From assembly GCF_900100755.1 (NCBI RefSeq), contig NZ_FNCI01000001.1, forward strand, positions 248,001 to 312,000: a DNA stretch of 64,000 nt, read 5' to 3'. The DNA comes from Onishia taeanensis. GTDB lineage: Bacteria > Pseudomonadota > Gammaproteobacteria > Pseudomonadales > Halomonadaceae. The notes under the pieces are model-generated. The model was not told where the DNA came from. It saw only the letters and a list, made by a program, of their open reading frames with translations, and did not search any database. Position 1 is the stretch's first letter. Each line of letters begins with the position of its first letter. A program made the position numbers and the translations under genes. Of this stretch, positions 1-64,000 are shown piece by piece.

Positions 1-387
1 CTGTTGATGCTGGGCGATGATGCCATCGAGGATGATGCCCCCCGACCTAGCCACAAGCGCTATCGCGGTAATCAGCCTTCCAGCACCGTGCTGCTCGACC
101 GCCTGACGCCTCATACACTGGGTGCGCTGATTGCTCTGTATGAGCACAAGGTGTTCGTGCAGGCCACCGTCTGGGACATCAACCCCTTCGACCAGTGGGG
201 CGTGGAGCTTGGCAAGCAGATCGCCGGCGAGACCGAGCGTATCCTGGGCTCCCGCGAAGGCCTGGAGACCATGGACGATTCCAGCCAGGGGCTGATTCAA
301 GCACTGTGGGCCGCCGAGGACCAGGCGAGCAGCGAAGCCAAGTCAGCAACCTCAACGGCAGGCACGACTCGGCGCGAGGTGTCTTGA
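1..387 (+). CDS. pgi: Glucose-6-phosphate isomerase, C-terminal part
   Basis: The reading frame is open at the left edge of the window, so only about the last 128 codons are present. The stretch [20 protein letters not shown] around residue 45 is the conserved C-terminal region of phosphoglucose isomerase, which interconverts glucose 6-phosphate and fructose 6-phosphate in the cytoplasm. The last 30 residues are Ser/Ala/Thr-rich and poorly conserved, as is common at the end of this enzyme. The yqiA-like gene starts 28 bp downstream on the same strand and may be co-transcribed. Confidence 0.93.
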
Positions 388-415
388 TGCTGGATGTGTA
401 TACAGGATCTGCGTT

Positions 416-3002
<2,587 letters not shown>

Positions 3003-3009
3003 TTCCCCG

Positions 3010-5262
3010 ATGACCATGGATATTCAGGTGGCGGAGGGGGACGTCGAGCGTCTGTCCCTTCGCGAGTACACCGAAAAGGCGTACCTCGACTACTCGATGT
3101 ACGTGATTCTCGACCGTGCGCTGCCCCACATCGGCGACGGCATGAAGCCGGTGCAGCGGCGCATCGTCTACGCCATGCGCGAGCTGTCGCTAAATGCCAA
3201 CGCCAAGTACAAGAAGTCGGCGCGTACCGTCGGCGACGTACTGGGTAAGTTCCACCCCCACGGTGACAGCGCCTGCTACGAGGCGATGGTGCTGATGGCG
3301 CAGCCGTTCAGCTATCGCTACCCATTGGTGGATGGCCAGGGCAACTGGGGTAGCCCCGACGATCCCAAGTCCTTCGCCGCCATGCGCTATACCGAGGCGC
3401 GTCTGTCCAAGTTTTCCGAGGTGCTGCTCAGTGAGTTGGGGCAGGGCACCGTCGACTGGACGCCCAACTTCGATGGCACCATGAACGAGCCGGTGGTGCT
3501 GCCGGCCAAGTTACCCCATGTGCTGCTCAACGGCGGTACCGGCATCGCGGTGGGCATGGCCACCGATATTCCGCCCCATAACGTCAACGAAGTGGTCGAG
3601 GCGACTTGCCACCTGCTGCGCAACCCAGAGGCGACTACGGCCGACCTGCTCGAATACGTGCCGGCGCCGGACTTTCCCTCCGCTGCTGAGATCATCACCC
3701 CGCGTTCCGACCTGCGTAAGCTCTATGAGAGCGGCCGTGGCTCGGTGAAGCTGCGCGCCCGCTATAGCCTGGAAGAGGGCAAGGTGGTGATTACCGCGCT
3801 GCCCTACCAGGTCAGCGGCGCCAAGGTGCTCGAGCAGATCGCCGCGCAGATGCAGGCCAAGAAGCTGCCGATGGTCGCCGACCTGCGCGACGAGTCGACC
3901 CACGAGACCCCGACCCGGCTGGTCATCGAGCCGCGCTCCAACCGGGTCGATATCGAGTCGCTGATGGCGCACCTGTTCGCCACCAGCGATCTCGAGAAGA
4001 ACATCCGCGTCAATATGAACGTGATCGGCCTCGACGGTCGGCCACGGGTCATGCCGTTGCCGGCCATGCTCGGTGAATGGCTTAACTTCCGGCGCGTCAC
4101 GGTGCGCCGGCGTCTCGAGCATCGCCTGGGCAAGGTCGAGGATCGCCTGCATATCCTCGAGGGCCTGCTGACGGCCTACCTCAATATCGACGAGGTGATC
4201 CGCATCATCCGCGAGGAGGACGAGCCCAAGGCCGCCTTGATCAGCGCCTTCGATCTCTCCGAGCGCCAGGCAGAAGCCATCCTCGAGCTGCGCTTGCGCC
4301 ACTTGGCGAAGCTCGAGGAATTCAAGATCCGTGGCGAGCAGGACGAGCTGGCCGCCGAGCGCAAGCAGCTCAAGACGTTGCTGGGCAGCGAGGAAGCGCT
4401 CACCGACCTGATCGAGGATGAGCTGCGCGCGGCGGCCAAGGAACATGGCGATGAGCGTCGTGCGCCGTTGGTCGAGCGCACCGAGGCCAAGGCGCTGTCC
4501 GAGGTCGAACTTCTCGGCGCCGACCCGATCACGGTGGTGCTGTCCGAGAAGGGCTGGATTCGCTCGGCCAAAGGGCACGAGATCGACCCCGCCGGCCTCA
4601 GCTACAAGTCCGGCGACCGCTTCCATTTGGCGGCCCGCGGCAAGACCAATCAGCCATTGGTACTGCTTGACGATACCGGGCGTGCCTATACCCTGGCCGC
4701 GCATAACCTGCCCAGCGCCAGGAGCCAGGGCGAGCCGATTACCGGGCGCGTCAACACCACTGCCGGAGCACATATGGCCGGGCTGATGCTGGCTCCGCCC
4801 GAGACTCGCTACCTGCTGGCCTCCGACGGCGGCTATGGCTTCATCGCCCGCCTCGAAGACCTGATCGGCAAGAACAAGGCCGGTAAGGCCGTGCTTTCGG
4901 TGCCCAAGGGTTGCGCCGTGGTTCCGCCGCTGCCGGTGCCGAGCGGCGAGGGAGTGAAGGTGGCCGCCGTCTCCAACGAAGGGCGCCTTTTGGTGTTTGC
5001 CCTCGAACAGCTACCGGAAATGGCCAAGGGCAAGGGCAACAAGATGCTCGATATTCCCGGCACCCGAGCCGCCCAGCGCGAAGAGTTCATGCGCGACCTG
5101 GTGATGCTGCCGGAAGGGGCCGCGCTGGTGGTGCATGCCGGCAAGCGCAAGCTGACGCTAAAGCCGAGCGATCTCGATTACTATAGCGGTGAACGCGGCC
5201 GTCGCGGCAGCAAGCTGCCTCGCGGCTTCCAGAAGGTCGACCAACTCGCCATTGAAGACTGA
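3010..5262 (+). CDS. parC: DNA topoisomerase IV subunit A
   Basis: The 750-aa protein is the DNA-cleaving and rejoining subunit of topoisomerase IV. The active-site Tyr lies in [11 protein letters not shown] at about residue 127. The quinolone-resistance-determining region near residues 81-92 reads [12 protein letters not shown] and keeps the Ser and Glu whose loss gives resistance in other bacteria, so it looks wild-type there. The C-terminal part fits the ParC DNA-wrapping domain. It sits between parE and serB on one strand, probably one transcript. Confidence 0.97.
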
Positions 5263-5272
5263 GGGAAGACTC

Positions 5273-6499
5273 ATGACACGACGACTTTTGATTCGCGCCA
5301 CGGGTCAGTCCCATCCCGGCCAGCTCGCCGGTCTCGGAAGCGCCCTGGCTCGCGCTGGGGCGCGACTGCTGGACATCAATCAGAGCGTGACTTTCGATAT
5401 CCTGTCGCTTGAGGCGCTGGTTGGGCTTGATCATGACAGCGACCTGGAGGCGATTCTCGCTGAGGCCGGCGATGCCCTGGGGCTAGACGTTCAAGCGGTC
5501 CAGGTCGGCGCCGAGGACTATCAGCGCTGGAGTGCCCAGGAAAGTCGGCCGCGGCTGATCCTGACGCTATTGGCGCCGCACCTGCCTGCGGGCATACTCG
5601 CCGAGGTCGGTGCGCTGACCGCCGAACATGGCCTGACCGTCGAGCTGATCCATCGTCTATCAGGACGTGAACCGTTGGATGGCAGTGTGGCCGGCGAGGG
5701 CGATGATCGCCATCCCATGGGCGCCTGCGTCGAGTGCTGGCTGCGCGGAGACGATATCGACCTACCGGCCTTGCGCGAGAAGGCCCTGGCACTGGGCGCC
5801 ATGCATGGCGTGGATATCGCCATTCAGGAAGACTCAATCTGGCGTCGCCACCGCCGGTTGGTGTGTTTCGATATGGACTCGACGCTGATCCAGACCGAGG
5901 TGATCGATGAGCTGGCTCGGCGCCATGGGGTGGGCGACGAAGTGGCAGCGGTCACCGAACGGGCGATGCGCGGCGAGCTGGATTTCCAGCAGAGCTTTCG
6001 CGAGCGGATGAGCAAGTTGAAGGGCCTGGACGAGGCGGTGCTCGCCGACATTGCCGAGAATCTGCCGCTGATGGACGGCGTCGAACGCTTGATGGGCCAT
6101 CTCAAGCGGCTGGGGTATCGCACCGCCATCCTCTCCGGCGGCTTCACCTACTTTGCCGATTACCTTCAGCAACGGCTTGGCTTCGATGAAGTGCATGCCA
6201 ACGAGTTGGTCATCGAGAATGGCAAGGTCACTGGGGAAGTACGCGAGCCGATCCTTGATGCCGAGCGCAAAGCCTATCTGCTGCGCGAGATCGCCAAACG
6301 CGAAGGGCTGACGCTTGAGCAGACCATTGCCGTAGGCGATGGCGCCAACGATTTGAAAATGCTGGCGACAGCAGGGCTCGGTATTGCATTTCGCGCCAAG
6401 CCATTGGTCCGCGAGCAGGCTAGCCATTCGATCTCGACCCTGGGGCTCGATGCGGTGCTTTATCTGATCGGCTACCGGCAGAGCGATCTTGAGGAGTGA
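5273..6499 (+). CDS. serB: Phosphoserine phosphatase
   Basis: The product is 408 aa and dephosphorylates L-phosphoserine, the last step of serine synthesis. The C-terminal HAD phosphatase domain shows CFDMDSTL (DxDxT, about residues 198-205), ILSGGF near 286 and GDGANDLKML near 355. The N-terminal ~190 residues are ACT-like, as in long gammaproteobacterial SerB. An in-frame start 84 bases upstream would run into parC; the ATG at 5273 has GAGGGAAG eight bases before it and is preferred. A hairpin with a T-run follows at 6515. Confidence 0.95.
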   Translation: MTRRLLIRATGQSHPGQLAGLGSALARAGARLLDINQSVTFDILSLEALVGLDHDSDLEAILAEAGDALGLDVQAVQVGAEDYQRWSAQESRPRLILTLLAPHLPAGILAEVGALTAEHGLTVELIHRLSGREPLDGSVAGEGDDRHPMGACVECWLRGDDIDLPALREKALALGAMHGVDIAIQEDSIWRRHRRLVCFDMDSTLIQTEVIDELARRHGVGDEVAAVTERAMRGELDFQQSFRERMSKLKGLDEAVLADIAENLPLMDGVERLMGHLKRLGYRTAILSGGFTYFADYLQQRLGFDEVHANELVIENGKVTGEVREPILDAERKAYLLREIAKREGLTLEQTIAVGDGANDLKMLATAGLGIAFRAKPLVREQASHSISTLGLDAVLYLIGYRQSDLEE

Positions 6500-6514
6500 G
6501 GCTAGGGGGTAGAA

Positions 6515-6547
6515 GGTTGGGGCGTCGGGCGCGAGCCCCATCCTTTT
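6515..6547 (+). terminator. Intrinsic terminator after serB
   Basis: GGTTGGGGC (6515-6523) pairs with GCCCCATCC (6535-6543) apart from one mismatch, and is followed by TTTT. It lies 15 bases after the serB stop and would end the parE-parC-serB transcript before the convergent GGDEF gene. Confidence 0.7.
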
Positions 6548-6647
6548 ATGTGTCATGGCTAAGCCGCTCGGTTGGCGGTTAACGAGACCCTTATCCTAGA
6601 CAGTCATGCCTGAGCTTTCAGGCTCGACTCAGCTCCCAATAGGACCA

Positions 6648-8033
6648 TCAGGCGCCGTCGGAAAAGCTCTCCACGCGATTTCGCCCCCGCCGTTTGGCTC
6701 GATAGAGTGCCTCATCCACGGCTTTCAAGGACTCCGCTAGTGTCATGCCGCGCTGGAACTGGGCCACCCCCAGGCTGACGGTCAGATTGCCGATGACATC
6801 GAAGGCTGTCGCTTCGACGCTGGCGCGGATCCGCTCCGCCAGCGCGACAGCGCCCTCCAGCTGAGTGTGGCCGGTCAGCAGCATGAATTCATCTCCTCCC
6901 CAGCGACCGACTTTATCGCTGTTACGCAACTGGCGGGTGATGACATCGCTGAGCGCCTTGAGCACGTTATCGCCGGTATCGTGGCCGTGCGCATCATTGA
7001 TGTGCTTGAAGCGGTCGATATCGAGCATGATCAGTGAAAAAGGCGTGTCGTAGCGCTCGAGGTCGGTGATGGCCTGTTCCTGCAGTCGCGAGAGCCGAGT
7101 GCGGTTGCAGATGCCGGTCAACCGGTCGTGTTCGGCGAGGTGCTTGAGTTCTTCTTCCAGCATTTTCTGCTTGCGGATGTCATGGAAAACGTAGATGTAG
7201 TGCTCGATCTGGTCTTGGCTATTGTTCAGCGTCGAGATCGACTGCCATAAAGGCAGCGTTTCGCCGTTCTGATGTCGGTACCAGTACTCGCCCTCCCAGT
7301 ATCCGCTGACCGACAGGGTGAATTGGATGCGCTGGTAGAAGGTGGCATCGTGCTGATCGGATTGCAGCAGCTGAGCAGGCTCGCCAACTACTGCTTGCTG
7401 CGGATAGCCCGTAATCGTGGTGAAGGCGTCGTTGACGCGTTCGATGATTTGTTGCCGGTTGACGATCATGACCCCTTGGCCAGTATGAAACGCCGCAGCC
7501 ATCAGTTGATATTCGGCGTCGTGGGCGGCCAGTTGGGCTTCTGCGTTGGTACGCTGGGACACATCATGGATGATGGAATGCAGCAACTGGCAACCGTCGC
7601 GCATTATCGGACTCGTGTACACCTCGACATCGCGCACCTCGCCGCAGGCCAGACGATGCTGGAAACAGAAAAAGCCCCGCTCTCCGCGCTGCACTGATTG
7701 TCGTTTTCGCCTAAGGACCTCTTCATCCAGCGTATTGATGTCACCAATATTCAGGCGCTTGATCTCTTGTAGAGAATAGCCGTAGAAGGTAAGTGCCGAA
7801 TCATTGGCATCGACGATCCGACCGCTATCGGCCTCTATCAATAGTTTGGGTGCCGTATTTTGTCGGAACATGGCGTCGAAGAGCTGATTCGACTCCTTCT
7901 GGCAGGTGTCGCGCTCATGTTTTGTATCTTCGAGGGCAACTTGCAGCCGCCGTAGCCGACTCTCATCATCGTGCTGGTCTGCGTCGACGAAAGCGCCATT
8001 GCCTCGGTTCTCGTGTTTCCCTGGGGGTTGCAC
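6648..8033 (-). CDS. PAS-PAS-GGDEF diguanylate cyclase
   Basis: The 461-aa protein has no membrane segment. A short helical N-terminus (about 1-50) is followed by two PAS-type sensor domains (about 50-165 and 170-290) and a C-terminal GGDEF domain. The active-site motif RWGGDEF is intact near residue 376. RNSD five residues before it matches the RxxD product-inhibition site, so an active, feedback-controlled cyclase making cyclic di-GMP is expected. No EAL domain is present. The PAS ligand is unknown. It converges with serB. Confidence 0.9.
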   Translation of the reverse strand: MQPPGKHENRGNGAFVDADQHDDESRLRRLQVALEDTKHERDTCQKESNQLFDAMFRQNTAPKLLIEADSGRIVDANDSALTFYGYSLQEIKRLNIGDINTLDEEVLRRKRQSVQRGERGFFCFQHRLACGEVRDVEVYTSPIMRDGCQLLHSIIHDVSQRTNAEAQLAAHDAEYQLMAAAFHTGQGVMIVNRQQIIERVNDAFTTITGYPQQAVVGEPAQLLQSDQHDATFYQRIQFTLSVSGYWEGEYWYRHQNGETLPLWQSISTLNNSQDQIEHYIYVFHDIRKQKMLEEELKHLAEHDRLTGICNRTRLSRLQEQAITDLERYDTPFSLIMLDIDRFKHINDAHGHDTGDNVLKALSDVITRQLRNSDKVGRWGGDEFMLLTGHTQLEGAVALAERIRASVEATAFDVIGNLTVSLGVAQFQRGMTLAESLKAVDEALYRAKRRGRNRVESFSDGA

Positions 8034-8309
8034 GGCACCCTCCTTGATATCAGGTTCGCCTCGGCATCGTCGTTTTTTCTATTTCCAATGCGTTGCCGGC
8101 ATGCTTCAAGTGGACATCTTCATACAGATAGCTTGGCGCATTCCGTACATCTTTACCTGCATAGCGTGTCTATTGCGTTGAAGGTTAGTCTGCGAGTAAT
8201 GGCGATCTTGAGCGATGTCAGGATTACGGCATCTGAATATCATCTGGCTCTGGTGCCGCGACGGAAGGCAGGCTAGGTTGTGAGGGTCACTTACCTTTAT
8301 GAGGTCGCC

Positions 8310-8570
8310 ATGCCCACATCCCGTTTCTCGCCGGAACTGTTCGAGGAAGTGAAGATCCTTGGCCTGTTTAACCTGACTACGACCCAAGAGGGCATCAAGG
8401 TACATTCGAATGCTGCGCCGGAGGCCATTGCGGCTGCCCGCCGACTTCATGACAAGGGCCTGATTACTCAGGATGACGGCGGCTATCTGACCAGTCTTGG
8501 CCACGAAGCCGCCCAGCACGCCCAGGACTTGTTGACCATCCTCGTGACCGAGAAGCAGCTGGCAAGCTAG
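8310..8570 (+). CDS. TIGR02647 family small protein
   Basis: The 86-aa product contains NLTTTQEGIKVHSNA and DGGYLTSLGHEAAQHAQ, which I recognise as the TIGR02647 family, sometimes labelled DNA-binding because of its winged-helix-like pattern. Its function is not established. An upstream in-frame GTG (8280) lacks a good ribosome-binding site; the ATG at 8310 follows GAGG and starts at the usual family position. A strong terminator follows directly. It is the last complete host gene before the prophage. Confidence 0.85.
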   Translation: MPTSRFSPELFEEVKILGLFNLTTTQEGIKVHSNAAPEAIAAARRLHDKGLITQDDGGYLTSLGHEAAQHAQDLLTILVTEKQLAS

Positions 8571-8591
8571 TTCGCTTCAGGTGTCTCCATG

Positions 8592-8630
8592 CGCCCCGCC
8601 CTGCCACGCTGCAGGGTGGGGCGTTTGGTT
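8592..8630 (+). terminator. Strong intrinsic terminator after the TIGR02647 gene
   Basis: A 13-bp stem, 8592-8604 with 8611-8623 (one G-T wobble) and a six-base loop, is followed by TTTGGTT. It begins 22 bases after the stop codon. Confidence 0.85.
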
Positions 8631-8935
8631 GTGATCGCGGCATCTTCAGGCCTGCAGCCGGCTGTGACTCTCTTGCTTGGCATCGCTTGGCCATGCGCAG
8701 CAGCTGATTAGTTCGCTTGGAAAGACGTCGATATCGTCGTCCTGTCGTCGAGGTAGGACCTGCTCGCCATTAAGCCGCCGTGCTATGCTCGCGTGCGTTC
8801 TGCCCAAGGCCGGTTGGCCTGGTCGATGATGACGCCGATGCATGATGCCAAGGCCCGTTCGAGCCGATCGCCTTGGCAAGAACCGCCGATATTGCGTTAC
8901 CAAGAAAGAGTCCCCGGAAAGAGATCCCATTCCCG
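8631..8935. other. Original upstream region of the ion-channel gene
   Basis: About 300 bases with no convincing gene. The end of this stretch (GGAAAGAG shortly before 8936) looks like the ribosome-binding site that originally served the ion-channel gene, now 37 kb away at 46288. A promoter for that gene probably lies here, but I cannot place its -35 and -10 boxes with confidence. ORFs on the minus strand here show no protein-like features. Confidence 0.5.
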
Positions 8936-8988
8936 ATGAGCGAACCCTTCATCACCTGGCAGGCCCGCTTCGAGCGGCTGCGCGCCAA
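8936..8988 (+). repeat. attL, 53-bp direct repeat with attR
   Basis: These 53 bases are identical to 46288-46340. Identity stops one base before the ATG on the left and after GCGCCAA on the right. The sequence is the first 53 bases of the ion-channel coding region. The crossover lies somewhere inside it; the exact cut positions cannot be read from one sequence. Confidence 0.95.
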
Positions 8989-9043
8989 TAAAATATCTTC
9001 CTCATATAAAACAGAAGGTTATGTTTTTTTATTGTATGCATGA
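8936..9043 (+). pseudogene. 5' stub of the ion-channel gene left by prophage insertion
   Basis: The first 18 codons match the ion-channel gene at 46288; after that the frame runs into AT-rich phage DNA and stops at 9041, giving a 35-codon ORF. The host ribosome-binding site (GGAAAGAG) is still in front of it, so a short peptide may be made. It is not a functional channel. Confidence 0.85.
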
Positions 9044-9119
9044 GAACCCACTCATTTTTTTTCATATCAACATATTATACCCTCTTTGTACGTCGTATTT
9101 TCCACGTTGAGGAGCAGTT

Positions 9120-10649
9120 ATGGACGACATGCTTTTATACCCCACTTATGAGGAAGTGGTGGGGGCTTTGGGAGAAAAAGGAATTCATCACAAGTTGATG
9201 GAGTTTGTCGAGCCAGTACGTGAAGATGAGAGTCCTATATCTCTAGTTGCTAGAAATTGCAGAATTTCAGGTAAGCTTTCTTTTGTCCTAGGAGCGCCAG
9301 GAAAAGGTAAGTCAACATTTATAAATTCACTTCAGTGGAAGAGGCATGTCCGTATATCTTCCGTTGTTAATATTGACGCAACTGATTGTTTTGAGAGTCT
9401 GGCTGGCTTGTTTCAGAAAATCAGAGAATTTGGTGGCCAAGCTAAAAGTGAATCTTGGAAAGGGCCGCTATGTATATCCATTGATTATCTGGAAGATTTG
9501 AGTGGTTTTGATGAAGGCGAGATTCGTTCTTTTTTTAGAAATTTGAATGGTTTTTTGCGGAATCATCCAGTCATGATGTTGTGGCCGGTTACGGAAGAAG
9601 ATGCGGCGCGTGAGATGGTTAGGTATACGCAAGAGATTTCCGGGACTCTTTTTGTTCAAGGGCAAGAGGTTACACGTTTAAATGGTCCAAGTTTTTATAA
9701 TTTTCCAGAAATAGTTTCGCGAAGTATATCGATACTTAACGATGGGAGAGATCTCTCCGATTTTGGTTTGACTTTTGATGATCTAGTTGATGTTCAGGAA
9801 CAGGTGATGAATGATTATCCTTATCAAAAGCGTACGATGAGGCTTTATATACATCATGTGATTCAAAGGTGGCAAAAAAATAGTGAATACCATCAAAGGG
9901 TTAAATCGAAGCTACCCAAGCCGACAGAGATATGGTTCGTTTTCCCTTACCCTGATGCGGAGAAGGTGGTTGGTGGGTTCGTGAAGCGCTCCAAACGAGT
10001 GCAAGATAATTGGGGGGTTGTATTTGACAAGCTTTATGAATATTCGGTTGATGGTCAGCGGAGTAGAGATTGGACCCCTAGCCGTCTTCAGATGGCTATA
10101 TCTGGTGCATTTAAAACACGTATAATGTATCTACCAACTAACGCAATTGTTTCATGTGTATATGCTTATTCTCCTTCGGAGGCGTTGAAGAGAGAAATTT
10201 CTTTTCCGAGCACACCACGGCAATGGGCTCAAAAGGGTCAGGCGAAAAAATTTTTCAAAAACACTCCTGTCTATAAACAATTGATCGATGAGCCAATTAC
10301 AGCCGGTATGAGGCGAAGTGGCCCAGCTCTCAAAGCAGTAGAGCTGTCAAGTACTGGGTACGATAAATTAGTTTCATGGGCTGCTTCTGGGAGCTCTGGG
10401 AGTGATAAACATATTAATTGGGCTGTTGCCTCTTTGCTCTCTGATATTGTCGGTCACCCTATGTCTAGTGATAAGGCTCATCCTTGGCTGGATAATATAA
10501 TTCCTGATATTTTTGTTGACCTTCCCGATAAGCAGGTGTGCATTGAGTTCCACTATACTGGTAAAGATGCTTCTCATGTTATTGCCAATTATGTATTGAA
10601 AAAGCTTCATGTCTATATGAAAGAAATTGAGGCTTTGTCCGCAGAATAG
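9120..10649 (+). CDS. AT-rich cargo protein: P-loop ATPase with nuclease-like C-terminus
   Basis: I do not recognise the 509-aa protein as a named family. It has a Walker A motif GAPGKGKST (58-66), a hydrophobic Walker B-like strand LCISIDYLED (117-126), and a C-terminal PD-x(12)-ExH pattern (462-478) followed by a helix, which resembles the core of PD-(D/E)xK nucleases with H in place of K. That last point is inference. GAGGAG precedes the ATG. Base composition is far richer in A/T than the phage or host. It lies between attL and the integrase and points away from the integrase operon, a common site for cargo such as anti-phage genes. It ends 5 bp from the convergent integrase gene. Confidence 0.75.
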   Translation: MDDMLLYPTYEEVVGALGEKGIHHKLMEFVEPVREDESPISLVARNCRISGKLSFVLGAPGKGKSTFINSLQWKRHVRISSVVNIDATDCFESLAGLFQKIREFGGQAKSESWKGPLCISIDYLEDLSGFDEGEIRSFFRNLNGFLRNHPVMMLWPVTEEDAAREMVRYTQEISGTLFVQGQEVTRLNGPSFYNFPEIVSRSISILNDGRDLSDFGLTFDDLVDVQEQVMNDYPYQKRTMRLYIHHVIQRWQKNSEYHQRVKSKLPKPTEIWFVFPYPDAEKVVGGFVKRSKRVQDNWGVVFDKLYEYSVDGQRSRDWTPSRLQMAISGAFKTRIMYLPTNAIVSCVYAYSPSEALKREISFPSTPRQWAQKGQAKKFFKNTPVYKQLIDEPITAGMRRSGPALKAVELSSTGYDKLVSWAASGSSGSDKHINWAVASLLSDIVGHPMSSDKAHPWLDNIIPDIFVDLPDKQVCIEFHYTGKDASHVIANYVLKKLHVYMKEIEALSAE

Positions 10650-10654
10650 GCCCT

Positions 10655-11815
10655 TTATATTGCGGATGGATCCACTTTCGGAATGCTCAGGTCATACACA
10701 TCCAGCATTCTCGCACTCCGGTGCCCACTGGCTTCCTGCTTATCATGCCGGTTGCCTTGGGTGTCGGTGATCCCCCGGCGCTTCAGATCGTGAAGCCCGA
10801 ATTTCTCCTCAGCGGTAATGACACCGCTTTCCACCGCAGCTTTCATCATTCGGAACCAGGCGCTATCCAGCCCGTAACGGGTCAAGGCGTCGCCGCCCTG
10901 GGCAACGAATAATGGTCGGTACTCTGCTGATAGCGGTACCGCGCGGCCGCGCTTTTCCCACCGGGCGTTGCGAACTGCGACGGCTGCATCCCATGCCGCG
11001 CGCAATCGTGGCGACCAGCGCACGACGTTATCCCGTGACCCTTTCCTGCGGTTGGTCAGAATGCCTTCTTCCAGGGCGTTGGCGTCTGTGAGGGTGATCA
11101 CCTCGATCGCGCGTAGGCGACAGAGGTAGGCGATCTCGATCAATGGCCACATAAACGGGGCGACTGCACCGGTTTCTGTGCTGCGGCCTTGGCTGCGTTC
11201 TTGGCAAAAGGCCGTGATGCGGGAAAGGGTCAGCTTCTCTGGTAGGCGCCGGCGCTTTCTCTCTTGAGCCGATTCAACGGTGGTGGCTGGATTCGACTGG
11301 CAGTGACCACGATTGATGCCCCAGCGATATACACGTCTCAGGTAGGCGGCGACATGGTTGGCGGTTGAGGGCGTGCCCTTATCAGCGAGCGAGTCGACCA
11401 GCCGTTGGACAACGGGGGCGGTGATCTTTCTGCGCTCGAGGTCGACAAAAGGCATGCCGAGCCGAGTGGTGGTCTTTTCCAGTACAGAGAACGAGTATTC
11501 GTAACTCTTGCGGGTCTTCACCGCCAAGCGCTTGAACTGGACGCTGGCATGGAACTGCTCACACAGCCAGCGCAGCGTGTGGTGCCCGGTATTCTTCCGT
11601 TCCTGCATGATCTGATGCAGGTCGGCGAGGGTGGCCCGGTGGGTCGCTACGTTGCTGCGACGCCGGCGGCCTGTCTCATCGGTGGAGAGGGTGTACCAAT
11701 TGCCGCGCCCACGGTGATCGAAATAGACCGAATCCGGCAGCTTGGTCTGATCGATGTGGCTGGGTATATGGGGGTTGTGGCCGCGCTTACGGCCACGTTT
11801 GGCGGGTGGTTTCAT
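10655..11815 (-). CDS. int: Tyrosine-family phage integrase
   Basis: The 386-aa protein has a SAM-like core-binding domain (about 75-175) and a C-terminal catalytic domain. Visible catalytic residues are R235 (in LRAIEV), H342 and R346 (in LHDLKRR), H365 (in SGHRSA) and Y374 (in LDVYDL). It should insert and excise the prophage at the 53-bp repeat. It is the last gene of the leftward operon, and its ATG overlaps the stop of the DUF4224 gene (ATGA). Unlike most integrase genes it is not next to the att site: a 1.5-kb cargo gene lies between. Confidence 0.95.
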   Translation of the reverse strand: MKPPAKRGRKRGHNPHIPSHIDQTKLPDSVYFDHRGRGNWYTLSTDETGRRRRSNVATHRATLADLHQIMQERKNTGHHTLRWLCEQFHASVQFKRLAVKTRKSYEYSFSVLEKTTTRLGMPFVDLERRKITAPVVQRLVDSLADKGTPSTANHVAAYLRRVYRWGINRGHCQSNPATTVESAQERKRRRLPEKLTLSRITAFCQERSQGRSTETGAVAPFMWPLIEIAYLCRLRAIEVITLTDANALEEGILTNRRKGSRDNVVRWSPRLRAAWDAAVAVRNARWEKRGRAVPLSAEYRPLFVAQGGDALTRYGLDSAWFRMMKAAVESGVITAEEKFGLHDLKRRGITDTQGNRHDKQEASGHRSARMLDVYDLSIPKVDPSAI

Positions 11816-12027
11816 AGGATGGTGTCGGGATCATAGACGTTGTCATTCTGCGCCTGTGGTGTCAGGCCGCCGGCCTTATTTATCAGGTCCAGCGTCGTCC
11901 AGGGACCAAGGCGCCCCCGAAAGACCGTTACCCCCTGTTCAACCAGGCAGCGTTCGATGTCGGCCGCGCGCTGGTAGCCCGTAATCGTGCGCAGCTCTTC
12001 ACAGCTTAATACAGATGAATTAGCCAC
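11812..12027 (-). CDS. DUF4224 family small protein beside the integrase
   Basis: The 71-aa product contains LSCEELRTITGYQRAADIER, the hallmark of DUF4224, a short HTH-like family often found directly before phage integrases; an excisionase or directionality role is suspected, not shown. I chose the GTG at 12027 because AGGAG lies about ten bases upstream; a longer ORF to 12132 has an atypical, Arg-rich start and overlaps the upstream gene more. The stop overlaps the integrase start. Confidence 0.8.
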   Translation of the reverse strand: MANSSVLSCEELRTITGYQRAADIERCLVEQGVTVFRGRLGPWTTLDLINKAGGLTPQAQNDNVYDPDTIL

Positions 12028-12370
12028 GGCTTGGCATCTCCTGTGCCGTAATGCCAACGCAGATCCTGTTCCCGTAATCCTTGAATAGTGCGCAGCTAAG
12101 CCGCCCGGCGGGGGTGGCATGTAGCTGCGCAATCACGGCACGGCGCTCGGTGTCGGTCAGCGGCCTGGCTTTCGGGCGACGGCTAGCGGCACGGCGGCAG
12201 CCTTCCTGACGCGCGGCGTTGACAGGCTTGACCAGGTCGGCACCGCGCAAGCCTTTGCCATAGCGGGTGCGCAGCACGCTCACCTCGAAGTCGTGGCGGT
12301 CGGCAAGCTCGGGGATCGAGACCTGGTCGCCGGTCTCAGGGTCGACGACGAAGATGCGAGCGGTGGTCAT
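12020..12370 (-). CDS. Hypothetical phage protein, basic
   Basis: The 116-aa product is Arg-rich. Residues 1-50 (FVVDPETGDQVSIPELADRH) look like a phage helix-turn-helix-type segment, suggesting DNA binding, but I do not recognise a family. It overlaps its neighbours on both sides by 4-8 bases within the leftward operon. Confidence 0.7.
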   Translation of the reverse strand: MTTARIFVVDPETGDQVSIPELADRHDFEVSVLRTRYGKGLRGADLVKPVNAARQEGCRRAASRRPKARPLTDTERRAVIAQLHATPAGRLSCALFKDYGNRICVGITAQEMPSRG

Positions 12371-13050
12371 GCAGCACCTCCGACGTCACTTGCCCCGACC
12401 GGGATTTCGCCCCCGGAAAGTTTCGTGTCCGCGCGATCGAGCCGCTCGATTTCGGCGAGGATCAGAGCGCCGGCTTTTACCAGGTTGCGGCGAGGGTCGC
12501 TGGGCTTCCACCAATTCTTGTCCCACGGCCAATGCTCGTGGCCTGGGCCGTAGCTAGCTTCAGCAAATTTCCTATCTAGGGATTGGCATGCCGCCATTTC
12601 GGCATAGCAGCATGCCGCTATGGCTATATCACCATCGCGGTACCCATCATCCCGCTCGCGGCTGAATCCCTCGGTGGAGAGCTGCCGCATGCGTTCCTTG
12701 TAGACGTCGATATAGGAACGGCTGGTGTTGCTGGATGGGCCGGCAAACGACGAGTCGGCGCACAGCAGTAGTTGGGCAAAAGCCGTCTTGGCGCGAACGG
12801 CGACCAGCACGATCTCCGAGTCTTCGGTATCGAACCGTGCTATTTCGGTGAAGCCCTGGAGGATATCGAACTCTAGGCCGTCCAGGTAGGCGGATGGGGT
12901 CTTCTCGAAGGCCTCGAATCCCACAGGGTCTTCGTGTGGGCAGGGCAGGTCGAGGATCTCGGTATGCACCTCGAAGCCGAACGGCTCAAGGACCTGATCA
13001 ATGCGGGTTTCCTCGAATAACGGGTGTTCGAGTAGTTGGTGGGTTTGCAT
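12367..13050 (-). CDS. Hypothetical phage protein with HDDGYRDGDIA-type C-terminal domain
   Basis: The 227-aa product has an acidic N-terminal half of unknown kind. From about residue 130 it has RERDDGYRDGDIAIAA, then WPWDKNWW and NLVKAGALILAEIERLDR near 205, a domain I recall from many phage hypothetical proteins. No enzymatic role is known to me. The start is fixed by AGGAGCAACCAC immediately upstream, part of a repeated leader. Confidence 0.75.
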   Translation of the reverse strand: MQTHQLLEHPLFEETRIDQVLEPFGFEVHTEILDLPCPHEDPVGFEAFEKTPSAYLDGLEFDILQGFTEIARFDTEDSEIVLVAVRAKTAFAQLLLCADSSFAGPSSNTSRSYIDVYKERMRQLSTEGFSRERDDGYRDGDIAIAACCYAEMAACQSLDRKFAEASYGPGHEHWPWDKNWWKPSDPRRNLVKAGALILAEIERLDRADTKLSGGEIPVGASDVGGAA

Positions 13051-13099
13051 GTGGTTGCTCCTGTGGTGAGCCCCGCCGCCGTGGTGGGCGGCGGCGGGG
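13051..13099 (-). promoter_or_regulatory. Repeated hairpin-plus-GCAACCAC leader
   Basis: Read on the minus strand: a perfect 10-bp GC hairpin (13099-13090 with 13080-13071) with loop GCCCACCAC, then CACCACAGGAGCAACCAC directly before the ATG at 13050. The same layout occurs on the plus strand at 22866-22906. It includes the ribosome-binding site. Confidence 0.55.
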
Positions 13100-13130
13100 T
13101 GAAGTGGTAAGCGTTGCTTACAGGTTGAGG

Positions 13131-13934
13131 TCAGCCTTTGCTGAAGTTGCCGAGTAGCAGGGTTGCATGCTCGAGCAGTTGGCCTTCGAGCACCTGCTTG
13201 AACTCGGTGGCCATCTCTTCCTGGATGCCCTCAAGACCGATGATGCGAAGCTTGATCTTCGGCTTGGTGTCGTCGGTGAGGATCGAGACGCGCAGCTCGA
13301 AGCTGCGCACGCTTAGCCCTTCATAGGGCAGGCAGTGGAAGCGGATAAACGCGGGCGTGGCCTGGCCGGCGCTCGCGTCCAGGGCGTCGAGGCCGCTGCG
13401 CTTGGTGTTCCAGTCGCCTTCCTCGTGGGTGCGTTCGCTTGTCGCTTTTACCTCGATGCGGCGCACGGCGTTGGCGAGCTGCTTGGCAGTCATTTCCTGG
13501 CCATTGCTGTCCTCGCCGGTGATGGCGTGGTGCCAGTCCTCGATGAAGTGGGCGAGGTCTTTCTGGCCGAAGGCGGTGCCGTGGGCCTGCAGGCAGGCAG
13601 CGTAGGGCGCGGTTTTTTCGAGCTTTAGGCGGGCGCGATGCTCGCCGTGACCGGGCTGGTCGGCGCTGCCCAGGTCGAAGTAGGCCATGGCGTCCATGTC
13701 GTCGGTGTCGACGAAGACCTGGGCCGCAGCCTGGGTGTTGATATACGCCGCGTAGTCGGTGATGGACTGGGTAACGTAGGTGCCGCGAAAGCGGCTGGGG
13801 GTGGCCTCGTACTTCTCAAGCGATTCAAGCGAGTAGCCTTGCGGGACCAGCATGGTTGGCACGTCGGTACCGGGGTGGCCGATGGCACCGGCGTGGGTGA
13901 GGGCGATGATCTTCTCGAGTGCTTGGGCTTCCAT
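13131..13934 (-). CDS. DUF2303 family (YfdQ-like) phage protein
   Basis: The 267-aa product matches DUF2303 by its start (MEAQALEKIIAL), the VPQGYSLESLEKY segment near residue 32 and the YAAYINTQ / FVDTDDMDAMAYFD region near 65-90. YfdQ-type proteins occur in many prophages in the leftward early operon; function unknown. Its partner at 13997 is usually found beside it. Confidence 0.8.
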   Translation of the reverse strand: MEAQALEKIIALTHAGAIGHPGTDVPTMLVPQGYSLESLEKYEATPSRFRGTYVTQSITDYAAYINTQAAAQVFVDTDDMDAMAYFDLGSADQPGHGEHRARLKLEKTAPYAACLQAHGTAFGQKDLAHFIEDWHHAITGEDSNGQEMTAKQLANAVRRIEVKATSERTHEEGDWNTKRSGLDALDASAGQATPAFIRFHCLPYEGLSVRSFELRVSILTDDTKPKIKLRIIGLEGIQEEMATEFKQVLEGQLLEHATLLLGNFSKG

Positions 13935-13996
13935 TTTGATTCCTTATCGCGTGTGGTTGCGGTGTTTCGTGGTGAAGGTACGTGGTGTGGGCGCGC

Positions 13997-14356
13997 TTAG
14001 GCGCCCTGGGTGGATCGTTGCTCCTGGCTGTCGAACTCGAACTTGCCCTGGTTCTCGGGGAACAGGCTCAGCTTGCCGCCACGGCCGACATATAGCGGGG
14101 TCTTGGTGGTGTTCTCCTCGCTGCGCTTGCCCTTGGCGGTGGGCTGCACATAGCTGAGCTTGTGGGCGACATCGACCTGGCGGCTGTCGGCGATCTGCTT
14201 GAGGTCCAGGGTGATGTTCACCTTGCCGGCTTTGCCGGTCTGGACGACGCCGGCGGCCACGTCGGACAGTGCGCGTCCGATCTTCTCGGCAAAGACGCCG
14301 GCGTCCATATCCGGCAGCAGGTCGGCGAACTGAGTGGTGGTGGGTTGATCACTCAT
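13997..14356 (-). CDS. Hypothetical protein paired with DUF2303
   Basis: The 119-aa product has an N-terminal helical part (ADLLPDMDAGVFAEKIGRAL) and a central beta-rich part (KVNITLDLKQIADSRQVDVAHKL shortened here to its pattern). Such proteins commonly sit upstream of DUF2303 genes. I know of no tested function. The start follows AAGGAGCAAGACC, another version of the repeated leader. Confidence 0.7.
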   Translation of the reverse strand: MSDQPTTTQFADLLPDMDAGVFAEKIGRALSDVAAGVVQTGKAGKVNITLDLKQIADSRQVDVAHKLSYVQPTAKGKRSEENTTKTPLYVGRGGKLSLFPENQGKFEFDSQEQRSTQGA

Positions 14357-14408
14357 GGTCTTGCTCCTTGTGGTTGCATCGTGGTGTTGGCCGGTAGTTC
14401 CGGCCGGG

Positions 14409-14795
14409 TCAGCCAGACGAGGCGTCTGGATAGTGAGTGGTCGGTACCGCCGCGATCAGGCGGCGGCGAAGCTGGATGTCGCTATTCGAGGTGGTAATCA
14501 TCACGTCTCGCTGGGCGGCGGCTTCGCGGGCCTGGTGCTCAATGAAAGCGGCAAGCTGATAGATGCATACATATCCCTGGCCTTTGGCGCTGTCGTCGAG
14601 CCGCACCACTGGCAGCGGGATCACTCCCTCGCGTAAGCCGCGCCGGAAACGCTCGCTCGAGCGGTTGCGGAAGTAGGCTTTTCGCACGGCCTCGAGCTCT
14701 ATCAGCACGTCGCCAAACTGCTGATAGAGCAGGGCGACGGTGCTGGTGTCCGGCGCCTCGTCGCCCCATGCAGGCATTGGCGCTGCCTCAGGCAT
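14409..14795 (-). CDS. PrtN-like (pyocin activator) regulator
   Basis: The 128-aa product matches the PrtN family over about residues 20-95: LLYQQFGDVLIELEAVRKAY, then RKxxxGxIPLPVVRL and YQLAAFIEHQ. In Pseudomonas aeruginosa PrtN activates pyocin genes after DNA damage; in prophages relatives are thought to be transcriptional regulators. Here it lies in the leftward early operon, overlapping the KilAC gene by 8 bases. Confidence 0.75.
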   Translation of the reverse strand: MPEAAPMPAWGDEAPDTSTVALLYQQFGDVLIELEAVRKAYFRNRSSERFRRGLREGVIPLPVVRLDDSAKGQGYVCIYQLAAFIEHQAREAAAQRDVMITTSNSDIQLRRRLIAAVPTTHYPDASSG

Positions 14796-15090
14796 GGCGG
14801 GCTACCTCGTCGTTTGCCGCCTCGCGGTGGGTGACGATCTCTTTCTTGAGCACGTTGGCCAGCCACAGCAAGCCCCGGTCGGTGACTAATGTCTTGCCGT
14901 AGGGCTGTTCCTCGCCGAGTCCGGGGTGCTTGAAGGCCTTGAGCTGTACGTGAAAGCGCCCGGCCGTGACGTGGTGCCGAAGCGGCAAGTTGTTGGCGTC
15001 GAAGATGCCTTGCTCGCGTAGCTCGGCGCACAGGGTCGTGCGGCCGGTGCCGAGCAGGGTGGCGGCTTGTTGCAGGCTGTAGCGGTTCAT
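14788..15090 (-). CDS. KilAC-domain antirepressor-like protein
   Basis: The 100-aa product is essentially one KilAC domain: YSLQQAATLLGTGRTTLCAE, then LREQGIFDANNLPLRH and KTLVTDRGLLWLANVL near the end. The domain occurs at the C-terminus of phage antirepressors; here it stands alone without a Bro-N or AntA domain. It probably binds DNA. Its ATG overlaps the TGA of nothing upstream but abuts the 15087 gene by 4 bases. Confidence 0.75.
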   Translation of the reverse strand: MNRYSLQQAATLLGTGRTTLCAELREQGIFDANNLPLRHHVTAGRFHVQLKAFKHPGLGEEQPYGKTLVTDRGLLWLANVLKKEIVTHREAANDEVARHA

Positions 15091-15413
15091 GAAGCCTCCT
15101 GTTGCAGGTCGTCGATCAGGCTCACCAGCGCCTGGAATACCTCGGCGAGGCGCGCGGCGGTGGCGTTGATTCGCTGCTCGCTCTGGGCATCGATCATGTG
15201 TAGGTGATAGCCGGTGGTGGTCAGCTCCACATAGCCGCTGGCCAGGGGCGTATCACTTGCGGGCGACACGATGCGCAGCGGGTGATAGGTGCCGTGGCGC
15301 AGCGGCTCGAGCAGCTGGGCCACTGTTGTGTGGGCGTGGCCGTGCACCGGCAGTTGGCGGGCTGGCCCCTCGCGGCTGAATAGCGAATCGGGATAGGCGA
15401 TGGCGGCAGTCAT
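15087..15413 (-). CDS. Hypothetical phage protein
   Basis: The 108-aa product has no family I recognise. The middle (YVELTTTGYHLHMIDAQSEQR) looks like a compact alpha/beta fold and the end is helical. ATGA overlaps on both sides place it firmly in the leftward operon. Confidence 0.7.
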   Translation of the reverse strand: MTAAIAYPDSLFSREGPARQLPVHGHAHTTVAQLLEPLRHGTYHPLRIVSPASDTPLASGYVELTTTGYHLHMIDAQSEQRINATAARLAEVFQALVSLIDDLQQEAS

Positions 15414-15745
15414 GCAGCACCTCCTGCGGGAGGTAGTAGCCCCTCGAGGTGCTCGGCGGCGGCGGTGAGTTGCCGCAGGCTGTCAGGCTGAGCGTTTTTA
15501 GATGGCGGTAGATAGATCTCGCCGCTGCGCCAAGTCGAGGTGTAGTCGCCGCGCTCGACCGACTCGCGGGAATACAGGCTGATGCTGACCGTATGCACGT
15601 GCCCTGAGTACATGCTCATGGCATAGAACTCGGTGCGCTGACTGACGTCGATGCACAGGTCTTGGATACGGGCAATTAAGCAGCGATGGGCTGAGGTGAG
15701 ACGCTGATGTTTAGGCTGGGCGGATGGCAGGAGGATAACGCTCAT
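15410..15745 (-). CDS. Hypothetical phage protein
   Basis: The 111-aa product is unrecognised. The centre (FYAMSMYSGHVHTVSISLY) is beta-rich and the C-terminus is helical and leucine-rich. The stop and start overlap neighbouring genes by four bases. Confidence 0.7.
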   Translation of the reverse strand: MSVILLPSAQPKHQRLTSAHRCLIARIQDLCIDVSQRTEFYAMSMYSGHVHTVSISLYSRESVERGDYTSTWRSGEIYLPPSKNAQPDSLRQLTAAAEHLEGLLPPAGGAA

Positions 15746-15954
15746 GCCGACACCTCCTGCCCGGCATTCTGCTGGGCATAGAGGTGATGGGCTTCGCGCT
15801 CAGTGATCAGGCGAATCCCGCAAGCAGGCCGCTCACGGTGGGCTAGTCGGCCGGTAACGCGCTCGATAGCACGCACGGCGATGACGCTGGTGGCGGCGGC
15901 CGGGTGCAGATACACCCGCGCCGGCCGGGGTGATGCAGTGGTGTGTGGTTGCAT
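15742..15954 (-). CDS. Hypothetical small phage protein, first gene of the leftward operon
   Basis: The 70-aa product starts at the ATG at 15954, which has CGGAG ten bases upstream; an in-frame ATG at 16017 would begin inside the operator region and is rejected. Residues 15-60 contain VIAVRAIERV and IRLITEREAHHLY. No family recognised. It lies about 40 bases from the palindromic operator at 15996, as expected for the first gene under an OL-type operator. Confidence 0.65.
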   Translation of the reverse strand: MQPHTTASPRPARVYLHPAAATSVIAVRAIERVTGRLAHRERPACGIRLITEREAHHLYAQQNAGQEVSA

Positions 15955-15995
15955 TGTCCATACTCCGTGGTGGGCGGGTATGGCAATGATCTTTG

Positions 15996-16044
15996 AACAC
16001 CTATAGGTGTTTGTCAACCTCTCAGGTGAAAACCTTTAGGTGTT
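15996..16044. promoter_or_regulatory. OL-like repressor operator cluster
   Basis: AACACCTATAGGTGTT (15996-16011) is a perfect 16-bp palindrome. AAAACCTTTAGGTGTT (16029-16044) matches it at 14 of 16 positions. A third pair of AGGT/ACCT half-sites with different spacing (ACCTCTCAGGT, 16017-16027) lies between them. The same half-sites recur at 17385-17438 on the other side of cI, so these are very likely CI/Cro binding sites controlling the leftward operon. Confidence 0.75.
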
Positions 16045-16045
16045 A

Positions 16046-16660
16046 TTAAAGTGCGAATCTCATGAAATGGTCTTCATTCACGATCGCAATGTTATGGCCT
16101 TGGTCGCGCAACTCGACGGCCCGCTGAATCTTTCGGCCGTAGCTGCTGTATAGCCAGTGCTCGTTTGCGATAGTGCCGATCACGAGGTAATTGACCTTCT
16201 TTGACGGTCCTCCTTTGCTGAATCCACCGAGGTCGGCAACTAGCTGCTGACACTCTTTTCGAGGGCCGTAGGCCATCACGCCCGTGAAAACGAAACCACG
16301 ATCAGCGATTGAGATATCAGGTAAAGGGTTGTCCAAAGGTAGATCAGACGGGCGTTTGTAGTGGTGAATTTTCCCATCTTCGCCCGTCAGGGCCTGGAGC
16401 ATCTGCAGTAGTTCGGCGGACTCATCTTGATCTAGCACGCCATCTTCCATCATGTCGCCAATGCGGCTGACCATCATTTTGAAAATAGGATCTTCACCCA
16501 TGCTGCTGGCTTGCTCGATCCAGCGCAGTAAAAACTCAGCCTCGGCCTGTACGATCTGCCCGTCAGCAATGAGGCCTCGAGAGATGCCGATCAGTTCATC
16601 CATGTTCCGGTCGTTGACACGGGCTTGGCTAAAACGGCGTAGATGTGCGAACTCATCCAT
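16046..16660 (-). CDS. BRCT-domain protein in the rex position
   Basis: The 204-aa product has a helical N-terminal half (about 15-95) with two DGxxxxxE/DGVLDQDE-like acidic motifs resembling TerB-type helical repeats, and a C-terminal BRCT domain (about 115-204: GFVFTGVMAYGPRKECQQLV, then KVNYLVIG and AIVNEDHFM). BRCT domains bind phosphopeptides or DNA ends. It lies just downstream of cI on the same strand, between the two operator clusters, so it may be expressed with the repressor in the lysogen, like lambda rexAB. Function unknown. Confidence 0.8.
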   Translation of the reverse strand: MDEFAHLRRFSQARVNDRNMDELIGISRGLIADGQIVQAEAEFLLRWIEQASSMGEDPIFKMMVSRIGDMMEDGVLDQDESAELLQMLQALTGEDGKIHHYKRPSDLPLDNPLPDISIADRGFVFTGVMAYGPRKECQQLVADLGGFSKGGPSKKVNYLVIGTIANEHWLYSSYGRKIQRAVELRDQGHNIAIVNEDHFMRFAL

Positions 16661-16684
16661 GATTTTCTCCGTCGTTGTCTTACC

Positions 16685-17365
16685 TCAAAGAATCTTCACC
16701 TGATAACGGGCCTTACCCACAACCTGCCAGTCCCCGTTGAGTCGCGTATATCGTGGGGTCCAGTCTCTGTTAATCGCGCACAAGTAATATTCGCCTTCCT
16801 CATACACGATCTTTTTGAAGGTGCCAGCTGGCAGTCCGGTTGCAGTGTTGGTGCATCGGGCAAAGACGTAGTCGCCACTGACCCAGTCAATCTCTGGGTC
16901 AATGACAATGCGGTCACCCGAGTGGAACTCGGGTTCCATGCTTACCCCTTCTAGTCTCAGCACGAAGGCTCTTGCGCTGCAAGGGCCGGGGGCTGGGACG
17001 AATTCTTCGATTTCGGCGTCTGCAATGTTGTCGATGAGCTTCCCTGCTGTCGTCATTCCCACGACTGGCAACAGGTGCTGAATGTCGCCGAGTACGGAGG
17101 CGTTCTCTTGTTCCGGTGGATGGTCGAAAGGGGCCCTGTTATCGCTTAGGTGGCGAGGATCGTCTAGGTAATGGGGGGGGAGCTTTAGGCTCGCTTCGAT
17201 ATGGCGGGCCATGCGCTCACCGATGTTTTTAGAAGGGTTGGCACCGGCGAAACTGCTGACCTGGCTCTCGCTGCGGTCGATGGCATTCGCCAGACCTCTG
17301 AGATTGAGGTGCCGGTCTGCCATGGTGGCTTGCAGGATGCGGTAGCGCGTCGAGTGGATATCCAT
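16685..17365 (-). CDS. CI-like repressor with S24 autoprotease domain
   Basis: The 226-aa product has an N-terminal helix-turn-helix (about 10-60, LNLRGLANAIDRSESQVSSF) and a C-terminal S24 LexA-like domain. Ser142 in EGVSMEP and a Lys at 184/185 in TFKKIVY fit the catalytic dyad; Ala107-Gly108 in MTTAGK is the likely self-cleavage site. It should hold the prophage silent and be inactivated through RecA after DNA damage. It is divergent from the cro-like gene with an operator cluster between. Confidence 0.93.
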   Translation of the reverse strand: MDIHSTRYRILQATMADRHLNLRGLANAIDRSESQVSSFAGANPSKNIGERMARHIEASLKLPPHYLDDPRHLSDNRAPFDHPPEQENASVLGDIQHLLPVVGMTTAGKLIDNIADAEIEEFVPAPGPCSARAFVLRLEGVSMEPEFHSGDRIVIDPEIDWVSGDYVFARCTNTATGLPAGTFKKIVYEEGEYYLCAINRDWTPRYTRLNGDWQVVGKARYQVKIL

Positions 17366-17384
17366 ATCCCGATTATCTGTGCCT

Positions 17385-17438
17385 TAACCTCTCAGGTGAA
17401 TCACCTGATAGGTGTTGCAAATAACACCTGCGGGTGTA
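17385..17438. promoter_or_regulatory. OR-like operator cluster between cI and cro
   Basis: Three inverted repeats built from ACCT/AGGT half-sites stand in a row: ACCTCTCAGGT (17387-17397), CACCTGATAGGTG (17402-17414) and ACACCTGCGGGTGT (17424-17437). The same CTCTCAGGTGAA string occurs in the 15996-16044 cluster. This is the expected site for CI/Cro competition over the divergent promoters. Confidence 0.75.
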
Positions 17439-17471
17439 ATCTGTGGGGTGAAACAGCATAGAGAGATCGCC

Positions 17472-17711
17472 ATGATGAAACTGCGCGACTACCTGAAGTC
17501 ATTGAGCGATAGCCAGATCGAGGGATACGCGGATCGTGTTGGCACTTCCTCTAAGTATCTCAGAAGCCATGTGATGGGAGCATCCCGCGGAGCGAGCCTG
17601 AAGTTCATGCGTGCGTTGGCTAATGAGAGCGGAGGGAAAGTACAGTTGCTCGAAGTGCTCGAGCACTACGGCGTGCCACCTGAAGAACTAGGAAAGGGGC
17701 AGGCCGCCTGA
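17472..17711 (+). CDS. Cro-like helix-turn-helix protein
   Basis: The 79-aa product starts at ATG 17472 after GAGAGA; an upstream in-frame start at 17412 falls inside the operators. The pattern YADRVGTSSKYLRSHV around residues 19-34 fits a helix-turn-helix of the Cro/YdaS kind. It is the first rightward gene after the operator cluster, so it should act as the lytic-side counterpart of CI. The sequence is not close enough for me to name a subfamily. Confidence 0.75.
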   Translation: MMKLRDYLKSLSDSQIEGYADRVGTSSKYLRSHVMGASRGASLKFMRALANESGGKVQLLEVLEHYGVPPEELGKGQAA

Positions 17712-17738
17712 CGCGCTAACGTCGGCGGCCTGCAGGGT

Positions 17739-17825
17739 GCCGGGGTCTGCCCACCACAGACTGAGCCCCGGCGGTGTCGAGGAGTTACGCCCACCACAGG
17801 CCTCCTCGACGTGTGACGCAACCAC
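17739..17825 (+). promoter_or_regulatory. Two hairpins with CCCACCACAG loops and a GCAACCAC box
   Basis: GCCGGGG/CCCCGGC (17739-17745 with 17766-17772) and GTCGAGGAG/CTCCTCGAC (17776-17784 with 17802-17810) each enclose the same ten bases CCCACCACAG. GCAACCAC follows at 17818-17825, then ATG. The elements match the leaders at 13051 and 22866. The only ORF from that ATG has four codons, so here the leader precedes the gene at 17895 by about 70 bases. Confidence 0.5.
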
Positions 17826-17894
17826 ATGCGGTCACGTTGATGATCTTAACTGATCCATCGGCGCGACGCATGGCAACGTTGGGAGCTTAATGCC

Positions 17895-18416
17895 ATGTCG
17901 AAACGCTGGCCCACCTCTCTTGAGCGCGCGCAGCGGGAAGTTCTTCCCCTGCATCTGGCGCTCTACCACGCTGCACGGGAGTATCCCGGCGGTACCAAGG
18001 CCGTCGCGGCTGTGCACGGCATCAATGCGACGACCCTTCAACACAAGCTGAGCCCCACCCACGAGCACCATCGCGCCAACATCGACGACCTGGAGGCGGT
18101 GCTTGCCGCCACACGCGATCCCCGCATTCTCGACAGCCTCGGCGAAATCGCCGGTGGCTGCTTGTGGGTGTGTCCTGTCGACCGCCGCCATGCAAGCCGC
18201 GACGATGATCAGCGCGATGTGCTGGAAACATTGGCCAGCCTGCATGAACGCCTGGGCGAGATGATCACCAGCGTACGGACCAGCATCGAGGATGGCGTCG
18301 TCGACGAGCGTGAGCAGGCCGAGTTGCGCCTGCGCGCTCGCCGGCTGATGGAGACGGTGCTGGTCCTCGAGCATTCCGCGTGCCACGTCGGGGAAGGGGA
18401 GGCGTGCCATGGATAA
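17895..18416 (+). CDS. Phage regulatory CII-family protein
   Basis: The 173-aa product has LHLALYHAAREYPGGTKAVAAVHGINATTLQHKLSP at about 18-53 (quoted as pattern: YPGGTKAVAA, INATTLQHKLSP), then HHRANIDDLEAVLAATRD, typical of the phage regulatory CII family (CP76/YmfL-like). It should be a DNA-binding regulator acting early. The C-terminal half is helical. It overlaps the zinc-finger gene by 8 bases. Confidence 0.75.
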   Translation: MSKRWPTSLERAQREVLPLHLALYHAAREYPGGTKAVAAVHGINATTLQHKLSPTHEHHRANIDDLEAVLAATRDPRILDSLGEIAGGCLWVCPVDRRHASRDDDQRDVLETLASLHERLGEMITSVRTSIEDGVVDEREQAELRLRARRLMETVLVLEHSACHVGEGEACHG

Positions 18417-18624
18417 GGCGGATATAGCGCAGGATTACATCGACTGGCGGATGGAGCAGGCGCTGGCCGCTCGCCAGAGGGCGGCGGATATCAATACTCA
18501 GTCGGTTGGTGAGTGTCAGGAGTGCGTAGACTGCGGTGGCGAGATCCCCGCCGCCCGGCGCGAACGCCTGCCGGGCGTGCGCACCTGCGTGCCGTGTCAG
18601 ACGGCAAGGGAGGCGCGGCGATGA
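18409..18624 (+). CDS. TraR/DksA-type zinc-finger protein
   Basis: The 71-aa product has the four-cysteine finger CVDCGGEIPAARR...C-VPC at about 40-64, the mark of TraR/DksA C4 proteins. Relatives of this short type bind in the RNA polymerase secondary channel and alter promoter choice without ppGpp. Such genes are common in early phage operons. It ends 2 bp before a convergent gene. Confidence 0.88.
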   Translation: MDKADIAQDYIDWRMEQALAARQRAADINTQSVGECQECVDCGGEIPAARRERLPGVRTCVPCQTAREARR

Positions 18625-18626
18625 TG

Positions 18627-19148
18627 TTAGCTCAACATTTGCAGCAAGCTCTGCCAGGCGCCAGGCGCGCTGGACAGGCCCTCATCAATGAGTCTGGTGG
18701 AAAGCCGCTTGAGACCCTCTTCTGGCATTCTCTTGAGGGCATCCAGCAGCCTTCTCTTCTCCGACGGCGGTGTGTCGCTATCCGCGATCTTTGCGGCAAC
18801 CAGGTCTCTTATGGTGTCGGCATGCAAGCGAACAGTGACGGTGCCGAGGATCGCCGAGAGACCACCATCGTCCTCGAGGAAGTCTATGCCGGCTGCTGTG
18901 ATGGTTCCTTGGACTCTAGGTCCAAAAGGTTCATCTGGTGGCTCATCGTCCATAAGATCAACAATAGATGTGAACAACAGCCCATCTTTTATGAGCCCAA
19001 GCTCGTTCAAATATGCCAAGTTAAATTTAAGGCTCCTTTGGTCTGCGTTGAAGCCTATGTGGTCATGTCGAACCGAAAGTTGATCGGGAAACTCATCTCG
19101 CATGAGCTTCAACAGGTGTCGTTGCAGGTCTCGGTTGAGCAGGTTCAT
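18627..19148 (-). CDS. Hypothetical protein, reverse insert in the early region
   Basis: The 173-aa product has an N-terminal winged-helix-like part (LKLMRDEFPDQLSV, LAYLNELGLI) and a middle motif ITAAGIDFLEDDGGLSAILG near 85-105 that I recall from hypothetical proteins in many proteobacteria. Function unknown. With the gene at 19161 it forms a two-gene block on the minus strand inside rightward early genes, and may therefore be expressed in the lysogen. Confidence 0.7.
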   Translation of the reverse strand: MNLLNRDLQRHLLKLMRDEFPDQLSVRHDHIGFNADQRSLKFNLAYLNELGLIKDGLLFTSIVDLMDDEPPDEPFGPRVQGTITAAGIDFLEDDGGLSAILGTVTVRLHADTIRDLVAAKIADSDTPPSEKRRLLDALKRMPEEGLKRLSTRLIDEGLSSAPGAWQSLLQMLS

Positions 19149-19160
19149 GGGGCAGCTACC

Positions 19161-19484
19161 TTATCTCTCGATTTTCAGGCTCATGAGCACCGCCAGGCGC
19201 TCGAAGTAGGCCTGTGCCTCCGCTTTGCCACGTTCCGGATTACTACCATCGCCATAGAGAAAAATGGCATCCAGGTCGTCGCGGCCGCGATGGTCGAGCT
19301 TGCTGGCAACCTTGGGTGTCAGGTTTTTGATGCTAACGCTGACTGGGTAGTCCTCGTAATGGACGAACTGGCCGGTCATAAAGCCAATGGGCTCGTAGTT
19401 GCGGTTGGTGATGACGTACCCCCCGTCTTCCTGGCGCTTGAGGCAGTAGGGAAGATGGGTCTGTCGAAGAGTGTCGGCCAGCAT
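19161..19484 (-). CDS. Hypothetical protein, reverse insert in the early region
   Basis: The 107-aa product starts at 19484 after GGGAG; a longer in-frame ORF to 19718 overlaps the opposite gene and has shadow-like composition. Segments YVITNRNYEPIGF and VASKLDHRGRDDLDAIFLYGD are visible. I do not know the family. It lies 12 bp upstream of the 18627 gene and likely shares its transcript. Confidence 0.65.
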   Translation of the reverse strand: MLADTLRQTHLPYCLKRQEDGGYVITNRNYEPIGFMTGQFVHYEDYPVSVSIKNLTPKVASKLDHRGRDDLDAIFLYGDGSNPERGKAEAQAYFERLAVLMSLKIER

Positions 19485-19518
19485 GCTGGTCTCCCGTTCT
19501 ATGTGAGAGGTGAAGGCA

Positions 19519-19779
19519 ATGAGCGTAGTGATTGTGTATGGCGAGCAGGGTTCCGGCAAATCGCCGTTGACCGAGTCGCTGACCCGATTGTATCGGTTGG
19601 CGAATGTGGTGGACGAATGGGACGGGAAGTCGCCTTCGGTGACGGATATGGGAAATCTACCCGGTGGGTGCTTGGTACTGACCAACGCCGAGGTTGCTGT
19701 GTGCCAGGAACACAGCACGATTTATCTGCACGTCGAACAGGCAAAGGCGCTAGTGGCCAAAGTTCGGTCGGCGGCGTAA
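19519..19779 (+). CDS. Very small P-loop protein
   Basis: The 86-aa product opens VVIVYGEQGSGKSPLTESL, a clear Walker A (GEQGSGKS, residues 8-15), and then LVLTNAEVA near 55 as a possible second strand. It is much shorter than normal nucleoside kinases or ATPases. A purine-rich GAGAGGTGAAGG precedes the ATG. It lies just before the replication genes; role unknown. Confidence 0.7.
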   Translation: MSVVIVYGEQGSGKSPLTESLTRLYRLANVVDEWDGKSPSVTDMGNLPGGCLVLTNAEVAVCQEHSTIYLHVEQAKALVAKVRSAA

Positions 19780-19818
19780 CGCTGGCGGAATGCTCAATGA
19801 TGGGGCCGGAGGTGCGAG

Positions 19819-20841
19819 ATGCAGCATGACCCTTTGACCCATGACGAGTTGCGCCTGGCGCTCTCCTATATCCCCGCCGATGATCGCGAGACCTGGATCA
19901 ATATCGGCAATGCGCTCAAGACCGAATACGGTGATGAAGGCTTTCCGGCCTGGGATAAGTGGAGCCAGGGCGGCCAGAGCTACAACGCTGCCGATGCCAA
20001 GTCAGTATGGCGCAGCCTTAGCCCTGGGCATGTGAGCATGGGCACGGTGATCAAGCTAGCGACCGATGCCGGCTGGACGCGGGCTAAGCATGAGTTGAGC
20101 GCGGAAGACCGCTGCCGGCTCAAGGCTGAGGCGGAAGAGCGGCGTCGCCGGTTGGCCGAGCAGGTGGAGGCCGATCAGGCGAAGCTGGCCCGCATGCAGG
20201 CGGCGGTGGCCGATGCGTGTGAGAAGGTGCTGGCCCTGCACCTGACGGATCAGGGCAGCTCCAGTTATCTCGATCGCAAGGGAGTCGGCGCCTACGGAGT
20301 GCTGTTCCCCAAGCGCTCGGTATTGATTAGCATCGATGCTCAGCGGGAACGAGCAGATGTGTGGGTCGGTAGCGAAGTGCGTGACTGGTTCGCGCAGCTG
20401 CCGACCCCTCGACCGGATCACCTGCATATGTTCCACCTCAAGACCGGAAGCGTGGTTCTGCCGTTGCGCGATTACCAGGGCAAGCTGTGGGCCTTCCAGT
20501 CGATCCTGCCCAACGGTACCAAGCTGTTCCCCCGCTTCGGCCGCAAGGCCGGGTGCTGCCATATCATTCCGGGATCTCGGGAGGTGATTGGTATTGCTGA
20601 AGGCTATGCGACCGGCGCAAGCGTTCATGAGGCAATGGGATGGACTGTTGCCGTGGCGTTGGACGTAGGCAACATGACTCGCGTGGTGCCGCAGGTTCAG
20701 CAGTGCTGGCCGGATGCTCGCCTGGTTATCTGTGGCGATGACGACCCGGAAACCGAGGGTAATCCGGGGCGGGCCAAGTCGGAGGCGCTGGCAACCGAGC
20801 ATGGCTGCCTGCCGGCGTTCGCTGATCTGGAGGCGAGCTAA
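19819..20841 (+). CDS. Phage primase-like protein: PriCT-2 plus TOPRIM
   Basis: The 340-aa product has an N-terminal PriCT-2-like helical domain (about 5-90: LRLALSYIPADDRETWINIG, DAKSVWRSLSPG), a charged helical linker (95-135) and a TOPRIM-like C-terminus (about 250-335: VIGIAEGYATGASVHEA and VICGDDDPETEGN). It should make primers for phage DNA replication together with the next gene, which overlaps its stop by one base. Confidence 0.85.
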   Translation: MQHDPLTHDELRLALSYIPADDRETWINIGNALKTEYGDEGFPAWDKWSQGGQSYNAADAKSVWRSLSPGHVSMGTVIKLATDAGWTRAKHELSAEDRCRLKAEAEERRRRLAEQVEADQAKLARMQAAVADACEKVLALHLTDQGSSSYLDRKGVGAYGVLFPKRSVLISIDAQRERADVWVGSEVRDWFAQLPTPRPDHLHMFHLKTGSVVLPLRDYQGKLWAFQSILPNGTKLFPRFGRKAGCCHIIPGSREVIGIAEGYATGASVHEAMGWTVAVALDVGNMTRVVPQVQQCWPDARLVICGDDDPETEGNPGRAKSEALATEHGCLPAFADLEAS

Positions 20842-22553
20842 TGGCTGACTGGAACGATCTGCATCAGACCCGTGGTCTGGACGAGGTTCGCAGGCAACTT
20901 AATGCCGCCTTGGAGGCGGCGAACGATGGACATCTCTCCCCGGTCCCCTCTGGGTGGGAGCCGCCCGCCCCGGCGGTGGCTGCAGCTTCGGGGGGCGCGG
21001 GGGAGGGCCAGGAATGGACCGAGGTCGCGCTGCACCAGCGTTTCGCGCTGCTTGAGGGCGAGAAGAAGGTGTTCGACCTGGTGAAGCGCAAGATCATCAA
21101 CTGGGGGGCGTTCGAGGCGCTCGTCACCAAGGCCAAGGCACGCGACTGGCTGGATCGCGACGACAAGAAGTTGATCGATGCCGAGGAAGCGCGCCACCAA
21201 GTCGCCGAGGTGAAGCTTTCCCACAAGCTGAAGGGTGAGCGCGGCACCATCGGCATGGCGCCCACCGAGCGCTATGTGTACCTGGACGGCACACAAGACA
21301 TCTGGGATCGCCAGCTCAAGCAGCGGCTGCCGTCCCGTGCCGTGCAGCTGGCCTTGGGCGATGCATGGTCGTTGTGGGTCAACTCGCCGGATCGCCGGCA
21401 GGTGCCCTATGACCGGCTGGTGTTCGACCCGAGCATGACGCTGGACCCTAGCGAGTACATCAACACCTTCGAGGGCCTGCCCCTGACGCCGATCGACGAC
21501 CCGGAGCGGTGCAAGTGCATTCGCTACCTGATCGATTGGCTGTGCAGCTTCGACAAGGATGCCATGCACTGGCTGACGTGCTGGCTGGCGTACCCGCTGC
21601 AGCACATGGGCGCCAAGCTGGATACGGCGGTGCTGGCTCACTCGACCATCGAGGGCTCGGGCAAGTCGCTGCTGCTCTCCGACATCATGGGTGAGGTATA
21701 CGGTGCCTATGGCGCGACGGTTGGCCAGACGCAGCTAGAGTCCAACTGGAACCAGTGGCAGGAAAGCAAGTTGTGGGGCGTGTTCGAGGAAGTGGTCAGC
21801 CGGGACCAGCGCTACAACCAGGTCGGTAAGATCAAGCACATGATCACCGGCAAGACGATGCAGGTAGAAGCGAAGTTCATGAACGGCTGGGAGCAGGCCA
21901 ACTACATGAACGCGGCCTTCCTCTCGAACGAAATCATGCCCTGGCCGATCAGCGAGCACGATCGACGCATGCTGGTCATCTGGCCAGAGAAGACGCTACC
22001 ACCTGAGGCCAGCAAGCAGCTGGGTCAGGAGCTGATTAATGGCGGCGTGGCGGCGTTCTATCACTACCTGTTGAGCTACGACACCGGTGACTTCGACGAG
22101 CGCACGCGGCCACCAAAGACGAAGGCTCGCGAGCGCTTGGTGGCCCTTAGCCGGTCGGCCTGGGAGAACTTCCTAGTGGCCTGGCGAGAGGGCTTGCTGG
22201 GGGTGCCATTCACTGTGGCGCGCACTCAGGACGTGCACGACCTGTTCCTAGAGTGGTGCAGCAAGAACCGTGAGCACGCCATGAGCGAGACGAAGTTTTC
22301 GCTGTTCCTGAGTACCCAGGTGCCGAAGTCTGCCCAGCAACTGGGTTGGTACGACATGGAGGAGCGACGAAAGCGCTCGATGTTTTTCCTCCCCGACCCA
22401 CCTGGTGACCTGGACCTTAGCGACGGCAAGGCGTTGGGTGCAGCGGTGAAGGCATTCCGCGACGCGGCATTCGAGGCCGACTGGAACCCGCTGGGATGGG
22501 ATAAGTGCAAGGGCTGGATGAAGCCCATGGGCGGTTCGCCCACCGACGACTGA
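20841..22553 (+). CDS. Replicative helicase/primase C-terminal protein (DUF5906-like)
   Basis: The 570-aa product has a Walker A-type motif STIEGSGKSLLLSD near residues 267-280, followed by LWGVFEEVVS and FLSNEIMPWPISEHDRR, the pattern of DUF5906/SF3-like phage helicases. Residues 1-120 are a variable, Ala/Gly/Pro-rich region. It should unwind the phage origin. The repeat array that may be that origin begins right after its stop. Confidence 0.87.
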   Translation: MADWNDLHQTRGLDEVRRQLNAALEAANDGHLSPVPSGWEPPAPAVAAASGGAGEGQEWTEVALHQRFALLEGEKKVFDLVKRKIINWGAFEALVTKAKARDWLDRDDKKLIDAEEARHQVAEVKLSHKLKGERGTIGMAPTERYVYLDGTQDIWDRQLKQRLPSRAVQLALGDAWSLWVNSPDRRQVPYDRLVFDPSMTLDPSEYINTFEGLPLTPIDDPERCKCIRYLIDWLCSFDKDAMHWLTCWLAYPLQHMGAKLDTAVLAHSTIEGSGKSLLLSDIMGEVYGAYGATVGQTQLESNWNQWQESKLWGVFEEVVSRDQRYNQVGKIKHMITGKTMQVEAKFMNGWEQANYMNAAFLSNEIMPWPISEHDRRMLVIWPEKTLPPEASKQLGQELINGGVAAFYHYLLSYDTGDFDERTRPPKTKARERLVALSRSAWENFLVAWREGLLGVPFTVARTQDVHDLFLEWCSKNREHAMSETKFSLFLSTQVPKSAQQLGWYDMEERRKRSMFFLPDPPGDLDLSDGKALGAAVKAFRDAAFEADWNPLGWDKCKGWMKPMGGSPTDD

Positions 22554-22849
22554 GGTGTCTAGGGTGTCTAGGCGCTGGATAGGGTCATTTTCCAAGGGGT
22601 AGACAATGCAATTCCATGAAATGAAAGGGAGTTTTTGCCCTTGTCTAGGGTGTCTAGGGTTGTTCGCGCCCGCGCGCGCCTCCGTGCCTCACTACTGTGC
22701 CTATTCTTTCTCGACGGCTAAAAAATCTCTTACGCGTAATAAACCCCTAGTAACCCTAGACACCCTAGACACAACAAAATAAATAACTGAGATATATAAG
22801 GTTTTTAGTGTCTAGGGTGTGGTTAGGGTAAGGCGTTTTCTGTCTAGGG
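22554..22849. repeat. Nine-base TGTCTAGGG repeat array, candidate phage origin
   Basis: Direct copies at 22556-22564, 22565-22573 (last base C), 22642-22650, 22651-22659, 22809-22817 and 22841-22849; inverted copies (CCCTAGACA) at 22754-22762 and 22763-22771. Three pairs are exact head-to-tail tandems. The stretch also holds an AT-rich patch (22772-22808). It is non-coding and lies directly after the helicase gene, as iteron origins often do. Confidence 0.7.
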
Positions 22850-22865
22850 TTGGTTTACCAGTCCA

Positions 22866-22906
22866 TCAGGCCCCCACCAGGCCTGACCACCACGAGGAGC
22901 AACCAC
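22866..22906 (+). promoter_or_regulatory. Repeated hairpin-plus-GCAACCAC leader
   Basis: TCAGGCC/GGCCTGA forms a 7-bp stem with loop CCCACCA (22866-22886), followed by CCACCACGAGGAGCAACCAC directly before the ATG at 22907. This is the same arrangement as at 13051-13099 on the other strand. Confidence 0.55.
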
Positions 22907-23287
22907 ATGATCAAAGAAATGGACGAGCTGCTGCAGCATTGGGCCGATCAACACCGCCGGCGGGGCGGGCGGCAGAGCTCGCCGCTGGGTCAGGTGGCAG
23001 AGTGGGGCGGCATTCCGCCCCGTGGTACCGGACCCAAGGGCAGCCGTGACCCGCTAGGCCTGGGCGAAATGGACGATGCTGCATGGCAGGTAGAGTGCGC
23101 CCTCAAGCGGCTCGGCGATCGCCACCAGGTGATGGCACATGAGCACTATCGGCATCATGGCTACAACGATCAGAAAGCGCAGCGGCTGGGGATGGCTCGC
23201 CAGACCTATTACGATGCGCTGGATCGGCTGCACAAGCTGCTGAAAGCTGAATTGCGAGAGGTCTATCGCCGTCGGCGTAGTGCGTAA
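22907..23287 (+). CDS. Q-like late-gene antiterminator candidate
   Basis: The 126-aa product starts at ATG 22907 (GAGGAG upstream); an in-frame TTG at 22850 lies inside the repeat array. The C-terminal half has HYRHHGYNDQKAQRLGMARQ and YYDALDRLHKLLKAEL, a sigma region 4-like helix-turn-helix typical of phage Q/RinA-type late regulators. Its place, after replication genes and before two terminators and the lysis cassette, supports an antitermination or late activation role. Family assignment is not certain. Confidence 0.7.
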   Translation: MIKEMDELLQHWADQHRRRGGRQSSPLGQVAEWGGIPPRGTGPKGSRDPLGLGEMDDAAWQVECALKRLGDRHQVMAHEHYRHHGYNDQKAQRLGMARQTYYDALDRLHKLLKAELREVYRRRRSA

Positions 23288-23431
23288 CCCTGTGTATTGA
23301 GGCGCCCTGCCGGTCGATCACCCCAACATTACGGCGGTGGCATTACCAACGCGTTGATGCCACCGGAGTCGAGGACCATCATTCCGATACCGTCAAACAG
23401 TTGCGCCTGGTCTCGACCGTTCCCTTGCTTA

Positions 23432-23456
23432 CCCCGGCCCCGTGCCGGGGTTTTTT
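23432..23456 (+). terminator. Intrinsic terminator 1 before the lysis cassette
   Basis: CCCCGGC (23432-23438) pairs with GCCGGGG (23444-23450), followed by six T. It lies between the Q-like gene and the endolysin. Confidence 0.88.
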
Positions 23457-23501
23457 ATGGCCACTCTGACGCACCTTGTTGCTCCCGCCGTGGTGGGCGG
23501 C

Positions 23502-23527
23502 GCCCGGCCTGGCCGGGCACTTTTTTT
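23502..23527 (+). terminator. Intrinsic terminator 2 before the lysis cassette
   Basis: GCCCGGCC (23502-23509) pairs perfectly with GGCCGGGC (23511-23518) around a one-base centre, followed by AC and seven T. The T-run ends 13 bases before the endolysin ATG. Confidence 0.8.
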
Positions 23528-23539
23528 GGAGGGGTCGCG

Positions 23540-24112
23540 ATGCGCTGGATCACTGAAGTTGACGCGGTCCCGCAGGCGGCCCCTCAGGCGCGAACTGTTA
23601 TGGTCTCGGCGGGCCACAGCGACACCACGCCGGGTGCTGCCGCCAATGGGTACCGCGAGGCTGACCTGGTCTGCGAGTTTCGTTCCCTGACCAGCCAGGC
23701 GCTGGCCAAGCGTGGCATCCGCCACCTGACCGATGGCGAGGGCATGATCAATCTGCCGTTGCGTGAGGCGGTCGACATTGCCCGCCGGGCTGATATCGCC
23801 ATCGAGTTCCACTGCAACGCTGGTGGCCCGAAGGCATCCGGCGTTGAGACGTTATCGCGGCCTGAGCATTACCGGCTCGGCGAAGCGCTGTGTGCGGTGA
23901 CTGCCGACGTGTTGGGCATTGCGAATCGTGGTGCCAAGCCTGAAGACGCTGGCCCACATTCGCGGCTGGCGTTCGTCAGCGATGGCGGTGGGCTGATCCT
24001 GGAGCTGTGCTTCATCACGTCAAAGCATGACCTAGCGTCGTTCCTCTCTGGAAAGCGCGGGCTGGCTGACGAGATCGCCCGCGTGGTTGCCGATGCTGCT
24101 CGCATCCAATAA
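23540..24112 (+). CDS. Endolysin: N-acetylmuramoyl-L-alanine amidase
   Basis: The 190-aa product is an Amidase_3-type zinc amidase that cleaves the amide bond between muramic acid and the stem peptide. Probable zinc or catalytic residues are visible: His in VSAGHSD (near 24), Glu in YREADL (near 39), His in IEFHCNA (near 93) and Glu in LILELCF (near 158). There is no signal peptide, so export should depend on the holin. GGAGGGG precedes the ATG; a longer ORF to 23297 would cross both terminators. Confidence 0.88.
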   Translation: MRWITEVDAVPQAAPQARTVMVSAGHSDTTPGAAANGYREADLVCEFRSLTSQALAKRGIRHLTDGEGMINLPLREAVDIARRADIAIEFHCNAGGPKASGVETLSRPEHYRLGEALCAVTADVLGIANRGAKPEDAGPHSRLAFVSDGGGLILELCFITSKHDLASFLSGKRGLADEIARVVADAARIQ

Positions 24113-24151
24113 CGAGAATCCTTATTCGCAGGGTGGCCTAACGAGGTGCCC

Positions 24152-24517
24152 ATGACCCGACGTCACAAACCGAGCGCTGATATGCCGACTCGAGACCCCA
24201 ACAATTGGCAGCGACTGATCGAGCTGTGCATTGCGTATGCGCCAAATGTGCTCGGCGCGCTGCTGACTTTTGCTATCGCCCTGGCGCGTGGTCTTCAGGA
24301 TGGCGGTCCATGGCGTAAGGCACTGCTGGGTGCGCTGGTGTGTACCTTGCTGGGCATTGGGCTGTTCCCGCTGTTCCAGGCACTGGCCGTTCGCTATGAG
24401 CTTCCAGGGTCGGTGGCCTTCGCGCCTTGCGTGTTCTTAGCGTTCCTGGGCACCGAATGGCTGCGCAATAAAGCTGATGACATCTATGAGTTGATCATCG
24501 GCAGGTGGCGCCCATGA
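24152..24517 (+). CDS. Phage holin, three predicted membrane segments
   Basis: The 121-aa product has membrane segments at about 28-48, 55-80 and 85-103 (hydrophobic stretches NVLGALLTFAIALA, ALLGALVCTLLGIGLFPLF, SVAFAPCVFLAFLG) and charged ends, as in lambda-type class I holins. It should open the inner membrane to release the endolysin. The start at 24152 has GAGG at good spacing. Confidence 0.82.
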   Translation: MTRRHKPSADMPTRDPNNWQRLIELCIAYAPNVLGALLTFAIALARGLQDGGPWRKALLGALVCTLLGIGLFPLFQALAVRYELPGSVAFAPCVFLAFLGTEWLRNKADDIYELIIGRWRP

Positions 24518-25002
24518 TCTCGTGGCTGAGGGTATTACCGGCTTGGCTATGGCCTCTGGTTGCCGCCGTTGGCTTCGGCGGCTGGCAATGGTGGCAGGCC
24601 AGTCATATGGAGGATGCCCTTACAGTCAGCCAGGCCGAGACTGCTCGGCAAGAGCAGCGTGCCGAGGCATTCGGTGAGGTGATGGATTGGCAGCGTGACC
24701 AGATGCGCCGGCTGTCCTCAGCATTGGCAGAGCGTGAGCAACAGCTAGCCGATGATGATCAGGCCATCGACCAGCGCCGCCAATCAGCCCGTGCATTGGA
24801 GAGCAACGATGATGAGACGAGTGATTGGGCTGGCCAGCCTATTCCTGGTGGTGTCCGCCAGTGGCTGCGCGACCTCACAACCGACGCCACCACCGGAAGT
24901 GGTGACGGCAGAGGTGCCGAGTTACCTGCTGCATCCGCTGCCAGCCCCGCCGGTTCAGGTAAAGCACAACCGGGATCTGCTGCAGCTGCTGGCGGACTAT
25001 GA
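24514..25002 (+). CDS. Rz-like inner-membrane spanin
   Basis: The 162-aa product has one N-terminal membrane anchor (LPAWLWPLVAAVGFGGW) and a long periplasmic coiled coil (about 30-90, rich in Q, E, R), the design of Rz i-spanins. A second lysis gene, Rz1, is nested in another frame. Together they link inner and outer membrane and disrupt the outer membrane at lysis. It overlaps the holin stop by four bases. Confidence 0.83.
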   Translation: MISWLRVLPAWLWPLVAAVGFGGWQWWQASHMEDALTVSQAETARQEQRAEAFGEVMDWQRDQMRRLSSALAEREQQLADDDQAIDQRRQSARALESNDDETSDWAGQPIPGGVRQWLRDLTTDATTGSGDGRGAELPAASAASPAGSGKAQPGSAAAAGGL

Positions 25003-25084
25003 GTCGCTGCGCCGGCGAGCCAATGCTGACCGGGCGGCTGTCGTCGATCTGCTGGGTCAGCCGCGTTCTGCTGGAGATATGTGA
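24809..25084 (+). CDS. Rz1-like outer-membrane lipoprotein spanin
   Basis: The 91-aa product begins MMRRVIGLASLFLVVSASGC: a lipoprotein signal with lipobox SASGC (Cys near 20), followed by a Pro-rich segment (TPPPEV, PLPAPPVQ), as in Rz1. It is translated from a +2-type frame inside the Rz gene and runs on beyond it. GGAG lies upstream. Its stop overlaps the next ATG. Confidence 0.83.
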   Translation: MMRRVIGLASLFLVVSASGCATSQPTPPPEVVTAEVPSYLLHPLPAPPVQVKHNRDLLQLLADYESLRRRANADRAAVVDLLGQPRSAGDM

Positions 25085-25245
25085 TGGCTGGCAACAGCGT
25101 GCATGACGATGGGTTGCTCCAGCAGCTTTTGGAAGAGCAGCGCAGGACCAACCACCTGCTGGTAATCCTAATTGAGGCACTGGCAGAGGATGAGGGCGAC
25201 GAGGACAGCATTCCTGCCACCTACCTCGACGGTGCGTCGCGATGA
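25084..25245 (+). CDS. Small acidic phage protein
   Basis: The 53-aa product (start MAGNSVHDDGLLQQLLEEQR) is helical with an acidic C-terminus (EDEGDEDS). ATGA overlaps link it to Rz1 and the HNH gene. No family recognised; such short proteins often precede HNH genes in phages of this kind. Confidence 0.65.
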   Translation: MAGNSVHDDGLLQQLLEEQRRTNHLLVILIEALAEDEGDEDSIPATYLDGASR

Positions 25246-25550
25246 AGGCTCGTCCGTGGCGTCGGCTCTACAACACCAAGCGCTGGCATCGAATGAGGAC
25301 GGCGCAGCTACGCGACGAGCCGCTGTGCCGTTATTGCAAGGCCTTGGGTAGGGTAACGCCGGCAACGATAGCCGATCACATTAAGCCTCATAAAGGCGAC
25401 GAAGACCTGTTCTTCGATCCGGAAAATCTTCAGTCCTTGTGTAAGCTGTGCCACGACTCGGCCAAGCAGTCGCAAGAACGTACCGGCAAGCTCCCGGGGT
25501 GCGGCTCCGACGGCTGGCCGCTCGACCCCAACCACCACTGGTCAAAGTGA
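25242..25550 (+). CDS. HNH endonuclease, packaging-associated
   Basis: The 102-aa product has CRYC (near 30), ADHIKPHK (near 47), then NLQSLCKLCHD (near 66), the HNH nuclease signature with two zinc-binding CxxC pairs. In HK97-type cos phages an HNH protein next to the terminase is needed for cos cleavage. Position two genes before the terminase fits that role. Confidence 0.88.
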   Translation: MKARPWRRLYNTKRWHRMRTAQLRDEPLCRYCKALGRVTPATIADHIKPHKGDEDLFFDPENLQSLCKLCHDSAKQSQERTGKLPGCGSDGWPLDPNHHWSK

Positions 25551-25557
25551 GAATGGA

Positions 25558-25743
25558 ATGAATAAGGCAAAGGTCGCGGCGGCATTCAACCGCTGGATGG
25601 ATGAATACATTGCGGATCCCCAGGCGTTCGAGCAGGAGGTCGCCACCGTTCTTCGACACCAGAAGGAGAGGTCAGGCGATGGTGCCCCGACCTATGGCGA
25701 CGACTGCGCTGCTCTCCTCGAGCACTACATGGATGCCGAATAG
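25558..25743 (+). CDS. Hypothetical small phage protein
   Basis: The 61-aa product (AAFNRWMDEYIADPQAFEQE, LLEHYMDAE) is helical and acidic. I have seen this type between HNH and terminase genes; function unknown. Confidence 0.65.
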   Translation: MNKAKVAAAFNRWMDEYIADPQAFEQEVATVLRHQKERSGDGAPTYGDDCAALLEHYMDAE

Positions 25744-25884
25744 GGGAGGGGTGGGTCCAAACCTCAGCACTACCCCGCGAAGACCGCTGCCATATCTTTC
25801 CTTGTTAAAGCGGGAAAAATGGGAGGGGGGTACCTCAATGCCAGAGGTGCCCATGACGATTGATTGAACCAACTGGAGGTTCGC
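25744..25884. other. Non-coding gap before terminase, candidate cos region
   Basis: These 141 bases between the HNH and terminase genes hold G-rich runs (GGGGAGGGGTGGG, GGGAGGGGGG) and an inverted repeat GGTACCTC/GAGGTGCC (25830-25837 with 25845-25852, one mismatch). In cos phages the cleavage site usually lies just before the small terminase gene, so this is the best place to look. No known cos consensus can be matched by eye. Confidence 0.35.
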
Positions 25885-26403
25885 ATGGCTGGCAACCGGA
25901 ACTCCGGACGTAAGGCGTTGCCGGCGAACGTCCACGCACTGCGCGGCAACCCGAGCAAGAAGGCATCGCACGAGCTGACCGGCGGGCATGGCGACCAGCC
26001 CCAGGTCGCGGCGGAGATTCCGCCGTGCCCGGCGTTCCTGACCAAGGACGCTAAGGGCGAGTGGAAGCGAATAGCCAAGGATCTGCAGACCCTTGGCCTG
26101 ATAAGCAAGCTCGATCGCGGCGAGCTGGCCGTCTACTGCCAGGCCTGGGCTGACTGGAAGGTCGCCCGGGAGAAGATCGCCGCATTGGAAGACTCTGGCT
26201 TCGTCGAGACAACTCCCAGCGGCTACAAGCAGATGAGCGCCTGGATGCAGCTGGCGAACCGTGCCGAAGAACGCATGCGCAAAGCGGGTAACAGCTTCGG
26301 CCTGAACCCGTCGGCCCGAGCCAGCCTGGGCGCCGGTACGGTGACACAAGGAGAGCTGTTCCCCAATGAGCAAGCGGAGACCGCCCGAAAGTACGGCCTG
26401 TGA
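25885..26403 (+). CDS. Terminase small subunit, P27 family
   Basis: The 172-aa product begins MAGNRNSGRKALPANVHALR and contains RGNPSKK, CPAFL and later LGLNPSAR-like GLNPSARASLG, typical of the P27 small terminase family. It recognises phage DNA ends for packaging. GGAGG precedes the ATG at 25885; an in-frame ATG 21 bases earlier is weaker. It overlaps the large subunit gene by 38 bases in another frame. Confidence 0.88.
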   Translation: MAGNRNSGRKALPANVHALRGNPSKKASHELTGGHGDQPQVAAEIPPCPAFLTKDAKGEWKRIAKDLQTLGLISKLDRGELAVYCQAWADWKVAREKIAALEDSGFVETTPSGYKQMSAWMQLANRAEERMRKAGNSFGLNPSARASLGAGTVTQGELFPNEQAETARKYGL

Positions 26404-28099
26404 TGACCGTGTCACAGCCTACGCCCAGGCGGTGGTGGCCGGTGAGTTGATTGCCGGTCACCAGGTTCGCGATGCCTGCGCTCGCCACCTGCGCGACCTG
26501 GAAAATGGCCCGGATCGTGGCCTGCATTGGGACCTCGACGCTGCCAACCATGCCATCGGTTTCTTCGAGGACATCCTGCGACTCAACGGCGGCCAGTACG
26601 AGGGCCAGCCGTTCGAGGTGCTGCCCTGGCAGGCGTTCATCGTCGGCAGCCTGTTCGGCTGGATGGGCGAAGATGGGTATCGCCGCTTCCGCGTCGCCTA
26701 CGTGGAAACGGCCAAGGGCTCCGGAAAGTCGCCGCTCGCAGCCGGGATCGGCCTCTACGGCCTGGTCGCAGACAACGAGCAGCGCGCCGAGATCTACGCC
26801 GCGGCCACCAAGAAGGACCAGGCCCAGATCCTGTTCCGTGATGCGGTGGCCATGGTGGACCAGTCGCCGTACCTGGCACCGGTGGTCCCCAAGAGCGGGG
26901 CCACTGGCAAGGAATACAACCTCGCTTTCCACAAAACTGGGTCGTTCTTCCGCACGGTGAGCGCCGACGACGGCCAGTCTGGGCCTCGGCCGCACATCGC
27001 GCTGCTAGATGAGATTCACGAGCACAAGACCCCGCTGGTCGTGGAGATGATGCGGGCCGGTACAAAAAGCCGGCAGCAAGCGCTGATCTTCATGATCACC
27101 AACAGTGGCACCGACCGCCTCACGGTGTGTTGGGACTACCACGACTACGCCTGCAAGGTGGCCAACGGTGGACTGGAAGACGACAGCTTCTTCGGCTTTG
27201 TCTGTGCACTAGATCAGGGCGACGACCCCTTCGAGGATGAGCAGTGCTGGTACAAGGCCAATCCGTCGCTTGCCTATGGCATCCCCGGCCTGAAGTACCT
27301 GCGCGAGCAGGTCACCCAGGCGAGAGGCATGCCCAGCAAGGAAGCCACTGTCCGGCGCTTGAATTTCTGTCAGTGGGTGCAGGCCGACAACCCGGCAATA
27401 AGCCGCGATGCCTGGCTAGCCACCCAGGACGCCGACTTTGATGTCGCGCTGCTGGCGGGCCGACGCTGCTGGGCCGGGCTAGACCTCTCCAGCACCCAGG
27501 ACCTCACGGCCCTGGTGCTGATGTTCGAGCCCTGCGAGCACGACCCGGTGTGGCGCATGGTGCCCTGGTTCTGGCTGCCCGAGGAGGGCCTGGCCAAGAA
27601 AGGCGAACAGGACCGCGTGCCCTACCTAGCCTGGCTGAAAGCCGGCCACCTTGACACCACCCCAGGCCGCGCGATCAACAAGCGACACGTGCTGCATCAG
27701 CTGGTCGACGTTGCCGAGCGCTTCGACCTACAAGGGATCGGCTTCGATCGCTGGCGGGTCGAGGACCTGATCGCCCTGATCGACGACGAAGGCCTGAGCC
27801 TGCCCCCGCTGGTACCCGTGGGGCAGGGCTTCAAGGACATGAGCCCGGCGGTCGACGAGTTCGAGCGCCGGCTGATCAACGCGGAGCTGCATCACCAGGG
27901 GCACCCGGTGCTGACCTGGTGCGCCGCCAACGCCATTTACTCCGAAGATCCTGCTGGCAATCGCAAGGTGGATAAGAAGAAAGCCACCGGCCGCGTCGAC
28001 GGGGTCGTCGCTGCGTTGATGGCAACGGCACTGACGCTGGGCGAGCAGATTGATAACGACGACATCACCGACTTCCTAAGGGCGCCGATCATCGCATGA
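26366..28099 (+). CDS. Terminase large subunit
   Basis: The 577-aa product is the packaging motor. The N-terminal ATPase has Walker A ETAKGSGKSPLA (about 113-124) and Walker B IALLDEIHEH (about 210-219). The C-terminal RNase H-like nuclease has its first Asp in GLDLSSTQD (near 372) and a late Asp in GRVDGVVA (near 550). It is of the HK97-like Terminase_1 type and overlaps the portal gene by four bases. Confidence 0.95.
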   Translation: MSKRRPPESTACDDRVTAYAQAVVAGELIAGHQVRDACARHLRDLENGPDRGLHWDLDAANHAIGFFEDILRLNGGQYEGQPFEVLPWQAFIVGSLFGWMGEDGYRRFRVAYVETAKGSGKSPLAAGIGLYGLVADNEQRAEIYAAATKKDQAQILFRDAVAMVDQSPYLAPVVPKSGATGKEYNLAFHKTGSFFRTVSADDGQSGPRPHIALLDEIHEHKTPLVVEMMRAGTKSRQQALIFMITNSGTDRLTVCWDYHDYACKVANGGLEDDSFFGFVCALDQGDDPFEDEQCWYKANPSLAYGIPGLKYLREQVTQARGMPSKEATVRRLNFCQWVQADNPAISRDAWLATQDADFDVALLAGRRCWAGLDLSSTQDLTALVLMFEPCEHDPVWRMVPWFWLPEEGLAKKGEQDRVPYLAWLKAGHLDTTPGRAINKRHVLHQLVDVAERFDLQGIGFDRWRVEDLIALIDDEGLSLPPLVPVGQGFKDMSPAVDEFERRLINAELHHQGHPVLTWCAANAIYSEDPAGNRKVDKKKATGRVDGVVAALMATALTLGEQIDNDDITDFLRAPIIA

Positions 28100-29415
28100 G
28101 CACTCAGACGAAAAAGCCGGGCCGTGTGAAGTCGGCAATCTTGGGCTGGTTGGGCGTGCCGCTCGATCTGACCAACGACGCCTTCTGGAAAGCGTGGGCC
28201 GGTAGCGCTAACGCCGCTGGCCAGACGGTCAATCAGGAAACCGTGATGTCGCTCTCGGCGGCCTGGGCCTGTACCCGGCTGATTTCCGAAACGGTCGGCA
28301 CACTACCGCTGCATCTTTACGAACGCACCTCGAGCGGCCGGCGTCGCGCAGTGAACCATCCGCTCTACTCAGTATTGAATCGCAGCCCCAATGCCGAATC
28401 CACGCCGGCCACGTTATGGGAGTCGATGACCGCCTCGATTCTCCTGCGAGGCAACGGCTTCGGCGAAAAGCAGCGGCTGGGTAACCGGGTGGTTGGCATC
28501 CGATTTCTGACGCCGAGCCGTCTGGGGGCCCAGAGACTGGCCAACGGCGACTATCGCCTCCATTACACCGAGGAAGGCGGTAGGCCGAGGCCTGTAGCGG
28601 AGCGCGACCTAGTCCACATTCCTGGCTTCTCGCTGGACGGCAAGTGGGGGCTCTCCGCTATTCAGTACGGCGCCGGCGTGTTCGGCAGCGCATTGGCCGC
28701 CAACAACGCCGCCAACAGCACCTTCGAGAAAGGGCTGTCGCCGACTGTAGCCTTCAGCATGGACAAGGTGCTGAACAAAGAGCAGCGGGCCGAATTCCGC
28801 GAGAATCTTCAGGACATCACCGGCGCCATCAACGCCGGCAAGAGCCCGCTGCTCGAGGGTGGCATGAAGGCCGATACCATCGGCATCAAGCCAAGCGATG
28901 CCCAGTTGCTGGAGAGTCGGTCCTTCTCGGTCGAGGAAGTCTGTCGCTGGTTTCGCGTCGACCCCTCGATGGTTGGCCACGGCAGCAAGGACAGTAACTG
29001 GGGCACCGGCCTCGAGCAGAAGCTGATTGCCTTCCTAACCTTCACACTGAGGCCCTGGCTGACGCGCATTGAGCAGGCCATCAACAAATACCTGCTTAGC
29101 CCGCAGGACCAGCTGCGCTATTACGCCGAGTTCTCCATCGAGGGACTGCTGAGGGCTGATAGTGCTGCTCGGGCCAGCTTCTACTCGGTGATGGTCAACA
29201 ACGGGATCATGACCCGCGACGAGGTTCGACAGTTGGAGAACCTGCCGATCATGGGCGGCAACGCCGACGTGCTCACCGTGCAGACCGCGATGGCACCGCT
29301 CGACAGTCTTGGCCAAGCCAACGACGGCGATACCGCACGCGCCGCCCTGGCGGCCTGGCTCAACCAGGGCCAGCACGCTCAGCCGAGCCAGCACGACAAC
29401 ACCGATAACGACTGA
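28096..29415 (+). CDS. Portal protein, HK97 family
   Basis: The 439-aa product shows the HK97 portal pattern: SAAWACTRLISETVGTLPLH near 55-75, NPNAESTP-like SPNAESTPATLWES, LIPFL-like RFLTPSRL, and ARASFYSVMVNNGIMTRDEV near 355. It forms the dodecameric DNA gate at one capsid vertex. Ser/Gln/Asn-rich C-terminal tail is typical. Confidence 0.93.
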   Translation: MSTQTKKPGRVKSAILGWLGVPLDLTNDAFWKAWAGSANAAGQTVNQETVMSLSAAWACTRLISETVGTLPLHLYERTSSGRRRAVNHPLYSVLNRSPNAESTPATLWESMTASILLRGNGFGEKQRLGNRVVGIRFLTPSRLGAQRLANGDYRLHYTEEGGRPRPVAERDLVHIPGFSLDGKWGLSAIQYGAGVFGSALAANNAANSTFEKGLSPTVAFSMDKVLNKEQRAEFRENLQDITGAINAGKSPLLEGGMKADTIGIKPSDAQLLESRSFSVEEVCRWFRVDPSMVGHGSKDSNWGTGLEQKLIAFLTFTLRPWLTRIEQAINKYLLSPQDQLRYYAEFSIEGLLRADSAARASFYSVMVNNGIMTRDEVRQLENLPIMGGNADVLTVQTAMAPLDSLGQANDGDTARAALAAWLNQGQHAQPSQHDNTDND

Positions 29416-29430
29416 CCTCCGGAGTTACCC

Positions 29431-30306
29431 ATGACGCTCAAGACGCTGCCCACTCTGCCGGCGGCTCGCCCGCGCGCGAACGTCCAATTCGACCTCTCGC
29501 CCCGGGCGATGCAGGCCTGGAACCCCGGCATTCGCTCGGCGATGGATGACGAAGAATCCACCATCACCATCTACGACCCCATCGGTGAAGACATGTGGGG
29601 TGACGGTGTCACCGCCAAGCGCATCGCCGGCGCTCTGCGCCGCATCGGCAGCGGCAACGACGTCACCGTCAACATCAATAGCCCGGGCGGTAACTACTTC
29701 GAGGGTCTGGCCATCTACAACCTGCTGCGCGAGCACCAGGGCCGCGTGGTCGTCAACGTTATGGGCATTGCCGCCTCGGCAGCCTCGGTGATCGCCATGG
29801 GTAGCGACGAGCTGCGCATCGGTCGCGCCGCCTTCTTGATGGTGCACAACGCCTGGGTCGGGGTGATGGGTAACCGCCTCGAGCTGCGCGAAGTCGCCGA
29901 TTGGCTCGAGCCTTTCGACGCTGCGGCCGCCGATCTTTATCACGTTCGTACTGGAATACCGCAGGAGTCCATCGTCGCTCAGCTCGACGCCGAGACATGG
30001 ATCGGCGGCGGTGAGGCCGTGACCGCCGGCTGGGCCGATGGACTTCTTACGGCGGACGAGGTCGAGGAAGGCGGCGCCCAGGCATCCCATCGCCTCGCTG
30101 CAAAGGAGCTGGACTTGGCCATGGCCAAGGCCGGCATCCCGCGCAGCCGCCGTCGCGAGCTGATGCAAGAGTTCAAGTCCGGCACGCCTAGCGCTGCCGG
30201 CGGCGGTACGCCGCGCGCTACCGCGACCGATACGCCCAGCGCTGTCGAACACGACCTGGAGCCACTCCCGAAACTGGAATTCCCTGGAGGAATGTCTAAT
30301 GCGTAA
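29431..30306 (+). CDS. Prohead protease, ClpP-like (S14)
   Basis: The 291-aa product has a ClpP fold over about 30-210: INSPGGNYFEGLAIYN near 83, the Ser in GIAASAASVIAMG (near 114) and His in MVHNAW (near 139). It matures the capsid by trimming the coat protein. The C-terminal 60 residues are Ser/Thr/Ala-rich, perhaps a scaffold-like tail. It overlaps the capsid gene by eight bases. Confidence 0.92.
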   Translation: MTLKTLPTLPAARPRANVQFDLSPRAMQAWNPGIRSAMDDEESTITIYDPIGEDMWGDGVTAKRIAGALRRIGSGNDVTVNINSPGGNYFEGLAIYNLLREHQGRVVVNVMGIAASAASVIAMGSDELRIGRAAFLMVHNAWVGVMGNRLELREVADWLEPFDAAAADLYHVRTGIPQESIVAQLDAETWIGGGEAVTAGWADGLLTADEVEEGGAQASHRLAAKELDLAMAKAGIPRSRRRELMQEFKSGTPSAAGGGTPRATATDTPSAVEHDLEPLPKLEFPGGMSNA

Positions 30307-31693
30307 CCTGAAACTCACCCCGGCTCTGGTGCTGGGTATCCTCGCGCTGGCGGCCGCCATCCCCATGGCCTTCGGCGTTTCCCTGCCTACCGTCGGCGGG
30401 GCGGCCGCGCTGGTCGCCCTGACCGGCCTGCTGGTCGAGCCCGGCCAAGCCCGTTACCACGGCATGCGCGGCCAGCTCGGGCAGGTCGGTGGCGCCAATG
30501 TCGAGCAGGAATATAAGAAGGTCCAGCAGGATCTGAAGGACGTCGGCGACCAGCTCAAGCAGTTCGCCGAGCAGTCTCAGGCCGACCTCAAGCAGCATCG
30601 GCAACTGTCCGAGGAGTCCAAGGAGAAGGTCGATCAGCTGCTGACCACCCAGGGCGAACTGAACGCACGCCTCGAGGCCGCCGAGCAGGCCATGGCCAAC
30701 AACCGCGGCGGCGCCCCTGCATCCATCCTGACCATGGGCGCCCGTGTGGCCCAGAGCGAGGAGTTCACCACACGCGCAGCTCAGTTGGCGCAGGGCGGCA
30801 GGGGGTCGTTCAGCGTCGGCGTGCAGCAAGCGCTTACCACCGCCGAGGCCGGCGGTGAGCTTAGCCAGCCCGAGCGTGTACCCGGCATGGTCACTCCACC
30901 GCAGCAGCGACTGTTCCTGCGCGACCTGCTCAACTGGGGCGACACCGCCTCCAACTCAGTGGAGTTCGTGCGCGAAACCGGCTTCACCAACGCTGCTGAT
31001 GTGGTCTCTGAGAACCCCTCCGCCGGCAAACCGGAGAGCAGCATCCAGTTCGAGATGGCCCAGGCGTCCGTGGCGACCATTGCCCACTGGATTCCCGCCT
31101 CGCGTCAGGTGCTGTCCGACGCCGGCATGCTGCAGAGCTACATCGATGGCCGCCTGCGCTATGGGCTCAAGCTCAAGGAAGAGGCGCAGTTGCTCAAGGG
31201 CAGCGGCGTGGGGCTTAACATCAACGGCCTCTACACCCAGGCGTCTCAGTACGCCAACCCCGGTGTCACGGTCAGCGATGACTCGATGATTGATCGTCTG
31301 CGCATCGCCATGTTGCAGGTGCAGCTGGCCGAGTATGCCGCCGACGGCATCGTGCTCAACCCCATCGATTGGACCAGCATCGAGCTGACCAAGGATAGCC
31401 AGGGCCGCTACATCTGGGCTAACCCCAACGCCGTGAACGGCCCGACTCTGTGGGGCATGCCGGTGGTGGCCACTCAGTCGCTGGACCAGGACGAGTTCAT
31501 GACCGGGGCTTTCCAGATGGCGGCGCAAGGCTGGGATCGCGAGGATACCACCGTCACCGTCTCCACCGAGGACCGGGACAACTTCATCAAAAACATGGTC
31601 ACCATCCTCTGTGAAGAGCGTGTGGCGCTGACCGTGTATCGCCCCGAGGCCTTCGTGAAGGGTGACTTCACCATTGGCTCATCCGGCGCCTGA
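30299..31693 (+). CDS. Major capsid protein, HK97 family, with hydrophobic N-terminal extension
   Basis: The 464-aa product has a coiled-coil delta domain (about 65-130, QDLKDVGDQLKQFAEQ) then the HK97 coat fold (from about 180: LFLRDLLNWGDTASNSVEFV, ASRQVLSDAGMLQSYI, GLYTQASQY, near the end GDFTIGSSGA). Before the coiled coil lie two hydrophobic stretches (about 8-25 and 30-43) that look membrane-like, unusual for a coat protein. GGAGGA at good spacing supports the 30299 start, so the extension seems real; the protease should remove it. Confidence 0.92.
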   Translation: MRNLKLTPALVLGILALAAAIPMAFGVSLPTVGGAAALVALTGLLVEPGQARYHGMRGQLGQVGGANVEQEYKKVQQDLKDVGDQLKQFAEQSQADLKQHRQLSEESKEKVDQLLTTQGELNARLEAAEQAMANNRGGAPASILTMGARVAQSEEFTTRAAQLAQGGRGSFSVGVQQALTTAEAGGELSQPERVPGMVTPPQQRLFLRDLLNWGDTASNSVEFVRETGFTNAADVVSENPSAGKPESSIQFEMAQASVATIAHWIPASRQVLSDAGMLQSYIDGRLRYGLKLKEEAQLLKGSGVGLNINGLYTQASQYANPGVTVSDDSMIDRLRIAMLQVQLAEYAADGIVLNPIDWTSIELTKDSQGRYIWANPNAVNGPTLWGMPVVATQSLDQDEFMTGAFQMAAQGWDREDTTVTVSTEDRDNFIKNMVTILCEERVALTVYRPEAFVKGDFTIGSSGA

Positions 31694-31714
31694 TCCGGTG
31701 AAATAGGCAACCCA

Positions 31715-31748
31715 CCGGGGCCCGTCGACAGTCAGGCCCCGGCTTTTT
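31715..31748 (+). terminator. Intrinsic terminator after the capsid gene
   Basis: CCGGGGCC (31715-31722) pairs with GGCCCCGG (31735-31742), then CTTTTT. It probably lets the capsid gene be expressed above the following genes. Confidence 0.85.
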
Positions 31749-31760
31749 GAGGATGACTCC

Positions 31761-32024
31761 ATGCCAACTCAAGTTGAAGCCCTGACAGGGTTTGATCACC
31801 ACGGCAGTCGTCGCCGGGGTGACAAGTTTCCCACGTCTGACCAGACGGCAAAGGATCTAGTACGTGCGGGCCTGGTTCGGATTGTCACCGACCGCCCCGA
31901 GAAGGCCGCGGGCAAACCGTCGTCTGCATCGCCAGCGGCCCAAGCCTCACCGCAGAAGACGTCCAGCTCGTCAAAAGGTGGCGGGAAAAAGCAGCCGCAG
32001 AAGCCGGCGGGCGCTGCGTCATAG
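31761..32024 (+). CDS. Hypothetical head protein with low-complexity tail
   Basis: The 87-aa product has a compact start (RRRGDKFPTSDQTAKDLVRA, GLVRI) of a kind often found after phage capsid genes, then a Ser/Lys/Pro/Ala-rich tail. The tail region overlaps in another frame with coding-looking sequence of the next gene. Confidence 0.7.
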   Translation: MPTQVEALTGFDHHGSRRRGDKFPTSDQTAKDLVRAGLVRIVTDRPEKAAGKPSSASPAAQASPQKTSSSSKGGGKKQPQKPAGAAS

Positions 32025-32044
32025 TCACCAACAACACCTATCGG

Positions 32045-32479
32045 ATGTGCCCCTGGGCCGATGTGCTCTACGCCATGGATCGTAAGTGGTGGCAGGTGAT
32101 GCAGCCGGTATTCCACGGCGAATGCGTCAGCATCGCCGGCAACATCATCGGGGTGCAAAAGACCCGCGCCCCCAAGGGCGGCAACAGCGGCGCCGGCGCG
32201 ATGCTGCTGGCCCGACACCGGGGGGCCTCGCGCATCATTCTGCTGGGTTACGACTGCCAGTATGGGCGGGATGGCAAACGCCATTGGCACGGCGACCACT
32301 GCAAGGGGCTCGGCAATGCCAACAGCCTACCTAAGTTCTACGGCCAATTTCAGGAAGCCGCCGGCATGCTGGCCGACGTTGAGGTGATCAATGCCAGCCG
32401 GGAGACGGCGTTGGATTTGTGGCCGCGTATGAGTCTGGAGGAGGCCCTGGATGGTGAGGCGCGTGTGTGTGCTGCGTAG
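32045..32479 (+). CDS. GPSL-motif (DUF115/MAF-like) protein, start unclear
   Basis: From the first ATG the product is 144 aa (ADVLYAMDRKWW, GNSGAGAMLLARHRGASRII, LLGYDCQYG). The same frame is open back to 31841, and its translation from about 31910 (TVVCIASGPSLTAEDVQLV, then VIVTNNTYRMCP) is clearly protein-like and carries the GPSL motif of MAF/DUF115 glycosyltransferase-like proteins. No ATG, GTG, TTG or CTG exists there. The true start may be non-canonical, reached by frameshift from the 31761 gene, or lost. Function likely sugar-related, by motif only. Confidence 0.6.
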   Translation: MCPWADVLYAMDRKWWQVMQPVFHGECVSIAGNIIGVQKTRAPKGGNSGAGAMLLARHRGASRIILLGYDCQYGRDGKRHWHGDHCKGLGNANSLPKFYGQFQEAAGMLADVEVINASRETALDLWPRMSLEEALDGEARVCAA

Positions 32480-33104
32480 TGGCGGCGAGTTCGGCCCCGA
32501 GCATGTGCAGTGGCTGGCCGGCAGGGTCGACTTGAACCACTGGCTGGCCCGGCACGACGACAATGACATTCAGTGCCTGAGCGACGTGGAAGTTCGCGGC
32601 GTGCCTACGATCCCGCTGGCCCATGGCTGGCCGGGATGGTGGGCCAAGATGGAGCTGTTCCGGCCTGACCTGCCCGGCGACCTGATCTACCTAGACCTGG
32701 ATACCGTGGTGCTGTACGACCTTGAGCCGCTTATCGCCGCCGCCGCCGGGCGCACCACGCTGCTCTCTGACTTCTACCGCCCGGCCCAGCCGGCCAGCGG
32801 GCTGATGTACATCGCCGAGCGCGATAAGGCGCGGGTATGGGCGCACTGGATGCGCGACCCCGCCGGCCACATGGCTCGGGCGCGCACCACCGCCTGCTGG
32901 GGCGACCAGGGCATCCTGCGCCAAGTGCTGGGCGATGGCGTGCAGCGTTGGCAGGACGTGGCCCAGGGCCAGGTGGTCAGCTACAAGGCGCATTGCCGCC
33001 AGGGCATCCCAGCCGCCGCCCGCGTCGTCTGCTTTCACGGCAACCCGCGGCCCTGGGCCGCCCGAGACAGCAACCGGAACAACTGGATACCGCCGCTATG
33101 CTGA
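32451..33104 (+). CDS. GT-A-type glycosyltransferase-like protein
   Basis: The 217-aa product has YLDLDTVVLYDLEPL near 83 with a DxD motif, the metal/nucleotide-sugar site of GT-A glycosyltransferases, followed by a segment LLSDFYRPAQPASGLMYI and CWGDQGILRQVL, typical of glycogenin-like folds. It overlaps the GPSL gene by 29 bases. It may modify phage particles or the host surface; no target can be read from sequence. Confidence 0.75.
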   Translation: MVRRVCVLRSGGEFGPEHVQWLAGRVDLNHWLARHDDNDIQCLSDVEVRGVPTIPLAHGWPGWWAKMELFRPDLPGDLIYLDLDTVVLYDLEPLIAAAAGRTTLLSDFYRPAQPASGLMYIAERDKARVWAHWMRDPAGHMARARTTACWGDQGILRQVLGDGVQRWQDVAQGQVVSYKAHCRQGIPAAARVVCFHGNPRPWAARDSNRNNWIPPLC

Positions 33105-33418
33105 TTCCACTTTCGACCATCAAGACGCATCTGCGGCTCGACCCAGACCCAGACTCCGAGTTGGATCCCGAGCTCGAGCGGCTGCTGGCCGTGGCCATCG
33201 ACCACGCCTCGCAGTACCTCGGCCGCTCGATACCCTGGGATGACCCGGCCACCAGCAGTTCCGAATCCATTCTGCCGGCTAGCGTCGAGCAAGCCCTGCT
33301 AATCCTGGTCGCCGAGTATTTCGAGAACCGCGAGCAGCACGTGACCGGAACCATCGTGCAGGAGAACCCCACCGTAGAGCGGCTTCTGCACTTCTACCGC
33401 ATCGGGCTGGGCATCTAA
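33098..33418 (+). CDS. Head-tail connector, gp6-like
   Basis: The 106-aa product (start MLIPLSTIKTHLRLD, then HASQYLGRSI, QALLILVAEYFENRE) fits the phage gp6-like connector that forms the adaptor ring under the portal. The ATG at 33098 overlaps the end of the glycosyltransferase gene; a longer ORF to 32837 is a shadow. Confidence 0.87.
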   Translation: MLIPLSTIKTHLRLDPDPDSELDPELERLLAVAIDHASQYLGRSIPWDDPATSSSESILPASVEQALLILVAEYFENREQHVTGTIVQENPTVERLLHFYRIGLGI

Positions 33419-33430
33419 GGAGACCGACCC

Positions 33431-33712
33431 ATGGCACAAGCCACCGTATTGGCCGCCGGCACCGCCGCGGCCACGTCCTCCGATATTGTCGTCGCCGCAG
33501 GCGAGAGCGTGACCGTGGCGATCTTCGCGGCCAGCGGTCGCCTACCGACCAGCGTGGCCTTCGCCGTCAAGCAGGACACCCCCGGCGGCGACAACGTGGT
33601 GGCCCGGTTGACCAACGTCGACCGGGCCACCGTGCTGGCCGGCCCAGGCACCTACCGCGTGCAGCGCCCGGCTTACGCGGGTACCGCCTTCGGCGTGTTC
33701 ACGGAGACCTGA
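33431..33712 (+). CDS. Hypothetical small structural protein
   Basis: The 93-aa product is Ala/Val/Thr-rich and beta-rich (VAAGESVTVAIFAASG, ATVLAGPGTYRVQRP), like small capsid or head-completion proteins found here in other phages. No family name assigned. Confidence 0.65.
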   Translation: MAQATVLAAGTAAATSSDIVVAAGESVTVAIFAASGRLPTSVAFAVKQDTPGGDNVVARLTNVDRATVLAGPGTYRVQRPAYAGTAFGVFTET

Positions 33713-33713
33713 C

Positions 33714-33842
33714 ATGGTGACTCGCAAGCCAACTCGCAAGCTGGCCAATCGCCCCGCGCACCGCCCCCCGGGGCCGGCCCGTAAGATCAGCGTGCCGGTG
33801 GTGCTGGCCAAGCCGACCAACCTGCAGGCCGAGGTCATCTGA
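33714..33842 (+). CDS. Very short basic protein
   Basis: The 42-aa product begins MVTRKPTRKLANRPAHRP and ends KPTNLQAEVI. It starts 2 bases after the previous stop and its TGA overlaps the next ATG, which supports expression. No function can be given. Confidence 0.5.
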   Translation: MVTRKPTRKLANRPAHRPPGPARKISVPVVLAKPTNLQAEVI

Positions 33843-34177
33843 TGCAGACCGGCAAGCTACGCCACCGGGTGACGATCGAGCGCCCCATGAGAACCCAGGA
33901 CCCGACAACGGGCGAGATGGTCTCCGGATGGTCAGCGGTGGCCACGGTTTGGGCGTCGATCGATCCGCTCAGCGCTCGCGAGTTCATCGCCGCACAGGCG
34001 GGGCAGTCGGAGATCTCGGCGCGCATCATCATCCGCCACCGCGAGGGCCTCGATGCCAGCATGCGCGTGGTCCAAGGCACGCGGATTTACAACATCCAGG
34101 GCGTGTTGGCCGACCCAAAGAGTGGCCGACACTACATTACCCTGCCAGTGAGTGAGGGCGTTACCGATGGAATCTGA
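33842..34177 (+). CDS. Head-tail adaptor (head closure) protein
   Basis: The 111-aa product (GKLRHRVTIERP, WASIDPLSAREFIAAQ, IIIRHREGLDASMRV, YNIQGVLADPKSGRHYI) is a standard phage head-tail joining protein of the SPP1 gp16 / HK97 type, which closes the head after packaging. Confidence 0.92.
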   Translation: MQTGKLRHRVTIERPMRTQDPTTGEMVSGWSAVATVWASIDPLSAREFIAAQAGQSEISARIIIRHREGLDASMRVVQGTRIYNIQGVLADPKSGRHYITLPVSEGVTDGI

Positions 34178-34385
34178 TCACATACACGTGCCGGAAGATG
34201 GACGTGGCCCGCGAGAGGTGTTCGTTGATGGTCACAAGATAGACAAGGTCTGCTATGCCGACACCCGCCGCGGAATCGTCGATTACTATCCGCAGCCCAT
34301 CAAGGTCGACAAGTGGGGTAAGCGTGTCATCTCGCGGCGGATGCGTGGACGGGTCGAAGTCGTTCAGGTGAGCCATGGCAACTGA
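34167..34385 (+). CDS. Hypothetical phage protein
   Basis: The 72-aa product (VFVDGHKIDKVCYADTRRG, YYPQPIKVDKWGKRV) resembles small proteins found between head closure and gp10-like genes. It overlaps both neighbours by about ten bases. Confidence 0.7.
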   Translation: MESDHIHVPEDGRGPREVFVDGHKIDKVCYADTRRGIVDYYPQPIKVDKWGKRVISRRMRGRVEVVQVSHGN

Positions 34386-34861
34386 CGGCCTGGCCGGCGA
34401 TATCCAGGGCCTCGAGGAAGTGCTGGGCAAGCTCAACGCTCTGGAGCAAGAACCTCGCAAGAAGTCGACGCGATTTGCCCTGCGCAAAGCGGCCAACATA
34501 GTCCGCGATAGCGTGCAGTCGCGAGCTCGCGAACTCGATGATCCCAATACATCGGAAAGCATCGCCGACAACGTCGTGGTGCGCTTCGACGGCAAGCACT
34601 TCCGGCAGACCGGTGACCTCAAGATGCGCGTCGGTATCCGCGGGGGGGGCTGCCTCCAAGGCCAAGAACGCCAAGAACCCGGGCGGTGATACCTACTACT
34701 GGCGCTTCCTGGAGTTCGGCACCGAGCATATGGCCGCCCAGCCCTTCATGCGGCCCGGCATGGACGAGAGTGTCGCCCCGGCGACTGATGAATTCGTCAC
34801 GCAATTCGATAAGGCCATCGTCCGCGCGATACGCCGGGCGAACAAGACGCTAGCGAGGTGA
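34375..34861 (+). CDS. HK97 gp10-like tail completion protein, split by a G8 frameshift
   Basis: The first frame (34375-34689) begins GDIQGLEEVLGKLNALEQEP and reads KMRVGIRGG up to a run of eight G (34642-34649). With seven G the frame would continue ASKAKNAKNPGGDTYYWRFL, EFGTEHMAAQPFMRPGM to the stop at 34861, giving a normal-length (about 161 aa) gp10-like tail-head joining protein. As written the first frame ends at 34689. Either one G is an assembly/sequencing error or the tract truly varies. Confidence 0.85.
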
Positions 34862-34862
34862 C

Positions 34863-35228
34863 ATGCTGCCACCCATCTTCACTATATGCGCCGCCGATGC
34901 GGCGGTCACGGCCCTGCTGGGCAGCGATCCGACGCGGCTCCACCCGTTTGGTAAGGCGCCCCAGCGGGTGGCCTTGCCCTATGCCGTGTGGCGCATCCCC
35001 ACCGGTGCGCCGGAGAACTACCTGGACAGCGCCCCGGACGTGGATCGCTGGCGGTTGCAGGTGGACGTGTACGCCGGGAATGGTAACGACGCCACGGCGG
35101 TGACCGAAGCCCTGCGCGATGCCATCGAGCCCCATGCTCACATCGTGCGCTGGGGGGATACGGACACCGACCCCGAGACCGGCAATCGCCATATCAGTTT
35201 TGACGTGAGCTGGCACGTGCCGCGCTAA
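34863..35228 (+). CDS. DUF3168 tail terminator-like protein
   Basis: The 121-aa product (MLPPIFTICAADAAVTALLG, RVALPYAVWRIPTG, WRLQVDVYAGNGNDA) matches DUF3168, the gpU-like tail-terminator group that caps the tail tube. A terminator follows. Confidence 0.88.
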   Translation: MLPPIFTICAADAAVTALLGSDPTRLHPFGKAPQRVALPYAVWRIPTGAPENYLDSAPDVDRWRLQVDVYAGNGNDATAVTEALRDAIEPHAHIVRWGDTDTDPETGNRHISFDVSWHVPR

Positions 35229-35252
35229 CCAGCCGCTGACCCGAGCCCATTT

Positions 35253-35274
35253 GCCCGCCATCGCGCGGGCTTTT
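35253..35274 (+). terminator. Intrinsic terminator before the tail tube gene
   Basis: GCCCGC (35253-35258) pairs with GCGGGC (35265-35270), then TTTT. Confidence 0.75.
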
Positions 35275-35299
35275 CTATGCCTGCAGTAGGAGCAACACA

Positions 35300-35785
35300 A
35301 TGAGCGTACTGGCCCAAGGCACCCACGTGTTTTTCATCGACGACAGCGGCAGCGTTCCTGTTGTGGTGAGACTCAAAAAGGTGACCGCCCTAAACCCTGG
35401 CACTGCGCCGGCGGCGCAACTCGACAAAACCAGCCTAGAGGACGAGCTCTATCGCCAATACCGTGCGGGCCTGCGCAACCCCGGCCAGGGCAGCATGTCG
35501 ATCAATGCCGACCCGTCCGAAGACAGCCACATCATCCTACACGGCCTCAGTGAGATGACCCCCTCGCCGACACTCAAGTGGGCCATCGGCTGGTCGGATG
35601 GCACGGGCGAACCGAGCGTGGACAGCGCCGGCGACTTCGACCTTCCCACGTCCCGCACCTGGTGCTCTTACGAAGCCTATGTGTCGGACTTCCCATTCGA
35701 CTTCCAGCTCGACGCGCTGGTCGCCACCGAGGTCGGCCTGCAGCGCTCTGGCGGTTTGACCTGGCAAAAAAAGGAAGTCGCTTAA
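35300..35785 (+). CDS. Major tail tube protein
   Basis: The 161-aa product (VLAQGTHVFFIDDSG, VTALNPGTAPAAQLDKTSLE, GQGSMSINADPSED, TLKWAIGWSDG) fits the tail tube proteins of lambda-like phages that stack as hexamers to form the tail. Position between the terminator protein and the G/GT genes is canonical. No tail sheath gene is present, consistent with a siphovirus. Confidence 0.87.
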   Translation: MSVLAQGTHVFFIDDSGSVPVVVRLKKVTALNPGTAPAAQLDKTSLEDELYRQYRAGLRNPGQGSMSINADPSEDSHIILHGLSEMTPSPTLKWAIGWSDGTGEPSVDSAGDFDLPTSRTWCSYEAYVSDFPFDFQLDALVATEVGLQRSGGLTWQKKEVA

Positions 35786-36223
35786 ATGAGCACCCTCAGT
35801 CTCGACTCCCTTCAGCAGCAGGGCGCCTTCACCGGCGCCCCGGTGGCGAAGACGATCACCTGGATGGTCGACGATCAGGAATACACCGCCACCGTCTACG
35901 TGCGCCGGCTAAGTTACCAGGCCGCCGTCCAGGACGTGCGTGCCTACAATGGCCAGGTGGACGGCATCGCCGGGCGCATCGCGTCCTGCATCTGCGACGA
36001 GCACGGCGCGTCGATCTTCACCCCCGAGGACATTACCGGTGAGGCCGACCCCGAGCGGGGCCCCCTGGGTCGCAGCCTGACGCTGGCCCTGCTCGGTGTT
36101 ATCGGCGAGGTGAACCCGTCGGGAAAGACGCCGAGCCGCTCAGCGACGAAGAGGAAATCTGGCACGAGCTCGTCCTCAACGGCATCGGCGGGCGCACGAT
36201 CGCCGAGGCGCAAGCGCGACTGA
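35786..36223 (+). CDS. Tail assembly chaperone (lambda G-like)
   Basis: The 145-aa zero-frame product folds like lambda gpG over about 1-115 (TITWMVDDQEYTATVYVRRL, AGRIASCICDEHG, LLGVIGEVNP); after the slippery site the zero-frame tail is Ser/Arg-rich. It helps build the tail around the tape measure. Confidence 0.85.
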   Translation: MSTLSLDSLQQQGAFTGAPVAKTITWMVDDQEYTATVYVRRLSYQAAVQDVRAYNGQVDGIAGRIASCICDEHGASIFTPEDITGEADPERGPLGRSLTLALLGVIGEVNPSGKTPSRSATKRKSGTSSSSTASAGARSPRRKRD

Positions 36224-36438
36224 GCTATGTCGAATTCCTGCGCTGGGCGGCTTACCGCCGCAAGCGCGGCAGCTTGCACCCAGGGCTGCGCGCCGACCGA
36301 GCCACTGCACCACTGACTCTGATGTACGCCAACACCCACCGCAATAAGGGTACCAGCGCGCACCAGATATGGGACTTCCTACCCCATGAGGAAGAACCGC
36401 CGATCACGATGGAACGGGCGATGGAAGCCTGGAGGTAG
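35786..36438 (+). CDS. G-T fusion chaperone made by -1 frameshift
   Basis: A -1 slip at GGGAAAG (36121-36127) continues into a frame reading DAEPLSDEEEIWHELVLNGI, then AQARLSYVEFLRWAAYRRKR and ends MERAMEAWR at the TAG 36436-36438. This gives a 217-residue GT protein, as in lambda, where gpGT recruits tail tube subunits to the tape measure. The T part has no start codon of its own. Confidence 0.87.
36121..36127 (+). promoter_or_regulatory. Programmed -1 frameshift site GGGAAAG
   Basis: In the zero frame the heptamer is read G GGA AAG, the exact phase for X XXY YYZ slippage and the same heptamer lambda uses between G and T. Confidence 0.9.
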
Positions 36439-36441
36439 CCG

Positions 36442-38166
36442 ATGAGCACGAAGTCGCTGGGCACGTTGACGCTAGACCTGGTGGCCAAGACTGGCTCATT
36501 CGTGCAGGGCATGACCAAGAGCCAGCGCAGTGCCCAGAAGTGGCGGCGCGGCGTGGAGCGCGACATCCAGCGCGTGGGTACGGCGATGGCCGGGCTGGCC
36601 ACGGTTGGGGCGGGCGTCTTTTCGGCCATGGTGGTACAGACCGTTAACCAGGCCCACGAGCTTGAGAACCTCGCAGACATCTCCGACGCCAGCAACCAGA
36701 GCTTCCAGCGCCTGGCCTACGGCGCATCGCGGTTTCGCATCGACCAGGAGAAGCTTGGCGAGATACTGAAGACTGTCAATGAGCGCATTGGCGAGTTTCA
36801 GCGCGACGGCAGCGGTGAAATGGCCGCCTTCTTCGAGAATATCGCTCCCCGGGTCGGGGTGACCGCCGACCAGTTCGCCAGGCTGTCCGGTCCCGAGGCT
36901 CTCCAGCTCTACGTGAGCAGCCTGGAAAATGCCGGTGTATCTCAGAAAGAGATGATCTCCTACATGGAGGATCTGGCGTCAGACAGCTCGGCACTGATCC
37001 CCCTGCTGGCCAACAATGGCGAGGAGATGCACCGGCTCGGTGACGAAGCCGAGCGCACCGGCAACGTCTTCTCCGAGCTGGAATTCGAGCAGCTAGCAGC
37101 CATTAAGCAGGGCATGGATGAGCTGACCGGGGCGGCCACCGGCATGAAGAATGAGATGGTGGTGGCCGCGCTGCCAGCCATCGAAGACATGGTGGACCTT
37201 CTCAGCGACCCCGAGACGCTGGCCGCCGCTCAGGAACTGGGCCGAGCCATTGTCACCGCAATGGAATGGGCGGTTGAGGGCATCAGGGACACGATCAGCT
37301 TCGCCCGCAACCTCGGCACCGAGCTGGGTGTGATCACCGCCGGCATCGGCGGGCTGGAACTAGACGAACAGCGCCGCCGCATCATGAGCGCGCTGGAGAA
37401 TCCCAGCGAGCGGATGCGCTTCTTCGGCCCTGGCGGCGTGGTGGAATACTTCAGCGAGGCCGAATTGCGCGCCGAGCTCGAGCGCATCAATGGGTTGATC
37501 GAGCAGAACGCCGCCAGCCTCTCGGTTGACATGGAGCGCCGCGAATCCGGAGACCTCACCCTGGGCGGGGCGATCTCTCAACAGGCGCTGGACGCCGCGG
37601 AGACGGTATCCAACGGCCTCACGCGTGTCGCCGAGTCTGCCAACGATGCCGCCAATGCCCTAGACGGCTTTAACCCATCGATGAGCGACGAGGTGCAAGC
37701 CATCCTCGATCGCGCCGGGGATGGTGCCACCATCGACGCCCAGGGCCAGATCCGCGATGCCTGGGGTAATACTCTTCCCAGCCTGCAGCGCGAGCTGGAT
37801 GCCGAGCTCAAGCAGCAGATCGCCGATTTCCAGAGTGCCGAGAACCTGCAGGCCGGCCTGGACGCGGCGGCCCAGGCATTCACCGATGGAGCCGGTGCCG
37901 CTGCCAAGGCCGCCTGGCAGAGCATCCAGCCGGCCAACGCCGGAACGTCCGGCCAGCCCAGCCGCGGCGCGACGGGCTGGAGTACCGACCTGGGAGCAGA
38001 GAAAGTCAGCCAGGCCGCCGGCCAGGTTGGCGGCGGAGCCGGCCGGCACCTAGGCACACTGACGCTGACCAGCGAGAAGGGCGGTGGCGTCGAGGTGCAG
38101 GGTGATGAGAACGAACTCACTCAGTGGCTGACGAACACCCTCAGTGGTGTGGCGTCCGCGGTATAG
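36442..38166 (+). CDS. Tape measure protein
   Basis: The 574-aa product starts LGTLTLDLVAKTGSFVQGMT, typical of short siphovirus tape measures, and is helical with Ala/Glu/Arg-rich coiled coils (AMAGLATVGAGVFSAMV near 50). A hydrophobic stretch is present near 45-65. Tape length sets tail length; at roughly 0.15 nm per residue this suggests a tail near 85 nm (estimate). The C-terminal 150 residues are low-complexity. Confidence 0.92.
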   Translation: MSTKSLGTLTLDLVAKTGSFVQGMTKSQRSAQKWRRGVERDIQRVGTAMAGLATVGAGVFSAMVVQTVNQAHELENLADISDASNQSFQRLAYGASRFRIDQEKLGEILKTVNERIGEFQRDGSGEMAAFFENIAPRVGVTADQFARLSGPEALQLYVSSLENAGVSQKEMISYMEDLASDSSALIPLLANNGEEMHRLGDEAERTGNVFSELEFEQLAAIKQGMDELTGAATGMKNEMVVAALPAIEDMVDLLSDPETLAAAQELGRAIVTAMEWAVEGIRDTISFARNLGTELGVITAGIGGLELDEQRRRIMSALENPSERMRFFGPGGVVEYFSEAELRAELERINGLIEQNAASLSVDMERRESGDLTLGGAISQQALDAAETVSNGLTRVAESANDAANALDGFNPSMSDEVQAILDRAGDGATIDAQGQIRDAWGNTLPSLQRELDAELKQQIADFQSAENLQAGLDAAAQAFTDGAGAAAKAAWQSIQPANAGTSGQPSRGATGWSTDLGAEKVSQAAGQVGGGAGRHLGTLTLTSEKGGGVEVQGDENELTQWLTNTLSGVASAV

Positions 38167-38174
38167 GAGGCATC

Positions 38175-38438
38175 ATGGCCTGGACCCGCGACAAGGCCGA
38201 GCATGGCCGGCGCCTGGCGATCTGTGCCGAATGCCCGCATGCCGTCCTGACCATCGTCGGCAAATGCAGCCAGTGCCACGTCCCCGGCGTCGTCACCGCC
38301 CAGCGCGACGACGACGCCCGATGCAAGCGCCGAAGCTGCAGCGGCACGATGCAGGGTAAGGAGATCGCCCGCTGCGGCGCATGCGGCTGCCCACTGGCGA
38401 GCCGTGTCTATGCGAGTTGCCCCAAGGGCAATTGGTGA
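38175..38438 (+). CDS. Zinc-ribbon tail-region protein
   Basis: The 87-aa product has five Cys pairs or near-pairs (CAECPH, CSQCH, CKRRSC, CGACGC, CP), likely two zinc ribbons. Start at 38175 (GGAGG upstream) lies 9 bases after the tape-measure stop. Such proteins follow tape-measure genes in related phages; role unknown. Confidence 0.72.
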   Translation: MAWTRDKAEHGRRLAICAECPHAVLTIVGKCSQCHVPGVVTAQRDDDARCKRRSCSGTMQGKEIARCGACGCPLASRVYASCPKGNW

Positions 38439-38744
38439 TCAGCGAGGCATGTTGGCGTAATCCTCGCGGGCGCACGCGGTCTGCATAGAAGCAATGACGC
38501 CTGACGGGTTCATCGGGCTGCCGCTGTAGTATTGCCGAACGGCTTCATGCCAGGCGGCACGTATGGGGGAAGGCGAGTCGCTGAAGGTATTCATCAACTG
38601 TCGCTCATCCATCCCATTCTGTTTTGCCTTTTCTGCTGTGGCGGACATCTCCGCAAACGCCTCCCATAGCGTAACGCTGTAGCAGTCGCTCTGACCCCAC
38701 GCCACAGCCGGCAACAGCGCCAGGGCTGCAATCCAATTGCGCAT
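38439..38744 (-). CDS. Small secreted protein, reverse-strand cargo
   Basis: The 101-aa product begins MRNWIAALALLPAVAWGQSDC, a signal peptide with cleavage likely after AWG or AWGQ; the mature part has two Cys (one in QSDC, one in TACARED) that could form a disulfide. It is opposite to the tail operon, with AGGAGG before the ATG, and starts where a fresh cargo block starts. No family recognised. Confidence 0.72.
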   Translation of the reverse strand: MRNWIAALALLPAVAWGQSDCYSVTLWEAFAEMSATAEKAKQNGMDERQLMNTFSDSPSPIRAAWHEAVRQYYSGSPMNPSGVIASMQTACAREDYANMPR

Positions 38745-38902
38745 AAGAACCTCCTTTTGAACCTGGAGGGTAGCACGTCATTTCGCCCGGTAATGCCGGG
38801 CTTCTTTGCGCTCAACCATAGAAGGCTATAACCTGAGCTGCTAATGGAAGCCGCCCGCTAGAGGCGGCTATGCTTTAGGTGCATGCAGAGGCAGGGAAAG
38901 GA
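38745..38902. other. Divergent promoter region of the cargo block
   Basis: These 158 bases separate the secreted-protein gene from the rightward two-gene module. They contain CCGGGC-type short inverted repeats and GCCGCCTCTAGAGGCGGC-like symmetry (GCCGCC/GGCGGC, 38850-38868). Promoters for both sides should lie here; boxes are not clear. Confidence 0.4.
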
Positions 38903-39490
38903 ATGACGGTACCAGCATGGGATAGCAGGGGAGTGTTGCCGCCGGTGTACCCTGGTGAGCGTGGCGGTAGCCGTTCACGATCACCTTACAGGTGCTCACT
39001 CGAAGAATTGATTAACCTTTTTGGCTTCAGCAGTCCTAGGCTCTTGTTGCTGAAAGGTTTTTTGGACTATCGAGCTGCACTGCATCGTGCTGGAGTTGTG
39101 AGGGGTTTCCAATGGATCAACGGTAGCTTTGTTCAAAATATCGAGAACACTGAGTCTAGGAACCCAAGAGACATTGACATTGTTTCTCACTTCCACCTCC
39201 CCCAAGGCGAAACTCAGCTGACATTCATGTCTAAACACCATGATATTATCGCCCCTCAAAAGGTTAAAGCCGTTTACGGAATGGATGCCTTCCCCAACAT
39301 CCTAGGAGGAGAAGCTGACGAAAGCTTTACTCAAGAAATAACCTATTGGTATAGCATGTGGTCTCACCGAAGATCTGACAACATTTGGAAAGGGTTCCTC
39401 GAAGTCGATCTCGCGCCTTCAGATGATGTGAGTGCATTGGGCGTCCTGCGCAATGCTCTCGCAGAGAAGGGAGGGGAAAGTGATGAGTAA
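38903..39490 (+). CDS. DUF6932-type nucleotidyltransferase-like protein (cargo module, first gene)
   Basis: The 195-aa product has PAWDSRGVLPPVYPGE at the start, then RSPYRCSLEELINLFG, and the key region FQWINGSFVQNIE followed by NPRDIDIVSHF (about 78-108). GS plus DID is the metal-binding pattern of minimal nucleotidyltransferases. The layout matches DUF6932 as I recall it. The start at 38903 follows AGGGAAAGGA. It overlaps its partner by eight bases. Base composition is AT-richer than flanking tail genes, a mark of separate origin. Confidence 0.75.
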   Translation: MTVPAWDSRGVLPPVYPGERGGSRSRSPYRCSLEELINLFGFSSPRLLLLKGFLDYRAALHRAGVVRGFQWINGSFVQNIENTESRNPRDIDIVSHFHLPQGETQLTFMSKHHDIIAPQKVKAVYGMDAFPNILGGEADESFTQEITYWYSMWSHRRSDNIWKGFLEVDLAPSDDVSALGVLRNALAEKGGESDE

Positions 39491-40436
39491 TGAACACTTT
39501 TCTCTTCAGGCAGAAATAGCAGAGCTTGAAAACATACTCCGCACAATACCTGAAGAAAAAGCAATATCTCGACTAAGTTTCGAGAGCAGGTTGGAAGAAG
39601 CAAGGTCTCGCCTAGCCGAGCTTGGTGAGCCAGTAGTCAAAGAAAAACTGCAGCTAACTTTCCGTGGACAACCAGTAGATGGAACCAGCGGAATACTTGC
39701 CGATTTTGGTGGCAAGGCAGTCGAGGTATTTTCAAGCGCAGTAAGCACAGTCATGGCATCAATCAACGGCGATATAGGTGAGAGAGGACCTGTTGCTAAA
39801 AAAGATGCTGATAAACTTATGATAACAGGAACTGCTGTTGGCTCCTTTGGCTTTGAGTTAGAAGTGGCTGGAAACTCTAACCCTCTTTTCGAGGAAGATG
39901 ACGTAACCGCTGGCGGTGTCGTGGAAATTATACAAGACCTGCTGGAAACAGCTGCTACTGGCACGGATGATGAAATCACAGAGGTTGTGGATGTTATACA
40001 TCCCCGTGCGTTAAAAAAAGTCTCAGAGTTTCTTGGCTTCTTAGAAAGTCAGAAAGCTTCATGCGGTATATCATTTAAAGGAAAAAGCTTTAAGTTTAGC
40101 AATAACTCCCAGCTTTCAAACGCAGCACTTAAGTTAAAAGATCAAAATGTTAAAGAAAGGCCGGTAGAGTTTGAGGGTAAGTTCGTAGGATTTCTTCCGC
40201 ATAGCCGAATGTTTGAATTCTCTATCAGGGAGACTGGGGAAATAATTAAAGGAAAGATTGGATCTAAGAAAATTGACATAGAACAATTATCTGACAACTT
40301 CCTCAAAGCCCCTGTTGGTGTGACGTTGAACTCGGTAAGTGTTGGTGAAGGCAAGCCAAAATATACTCTTACTTCTGCCAGTGACATCAGAGCAAAAGCA
40401 GGTGGAGGCTCGCAGCCGCCATTAACACAAGAGTAG
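39483..40436 (+). CDS. Partner of the nucleotidyltransferase-like gene (cargo module, second gene)
   Basis: The 317-aa product has an N-terminal coiled coil (FSLQAEIAELENILRTIPEE, then LEEARSRLAEL), and beyond residue 60 a mixed domain (LTFRGQPVDGTSGILADFGG, MITGTAVGSFGFELEV). No motif I can name. AT-rich like its partner; the overlap suggests co-translation. The pair may be a toxin-antitoxin or defence module by analogy with other nucleotidyltransferase pairs; that is inference. Confidence 0.7.
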   Translation: MSNEHFSLQAEIAELENILRTIPEEKAISRLSFESRLEEARSRLAELGEPVVKEKLQLTFRGQPVDGTSGILADFGGKAVEVFSSAVSTVMASINGDIGERGPVAKKDADKLMITGTAVGSFGFELEVAGNSNPLFEEDDVTAGGVVEIIQDLLETAATGTDDEITEVVDVIHPRALKKVSEFLGFLESQKASCGISFKGKSFKFSNNSQLSNAALKLKDQNVKERPVEFEGKFVGFLPHSRMFEFSIRETGEIIKGKIGSKKIDIEQLSDNFLKAPVGVTLNSVSVGEGKPKYTLTSASDIRAKAGGGSQPPLTQE

Positions 40437-40503
40437 CCGTACGGCCCTGATGCATATTTCCATCAGGGAGATTGACGCAGAACAACCATCATTACTCTTT
40501 CAG

Positions 40504-40527
40504 CCCCGCCACCGTGCGGGGTTTTTT
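40504..40527 (+). terminator. Intrinsic terminator after the cargo module
   Basis: CCCCGC (40504-40509) pairs with GCGGGG (40516-40521) and six T follow. A second hairpin without a T-run (CCCTGATG/CATCAGGG, 40445-40468) lies nearer the cargo stop. Tail genes resume at 40549. Confidence 0.8.
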
Positions 40528-40548
40528 CATGCCTGAACGGAGGCCCCC

Positions 40549-40995
40549 ATGGCCGGATGGAAGCTCTACACCGACGCCGCCTGCACCAACGAGTTCGGCG
40601 GCACCTTGCAACTCGTCCATCGAACCGACCTTTCAGATAACCCTCAAGACAAGCTGCTCTATTACGCGAACATCGACGACGATCCTGGGGATAACGGCGT
40701 CATTCAAAAGCAAGCCGAGTCGAACCCTGGCACCGACAACATCACCCTTGCGATTGCCGACACCGACGTGGGCTCAGGCCACGAGGCCAGCGAGATCACC
40801 CTCGCGACCAGCGCCGCTGACCTCGATACCAATACTTCCGGCGCCTCGCTGTCGCTGGGCACGCAACTGCTCTCAGGCGTCAGCAACAAGCAAGAGATTC
40901 ATATTCGCGTCGAAAATGCAGTTACCACTGTTGGCACAAGCACCGAGCTATCAGTCGACATTGTTGCGACCGTCGACTCGACCGTAACCGTATAA
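40549..40995 (+). CDS. Tail-associated hypothetical protein
   Basis: The 148-aa product (WKLYTDAACTNEFGGTLQLV, YYANIDDDPGDNGV, TELSVDIVATVDSTVTV) is beta-rich and acidic, consistent with a minor tail protein. CGGAGG precedes the ATG. No family assigned. Confidence 0.7.
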   Translation: MAGWKLYTDAACTNEFGGTLQLVHRTDLSDNPQDKLLYYANIDDDPGDNGVIQKQAESNPGTDNITLAIADTDVGSGHEASEITLATSAADLDTNTSGASLSLGTQLLSGVSNKQEIHIRVENAVTTVGTSTELSVDIVATVDSTVTV

Positions 40996-41004
40996 GAGGC
41001 TGAC

Positions 41005-43005
41005 ATGGCGCTATCCGCACCCACTAACTTGGCGGTGCAGGTGCTTGAGACGCTGCTACCGGTGGCGCAGACCACTGAGCGCCAGGTCGACGCCGGCCCG
41101 CTGGTCACACTTGAGCAATGGACCGGCGGCGCCAACCCGCCTCAGGCGCTCTTCATAGTTGAGCAGCAGACAGAATCGCACCATGTTGCTGGCCCGCTGA
41201 TTCCGCTCGACCAGGGCGTCTATCTCTATTACCCGCCGGCCACTCTGGTCACGTTCGACCAGGCGACGATCTACCGGGTCAACAACGTCGCGCAAACGCT
41301 GGCCACGATCAGCCAGACCGCCGAGGCGCACCGCTCGGCCCGCTCTCTGGTCCGCGCCCGCCAGACGGTGCAGACGGCCTCCCGGGCGGCGCAGCCGCGC
41401 ACCCTGGTCTATCTCGACGGCGCGGACGTGACAGCCCAGACTGCCCGCGCCATGTCGATCACCGCCAGCGAGGGCGACAATCGCACGGCCTCTATCGCCC
41501 TTATGCTGCCGCCCGGCCCGGTCAACGTCACCGCCTACCAGGGTCGTGGCGTGGAAATCGTGCGCCTGATCAATGGCGCCCCGGTGCCTCTGTTCACCGG
41601 CAGCGTGGATCGCCCGGTCTATGACCACCAGGCTCGGCGTCTGCGCCTGGAGTGCTCCGACCTGCGTAGCGAGCGCCTCAATGGCGAGGATGCGGCGCAG
41701 ATCCAGGCAATGACTGGTGGGCTCTACTCGCCGATTACCCAGCGCGAGGACGTCAGTGGCGCTGATTACGTCGCCGAGCTGATGAAGACCGTGGCCGGCA
41801 CGCTCGACTACGGCGGCGATGGGGGGCTGCGCTATCGGTCGTGGGCTGCCGGCCCGCCCCGCTACACCCTGACCGATGCCGACGTGCATCACCAGGGCGT
41901 GCGCCTGGAGTTCGCCACCCGCTCGGAGATCATCAACACCATTACGGGCACGCTCGAGTATCGCTATTACCAGCGTAATGATTTCTCAGAGTCGATAACG
42001 GTGCAGGTTGAGCAGAACGCCTACGGCCTGCCGGCCTCTCAGGTGGTTGATCCCGAGACGGCGGTGATTGGTCGCACAGGTAGAGTCAGCGGTACCAAGG
42101 TGGCGCAGATCCTGCCCACCAAGGAGGCTCTGCTGTCGGCTGCCAACGGCGTCGAGAATTGGGAGCTGCTCGACTTCGAGTTTATCGAGCTACCCGCCAA
42201 CGGCTGGTACCGAGCGAATGCGGGCAGTAGCCCAGTGGCCTATTCAGCCAGTCAAGTCGTGCGAGAAACGCGCGCAATGGGGGCCAGTGCAGAGCTGGTG
42301 CGCTACGTCAGCCAGCCGAAGCGTGAGCGGTATCAGCTCACAATCTCAGCCCCTGAATCTGTCGACCAGTTCGGCGAGGTGCGAGGTTCATCGTTTCGCC
42401 ATGCGGTCGAGACGCGTGTGGACCCATCAGTATTCGAAGAGCGTGGCTGCGCGGTGATCGCAGATCCTGACGACCGCCGTACCGATGTCGATCGTGCAAT
42501 CCAGTGCCTGCAGCGCATTGCTGAGCGGGAAATTCTGAAAGGGCATAGGCAGAACTACGTCGAGCTCGTCTACAAAGCCGACCTATTGCCGGTCGAAATC
42601 GGCGACACCATCGGCGTGAACACAGCCCCGATCAGCGCCGTCGGGAACGTTGCCGAGCTATCTCATACTCTTACCCGCGAGGGTGACTACTACACGACGC
42701 TAAAACTGGCCGTTAGCCGCGTGGATTCGGCCGTCAGCGTTAGCGAGAACTGGGCCCTGCCGGCAGCGCCGGCCCGCTGGGTACTTAACCCTGATAGTCA
42801 GGTGCTGCCCGAGACGCCTTCATGTCCGTTGCCCACGGCGACGCTGGGCACAAATGCTGGTCAGTCGCGCATCGAGCCCGACGGCACGGTGGTGATGACC
42901 GCACCGAGTATCGGGCGGGGCAAGATCGACGAAATCATCGGCACGCGAGTGCACCGCTACGACATCGCTATTCCGACCAATCCATTTAATATAACGGTGA
43001 CATGA
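41005..43005 (+). CDS. Tail-tip / baseplate hub-like protein
   Basis: The 666-aa product has an N-terminal region of imperfect repeats (GPLVTLEQW, GPLIPLDQG, ATLVTFDQA, ATISQTAEA) over about 30-120 and then a hub-like section (YLDGADVTAQTARAMSITAS, VEIVRLINGAPVPLFTGSVD, RLRLECSDLRSERL) with an FTGxVD pattern common to phage tail hub proteins. It should form the distal tail. It follows the tape measure apart from the cargo block. Confidence 0.75.
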   Translation: MALSAPTNLAVQVLETLLPVAQTTERQVDAGPLVTLEQWTGGANPPQALFIVEQQTESHHVAGPLIPLDQGVYLYYPPATLVTFDQATIYRVNNVAQTLATISQTAEAHRSARSLVRARQTVQTASRAAQPRTLVYLDGADVTAQTARAMSITASEGDNRTASIALMLPPGPVNVTAYQGRGVEIVRLINGAPVPLFTGSVDRPVYDHQARRLRLECSDLRSERLNGEDAAQIQAMTGGLYSPITQREDVSGADYVAELMKTVAGTLDYGGDGGLRYRSWAAGPPRYTLTDADVHHQGVRLEFATRSEIINTITGTLEYRYYQRNDFSESITVQVEQNAYGLPASQVVDPETAVIGRTGRVSGTKVAQILPTKEALLSAANGVENWELLDFEFIELPANGWYRANAGSSPVAYSASQVVRETRAMGASAELVRYVSQPKRERYQLTISAPESVDQFGEVRGSSFRHAVETRVDPSVFEERGCAVIADPDDRRTDVDRAIQCLQRIAEREILKGHRQNYVELVYKADLLPVEIGDTIGVNTAPISAVGNVAELSHTLTREGDYYTTLKLAVSRVDSAVSVSENWALPAAPARWVLNPDSQVLPETPSCPLPTATLGTNAGQSRIEPDGTVVMTAPSIGRGKIDEIIGTRVHRYDIAIPTNPFNITVT

Positions 43006-43991
43006 TGAGCGTTCGACTGACCTGGACAAACAACTCGAGCGGACACGACGGCACGCGCATTTATCGTGACGCAGCGCCCCTCGAACCCGAGGCACTGCCT
43101 ATGCCGATTGGCGAGGTGGCGGCAGGCGTGGAGGAGTATATTGATACCGGGATGGCTGCTAGCACTACCTATTACTACCGCGCCGCCGCTTATCGCGGTG
43201 GCGAGGAGTCGGTGAGCGAGGAGATTAGTGCGACGACCGAGGAGGAGCCAGCGGAGATTGACGAGATGTCACCTTCGGGCTCGACGTTTGCCCATCCTGA
43301 TCCCTATAACGGCACCATTGCGTTCAGCTCAGATGGATTGCAGCTCTATGTGTTCGGGAAGAACCTGTTGCGCCAGTATGAACTGAGTGCGCCATGGGAC
43401 ATCACTACGGCATCGCAGAGGGCCACGGTAGAGTCGCCTTACCTCGCATACGGAGGGTGTTTTTCATCAGATGGGCTTTCCCTCCTGTTCGCCGAGACAG
43501 GGTTGTCGGCTGTGAAGAAATATAACTTGGCAAGCGCCTGGGATGTGTCGAGCATCACCGGCTCTGATGCTAAGGAGGATCTTCCCGGCATGGGCAGGCT
43601 TCGCCACATTGAGCTAAGCGACGACGGCAGCAAGCTCTATGCCTTAGATTACAATGGCACAAATTCGGTTGTTGAATACGATCTGGCATCTCCGCTGGAT
43701 TTCGGCACGGCAACAAAATCATCATCGCTACCACTTACGGGCGATCCGCGCGTTTTCGCCATCTATGACGGCGGCACCAGGCTGGTGACGGCAAACAAGG
43801 AAAACTCCGTGTTAACCGAGTGGGTTATGTCAACCCCTTGGGACTTGTCTACCGCGACTGAGTCGGGCGCCTCTCTCGACGTAAAAGCCGTACAGGATGA
43901 TGTTTATGGCCTGGTATTTGTTGATAGCGGCCAGCGCATGTTCGTTTCTGGCTATACCCCTGCCGAGATCGCTGAATACACGCGAGCCTGA
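43002..43991 (+). CDS. Tail fibre protein: fibronectin-like domain plus propeller repeats
   Basis: The 329-aa product has an N-terminal fibronectin III-like domain (1-85: RLTWTNNSSGHDGTRIYRD, TYYYRAAAYRGGEES) and then about five repeats of FSSDGLQLYV / YELSAPWDITTAS type (for example FSSDGLSLLF, YNLASAWDVSS, YDLASPLDFGTA, WVMSTPWDLSTATES), suggesting a beta-propeller. It probably contacts the host surface. Confidence 0.72.
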   Translation: MMSVRLTWTNNSSGHDGTRIYRDAAPLEPEALPMPIGEVAAGVEEYIDTGMAASTTYYYRAAAYRGGEESVSEEISATTEEEPAEIDEMSPSGSTFAHPDPYNGTIAFSSDGLQLYVFGKNLLRQYELSAPWDITTASQRATVESPYLAYGGCFSSDGLSLLFAETGLSAVKKYNLASAWDVSSITGSDAKEDLPGMGRLRHIELSDDGSKLYALDYNGTNSVVEYDLASPLDFGTATKSSSLPLTGDPRVFAIYDGGTRLVTANKENSVLTEWVMSTPWDLSTATESGASLDVKAVQDDVYGLVFVDSGQRMFVSGYTPAEIAEYTRA

Positions 43992-44021
43992 ATGATGTGT
44001 TTATGATGGAGATATAAGAGC

Positions 44022-45134
44022 ATGAGCGCAGACAGGCAGCGGTTAGTGGCCGCCATCCGCCGAATCGCCAAGACCGATCCCGAGATCAGCAGTGCCTTGG
44101 CGGCCACAGGGGTCCGCGGCGATCAGCCTGCGACCTCCGGTATCGGCGTGTCGTCAGGTGCAGATAGCCGGCAATGCTGCGGCGGCAGCGAGGCATCAGG
44201 GGGTGGTGATGGTGACGCCAACCCTGGAACTGAGCAGACCGACTCGGGCGCAGGCGGGCAGTCTGGTGGCCTGGATAGCGACGACCCGGCGCGACTGAGC
44301 GGTGAGGATGGCAAGCCCGCGACCTCGCTCGATGGACTGACCGACTGCGCCACCGGGCAGCCGGTCAGCATGCAAATGGGTGGCGGAGATTGGGTGCCGC
44401 CCGAGGGTTGGGGTGACGCTAGCCAGCCTCCAGCATCATACAAGCCTATGGATTACGGTGACGCCTACGAGGAGGGAATGACCGGCTATGTGGACGACCT
44501 TTCAGACCCAGGCCTAAACACTGTCAACCCGATTTATGGCTGGATCGGAAGTGTCGGCGATGTAAAAGGCGGAACGGCTGCCGAAGCACTGGCGCGCCTG
44601 CCTTCGACTTATGTTTCGGAAAGCGGTTGGAAAACATTTGTGTGCTCGATTAGTGCATCAGAATATGAGGTGCAGAGGTATGGCGCTATAGTCGATGAGG
44701 ACGGAGAACTGAGGGTCGAGTGCCCTGGAGCCGGTGCTTTTTATAAGGTGGTGCGCGTCCTGTGTTCTAACTACTCCCCGGAAGAGTTCCCCAACTGCGG
44801 GCAGGCGTTCGACTGGCCTACTGAGGAGGCTTGGCCCGAGGATGGCGCCGTGAACCTGGCGATCAAGAGCGGTAGCATTGTCGGAAGCAAGTACGACCCC
44901 GAGAATGATGGGTCATACTCGATGCCGCGCAACTCAATAGAGCTCTGCGATGGCGACGGGAACTCGATACTGCTTGAGCCCACGCAGAGTGGCGGTTGGC
45001 GTTCAATCAAATCCCTGGGCGGCGAGCCCGACCCCGACACCGTAGGCTATGAGTACAACGGACGGGGCGAGATCGTGCGCGTCCTATCGACAGGAGAGTG
45101 GAAAGCTACTGGTCAAGATCCGCGCAATTTCTAG
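44022..45134 (+). CDS. Hypothetical tail protein with Gly/Ser/Asp-rich linker
   Basis: The 370-aa product has a short helical start (LVAAIRRIAKTDPEISSALA), a low-complexity linker (about 45-95, rich in G, S, D), and a C-terminal globular part with several Cys (FVCSISASEYEVQRYG, VRVLCSNYSPEEFPNCGQAF). It is the last rightward phage gene. Family unknown; a receptor-binding or fibre role fits position only. Confidence 0.7.
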   Translation: MSADRQRLVAAIRRIAKTDPEISSALAATGVRGDQPATSGIGVSSGADSRQCCGGSEASGGGDGDANPGTEQTDSGAGGQSGGLDSDDPARLSGEDGKPATSLDGLTDCATGQPVSMQMGGGDWVPPEGWGDASQPPASYKPMDYGDAYEEGMTGYVDDLSDPGLNTVNPIYGWIGSVGDVKGGTAAEALARLPSTYVSESGWKTFVCSISASEYEVQRYGAIVDEDGELRVECPGAGAFYKVVRVLCSNYSPEEFPNCGQAFDWPTEEAWPEDGAVNLAIKSGSIVGSKYDPENDGSYSMPRNSIELCDGDGNSILLEPTQSGGWRSIKSLGGEPDPDTVGYEYNGRGEIVRVLSTGEWKATGQDPRNF

Positions 45135-45137
45135 TGG

Positions 45138-45344
45138 CTATCCATTCATCGCTTGCTGCTGCACGCCGCGATCGGTGACGTGCCCACACTCTAGGCACAT
45201 TAGCCGATAGTGGCGCTTGTCTAGCCAGCGCAACTCGAATGTTTTCCAACGTGTTGCTTGCCTTCCGTGAATCTCTTTTGCCCCACATGGACATATCATA
45301 ATCCAGCCGCCGGATGGCTCTGGATACATATCTATCTCTTCCAT
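45138..45344 (-). CDS. Small zinc-ribbon protein
   Basis: The 68-aa product has ICPCGAKE and LMCLECGHV, a likely CxC/CxxC zinc ribbon. It stops 3 bases from the convergent tail gene. A longer in-frame ORF to 45381 also exists. Function unknown; opposite strand suggests expression in the lysogen. Confidence 0.65.
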   Translation of the reverse strand: MEEIDMYPEPSGGWIMICPCGAKEIHGRQATRWKTFELRWLDKRHYRLMCLECGHVTDRGVQQQAMNG

Positions 45345-45547
45345 AGCTCTGGCCTCCTTGCCTTAAGTGCACTTTAGGCATAGGTAAGCCAAACGCGATG
45401 TAAGCGAATTACCACAATAGCTGTGCGGTTTTGGCCTCACTGTCAGGCCTTGGCACTTATTAAATCGCCCCATTGTGTCGTCCAGTGGGGAGAAGCCCGC
45501 AGCTTGAGGATGTCACGGTGGAGGTGTGAGGTAGGCAGGTAGTCTCG
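45345..45547. other. Gap in the right-end cargo region
   Basis: The gap holds a perfect 10-bp palindrome AAGTGCACTT (45365-45374) inside a larger near-palindrome, just upstream of the zinc-ribbon gene; it may be an operator. Otherwise nothing recognisable. Confidence 0.35.
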
Positions 45548-45844
45548 TCAGTAATCCGGGGTCGAATCTTGGGGCATTGGGCGAATGGCTCGCCGATCCA
45601 CCTTTCTCCATACCACCTCCTGCACGTTATGCCTCCGCAGTAGCAGATACACATGGGTACCGGGGCGCCACCAATCCGTATGATCGTAGTCAGCTAACCG
45701 GCCGCGCCCGCTGTAGATGCGCCCTTTCCATACGGCGTGGTACTCGACCATCTCGTGCTTAGGTGGCGAGAATCTATTGCCGTTGTACCAGCCGCGCCGC
45801 TCGAGGCGTTTTCGCCACTGAGTGATATCCAAACGCGTGGCCAC
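45548..45844 (-). CDS. Hypothetical right-end phage protein
   Basis: The 98-aa product (LDITQWRKRLERRGWYNG, EYHAVWKGRIYSGRG, WWRPGTHVYLLLRRHN) starts at GTG 45844, which has GGAGG eight bases upstream; the longer ORF to 46129 runs over the next gene in another frame. Basic and Trp/Arg-rich. Function unknown. Confidence 0.6.
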   Translation of the reverse strand: MATRLDITQWRKRLERRGWYNGNRFSPPKHEMVEYHAVWKGRIYSGRGRLADYDHTDWWRPGTHVYLLLRRHNVQEVVWRKVDRRAIRPMPQDSTPDY

Positions 45845-45845
45845 C

Positions 45846-46070
45846 TCAGGCCTCCACTGGCACCCAACTGACGAGCCATCCGGTATCGGAGCGTGTGATG
45901 TCCACGTTCTCGTTTTCGTCGATCTCGGAGATGATGCGATGCCAAGCGTCGATGTTGTCGCCGTCTTCCGGCCGCAGGTGCACCTGGCGGCATTTCCTAC
46001 GGTTTGCTCCTTGTATAGCAGTTTGGATGCGTTGCGACAGTTGATAGTAGCTACTAAATGGGTTTGGCAT
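45846..46070 (-). CDS. Hypothetical right-end phage protein
   Basis: The 74-aa product (PFSSYYQLSQRIQTAIQGAN, NIDAWHRIISEIDENENVDI) ends one base before the GTG of the 45548 gene, so the two look like an operon. First gene leftward from attR. Family unknown. Confidence 0.6.
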   Translation of the reverse strand: MPNPFSSYYQLSQRIQTAIQGANRRKCRQVHLRPEDGDNIDAWHRIISEIDENENVDITRSDTGWLVSWVPVEA

Positions 46071-46287
46071 GACAGATCTTTGATTTCTGTAATTTTATAC
46101 AGTATCAGGTAGAGGGATGCGGGCTGCAAGGCCTGGATGGCGTGGTACTATCGGCGCGACTCAGTGGCTGGTTTGTACGTCTAATTGTACGTGTTGGATC
46201 AGGCCCTTCCTTTATTTAGATGCGCGGTTACCTTGAGTTCGTCGCGAAAATTGCGGTGCATCAGATAGTTGTGAGAGAAATAGGAAC
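46071..46287. promoter_or_regulatory. Phage right end with TTGTACGT direct repeats; new upstream region of the channel gene
   Basis: TTGTACGT occurs at 46173-46180 and 46185-46192, and once near attL at 9086-9093. Integrase arm sites are usually short repeats flanking att, so these are candidates. The last 15 bases (GAGAGAAATAGGAAC) supply a ribosome-binding site to the channel gene. A clear promoter is not visible. Confidence 0.45.
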
Positions 46288-46340
46288 ATGAGCGAACCCT
46301 TCATCACCTGGCAGGCCCGCTTCGAGCGGCTGCGCGCCAA
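46288..46340 (+). repeat. attR, 53-bp direct repeat with attL
   Basis: Identical to 8936-8988. It is also the first 53 bases of the intact ion-channel gene, so the phage attP carries a working copy of this segment. Confidence 0.95.
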
Positions 46341-47115
46341 CAAGCTGTTCGAAGCCTGCGTAATCGCCATCATTCTCGTCTCGGCCTTGTTGATCGGTGC
46401 CAAGACCTACGAAGAACAGACGAGCCGCTTCGAGCAGGCGCTGTATTATTTCGATTGGGCGGTGACACTGTTCTTTCTTGTCGAGATACTGATTCGCCTG
46501 GCCGCCGAGCGGTCGATCAAGGATTTCTTCAAGAATGGCTGGAACGTCTTCGACACCGTGATCGTGGTGGCGAGCCTGATTCCGCTGGATGACTCGGAGA
46601 TGGTGCTGCTGGCGCGCCTGCTGCGGGTCTTCAGGGTGTTACGACTGGTCTCGCTGATTCCCGAGCTGCGCATTCTGTTGGCGGCGCTGATCAAGTCGAT
46701 TCCCCGCATGGGCTACGTGGCCCTGCTGATGTTCATCATTTTCTACATCTATGCCGCGCTTGGCAGCTTCCTCTTCCATGAGGTTGATCCCTTCCTGTGG
46801 GATAACATCTCGGTTGCCATGCTGACGCTGTTTCGTATCGCTACCTTCGAGGACTGGACCGATGTCATGTATGCGACCCAAGAGCTATATGCCTGGAGCT
46901 GGATTTACTATCTGACCTTTATCTTCCTGACGGCATTCATCTTTCTCAATATGATGATCGGTATCGTGCTTGACGTGATGCAGAAGGAAAGCGTGCAGAT
47001 GGAGATCGAGAATGGCACTGGCGAGGCCGGTGAACTGCATGCCTTGCGGCGTGATGTCAGGGCGCTGAGCGAGCAGATCACTCGCCTGGAGGAGGGGTTA
47101 TACCGAGACCGCTAG
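46288..47115 (+). CDS. Voltage-gated cation channel (bacterial NaV-like)
   Basis: The 275-aa protein has six membrane segments: S1-S3 at about 15-95, an S4 with repeated Arg (LLARLLRVFRVLRLV, about 106-120), S5 near 140-165, pore filter FRIATFEDWTDVM (about 181-193), and S6 near 200-230, then a C-terminal coiled coil (LRRDVRALSEQITRLEEG). This is the single-repeat sodium-channel pattern; the FEDW filter replaces the LESW of NaChBac. Ion choice is unproven. Its native upstream region was displaced by the prophage. Confidence 0.9.
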   Translation: MSEPFITWQARFERLRANKLFEACVIAIILVSALLIGAKTYEEQTSRFEQALYYFDWAVTLFFLVEILIRLAAERSIKDFFKNGWNVFDTVIVVASLIPLDDSEMVLLARLLRVFRVLRLVSLIPELRILLAALIKSIPRMGYVALLMFIIFYIYAALGSFLFHEVDPFLWDNISVAMLTLFRIATFEDWTDVMYATQELYAWSWIYYLTFIFLTAFIFLNMMIGIVLDVMQKESVQMEIENGTGEAGELHALRRDVRALSEQITRLEEGLYRDR

Positions 47116-47305
47116 TTGACAAGCGCTCGCCAGGCTGATTTGCTATGGGCATGAATAAGATATCTTTTGCCCTTCGACTAGACCTACGACTACTACTAGC
47201 AGGCCTTTGAGCCCGCCGGGCGACGCCGCGCGTCGCAATGTAGAGTCCAGAAAGTTCAGGTCGTTGAGGTAGCAAGATGTCATCCAGTCACATGTTTTCA
47301 AGCGT

Positions 47306-47380
47306 ATGCGTTATCCCGTCCTCTTGGGGCTCTTTCCCTCGAGGCCAGCGCATCGCATCTGTACCTCATTACCCATATGA
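47306..47380 (+). CDS. Possible leader peptide of leuA
   Basis: A 24-codon ORF reads VLLGLFPS early and has four Leu codons; it ends three bases before a 13-bp hairpin that precedes leuA. This arrangement resembles leader-peptide attenuation. No good ribosome-binding site is visible. An alternative ORF from 47278 has a GAGG but no Leu codons, so the case is open. Confidence 0.4.
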   Translation: MRYPVLLGLFPSRPAHRICTSLPI

Positions 47381-47383
47381 GAC

Positions 47384-47425
47384 CGACGCCCCGGCTTGCC
47401 CACAGCAGCCGGGGCGTCGTCGTTT
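47384..47425 (+). terminator. Attenuator-like hairpin before leuA
   Basis: A perfect 13-bp stem CGACGCCCCGGCT (47384-47396) with AGCCGGGGCGTCG (47407-47419) is followed by TCGTTT. It is 46 bases before the leuA start and 268 bases after the channel stop, so it is better placed to control leuA than to end the channel gene. Confidence 0.6.
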
Positions 47426-47464
47426 GTGCACGCCATCACCCACCCCGCGCCAGGAGTTCACGCC

Positions 47465-49171
47465 ATGATGCTCGCCGACCCGTCCAGTAAATATCGTCCT
47501 TTTGTTGCCGTCGATCTGCCCGATCGCCAGTGGCCCAGCAAGCGCATCGAGACACCGCCGCTGTGGTGCAGCGTCGACCTGCGCGATGGCAATCAGGCAC
47601 TGATTGATCCGATGGATCTCGAGCGCAAGAGGCGTTTCTTCGATCTGCTGGTTCAGGTGGGTTTCAAGCAGATCGAGATCGGTTTCCCGTCCGCCTCGCA
47701 GATCGACTTCGATTTCGCCCGCGAGCTGATCGAGGATGACCTGGTGCCGGACGACGTGACCATCCAGGTGTTGACCCAGGCGCGCCCGCACCTGATCGAT
47801 CGCACCTTCGAGGCCCTCAAGGGCGCGAAGAAAGCCATCGTGCACGTCTACAACGCCACCGATCCGGTATTCCGCCGCGTGGTGTTCAACGTCGACAAGA
47901 GCGACTGCATCAAGATTGCCTGCGACGCCACCGCGCTGATTCGCCAGCGCATGGAAGAGGCGCCGGAGACCGACTGGACTTTCCAGTACTCGCCGGAGCT
48001 GTTTACTACCACCGAGATGGATTTCGCCGTTGAGATCGTCGATGCGGTCATGGAAACCTATGGCGCCACGGCCGAGAAGCCGATGATCGTCAACCTGCCG
48101 GCAACCGTGGAGTGTGCGACGCCCAACAACTACGCCGATCAGGTGGAGTGGTTCTGCCGACACATCAGCCATCGTGATCATCTGATCGTCAGCGTGCATC
48201 CGCACAACGACCGGGGGACCGGCGTGGCCGCCGCCGAGCTGACCGTGATGGCCGGTGCAGACCGGGTCGAGGGCACCCTGTTTGGCAACGGCGAGCGGAC
48301 CGGTAACGTCGATATCGTTACCCTGGCCATGAACCTCTACACCCAGGGCGTGCATCCGGCACTCGATTTCTCCAACATCACGCCGATCATGCGTGAGGTC
48401 GAGCACTGCAACCAACTGCCGGTGCACCCGCGCCACCCCTATGTCGGCGACCTGGTGTTCACCGCCTTTTCCGGGTCCCACCAGGACGCGATCAAGAAGG
48501 GCATGGCCGTGCGCCGCGACAACCCCGACGCGGTCTGGGAAGTGCCTTACCTGCCGATCGATCCGATGGATGTCGGCCGCAGCTACGAGGCGGTGATCCG
48601 CGTCAACAGCCAGTCAGGCAAGGGCGGCATCTCCTATCTGCTCGAGCAGGAACACGGCATCGAGCTGCCGCGTCGCCTGTCCATCGAGTTCAGCCAGGTG
48701 GTGCAGGAAGTGGCCGACCGCACCGGTCGCGAGATTACGTCCCAGATGATCTACCAGGCCTTCAGCGACGAGTACCTGGACAAGACCGCGCCTTTTGCCC
48801 TGATCAATCATCGCCTGTCGTCCGAGCCGGATAGTCCGCGGGTACATCTGGAAGCGGTGATCGAGCACAAGGGGCAGCGTCAGACCATTCAAGGCGAAGG
48901 TAACGGGCCGCTGGCCGCCTTTATCAAGGCGCTCGTGGCATACGGCGTGGATGTCGAGATCATCGACTATCACGAGCACTCCCGCGGCCAGGGCGCCGAC
49001 GCCGAGGCCATCGCCTACGTCGAAGTGCGGGCTGGCGAGGAGTCGATCTTCGGTGTCGGCATCGACGAGAGCATCACCTCCGCCTCCATGAAAGGCGTGA
49101 TGGGCGCGCTCAACCGTCACCTGGACGATGAGCCGGTAGCGGCTAACGTCACCGCTGAGAGCTTGGCTTGA
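47465..49171 (+). CDS. leuA: 2-isopropylmalate synthase, long form
   Basis: The 568-aa product starts the leucine pathway by joining acetyl-CoA and 2-ketoisovalerate. The active-site segment [18 protein letters not shown] near 37-54 and [20 protein letters not shown] near 240-260 (metal His) are intact. The C-terminal regulatory domain (about 430-560) is present, so leucine feedback is expected. The ATG at 47465 has CAGGAG upstream. The longer frame to 47396 starts inside the hairpin and is rejected. Confidence 0.96.
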
Positions 49172-49197
49172 AGCCTGAAGCCTGAAGCTTGAAGAAG

Positions 49198-49235
49198 AGA
49201 CACCCCCATCGAAGGCCTCGGTGGGGGTGTCTTCA
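49198..49235 (+). terminator. Intrinsic terminator after leuA
   Basis: AGACACCCCCA (49198-49208) pairs perfectly with TGGGGGTGTCT (49222-49232), then TCATT. It is 27 bases past the leuA stop. Confidence 0.82.
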
Positions 49236-49258
49236 TTGATTCTGACCTCAGGCTGTGA

Positions 49259-49330
49259 TTCGAGCTTCGAGCTTCGAGCTTCGAGCTTCGAGCTTCGAGC
49301 TTCGAGCTTCGAGCTTCGAGCTTCGAGCTT
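49259..49330. repeat. Ten-copy TTCGAGC heptamer array between leuA and epmB
   Basis: Seven-base unit TTCGAGC repeated 10.3 times without a mismatch. Its right end touches the epmB stop codon (TAA on the minus strand, 49329-49331). A looser seven-base series of CCTGAAG/GCTTGAA type lies at 49168-49193. Copy-number change is likely in such arrays. Confidence 0.95.
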
Positions 49331-50372
49331 ACAAGGGCGTCTTGCTAGCCGCGCCGGGTACTTCGCGCACCAGTCGCGGCATCAAGAAGCCGGGTAGGCG
49401 ATCCCGCAAGGCGTCCACCAGCGAGCGCGCTTCCTCATCGGGCACGTCAAAGTGGGCGGCCCCGCTCACCGGGTCGAGCACATGCAGGTAGTAAGGCAGC
49501 ACGCCGGCCTCGAAGAGTCGCTCCGAGAGATCGGCCAGGGCCGATACGCGGTCGTTGACGCCGCGCAGCAGTACGCTCTGGTTGAGCAGAGTGACGCCGG
49601 CCGCCTTGAGTCGCGCACAGGCTGCCGCCACTTCCCCGTCGATCTCCTGGGCATGGTTGGCGTGTAGCACCACCACCTTCTGCAGCCGGCTGCTACCCAG
49701 CCATTCGAGTAGTGCGTCATCGATGCGGGCGGGGATCACTACCGGCAGCCGGGTGTGAATACGCAGCCGCTTGAGATGCGGGATCTCCTCGAGGCGTGCC
49801 ACCAGCCAGGCGAGTTGGCGGTCGCTGGCGGCCAGCGGGTCGCCGCCAGAGAGAATGACTTCCTGAATCGAGGTATCGTCGCGCAGGTAGTCTAGCGTCG
49901 CCTGCCACTGCGCCCGGGAGGGCGAGTTTTCCTGGTAGGGGAAGTGGCGGCGAAAGCAGTAGCGGCAGTTGATGGCGCAGGCGGGGCTGGCGATCAGCAG
50001 CACGCGGCCTGCATATTTGTGTATCAGCCCCCGGCGCGGGGTGTGGTCCGCTTCCTCGAGGGGGTCAGCGACGAAGCCGTCCACGGCATCGGTCTCGGCG
50101 ACCAGCGGTAGGACCTGACGCAGCAGCGGGTCGTCGGGGTCGCCGGGACGGATGCGAGAAAGATAGGCCTCGGGGACGCGCACCTCGAACAGGGCGTGAC
50201 CGTCTCGGGCGCCGGGCAGGGCGCTCTCGCCAAGCCCTAGCCGGCGGCATAGCTCGACGGGATCGCGGACCACCTCGGCCAGCTGGCGCTGCCATGCAGG
50301 CGCGCTGGATGAAGATGAGGGCGGGGAGAGATCGCTTGCAATCTGCACATTGGCAGGGCTTCGGGTTATCAT
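49329..50372 (-). CDS. epmB: EF-P beta-lysylation enzyme EpmB (radical SAM)
   Basis: The 347-aa product is a lysine 2,3-aminomutase-like radical SAM protein. The cluster-binding Cys132, Cys136 and Cys139 lie in ACAINCRYCF. It turns L-alpha-lysine into R-beta-lysine for EF-P. The neighbour genes efp and epmA, divergent from it, confirm the role. Confidence 0.94.
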   Translation of the reverse strand: MITRSPANVQIASDLSPPSSSSSAPAWQRQLAEVVRDPVELCRRLGLGESALPGARDGHALFEVRVPEAYLSRIRPGDPDDPLLRQVLPLVAETDAVDGFVADPLEEADHTPRRGLIHKYAGRVLLIASPACAINCRYCFRRHFPYQENSPSRAQWQATLDYLRDDTSIQEVILSGGDPLAASDRQLAWLVARLEEIPHLKRLRIHTRLPVVIPARIDDALLEWLGSSRLQKVVVLHANHAQEIDGEVAAACARLKAAGVTLLNQSVLLRGVNDRVSALADLSERLFEAGVLPYYLHVLDPVSGAAHFDVPDEEARSLVDALRDRLPGFLMPRLVREVPGAASKTPL

Positions 50373-50469
50373 GCGCGCACACTATCATAGGGCGAGGGTC
50401 TGAGCCCGCGTCACATTTTCGATTCACGCCCGCCTCGTGGCCAGCGTGACCAACTATCGGTGAGGAATC

Positions 50470-51036
50470 ATGGCGAACTATTCTACCAACGAATTCAAGG
50501 GCGGTCTGAAGGTGATGCTCGATGGCGACCCCTGCGCGATCGTTGAGAACGACTTCGTCAAGCCGGGCAAGGGCCAGGCCTTCAACCGGGTCAAACTGCG
50601 TAACCTGATGACCGGTCGCGTCTGGGAGCGCACCTTCAAGTCTGGTGATTCCCTAGAGGGTGCCGACGTACTCGAGCTGGAAATGGAGTACCTCTACTCC
50701 GACGGCGACATGTGGTACTTCATGAAGACCGACGGCTCCTTCGAGCAGTATGCGGTCGAGAAGCGTGCCCTGGCAGACACCGAGAAGTGGCTCAAGGAGC
50801 AGGTGCCCTACACCGTTACGCTGTGGAACGACAACGCCATCAGCGTAACGCCGCCGAACTTTATCGAGCTCGAAGTCACCGAGACCGATCCCGGCCTCAA
50901 GGGTGATACCGCCCAGGGCGGCTCCAAGCCGGCGACACTGTCTTCCGGCGCCGTGGTGCGCGTGCCGCTGTTCATCAACGAAGGCGAGGTGCTGAAGATC
51001 GATACCCGCTCCGGCGAGTACGTCTCCCGCGCTTGA
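50470..51036 (+). CDS. efp: Elongation factor P
   Basis: The 188-aa product relieves ribosome stalling at polyproline. Lys34 in KPGKGQAF is the residue that receives beta-lysine. The three beta-barrel domains are full length. Its promoter region is shared with the divergent epmB. Confidence 0.97.
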
Positions 51037-51094
51037 TGTCGAGCTCTGCCTGCGCTCGTAGCGGGCGCCAGGTTAGTGAGCCGCGTCCATTAAA

Positions 51095-51120
51095 GGCCAC
51101 ACTCTCGGGTGTGGCCTTTT
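51095..51120 (+). terminator. Intrinsic terminator between efp and epmA
   Basis: GGCCACAC (51095-51102) pairs with GTGTGGCC (51109-51116), then TTTT. It lies 20 bases before epmA, so efp can be made in excess over its modification enzyme. Confidence 0.85.
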
Positions 51121-51139
51121 GTTGTCTGGAGAACTATCG

Positions 51140-52114
51140 ATGAGCATTGATTGGCAGCCTACCGCCGAGATCGCGACCCTACGCGAGCGAGCCCGTCTGA
51201 CAGGGCAGGTGCGGGCCTTCTTCGCCGCCCGCCAGGTGCTCGAAGTCGAGACCCCGATGCTTGGCCATGGCGGCAGCACCGACGTACACCTTGACTCTTT
51301 GTCCTGTGAGGCGACGACGCCCTCAGGCCAAGAACGACTATGGCTGCAGACTTCTCCGGAATTCCATATGAAGCGGCTGCTGGCGGCCGGCAGTGGGCCA
51401 ATCTTCCAGCTCGCCCGCAGCTTTCGCGATGGCGAGGTGGGCAGCCGCCATAACCTCGAGTTCACCATGCTCGAGTGGTATCGCCCGGGCTTCTCGCTTG
51501 GCGCCTTGATCGATGAGACCGATGCCTTGATTCGCGAGGTGCTGCCGGGTGATCCCGGTCCGCAGCGCCGTCACCGCTATCGCGATCTGTTTCGCGAGCG
51601 GCTTTCCATCGACCCCTTCACAGAAGCGCTCGATGGGCTGCGCAGGATGGCCAGTGATAAAGGTGGGCTCGACATGGAGGATGCGCAGAGAGATGACTGT
51701 CTGGACCTGCTAATGAGCCTGGTCATCGAGCCGACCCTGGGCCGCGAAGGGCTTGACGTGGTGATTGACTACCCGGCCAGCCAGGCCGCGCTTGCCAGGC
51801 GCCACCAGGACCCGGAAGACGGTGCTTGGGTGGCCTCGCGCTTCGAGGTCTATCGTAACGGGCTGGAACTCGCCAATGGTTATGACGAGTTGACCGACGC
51901 CAGCGAACAGCAGGCGCGTTTTCACGAGGACAATAGCACCCGCCGGGCGCTTGGCAAGCCAGAGGTGAATGTCGATGAGCGCCTTCTGGCGGCACTTCGC
52001 GCAGGCATGCCCTCGGGCAGCGGAGTGGCTCTGGGCCTTGATCGGCTAATTCAGCTGGCGCTTGGCAAGGGTAGCGTTGCCGACGTAATGGCATTTGCCG
52101 CGCCTCGCGCTTGA
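51140..52114 (+). CDS. epmA: EF-P lysine ligase EpmA
   Basis: The 324-aa product is a class II lysyl-tRNA synthetase paralogue without the tRNA-binding domain; it attaches beta-lysine to EF-P Lys34. Class II motifs are visible: VETPMLG (motif 1), SFRDGEVGSRHNLEFTMLEW (motif 2) and SGVALGLDRLIQLALG near 300 (motif 3). The ATG at 51140 has GGAG upstream. Confidence 0.95.
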   Translation: MSIDWQPTAEIATLRERARLTGQVRAFFAARQVLEVETPMLGHGGSTDVHLDSLSCEATTPSGQERLWLQTSPEFHMKRLLAAGSGPIFQLARSFRDGEVGSRHNLEFTMLEWYRPGFSLGALIDETDALIREVLPGDPGPQRRHRYRDLFRERLSIDPFTEALDGLRRMASDKGGLDMEDAQRDDCLDLLMSLVIEPTLGREGLDVVIDYPASQAALARRHQDPEDGAWVASRFEVYRNGLELANGYDELTDASEQQARFHEDNSTRRALGKPEVNVDERLLAALRAGMPSGSGVALGLDRLIQLALGKGSVADVMAFAAPRA

Positions 52115-52120
52115 CGGCGA

Positions 52121-52178
52121 GCGGGCAAGATCTTGCCCGCTGGGCAACTTCTTGCTCGATTCCAGGCAAGATCTTGCC
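52121..52178. repeat. GGCAAGATCTTGCC palindromes between epmA and hcp
   Basis: A 20-bp perfect palindrome GCGGGCAAGATCTTGCCCGC (52121-52140) and a 14-bp core GGCAAGATCTTGCC (52165-52178) flank a diverged copy (GGGCAACTTCTTGCT, 52142-52156). They could end epmA transcription or bind a regulator of hcp. Confidence 0.65.
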
Positions 52179-52245
52179 CGCTCTTGTCATGGGTTAATTG
52201 GCTGAATTTTAATAAATGATTGATTCCTAAGGGTTGTCTTTAGTA

Positions 52246-52261
52246 TGGCATTGGGGTTGCT
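52246..52261 (+). promoter_or_regulatory. Sigma-54 promoter of hcp
   Basis: TGGCATTGGGGTTGCT matches TGGCAC-N5-TTGCW at all but one position, with GG and GC exactly ten bases apart. It lies 52 bases before the hcp ATG. RpoN control of hcp is known in other T6SS clusters. It implies an enhancer-binding activator encoded elsewhere. Confidence 0.87.
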
Positions 52262-52312
52262 CTAATCTGGCTGTCCACCGGACATCGCCACTCAACGTCA
52301 AGGAGCAGACAC

Positions 52313-52831
52313 ATGCCTACACCATGTTATATCAGCATCGAAGGCCAGACTCAGGGCAACATCACCGCCGGTGCCTTCACCCCTGAGTCCGTCGGCAACA
52401 TCTATGTCGAAGGTCACGAAGACCAGATGCTGGTGCAAGAATTCAAGCACATCGTCACTGTGCCGACCGACCCGCAGTCCGGTCAGCCTTCCGGTCAGCG
52501 CGCTCACAAGCCGTTCATCTTCACCGTGGCCCTCAACAAGGCCGTGCCGCTGATGTACAACGCCCTGGCCTCCGGCGAAATGCTGCCCAACGTCGAGCTG
52601 AAGTGGTACCGCACCTCTGTTGAGGGCAAGCAGGAGCACTTCTTCACCACCAGCCTGACCGACGCCACCATCGTCGACATCAACCTGCGCATGCCCCACG
52701 CCCAGGACACCAACAAGTCTGAGTTCACTCAGCTGATGGATGTGTCGCTTGCGTACCGCAAGATCGATTGGGAACACACCGTCGCCGGCACCTCCGGTTC
52801 TGACGACTGGCGCGCCCCGGTCGAGGCCTAA
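52313..52831 (+). CDS. hcp: Hcp, T6SS tube protein
   Basis: The 172-aa product (CYISIEGQTQGNITAGAF, ESVGNIYVEGHEDQMLVQEF, EMLPNVELKWYRT) is a standard Hcp, forming the hexamer rings of the T6SS inner tube. Its gene has its own sigma-54 promoter. It lies 234 bases before vgrG. Confidence 0.97.
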   Translation: MPTPCYISIEGQTQGNITAGAFTPESVGNIYVEGHEDQMLVQEFKHIVTVPTDPQSGQPSGQRAHKPFIFTVALNKAVPLMYNALASGEMLPNVELKWYRTSVEGKQEHFFTTSLTDATIVDINLRMPHAQDTNKSEFTQLMDVSLAYRKIDWEHTVAGTSGSDDWRAPVEA

Positions 52832-52842
52832 GGCCTTGCTCT

Positions 52843-52908
52843 GACGGTGCCTCTCCAATGCTCGCGCCGGCGGGCACCGTCTTCGTCGCCAGGGCCTTGG
52901 CCCTGGCG
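52843..52908 (+). repeat. Two inverted repeats after hcp
   Basis: GACGGTGCC/GGCACCGTC (52843-52851 with 52873-52881) and a perfect 10-bp stem CGCCAGGGCC/GGCCCTGGCG (52887-52896 with 52899-52908). No T-run follows, so they may slow transcription between hcp and vgrG or protect the hcp message. The rest of the gap (52909-53065) shows nothing clear. Confidence 0.6.
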
Positions 52909-53065
52909 GCGGCATAGGTAAGCGTTTGCCTATAGATGTTGTCAGCGATCACTTACATATGCCGTCGACGCCTTGTCATGGCGAACCGCACGCGTAACCT
53001 ATTGCTGCCGCCAGCCATTTGCGCTGGCGGTCTGCGTAACGGACACGGCCTCCAGGAGGGATGCC

Positions 53066-55216
53066 ATGCGTCAGCCCAAGGGACTCCAGTTTACTCTGAG
53101 CCTTGCCGGTCTTCCCCGCGAGCCGGGCCAGGCCGAGCTTGCGGTAATCGACTTCGCTTTTGAAGAAGCGCTCTCGGCGCCTTTCCATTTGCGGGTGCGC
53201 TTTGCCAGTCGTGCCGCCGATCTTTCCCCCGAATCACTGCTGGATCGCCCGGCGAGCCTCACCGTGTGGCAGGATGGCGAGGCCCAGCGCCGCGTCCACG
53301 GCATCATCAGTGAGTTTGGCCGTGGCGACCGTGGCCATCGCCGAAGCCACTACGAAGCGATCATTCGTCCCTCGCTGTGGCGCCTCTCGCTGCGTCAGAA
53401 CTCGCGCATCTTCCAACACGTCTCGCCGCTGACCATCATCAACACCCTATGCGAAGAGCACGGCCTGACCGACGTGGCCTTCGCCGTGACTCGCGAGCCC
53501 GAAGAGCGCGAATTCTGCGTGCAGTATCGCGAGACCGATCTGGAACTCATCGAGCGCCTGGCTGCCGAGGAAGGGTTGTTCTACTTCCATGAATTTGAAG
53601 ATTCTGACCTTGGCGCCCATCGGCTGGTGTTCGCCGACGACCCCCAGGTGCTCACCGGGCTTGGCGAGCGCAGCTATCACCATCGCGCTGGCGGCAGCGC
53701 GCCCAAGCGCCACCTGCGGCGGCTGACCCAGACCGCCCGGGTGCGCCCGGCCCGCGCCCAGCTCAAGGACTATTCGTTCAAGCAGCCGGCTTACGCCCAG
53801 CTCCACGACCACCAGGGCCAGGGGTTGGAGCAGCACAGCCAGCGGTCGGACTACGAGCACTACGATTATCCCGGCCGCTACAAGGCCGACGCCTCCGGCC
53901 AGGCTTTCACCCGCCACCGCCTCGAGCACCTGCGCCACGACGCCTTGACCCTGGATGGCGAGAGCGACCTGCCCGAGCTTTCCCCGGGCGCGCGCTTCAC
54001 CCTGGCCGATCATGACGTCGGCGAGTTCAATCGCGGCTGGCAGGTCATCAAGGTGGTCCACGAGGGCGAGCAGCCCCAGGCGCTGGGCGAAGATGCCGCT
54101 CAGGCTCAAGGCCGGCAGTCAGGCGCGCAAGCCATGACGCGCTACCACAATACCCTGAGCCTGACCCCTGACGACGCCGCCTGGCGCCCCGCGCCCCAGC
54201 CCAAGCCGCGAGTCGACGGCCCCCAAGTGGCTTTCGTGGTCGGCCCCGAAGGCGAAGAGATCCACTGCGACGAACACGGCCGGGTGCGCTGCCAGTTCCC
54301 CTGGGATCGCTACGCCGAGCCCAACGAGACGGCCAGCGCCTGGCTACGGGTCAGCCAGGACTGGGCCGGCGGCGGCTACGGCATGATGGCGATTCCGCGT
54401 ATCGGCCACGAGGTGATCGTCTCCTTCCTGGAAGGCGACCCCGACCAGCCGCTGATTACTGGCCGCACCTACCACGCCGTCAACACTCCACCGTATTCGC
54501 TGCCGGAGCACAAGACACGCACCGTGCTGCGCACCCAGACCCACCAGGGCGAGGGCTTCAACGAACTGCGTTTCGAGGACCAGCACGACCAGGAACAGAT
54601 CTGGTGGCATGCCCAGAAGGACCTGGAACTGCTGACCGAGAACGACCGCACCGAAGAGGTCCGCCGCGACAGCGATCTCAAGGTCAAGCGCGACCGCATC
54701 GCCGAGATCGACCGCGACGATCACCACAGTGTGCACGGCGAGCGCCGCGAGAAGAGCGACGGCGCCCAGCACCTGACCATCGACGGCAGCCTGCACCTCA
54801 GCGCCGGCCAAGCCTGGCTCACCGAGAGCGGCCGCGAGCTGCACATCAAGGCAGGCCAGAAGGTGGTCATGGAAGCCGGCAGCGAACTAACTCTTAAGGC
54901 CGGTGGCAGCTTCCTCAAGATCGATGGCAGCGGCATCACCATCGTCGGCCCCAGCATTAAGGTCAACGCCGGTGGCAGCCCGGGTAGCGGCACCGGCCAG
55001 GGCGCCCAGGCGCCGCTGTTGCCGGAGGAAGCCACTGAGGTCGGACACAATCGCATAACGGCGTATCGCCAGTCGCCAACTGAGGAAAGTGAGTTGGTTC
55101 CCTTCGAGGAGTTGGGGCCGAAAGAATTGATTGTCGACGTGATTGGTGGTGGCGAACCGGCCGGACAAGTACGGCTGCACAAGGGCCGCTCGCATAGCGA
55201 AGGAGAGCCGACATGA
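53066..55216 (+). CDS. vgrG: VgrG, T6SS spike protein
   Basis: The 716-aa product starts at ATG 53066 (GGAGGG upstream); a longer frame begins in non-coding sequence. Domains: gp27-like hub (about 1-390, with EREFCVQYRETDLELIERLA near 150), gp5-like OB fold with FVVGPEGEEIHCDEHGRVRC and GFEVIVSFLEGDP-like motifs near 400-480, and a beta-helix spike near 520-640 followed by a short variable tail. No extra enzymatic domain, so it is a carrier. It overlaps the effector gene by four bases. Confidence 0.95.
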   Translation: MRQPKGLQFTLSLAGLPREPGQAELAVIDFAFEEALSAPFHLRVRFASRAADLSPESLLDRPASLTVWQDGEAQRRVHGIISEFGRGDRGHRRSHYEAIIRPSLWRLSLRQNSRIFQHVSPLTIINTLCEEHGLTDVAFAVTREPEEREFCVQYRETDLELIERLAAEEGLFYFHEFEDSDLGAHRLVFADDPQVLTGLGERSYHHRAGGSAPKRHLRRLTQTARVRPARAQLKDYSFKQPAYAQLHDHQGQGLEQHSQRSDYEHYDYPGRYKADASGQAFTRHRLEHLRHDALTLDGESDLPELSPGARFTLADHDVGEFNRGWQVIKVVHEGEQPQALGEDAAQAQGRQSGAQAMTRYHNTLSLTPDDAAWRPAPQPKPRVDGPQVAFVVGPEGEEIHCDEHGRVRCQFPWDRYAEPNETASAWLRVSQDWAGGGYGMMAIPRIGHEVIVSFLEGDPDQPLITGRTYHAVNTPPYSLPEHKTRTVLRTQTHQGEGFNELRFEDQHDQEQIWWHAQKDLELLTENDRTEEVRRDSDLKVKRDRIAEIDRDDHHSVHGERREKSDGAQHLTIDGSLHLSAGQAWLTESGRELHIKAGQKVVMEAGSELTLKAGGSFLKIDGSGITIVGPSIKVNAGGSPGSGTGQGAQAPLLPEEATEVGHNRITAYRQSPTEESELVPFEELGPKELIVDVIGGGEPAGQVRLHKGRSHSEGEPT

Positions 55217-58200
55217 GCGAAGAGCTGAAATCGCTCGAGGACGAAGAGATCGACCTCGGCACTCGCCGTCGCACCGAATACAGTGATGATGAGAACGGCT
55301 CCCTGGTACTGATGATCCCCAAGCGCCAGGGAGGTGAGATTCTTATTCCCTTGCTGGAAGGGGCCAGAACCACCCAAGAAAAAGGCAGCTACCAGGACAA
55401 TACACTGATACGTGTGCGTCCCCTGGCCGAGCTGAACGGGGAAGTGCCATCTAAGCAACAGGGCGTCACGACCTATACCGGTAAGTCAGTGGCCATGCTG
55501 CGGCCTGGATTTCTCTATGTCTTCTTTCGTGGCAAGCTGTGGAGAGAGCTGGAAGTCGATGACATGGGGCAACTGAGCGATGTCGATGTCTCAAGGTATC
55601 GCCGTGAGGCTGAGAACGGGGCGGTGCCCAACGACCGCGACAGTGAGGGGCAATGGCTCTCCGACATACTGCTACCGGTGCTGCTGCAGGGCCAGTCGAC
55701 GCTTCAGGAGGTGCGCTTTGCCTATAGTGAGATCGCCTGGAGTTGGCCGCGAATTGAATGGCTTGAGCAGCATGAAGGCGATTTGACGAAACGCACTGAT
55801 TCTGTGGGTCAGGCTTACGCTGCCGCTCTTGCGCCATCTCTTACCTTTGCCAACGGTTCTTCCGCGCAACGTGTCGAGTCGGCCCCAGAGGTACGGCAGC
55901 GTGACCTGGGCATCGAGTTAATGCTTGCCGACCCTGCGAATTTCACACCGGACTATACCGCTCCGAATGACGATGATCTCTGCCAGCGTCTGAAGATGCT
56001 TTGGGCGCAAGCCGGTGAAACCCAGCGTTCTGAGACCCTGACTCTCGAGGCCGAAGGCGGTGAAGATCTGCTTGAGAGCCTGCGCTCCACGCACGGCATA
56101 GTGGCGTTGGCCTTGCCTGACCCTTTGTTCGAGCTGCGCCATGCCTTGGTCCAACTCCACCTGGCCATGCACTATCTGGACGGTCTGGACAGCACCCTAC
56201 AGGACAAACCGCTAGGTCACTCGGCCAAGCTGGTTCGGCAGGCGCTCTTCGAGGAGCGTCCGAATGGCCAAGCGAGTGAGCTTGAGAAGTATCGAGAGGC
56301 CATAGATCAAGCCGAACTGGATAAGGTGCTTGATCAGGCAGAGCGCGAACAGGCACTAGCCAGCATCAAGCAACGAATCGATGCTATCGAAATGCTGGTT
56401 CAGGGGCGTCAGCTAACATCCATACTGCGCGACTTCACCAGTCACGAGGGGCTTGGGGTTTGTGAAAGCTATGCCCTCTGTGGAGACCTGCTCGGCGTCC
56501 TGCAGCAACTTCCCGGTATCCTGCGTGATCAAGGAGATCGAGATATCGCAGGAAGGATACCTGACCTCCTCAATAGATTGCTGACCGATGAAGAGATGCT
56601 TGCCCTGTGGAGTGAGGCTGAGGCATCCCGGGGCGGTTCTGATGCGGCTAACGCCAACGATGGCAGTGGTCGTTTCCGTCAAGATTTCCTTGAGACGTTG
56701 GCCAATGATGATAGCGAGATAGATGACCAGCAGATCGAGGGGCTTGGCCTACAGTCACTCGGCATCATCGCGCAGTCAACCGAGGATGAAGGCTCATCTG
56801 CTTCTCCTTTGGCACATGTTTCCGTGGTTTATGCAGGCAGGGTCAGTGGGCTGCTAAACAATGTGCTGGACAAGTGGAGCCAGGCAGTGCTGAAGGCCGC
56901 CAGTCAACTTGCGGAAGATGTAGAGGTCATCAAGTTTCAGCGTGTTTTCACGGCCGTCGGGTTACATGCCAACCTGATCAATCGTAACCTGAACGGTGAG
57001 CTTCGGGTTATGCCTCGCGGTGCCGTGGATCATTCGCGGTATGTCATCGTGGGGGTGCACGGCAAGAATTTGCGTTGGGGGCTTACGCCCTCTGATCGTC
57101 AGAGCAGTGCAATGACCCGCAACCAGCACTATCTGTATGCCGATCAGCGTGGAGCAGGAGGCAGGCTGCTGGCTTCCACCAGCCCTTCACGTATGGCTGA
57201 TGAACTTGAGGAAGCCATTCGCAGAGCGGCGGGTCATACCCTGGTATTTGTGCTGCCGGTAGAGCACCCAGAGGCGCTAAAATTCAGTGCCTTACGCTTA
57301 CACTTGGCTGAGGGCGCCAGGACTGTGGTCGATGGCCCGGCGATGTCTGGAGTGCTGGTGGGGCTAGCAATTTATAATCTTATCGTTGAATCAACTCTCA
57401 CGATAAAAGCATTGCGCGACGATAAGTTTACCGCATTACAAGGCACCAAGAGCTTTGGCGCATTAGTTGATCTCAGTGCCGCGACAATGAAATTACATAC
57501 AGTTCTCTATCCAGAAGCGAGCTCGGCGGCAGGACACTTTGTCCAGCGAACTTGGTTCGATTTGAAGCGTTGGCCATTGATCGGCGCCAGGCTGGCTAGG
57601 GTCGGTGCCGGTACTATTGCCAAAACTATTGGCTTGGTCAATTTTGGTGCCGGTTTGATCACAGTTGGCCTCAGCGGTTGGGAGCTTCGCAACAGCCTCG
57701 TCCGGGGAGATATTGACGCTGCCTTAGGACATGGCATCGCCATGGCGGGTGGGGCTCTCTTCCTGGCCGCTCCATTGATGGCTGGCTTGTTAATGGTGCC
57801 AGGCTGGGGTTGGGTGTTGCTTGGGCTTGGGATGGCCCTAGGCGGTGGTAGTTATGCCAGCTTTGCTCAAGATGATCCCTTGGAGCGACTACTCAAGCAG
57901 GGGCCGCTTGGCACCTACCCTGATCAAGACGTCGTGGGCGTTGATGATCAGACTTATTATCCACAGCTACTGACTCGGTTCTGTCCGATTCGGATACAGG
58001 CACAGAGTGTTGCCAATATGCCTAGAGACGAGGTTGACGCCCTGCGCCATGATGGTGCCAGACCGGCAGATGATATCTCGCCTCAGGATTATGTGGTGAC
58101 GGTGACCACGCCGCTGATCAGTCGTTTTCGTATTGGCGAGTCTATGCGTCTGCAGGTTCAAGAGTTGGAGTACAGCCTGAGTACTACCAGTGCTGGCGGT

Positions 58201-58587
58201 AGCTCCACCAGCTCGCTGTTCGTCGACAAGGTGCGGGAGTTGCGCCGTGTCGAGAAACGGCAGGTGTTACCCGAAAAAAGTGCCGTACGCTTTCTTGCGC
58301 GTCGCGAGGTGATGCCCTCGCATAGTTCCGGTATCTTTGGCAGTAAGATGAGCAATGGCGCACTTAGAGTAGCCGTGCAGGCTCATATCGATACTGAACT
58401 GGGCTCAATGGTATTGCCGACACCCTCTCTGGAGAAATATGAAACTTTTCAAGCAGGAGATCATGGCCAGCCGCCTGAAGTCGAAACCGGCTACCAAAAC
58501 CCGATAATAGACATGATGGCATCAATGTTTATGGGCCAAGATACGACTCCTTATTGGTCGATCACTGAGGTAGAGGTAAGGCTATGA
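55213..58587 (+). CDS. VasX-like pore-forming T6SS effector
   Basis: The 1124-aa product has an N-terminal region with FLYVFFRGKLWRELEVDD near 95-115 resembling VasX-type effector N-termini and a helical middle. Hydrophobic segments at about 710-728, 810-830 and 838-880 (for example GALFLAAPLMAGLLMVPGWG) near the C-terminal third suggest a colicin-like membrane-inserting part. It overlaps vgrG and the next gene by four bases each. No DUF4123 adaptor gene is present. Target membrane damage is inferred from VasX of Vibrio cholerae. Confidence 0.77.
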   Translation: MSEELKSLEDEEIDLGTRRRTEYSDDENGSLVLMIPKRQGGEILIPLLEGARTTQEKGSYQDNTLIRVRPLAELNGEVPSKQQGVTTYTGKSVAMLRPGFLYVFFRGKLWRELEVDDMGQLSDVDVSRYRREAENGAVPNDRDSEGQWLSDILLPVLLQGQSTLQEVRFAYSEIAWSWPRIEWLEQHEGDLTKRTDSVGQAYAAALAPSLTFANGSSAQRVESAPEVRQRDLGIELMLADPANFTPDYTAPNDDDLCQRLKMLWAQAGETQRSETLTLEAEGGEDLLESLRSTHGIVALALPDPLFELRHALVQLHLAMHYLDGLDSTLQDKPLGHSAKLVRQALFEERPNGQASELEKYREAIDQAELDKVLDQAEREQALASIKQRIDAIEMLVQGRQLTSILRDFTSHEGLGVCESYALCGDLLGVLQQLPGILRDQGDRDIAGRIPDLLNRLLTDEEMLALWSEAEASRGGSDAANANDGSGRFRQDFLETLANDDSEIDDQQIEGLGLQSLGIIAQSTEDEGSSASPLAHVSVVYAGRVSGLLNNVLDKWSQAVLKAASQLAEDVEVIKFQRVFTAVGLHANLINRNLNGELRVMPRGAVDHSRYVIVGVHGKNLRWGLTPSDRQSSAMTRNQHYLYADQRGAGGRLLASTSPSRMADELEEAIRRAAGHTLVFVLPVEHPEALKFSALRLHLAEGARTVVDGPAMSGVLVGLAIYNLIVESTLTIKALRDDKFTALQGTKSFGALVDLSAATMKLHTVLYPEASSAAGHFVQRTWFDLKRWPLIGARLARVGAGTIAKTIGLVNFGAGLITVGLSGWELRNSLVRGDIDAALGHGIAMAGGALFLAAPLMAGLLMVPGWGWVLLGLGMALGGGSYASFAQDDPLERLLKQGPLGTYPDQDVVGVDDQTYYPQLLTRFCPIRIQAQSVANMPRDEVDALRHDGARPADDISPQDYVVTVTTPLISRFRIGESMRLQVQELEYSLSTTSAGGSSTSSLFVDKVRELRRVEKRQVLPEKSAVRFLARREVMPSHSSGIFGSKMSNGALRVAVQAHIDTELGSMVLPTPSLEKYETFQAGDHGQPPEVETGYQNPIIDMMASMFMGQDTTPYWSITEVEVRL

Positions 58588-59633
58588 GTCTACAAGCATC
58601 GTCCTATGAGACGGCGCCCTATCGTGCCGATGCTGTACCGCCGTTGCCCGCACCTCAAAAGGCCCGAGAACGGGTAGGAGAGGATCTGCTTCCATTTGGT
58701 GATTACGCGAGCATAAATCCCTACCAGCAGATCTGCGACGATGCGGAATTGGTGCAGCATCAGGAAAATGAGGAACCGAATTTTTATAAATCCCAAGATT
58801 GGTGGTGGGACCATCAGCGAATTCGGTTTCTTAAGAGCCAGACAGGATTATCCATTCTCCTTATGACTGTTCCTTTTATATGGTTCTTTATTTTGCTTGT
58901 TTCTGTGCTAATGATTGGTCTAGAGGCTGCGTTTTTTTTTGAAAATGAATATGTTGCAACATTTTCAATGATGGCGATTTTTGTGCTTGGTTTGTTTTTA
59001 GTTTTTCTCTATGGACCGACTTCAACTCAGTGGATAATGAGTAAAATGGCTTGGCTTATTAAGCCATTAAGGTCTTTTGTTGAGCAACGCTTAGATCACT
59101 ACACTGAGGATCGCTGCAGTGAATTTAGCCGCCAAACTGGGTTTGTCAGCATGGCCCAAGGAAAAAAGAAAGCTCCTCTTGTGGCCCCCTTTATAGAGTT
59201 CGATGGTTATGTCGAGCGCGTTATTCAGCGTGGCGGGGTGTTCTACAAGCTAATGCTGGTACATCGCTACACAGGGAAAGAGTTCCACCATACGTCGTTC
59301 AGCCAGACGGTGATGCACAAGCAGGAAGTGCACGCCCAGTGGGATATGCTGCAACGCTACATGGATGTCTCACAGCCCCTGCCTGATGTGCCGCGCCTGG
59401 AGCCCTTCCGGGATCGCGACCCCGTGACCGCAGAGCATGACCGCAAGACGGGGCGTAACCCGCGTTACTGGCGTGATCTGGATATCGAGGCCTGGAAAGA
59501 AGGAGAGGGTGCCGACCTGCTCAAGGCTCAGATGGACTACCCCTGGCAAAAGCAGCAGTGCCGGTTGACGCCGATGCTTGGGAAAATCGAGATGTCACAG
59601 TATCGCGAGCAATTTGCCGAGGGGGCGGTATAA
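58584..59633 (+). CDS. Immunity-like membrane protein, copy 1
   Basis: The 349-aa product has two or more membrane segments (about 88-112 and 122-144: FIWFFILLVSVLMIGLEAAF, MMAIFVLGLFLVFLYG) and a conserved C-terminal cytoplasmic part (WDMLQRYMDVSQPLPDVPRL, RNPRYWRDLD). It is translationally coupled to the VasX-like gene, the usual place for a cognate immunity protein. Copies 2-4 downstream share its C-terminal design, but copy 1 is the most diverged. Confidence 0.72.
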   Translation: MSLQASSYETAPYRADAVPPLPAPQKARERVGEDLLPFGDYASINPYQQICDDAELVQHQENEEPNFYKSQDWWWDHQRIRFLKSQTGLSILLMTVPFIWFFILLVSVLMIGLEAAFFFENEYVATFSMMAIFVLGLFLVFLYGPTSTQWIMSKMAWLIKPLRSFVEQRLDHYTEDRCSEFSRQTGFVSMAQGKKKAPLVAPFIEFDGYVERVIQRGGVFYKLMLVHRYTGKEFHHTSFSQTVMHKQEVHAQWDMLQRYMDVSQPLPDVPRLEPFRDRDPVTAEHDRKTGRNPRYWRDLDIEAWKEGEGADLLKAQMDYPWQKQQCRLTPMLGKIEMSQYREQFAEGAV

Positions 59634-59809
59634 CGGCTTCAGCTTCTACACCTGCTTCTGGCGCCTATTGCGCGAAGGACTTTCCTGCGCCTTTGACCGA
59701 CCCAAGCGATATCCCGGCCGGAGCACGTAACGTGCCTGATTTTACCGAGGTCGACCAGACCTACTGGGCCGACGAGACGAACGATAAGGATGAAGCTGAA
59801 GATGGCTGA
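59558..59809 (+). CDS. Possible small ORF bridging copies 1 and 2
   Basis: A GTG-started 83-codon frame overlaps copy 1 by 76 bases and copy 2 by 8. Its second half (SGAYCAKDFPAPLTDPSDIP, VDQTYWADETNDKD) looks protein-like, but it has no match I know and may be a remnant of a lost gene. Confidence 0.3.
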   Translation: MPVDADAWENRDVTVSRAICRGGGITASASTPASGAYCAKDFPAPLTDPSDIPAGARNVPDFTEVDQTYWADETNDKDEAEDG

Positions 59810-60814
59810 GACGCCCCAGTACTATGCCGAAGACGCCTATACCCCGGATCGCCTTCGGCGGCGCCTCGAAGGCGAGTGCCAGCACTCCCGCAAGTTTCGC
59901 ACCTTCGCTGCTGGCGGCGAACGCCTGGCGCACCGCAATCCCAGTGTAGATATCAGCCCGATGCACGAGTGGCAGCACAATAGCCCGCAAAAGCTGCGTG
60001 AATACGAGGCTGATCCGACCGTAGCCAAACTCAAGGATCCTGAATATCGGGTCGATCAGCCGTTGCGTTGGGATGAGGAGTGTATTCGCTTTACCAGCCA
60101 TACCAAGCGGGCCTTTATCTTTGGCATGGCAAGAGCCTTTGGGTTGTGCCATTGTTTTTTGTTGGTTCTATTATTTTCGCTTCCATCGATGCTAACAATG
60201 CTAGGTATGGGGGTTGGGTAAGTAATTTTTTTAAATTTTTTGATTTGTTTTTCCCCATCCTGTTTTTTTTGGTTTTTTTTGGTTTTTTTTGTTTTGTGGG
60301 GGGAGCATCGCTAGTACAGCGCCTTGCCCCCAACTTCGCCGCCGGCATGCAGCCTGGCCCTATGTGGGAACTGAATCGTCGCACCGGCCTGGTGACCGTC
60401 TTCACCGATCCCAGCAAGAAGCGCACCGCCTGGCAGGTCGCGGATGTGCGGCCTTTTTACGAGTTCGACTGCCACCTGCTGAGCACTCCGGACCCGCAGG
60501 GCTCGCCCCAGTACTCGCTAAGCCTGGTGCACCATCTCGACGAGGTGCAGGTGCGACTGGTGGGGATGTTCGGTGCCACCCAGAGCCACCTCGAGCAGCG
60601 CGCCAACTGGGACATGCTGCAGCGCTATATGGACGTGTCCCAGCCGCTGCCGGACTTCCCCATGCTGGAGCAGGATAGACCGGCCGACCCCACCACCCGC
60701 GAGCATGACAGCGAAGCCGGTCGCGACCCGCGCTTCTGGCGTGACATGGACGACGCCACCTATGAGCGTTACGTCGAGGATCAGCAGGGCAAGATCAACG
60801 CGGTCTATCTGTGA
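59802..60814 (+). pseudogene. Immunity-like gene, copy 2, frameshifted
   Basis: The first frame reads RLRRRLEGECQHSRKFRTFA and KRAFIFGMARAFG, then leaves the family sequence near 60135-60145 and stops at 60221. The family sequence resumes in the -1 frame (VVPLFFVGSIIFASIDANNA) and runs to 60814, matching copy 3 closely. One lost base explains it. The membrane region that follows is made of long T runs (60220-60290), which are prone to slippage. The last 170 codons are almost identical to copy 3. Confidence 0.8.
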
Positions 60815-61854
60815 TGGTGCCTAAGGAAGCGATAGCGGTGCCGGAGGAGGCCTATGCCGAAGTCGCCTATACCCCGGATCGCCTTCGCCGGCGCTCCGAA
60901 GGCGAGTGCCACCACTCCCGCAAGTTTCGCACCTTCGCCGCCGGCGGCGAGAGCCTGGTGTATCGCAACCCCAGCGTGGATATCAGCCCGATGCATGGCT
61001 GGCAGCACAACACGCCGAAAGAACTGCGTGAGCGCGAGGCAGATCCAGCCATGGCGAGGTTCGAGGATCCCGAATACCGGGTCGATCAGCCGTTGCGTTG
61101 GGACGAGGAGTGTATTCGCTTTACCAGCCATACCAAGCGGGCTTTTTTCTTTGGCATGGCAAGAGTATTAGGTCTAGGAGGGTTGTTTTTTGCTTTTCCG
61201 GTTTTTTTAGCCACCACAACATTCTTGGCTATTGATATGGCTAATCAGGCGAGGTACGGAGGTTTTTTCTCCAACTTTTTTAGTTTTCATGGCTGGTTAA
61301 TTCCCTTTATTGCGTTTGCTATTTCTTTCATTCTCTGGAGTGGGGCTGCGCTGGTACAGCGCTTTTCACCCTATTTCGCCGCTGGTATGCAGCCAGGCCC
61401 CATGTGGGAACTGAATCGCCGCACCGGTGAGGTGACTGTCTTCACTGATCCCAGCAAGAAGCGCACTGCTTGGCAGGTCGAGGATGTGCGGCCCTTTTAC
61501 GAGTTCGACTGCTATCTGCTTAGCACCCCGGACCCGCAGGGCTCGCCTCAGTACTCGCTAAGCCTGGTGCACCATCTCGACGAGGTGCAGGTGCGCCTGG
61601 TGGGGATGTTCGGTGCCACCCAGAGCCACCTCGAACAGCGTGCCAACTGGGATATGCTGCAGCGCTATATGGACGTGTCCCAGCCGCTGCCGGACTTCCC
61701 CATGCTAGAGCAGGATAGACCAGCCGACCCCACCACCCGGGAGCATGACCGCTACACCGGCCGCGACCCACGCTTCTGGCGAGACATGGACGACGCCACC
61801 TATGAGCGTTACGTCGAGGCTCAGCAGGGCAAGATCAATGCGCTCTATCTGTGA
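60814..61854 (+). CDS. Immunity-like membrane protein, copy 3, intact
   Basis: The 346-aa product has an N-terminal part (YTPDRLRRRSEGECHHSRKF), two membrane segments (about 115-140 and 155-175) and the conserved C-terminus (ELNRRTGEVTVFTDPSKKRT, NWDMLQRYMDVSQPLPDFPM, RDPRFWRDMDDATYERYVEA). It overlaps the end of copy 2 by TGATG. It is the only intact member of the copy 2-4 group. Confidence 0.75.
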   Translation: MVPKEAIAVPEEAYAEVAYTPDRLRRRSEGECHHSRKFRTFAAGGESLVYRNPSVDISPMHGWQHNTPKELREREADPAMARFEDPEYRVDQPLRWDEECIRFTSHTKRAFFFGMARVLGLGGLFFAFPVFLATTTFLAIDMANQARYGGFFSNFFSFHGWLIPFIAFAISFILWSGAALVQRFSPYFAAGMQPGPMWELNRRTGEVTVFTDPSKKRTAWQVEDVRPFYEFDCYLLSTPDPQGSPQYSLSLVHHLDEVQVRLVGMFGATQSHLEQRANWDMLQRYMDVSQPLPDFPMLEQDRPADPTTREHDRYTGRDPRFWRDMDDATYERYVEAQQGKINALYL

Positions 61855-61876
61855 TGGGACGAGGGAGTTGGTGACG

Positions 61877-62032
61877 ATGCCGGAGGAGATCTATGCCGAA
61901 GACGCCTATATCCCGGATCGCCTTCGGCGGCGCTCCGAAGGCGAGTGCCGGTACTCGCGCAAGTTTCGCACCTTCGCCGCTGGCGGCGAGCGCCTGGCGC
62001 ACCGCAATCCCAACGTGGATATCAGCTCATAG
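61877..62032 (+). pseudogene. Immunity-like gene, copy 4, 51-codon stub
   Basis: The stub reads MPEEIYAEDAYIPDRLRRRS and RKFRTFAAGGERLAHRNP like copies 2 and 3, then loses similarity after VDIS and stops. A perfect inverted repeat starts 5 bases past the stop, at the breakpoint. Confidence 0.8.
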
Positions 62033-62036
62033 GCAA

Positions 62037-62068
62037 CTCTAAGGCTTGCTGGATAGAAAGCCTTAGAG
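62037..62068. repeat. Perfect 11-bp inverted repeat at the copy 4 breakpoint
   Basis: CTCTAAGGCTT (62037-62047) pairs with AAGCCTTAGAG (62058-62068) around GCTGGATAGA. No T-run follows, so it is not a typical terminator; it may mark a recombination site or element end. Confidence 0.6.
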
Positions 62069-62834
62069 GTGCACTTAGCCCAAGTGATGTTCGCTTTGAT
62101 ATTGCCGTCCCTTCCCGGCGTCTCCGTTGGCGAATACCTGGAGCATGATGTGGATGGCGGTGATAGGTTCGCCATCTAGAGCCGTCATCCCTCAGCACCA
62201 CTAATCCCCTTCCTTACACCGCCGATTTAAGCACGTTGGCTGAGATCGTTTGCTGGTCTCTTCCGTTTATTCACTGGTCCCCCATGGCGCAGTCTGTTGC
62301 CTCAAGCTCCCAGGCGCTGCCTTTGAGTGGCCAGCAGGCCCAAGCAGAACGTGAATGCAGCACAGAGCACATCTGTCGTGTTGCTTGGCTTTCCACTCTA
62401 TAACGTGCGGCCTTGAAGACCCTGAGGGCACTTCTCATTCGCGAACGTCCTACATTTAGATTATCTCATGTGCGACGTTTCAGTCACTTGGCGTGAGATA
62501 TCTCTTACAAAAAGGCATGGCGCTTACAAACGCAGCTGCTTATCCAGTCGGTTTTTTAGGAGTTCGTGAGCGTTGGAGGATTTTCGATCTCATGGTGTGG
62601 TTTGCTGGAGCCAGGAATTCCTGCTGCAAGTGGATTAGGCGCCCTCGACAGTTAGTCGAATGATGGTAGCCTCGCGCCACTTATTTGGGCCTGTCGAGCG
62701 AAACATCTTCGCCATTCGACGGGCAGAGGTACGTTTGCTGTGGCTCGTGCGCCTTGATTCGGTGAGTTGCCGTATCGAGGGGCTAGCTCTAGCAACCTCA
62801 ACTTGAGTCGCCATTCGTAGGGAGAAGCTTCGCC
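62069..62834. other. Long non-coding gap before tssB
   Basis: About 770 bases with no gene I can support on either strand; codon use changes often and stops are dense. It probably contains decayed remains of deleted genes and the tssB promoter. I looked for sigma-54 boxes and found none with correct spacing (TGGTGTGGTTTGCT near 62595 is two bases short). Confidence 0.5.
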
Positions 62835-63353
62835 ATGTCCAAGGAAGGGTCCGTCGCGCCTAAAGAGCGCATTAATATCAAGTACGTTCCTGCCACCGGT
62901 GATCAGCAGGCTGAGACCGAGCTGCCGCAGAAGTTGCTGGTGGTTGGCGACTTCAAGGGCGGTGCCGAAGAGACGCCGATTGAAGAGCGCGAAGCGGTCT
63001 CGGTAGACAAGAATAACTTTCAGTCGGTGATGCGCGAGGCCGGTCTTGGCCTGCAGACCAGTGTGCCGAATCGTCTTGAAGAGGGTGCCGAAGAAGAAGG
63101 CCGTGACCTGGCAGTGGAGCTCAAGTTCAACTCCTTGCAGGATTTCGCGCCGGATAACGTGGCGCGCCAGGTGCCCGAGCTTCGCAAGCTGGTTGAACTG
63201 CGCGAAGCCTTGGTGGCACTGAAAGGCCCGCTCGGCAATGTGCCGGCTTTCCGCGAGCGCTTGCAAGCGCTTATCGAAAGCCCCGAGGCTCGGGATCAAC
63301 TGTTGAGCGAGCTCGAGCTGTTCGACAACGACGCTTCTTCAGACGAAACCTGA
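62835..63353 (+). CDS. tssB: TssB, T6SS sheath small subunit
   Basis: The 172-aa product (SKEGSVAPKERINIKYVPAT, KLLVVGDFKGGAEETPIEER, LQDFAPDNVARQVPELRKLV) is VipA/TssB, which with TssC forms the contractile sheath. It starts the structural part of the T6SS cluster; tssC follows 30 bases later. Confidence 0.96.
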   Translation: MSKEGSVAPKERINIKYVPATGDQQAETELPQKLLVVGDFKGGAEETPIEEREAVSVDKNNFQSVMREAGLGLQTSVPNRLEEGAEEEGRDLAVELKFNSLQDFAPDNVARQVPELRKLVELREALVALKGPLGNVPAFRERLQALIESPEARDQLLSELELFDNDASSDET

Positions 63354-63383
63354 TAACCCACGCACGGAGGCGAGGCATCCATC

Positions 63384-64000
63384 ATGACCGAATCCACACT
63401 TTCCAAGTCCCAGGCCACTGAAAGCACCGAGGAAGCCTCCCTGCTCGATCAGGTGATGGCGCAGACGCGCATGGCTCCTGCCGATGAAGGCTACGATGTG
63501 GCCAAGCAGGGCGTGGCAGCCTTCATTGGTGAGTTGCTCAAGAGCGATGATAAGCAGCAGGTCAATAAGTCGGTTGTCGACCGGATGATTGTAGAGCTGG
63601 ATCGCAAGATTGGCCATCAGGTCGATGAAGTCCTGCACGACAAGGAATTTCAGCAGCTGGAATCGGCCTGGCGTGGCCTCAAACTGCTGGTTGATCGCAC
63701 CGATTTTCGTGAGAACATCAAGCTCAACGTGTTGCACGCCACCAAGGAAGAGCTTCTCGAGGACTTCGAGTTTGCCCCCGAAATCGGCCAGAGCGGGCTG
63801 TACCAGCACGTCTATGCCGCCGAGTACGGCCAGTTCGGCGGCGAGCCGGTAGCGGCGATGATTGGGCACTATGAATTCACGCCCTCCACACCGGACATCA
63901 AGCTGCTGCAGTACACCGCGTCAGTAGGGGCCATGGCTCATGCGCCTTTCCTCTCTTCGGTGGATCCGAGCTTCTTCGGCATCGACAGCTTCGAAGAACT
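63384..64000 (+). CDS. tssC: TssC, T6SS sheath large subunit, N-terminal part
   Basis: The frame runs off the right edge. The 205 visible residues (SLLDQVMAQTRMAPADEGYD, EFQQLESAWRGLKLLVDRTD, VYAAEYGQFGGEPVAAMIGH) match VipB/TssC. The cluster should continue beyond the window. Confidence 0.96.
   Translation, partial: MTESTLSKSQATESTEEASLLDQVMAQTRMAPADEGYDVAKQGVAAFIGELLKSDDKQQVNKSVVDRMIVELDRKIGHQVDEVLHDKEFQQLESAWRGLKLLVDRTDFRENIKLNVLHATKEELLEDFEFAPEIGQSGLYQHVYAAEYGQFGGEPVAAMIGHYEFTPSTPDIKLLQYTASVGAMAHAPFLSSVDPSFFGIDSFEE

Follow-up and report, generated by a model that had tools for sequence, protein, structure and literature searches.

A prophage cargo gene of Onishia taeanensis encoding a P-loop ATPase with a PD-(D/E)xK-like tail, probably an anti-phage effector

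What is the function of an AT-rich gene that lies between the attachment site and the integrase gene of a prophage? The question is raised by a stretch of 64,000 nucleotides from Onishia taeanensis (contig NZ_FNCI01000001.1, positions 248,001 to 312,000; hereafter the window), in which an intact open reading frame of 509 codons with an ATG start occupies positions 9120-10649 of the forward strand. The initial annotation regarded it as an ATPase with a nuclease-like tail and a candidate defence gene. Reading of the translation confirmed the motifs named there, namely a Walker A (GAPGKGKST, residues 58-66, 9291-9317, +), a Walker B-like strand (PLCISIDYLED, residues about 116-126, 9465-9497, +) and a PD...ExH motif (residues 462-478, 10503-10553, +), composed of PD at 462-463 and ExH at 476-478, with 12 residues separating D463 and E476. 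The strong AT-richness was also real: the GC content of the gene is 0.415 as compared to 0.608 in those parts of the window that lie more than 1 kb from it, and a value this low occurs in none of 117 gene-length tiles taken elsewhere along the window. A ribosome-binding site, AGGAG (9110-9114, +), was read by eye 5 nt ahead of the ATG, and a sigma-70 scan found no promoter upstream of the gene, with 4 matches in the region against a shuffle mean of 3.9.

The gene is part of a prophage of about 37 kb bounded by an exact direct repeat of 53 bp, and the attL that had been proposed from the sequence was thereby substantiated. The attL core (8936-8988) is a copy of the first 53 bp of a host gene at 46288-47115, and the start of that gene forms the second core copy, attR (46288-46340); the next longest same-strand exact match between the region 8561-9120 and the rest of the window was 13 bp. 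The right flank continues through the core in each of the six congeneric genomes compared, and the left flank matches beyond the core in five of them, in which the flanks meet with an overlap of exactly 53 bp, so the site is unoccupied in those five congeners; the left match of the sixth (L045) consists of the core plus 4 bp only. Genes for the terminase, portal, head protease, major head and tape-measure proteins are located at 26366-38166, between the att copies. The integrase gene (10655-11815, -) encodes a tyrosine-type phage enzyme (Pfam PF22022, 31.3 bits, cut-off 27), and the phage genes with 54-56% identity to it are annotated as integrase or tyrosine recombinase. Just upstream of it is a small DUF4224 gene (11812-12132, -; PF13986, 24.7 bits, cut-off 22), and the gene at this position in the two records of phage Dobby is annotated as excisionase or DUF4224.

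Several other features of the region were observed. The host gene at 46288-47115, which by eye we take to encode a bacterial voltage-gated sodium-channel-type protein, has its own upstream region swapped for phage DNA on integration, and lysogeny may therefore alter its expression. The prophage protein encoded at 16046-16660 matched phrog_3989, of unknown function, with an E value of 1.2e-61 and has a weak BRCT-like C-terminus. The DUF5669 gene at 8280-8570 lies just outside attL and does not belong to the prophage. An IMG/VR record with an identical integrase (L026, IMGVR_UViG_2636416175_000003) starts at the integrase stop codon and therefore lacks the cargo gene, which the virus caller removed from the prophage; virus callers can thus cut off prophage cargo.

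The cargo gene is separated from attL by 131 bp and from the integrase gene, with which it is convergent, by 5 bp; this arrangement agrees with the opposed orientation noted at the outset. This proximity to both integrase and attL is also what would be expected of a prophage-maintenance or lysogeny-conversion gene, whose product would act on host or own-phage DNA (repair, same-phage superinfection or excision control) and not in general defence. Related integrases were collected from 275 genomes of the bacterial family at E <= 1e-60; 24 matched, the window's own included, five of the other 23 were dropped as partial, and the DNA past the integrase was taken for 18. The closest integrase relative with the same att sequence (G001, L070; 83% over 54 positions) speaks against a maintenance function, as the gap of about 110 bp from its integrase to the start of its att holds no gene. 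A tRNA-Thr/Gln/Phe cluster was found past the integrase in 16 of the 17 other loci, L085 being without a tRNA call, and the tRNA presumably serves as the att site of these 16. In eight of them the integrase stop and the nearest tRNA are about 90-150 bp apart, and in the other eight the distance is 0.4-2.5 kb, with ORFs between, compared with a stretch of 1.67 kb in the window (the distances were worked out from the integrase stops, and for L086 and L087 from the end of the integrase match). Because its length and gene content vary among loci, the integrase-to-att stretch gains and loses genes, and the initial description of it as a cargo spot is well founded. The gene lies inside the att sites, outside the phage gene modules and at a place that varies between related prophages, and it is accordingly prophage cargo (a moron). 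Defence hotspots beside integrases have been described in Vibrionaceae and in Bacillus prophages (PMC9122126). Other genes fill the stretch between integrase and tRNA in L072 (about 1230-1667, integrase orientation), L073, L079, L081, L082, L086 and L087, and L071 carries there a GC-poor block of three genes (1340-2933) with an MqsA-like protein, recognised by eye; such genes of related elements are a possible source of further defence candidates.

The relatives of the cargo protein were sought in several collections. A direct search with the window protein alone found nothing in the plasmids, phages, genome_contigs and viral_contigs sets, and scans of viral_contigs with A3, A4 and L033 gave no relative either; Listeria phage matches of L033 covered 15% of the query and were set aside. 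Two of 274 other genomes of the family matched, one being a fragment and the other (G170) a distant true relative with 27% identity over residues 32-225. The latter led to a sister family on a Pseudarthrobacter plasmid and at 11 loci of genome_contigs, including Aromatoleum, Xanthomonas, Paenibacillus, Brevibacillus, Streptomyces and Flavobacterium. Profile searches of 390 genomes of the order found closer relatives of the window protein in G541 (47%) and G552 (41%), and further ones came from 116 genomes of the family of G541 (G1044), from 398 genomes of the phylum (G1403) and from a pair of Nostoc plasmids, the copy on the second being 99.4% identical to that on the first. The 121 genomes of the family of G552 yielded G552 as the sole match, and 369 genomes of the class yielded no further true relative, the two non-window matches being short P-loop stretches in frames of more than 1000 aa. 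Judged by organism name, the relatives span at least five phyla and include one cyanobacterial and one actinobacterial plasmid, and the family is rare and scattered in the genome draws searched. Fifteen relatives were usable and fell into two deep clades, so that the alignment holds 16 sequences with the window protein; L013, L019 and L020, which are cut by contig ends or frame-broken, and the second Nostoc plasmid are true relatives outside the alignments. Among the rejected candidates, L003 is a fragment with three stops, L011, L030 and L031 are short P-loop stretches in other open frames, and L008-L010 were read by eye as other AAA proteins, which we take to be of the RarA/MgsA type. Among the papers listed by keyword searches, which left most subscription journals outside their coverage, none was recognised as dealing with this ATPase-nuclease family.

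The clade of the window protein (clade A, n=6, 20-47% identity to the window protein) and the sister clade (clade B, n=10) align end to end, with an hhalign probability of 99.2% over 429 columns. The clade-A profile scored all ten clade-B proteins at E values from 1e-12 to 1e-20, and the clade-B profile scored all six clade-A proteins at 2e-8 to 2e-3, as compared to best E values of 0.057 and 0.57, respectively, among 3000 shuffled proteins used as decoys. The cross-clade result was unchanged without the last 115 residues, so the ATPase and middle regions carry most of the signal. Taken by themselves, the last 115 residues gave a weak match (E 3.3e-4 for one comparison); in hmmsearch a single clade-B tail of the ten scored distinctly better than the shuffles (E 0.0024), and the clade-B tail profile ranked no clade-A C-terminus above them. 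Homology of the tails is therefore argued from their common position, from the hhalign pairing of the two acids, D with D and E with E, and from the invariance of these acids.

Domain searches recognised little of the protein. The window protein matched no Pfam or NCBIfam model at cut-off, PHROGs returned noise or nothing, and a sequence search of the PDB gave weak matches only, the best at E 0.06. Pfam gave nothing for the five clade-A C-termini submitted, and no family at E up to 5 for the C-terminal piece of the window protein. Among the weak Pfam matches listed for the sister C-termini, 7 of 16 were to PD-(D/E)xK families and 9 to other families, and the best of those listed for L012 and for L017 was in each case a non-PD-(D/E)xK family. 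The AlphaFold model of one sister-clade member (pLDDT 77) showed an AAA+-like part followed by the secondary-structure order of PD-(D/E)xK, the end of the model running H361-373, H377-390, E394-402, E407-415, E423-428 and H441-456, an alpha-beta-beta-beta-alpha order. No PD-(D/E)xK entry was recognised among the best 50 PDB matches per listing when this whole model was searched with Foldseek. The proposal of an ATPase with a nuclease-like tail therefore stands in part: homology carries it, through acids present in all 16 sequences and the ExK of the sister clade, but the model of the window protein itself (pLDDT 40, unusable) gives no fold and the tail comparison reached an hhalign probability of 38%. 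We regard the ATPase plus PD-(D/E)xK-like architecture of the family as well supported, and the PD-(D/E)xK-like fold of the window protein's own tail as moderately supported.

The Foldseek search of the sister model also matched MuB (rank 20) and TnsC (rank 44), which would suit a transposition-type ATPase joined to a TnsA-like nuclease, that is, a remnant of transposon target-selection machinery. TnsA is a PD-(D/E)xK nuclease. Transposition genes occur beside two sister genes, the annotated istA/istB of L004 at about 1 kb and an IS30-like transposase near the gene of L025, recognised by eye. These two insertion sequences differ in kind, however, and look independent by eye, and no transposase was present among the window-gene neighbours scanned with Pfam. 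The AAA+ proteins ORC, FtsH and p97 rank above MuB and TnsC, so the match to the latter is generic, and we consider a transposon origin very improbable.

Ten columns of the 16-sequence alignment are invariant (E11, G51, G61, G63, K64, R147, W155, G189, D463 and E476); three of them belong to the P-loop, and the last two would supply the acids of the putative nuclease site. In the ATPase, G61, G63 and K64 of Walker A are thus kept in 16 of 16 sequences, and the Walker B-like strand has D122 in 14 and E125 in 15 of the 16 rows. In the tail, D463 and E476, the two acids expected of a PD-(D/E)xK site and suitably spaced for one, are kept in every sequence and paired with their counterparts by hhalign. 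The third element is different in the two clades. Residue 478 is lysine in 10 of 10 clade-B proteins, a canonical ExK, but this motif-III lysine is absent from the window protein (H478) and from all of clade A, four members of which carry histidine and two (L033 and L037) threonine. Residue 495, on the other hand, is lysine in 6 of 6 clade-A proteins and threonine in 10 of 10 clade-B proteins. It lies in the helix that follows the ExH strand, YVLKKLHVY (residues 491-499, 10590-10616, +), whose Y491, L493 and Y499 are likewise fixed in clade A, as are K430 and N433. K495 was already invariant in five sequences, and G1403, found later with their profile, agrees. For DUF506, DUF790 and DUF1626 it has been proposed that the motif-III lysine migrated to the following helix, threonine taking its place in the last of them (PMC1913061), and other motif-III replacements are known in PD-(D/E)xK enzymes, including FxH in Vsr (PMC1189080). 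The ExH/ExT of clade A together with its invariant K495 is consistent with a migrated catalytic lysine.

The exchange of K478 for K495 is, however, one change on one deep branch (support 1.000), so that it lends migration no independent statistical support; with a single branch between the two designs, we put lysine migration forward as a hypothesis. With the motif-III lysine missing, the domain of the window clade could be inactive. Such a protein would keep the PD-(D/E)xK fold but have lost catalysis, and the ATPase would use the tail to hold DNA, as the loss of the lysine from all six clade-A members and the variation of residue 478 between H and T might suggest. D463 and E476 are nevertheless invariant in all six at 20-47% identity, which a dead site would not need, and K495 is invariant as well, in line with the lysine migrations proposed for the three DUF families (PMC1913061). 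A binding-only protein is thus quite unlikely in our judgement, and a nuclease-like effector is the reading we retain.

The surroundings of the relatives bear on the role of this effector. In all 16 loci the GC content of the gene falls 6 to 24 points below that of the remaining locus; 7 of the 16, however, contain one or more further gene-length tiles that match it in AT-richness. A PADLOC scan of 20 neighbours picked by eye from 14 loci, with no control set, gave 8 matches in 7 loci (6 of 10 neighbours in 5 of 6 loci in one batch, 2 of 10 in 2 of 8 loci in the other), the strongest being to an AbiK-like reverse transcriptase and to PDC-S33; as these neighbours were hand-picked without a background control, the signal of defence neighbours is suggestive only. 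TIR and caspase genes and an IS21 element lie near the sister gene of the Pseudarthrobacter plasmid. On the Nostoc plasmid (L036, 5031-7567) a RelA/SpoT-type gene that matches PDC-S33 follows the clade-A gene by 47 bp on the same strand, and the two possibly form an operon. The clade-A gene of G1044 shares one AT-rich patch of a long contig (L035, 9209-10672) with two neighbours, one encoding a protein that looks membrane-bound by eye and the other a small Mrr_cat-like protein (E 0.0023, below cut-off). In three clade-A relatives, L023, L024 and L038, the gene stands alone among ordinary-looking genes, by eye, which weighs against a defence role, and the one neighbour each of L023 and L024 that was scanned against PADLOC gave no match. 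By eye, none of L023, L024, L038, L035 and L036 looks tied to a prophage, whether alone, in an AT-rich patch or on a plasmid, which together with the empty stretch of G001 makes a prophage-maintenance gene an unlikely explanation.

Our results thus favour the view that the prophage cargo is a one-protein, ATPase-gated, PD-(D/E)xK-like effector that is probably directed against phages. The anti-phage role is the most likely one, at somewhat better than even confidence, and it is suggested by the cargo position, the patchy spread and the hand-picked neighbours. By analogy, the family may work like other ATPase-gated effectors. The N-terminal AAA+/STAND-like ATPase (about residues 1-240) would bind and hydrolyse ATP and, like other AAA+/STAND proteins, would form oligomers or alter its conformation on a signal of a foreign phage, which the middle region (about 240-420, of no known family) perhaps senses. 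This step would license the C-terminal domain to cut nucleic acid, with D463 and E476 predicted to hold the metal and K495 to replace the motif-III lysine, H478 possibly helping. Either the incoming phage would be restricted or the infection would abort, and lysogen and prophage would both profit. It is conceivable, though we hold it only tentatively, that the relatives make up an undescribed, wide but thin family of single-gene phage-defence ATPases, whose nuclease has split into PD-ExK and PD-Ex(H/T) designs with the lysine moved to the K495 helix. If so, a self-contained ATPase-nuclease family, to which no model is dedicated in the Pfam and PADLOC copies searched, would join the phage-defence candidates. 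One ATPase chassis would then serve both designs, a natural experiment in active-site relocation, and would permit a direct test of whether a PD-(D/E)xK enzyme can relocate its lysine under an unchanged driver ATPase.

As compared to known systems, the family resembles several and coincides with none of those tested. Its likeness to STAND NTPases comes from a sister protein (L002), residues 79-187 of which, around its Walker B, matched nSTAND1 (PF20703) at E 7.9e-5 and 22.9 bits, below the cut-off of 27.1; no repeat sensor was seen in the family, and the effector is C-terminal here, whereas it is N-terminal in Avs proteins. The PDC-S candidates of PADLOC-DB, Gabija, PARIS and McrBC likewise combine an ATPase with a nuclease-like effector and are mobile and patchily spread, but Gabija, PARIS and McrBC differ from the window protein's single chain and order of parts. 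PADLOC 2.0.0 listed only mad8 for the window protein, at E 0.015 and in the P-loop region, and the initial failure to assign it to a named defence system was thus justified. The DUF1703 proteins, which we take to pair AAA-ATPase_like (PF09820) with PDDEXK_9 (PF08011), come near in architecture. PF08011 was weakly matched by three of five sister-clade C-termini (E 0.0018-0.016, below cut-off), but neither model matches the window protein at E up to 1, and the DUF1703 proteins have an arginine-rich Walker A, RPRRFGKS, and an ExK instead of the canonical GAPGKGKS and the ExH of the window protein (PMC1913061). DUF506, DUF790 and DUF1626 share with the window clade a replaced motif-III lysine and a conserved basic residue in the next helix, and DUF1626 has the threonine seen in L033 and L037 (PMC1913061); unlike them, the window clade has no Pfam match, is fused to an ATPase and carries histidine in four of six members. 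Judged by sequence comparison, the family is a member neither of DUF1703 nor of any PADLOC system tested, and we would describe it as a new family, so far unnamed, of AAA+/STAND-like ATPases that are encoded by a single gene, bear a PD-(D/E)xK-like tail and are represented here by a prophage cargo gene.
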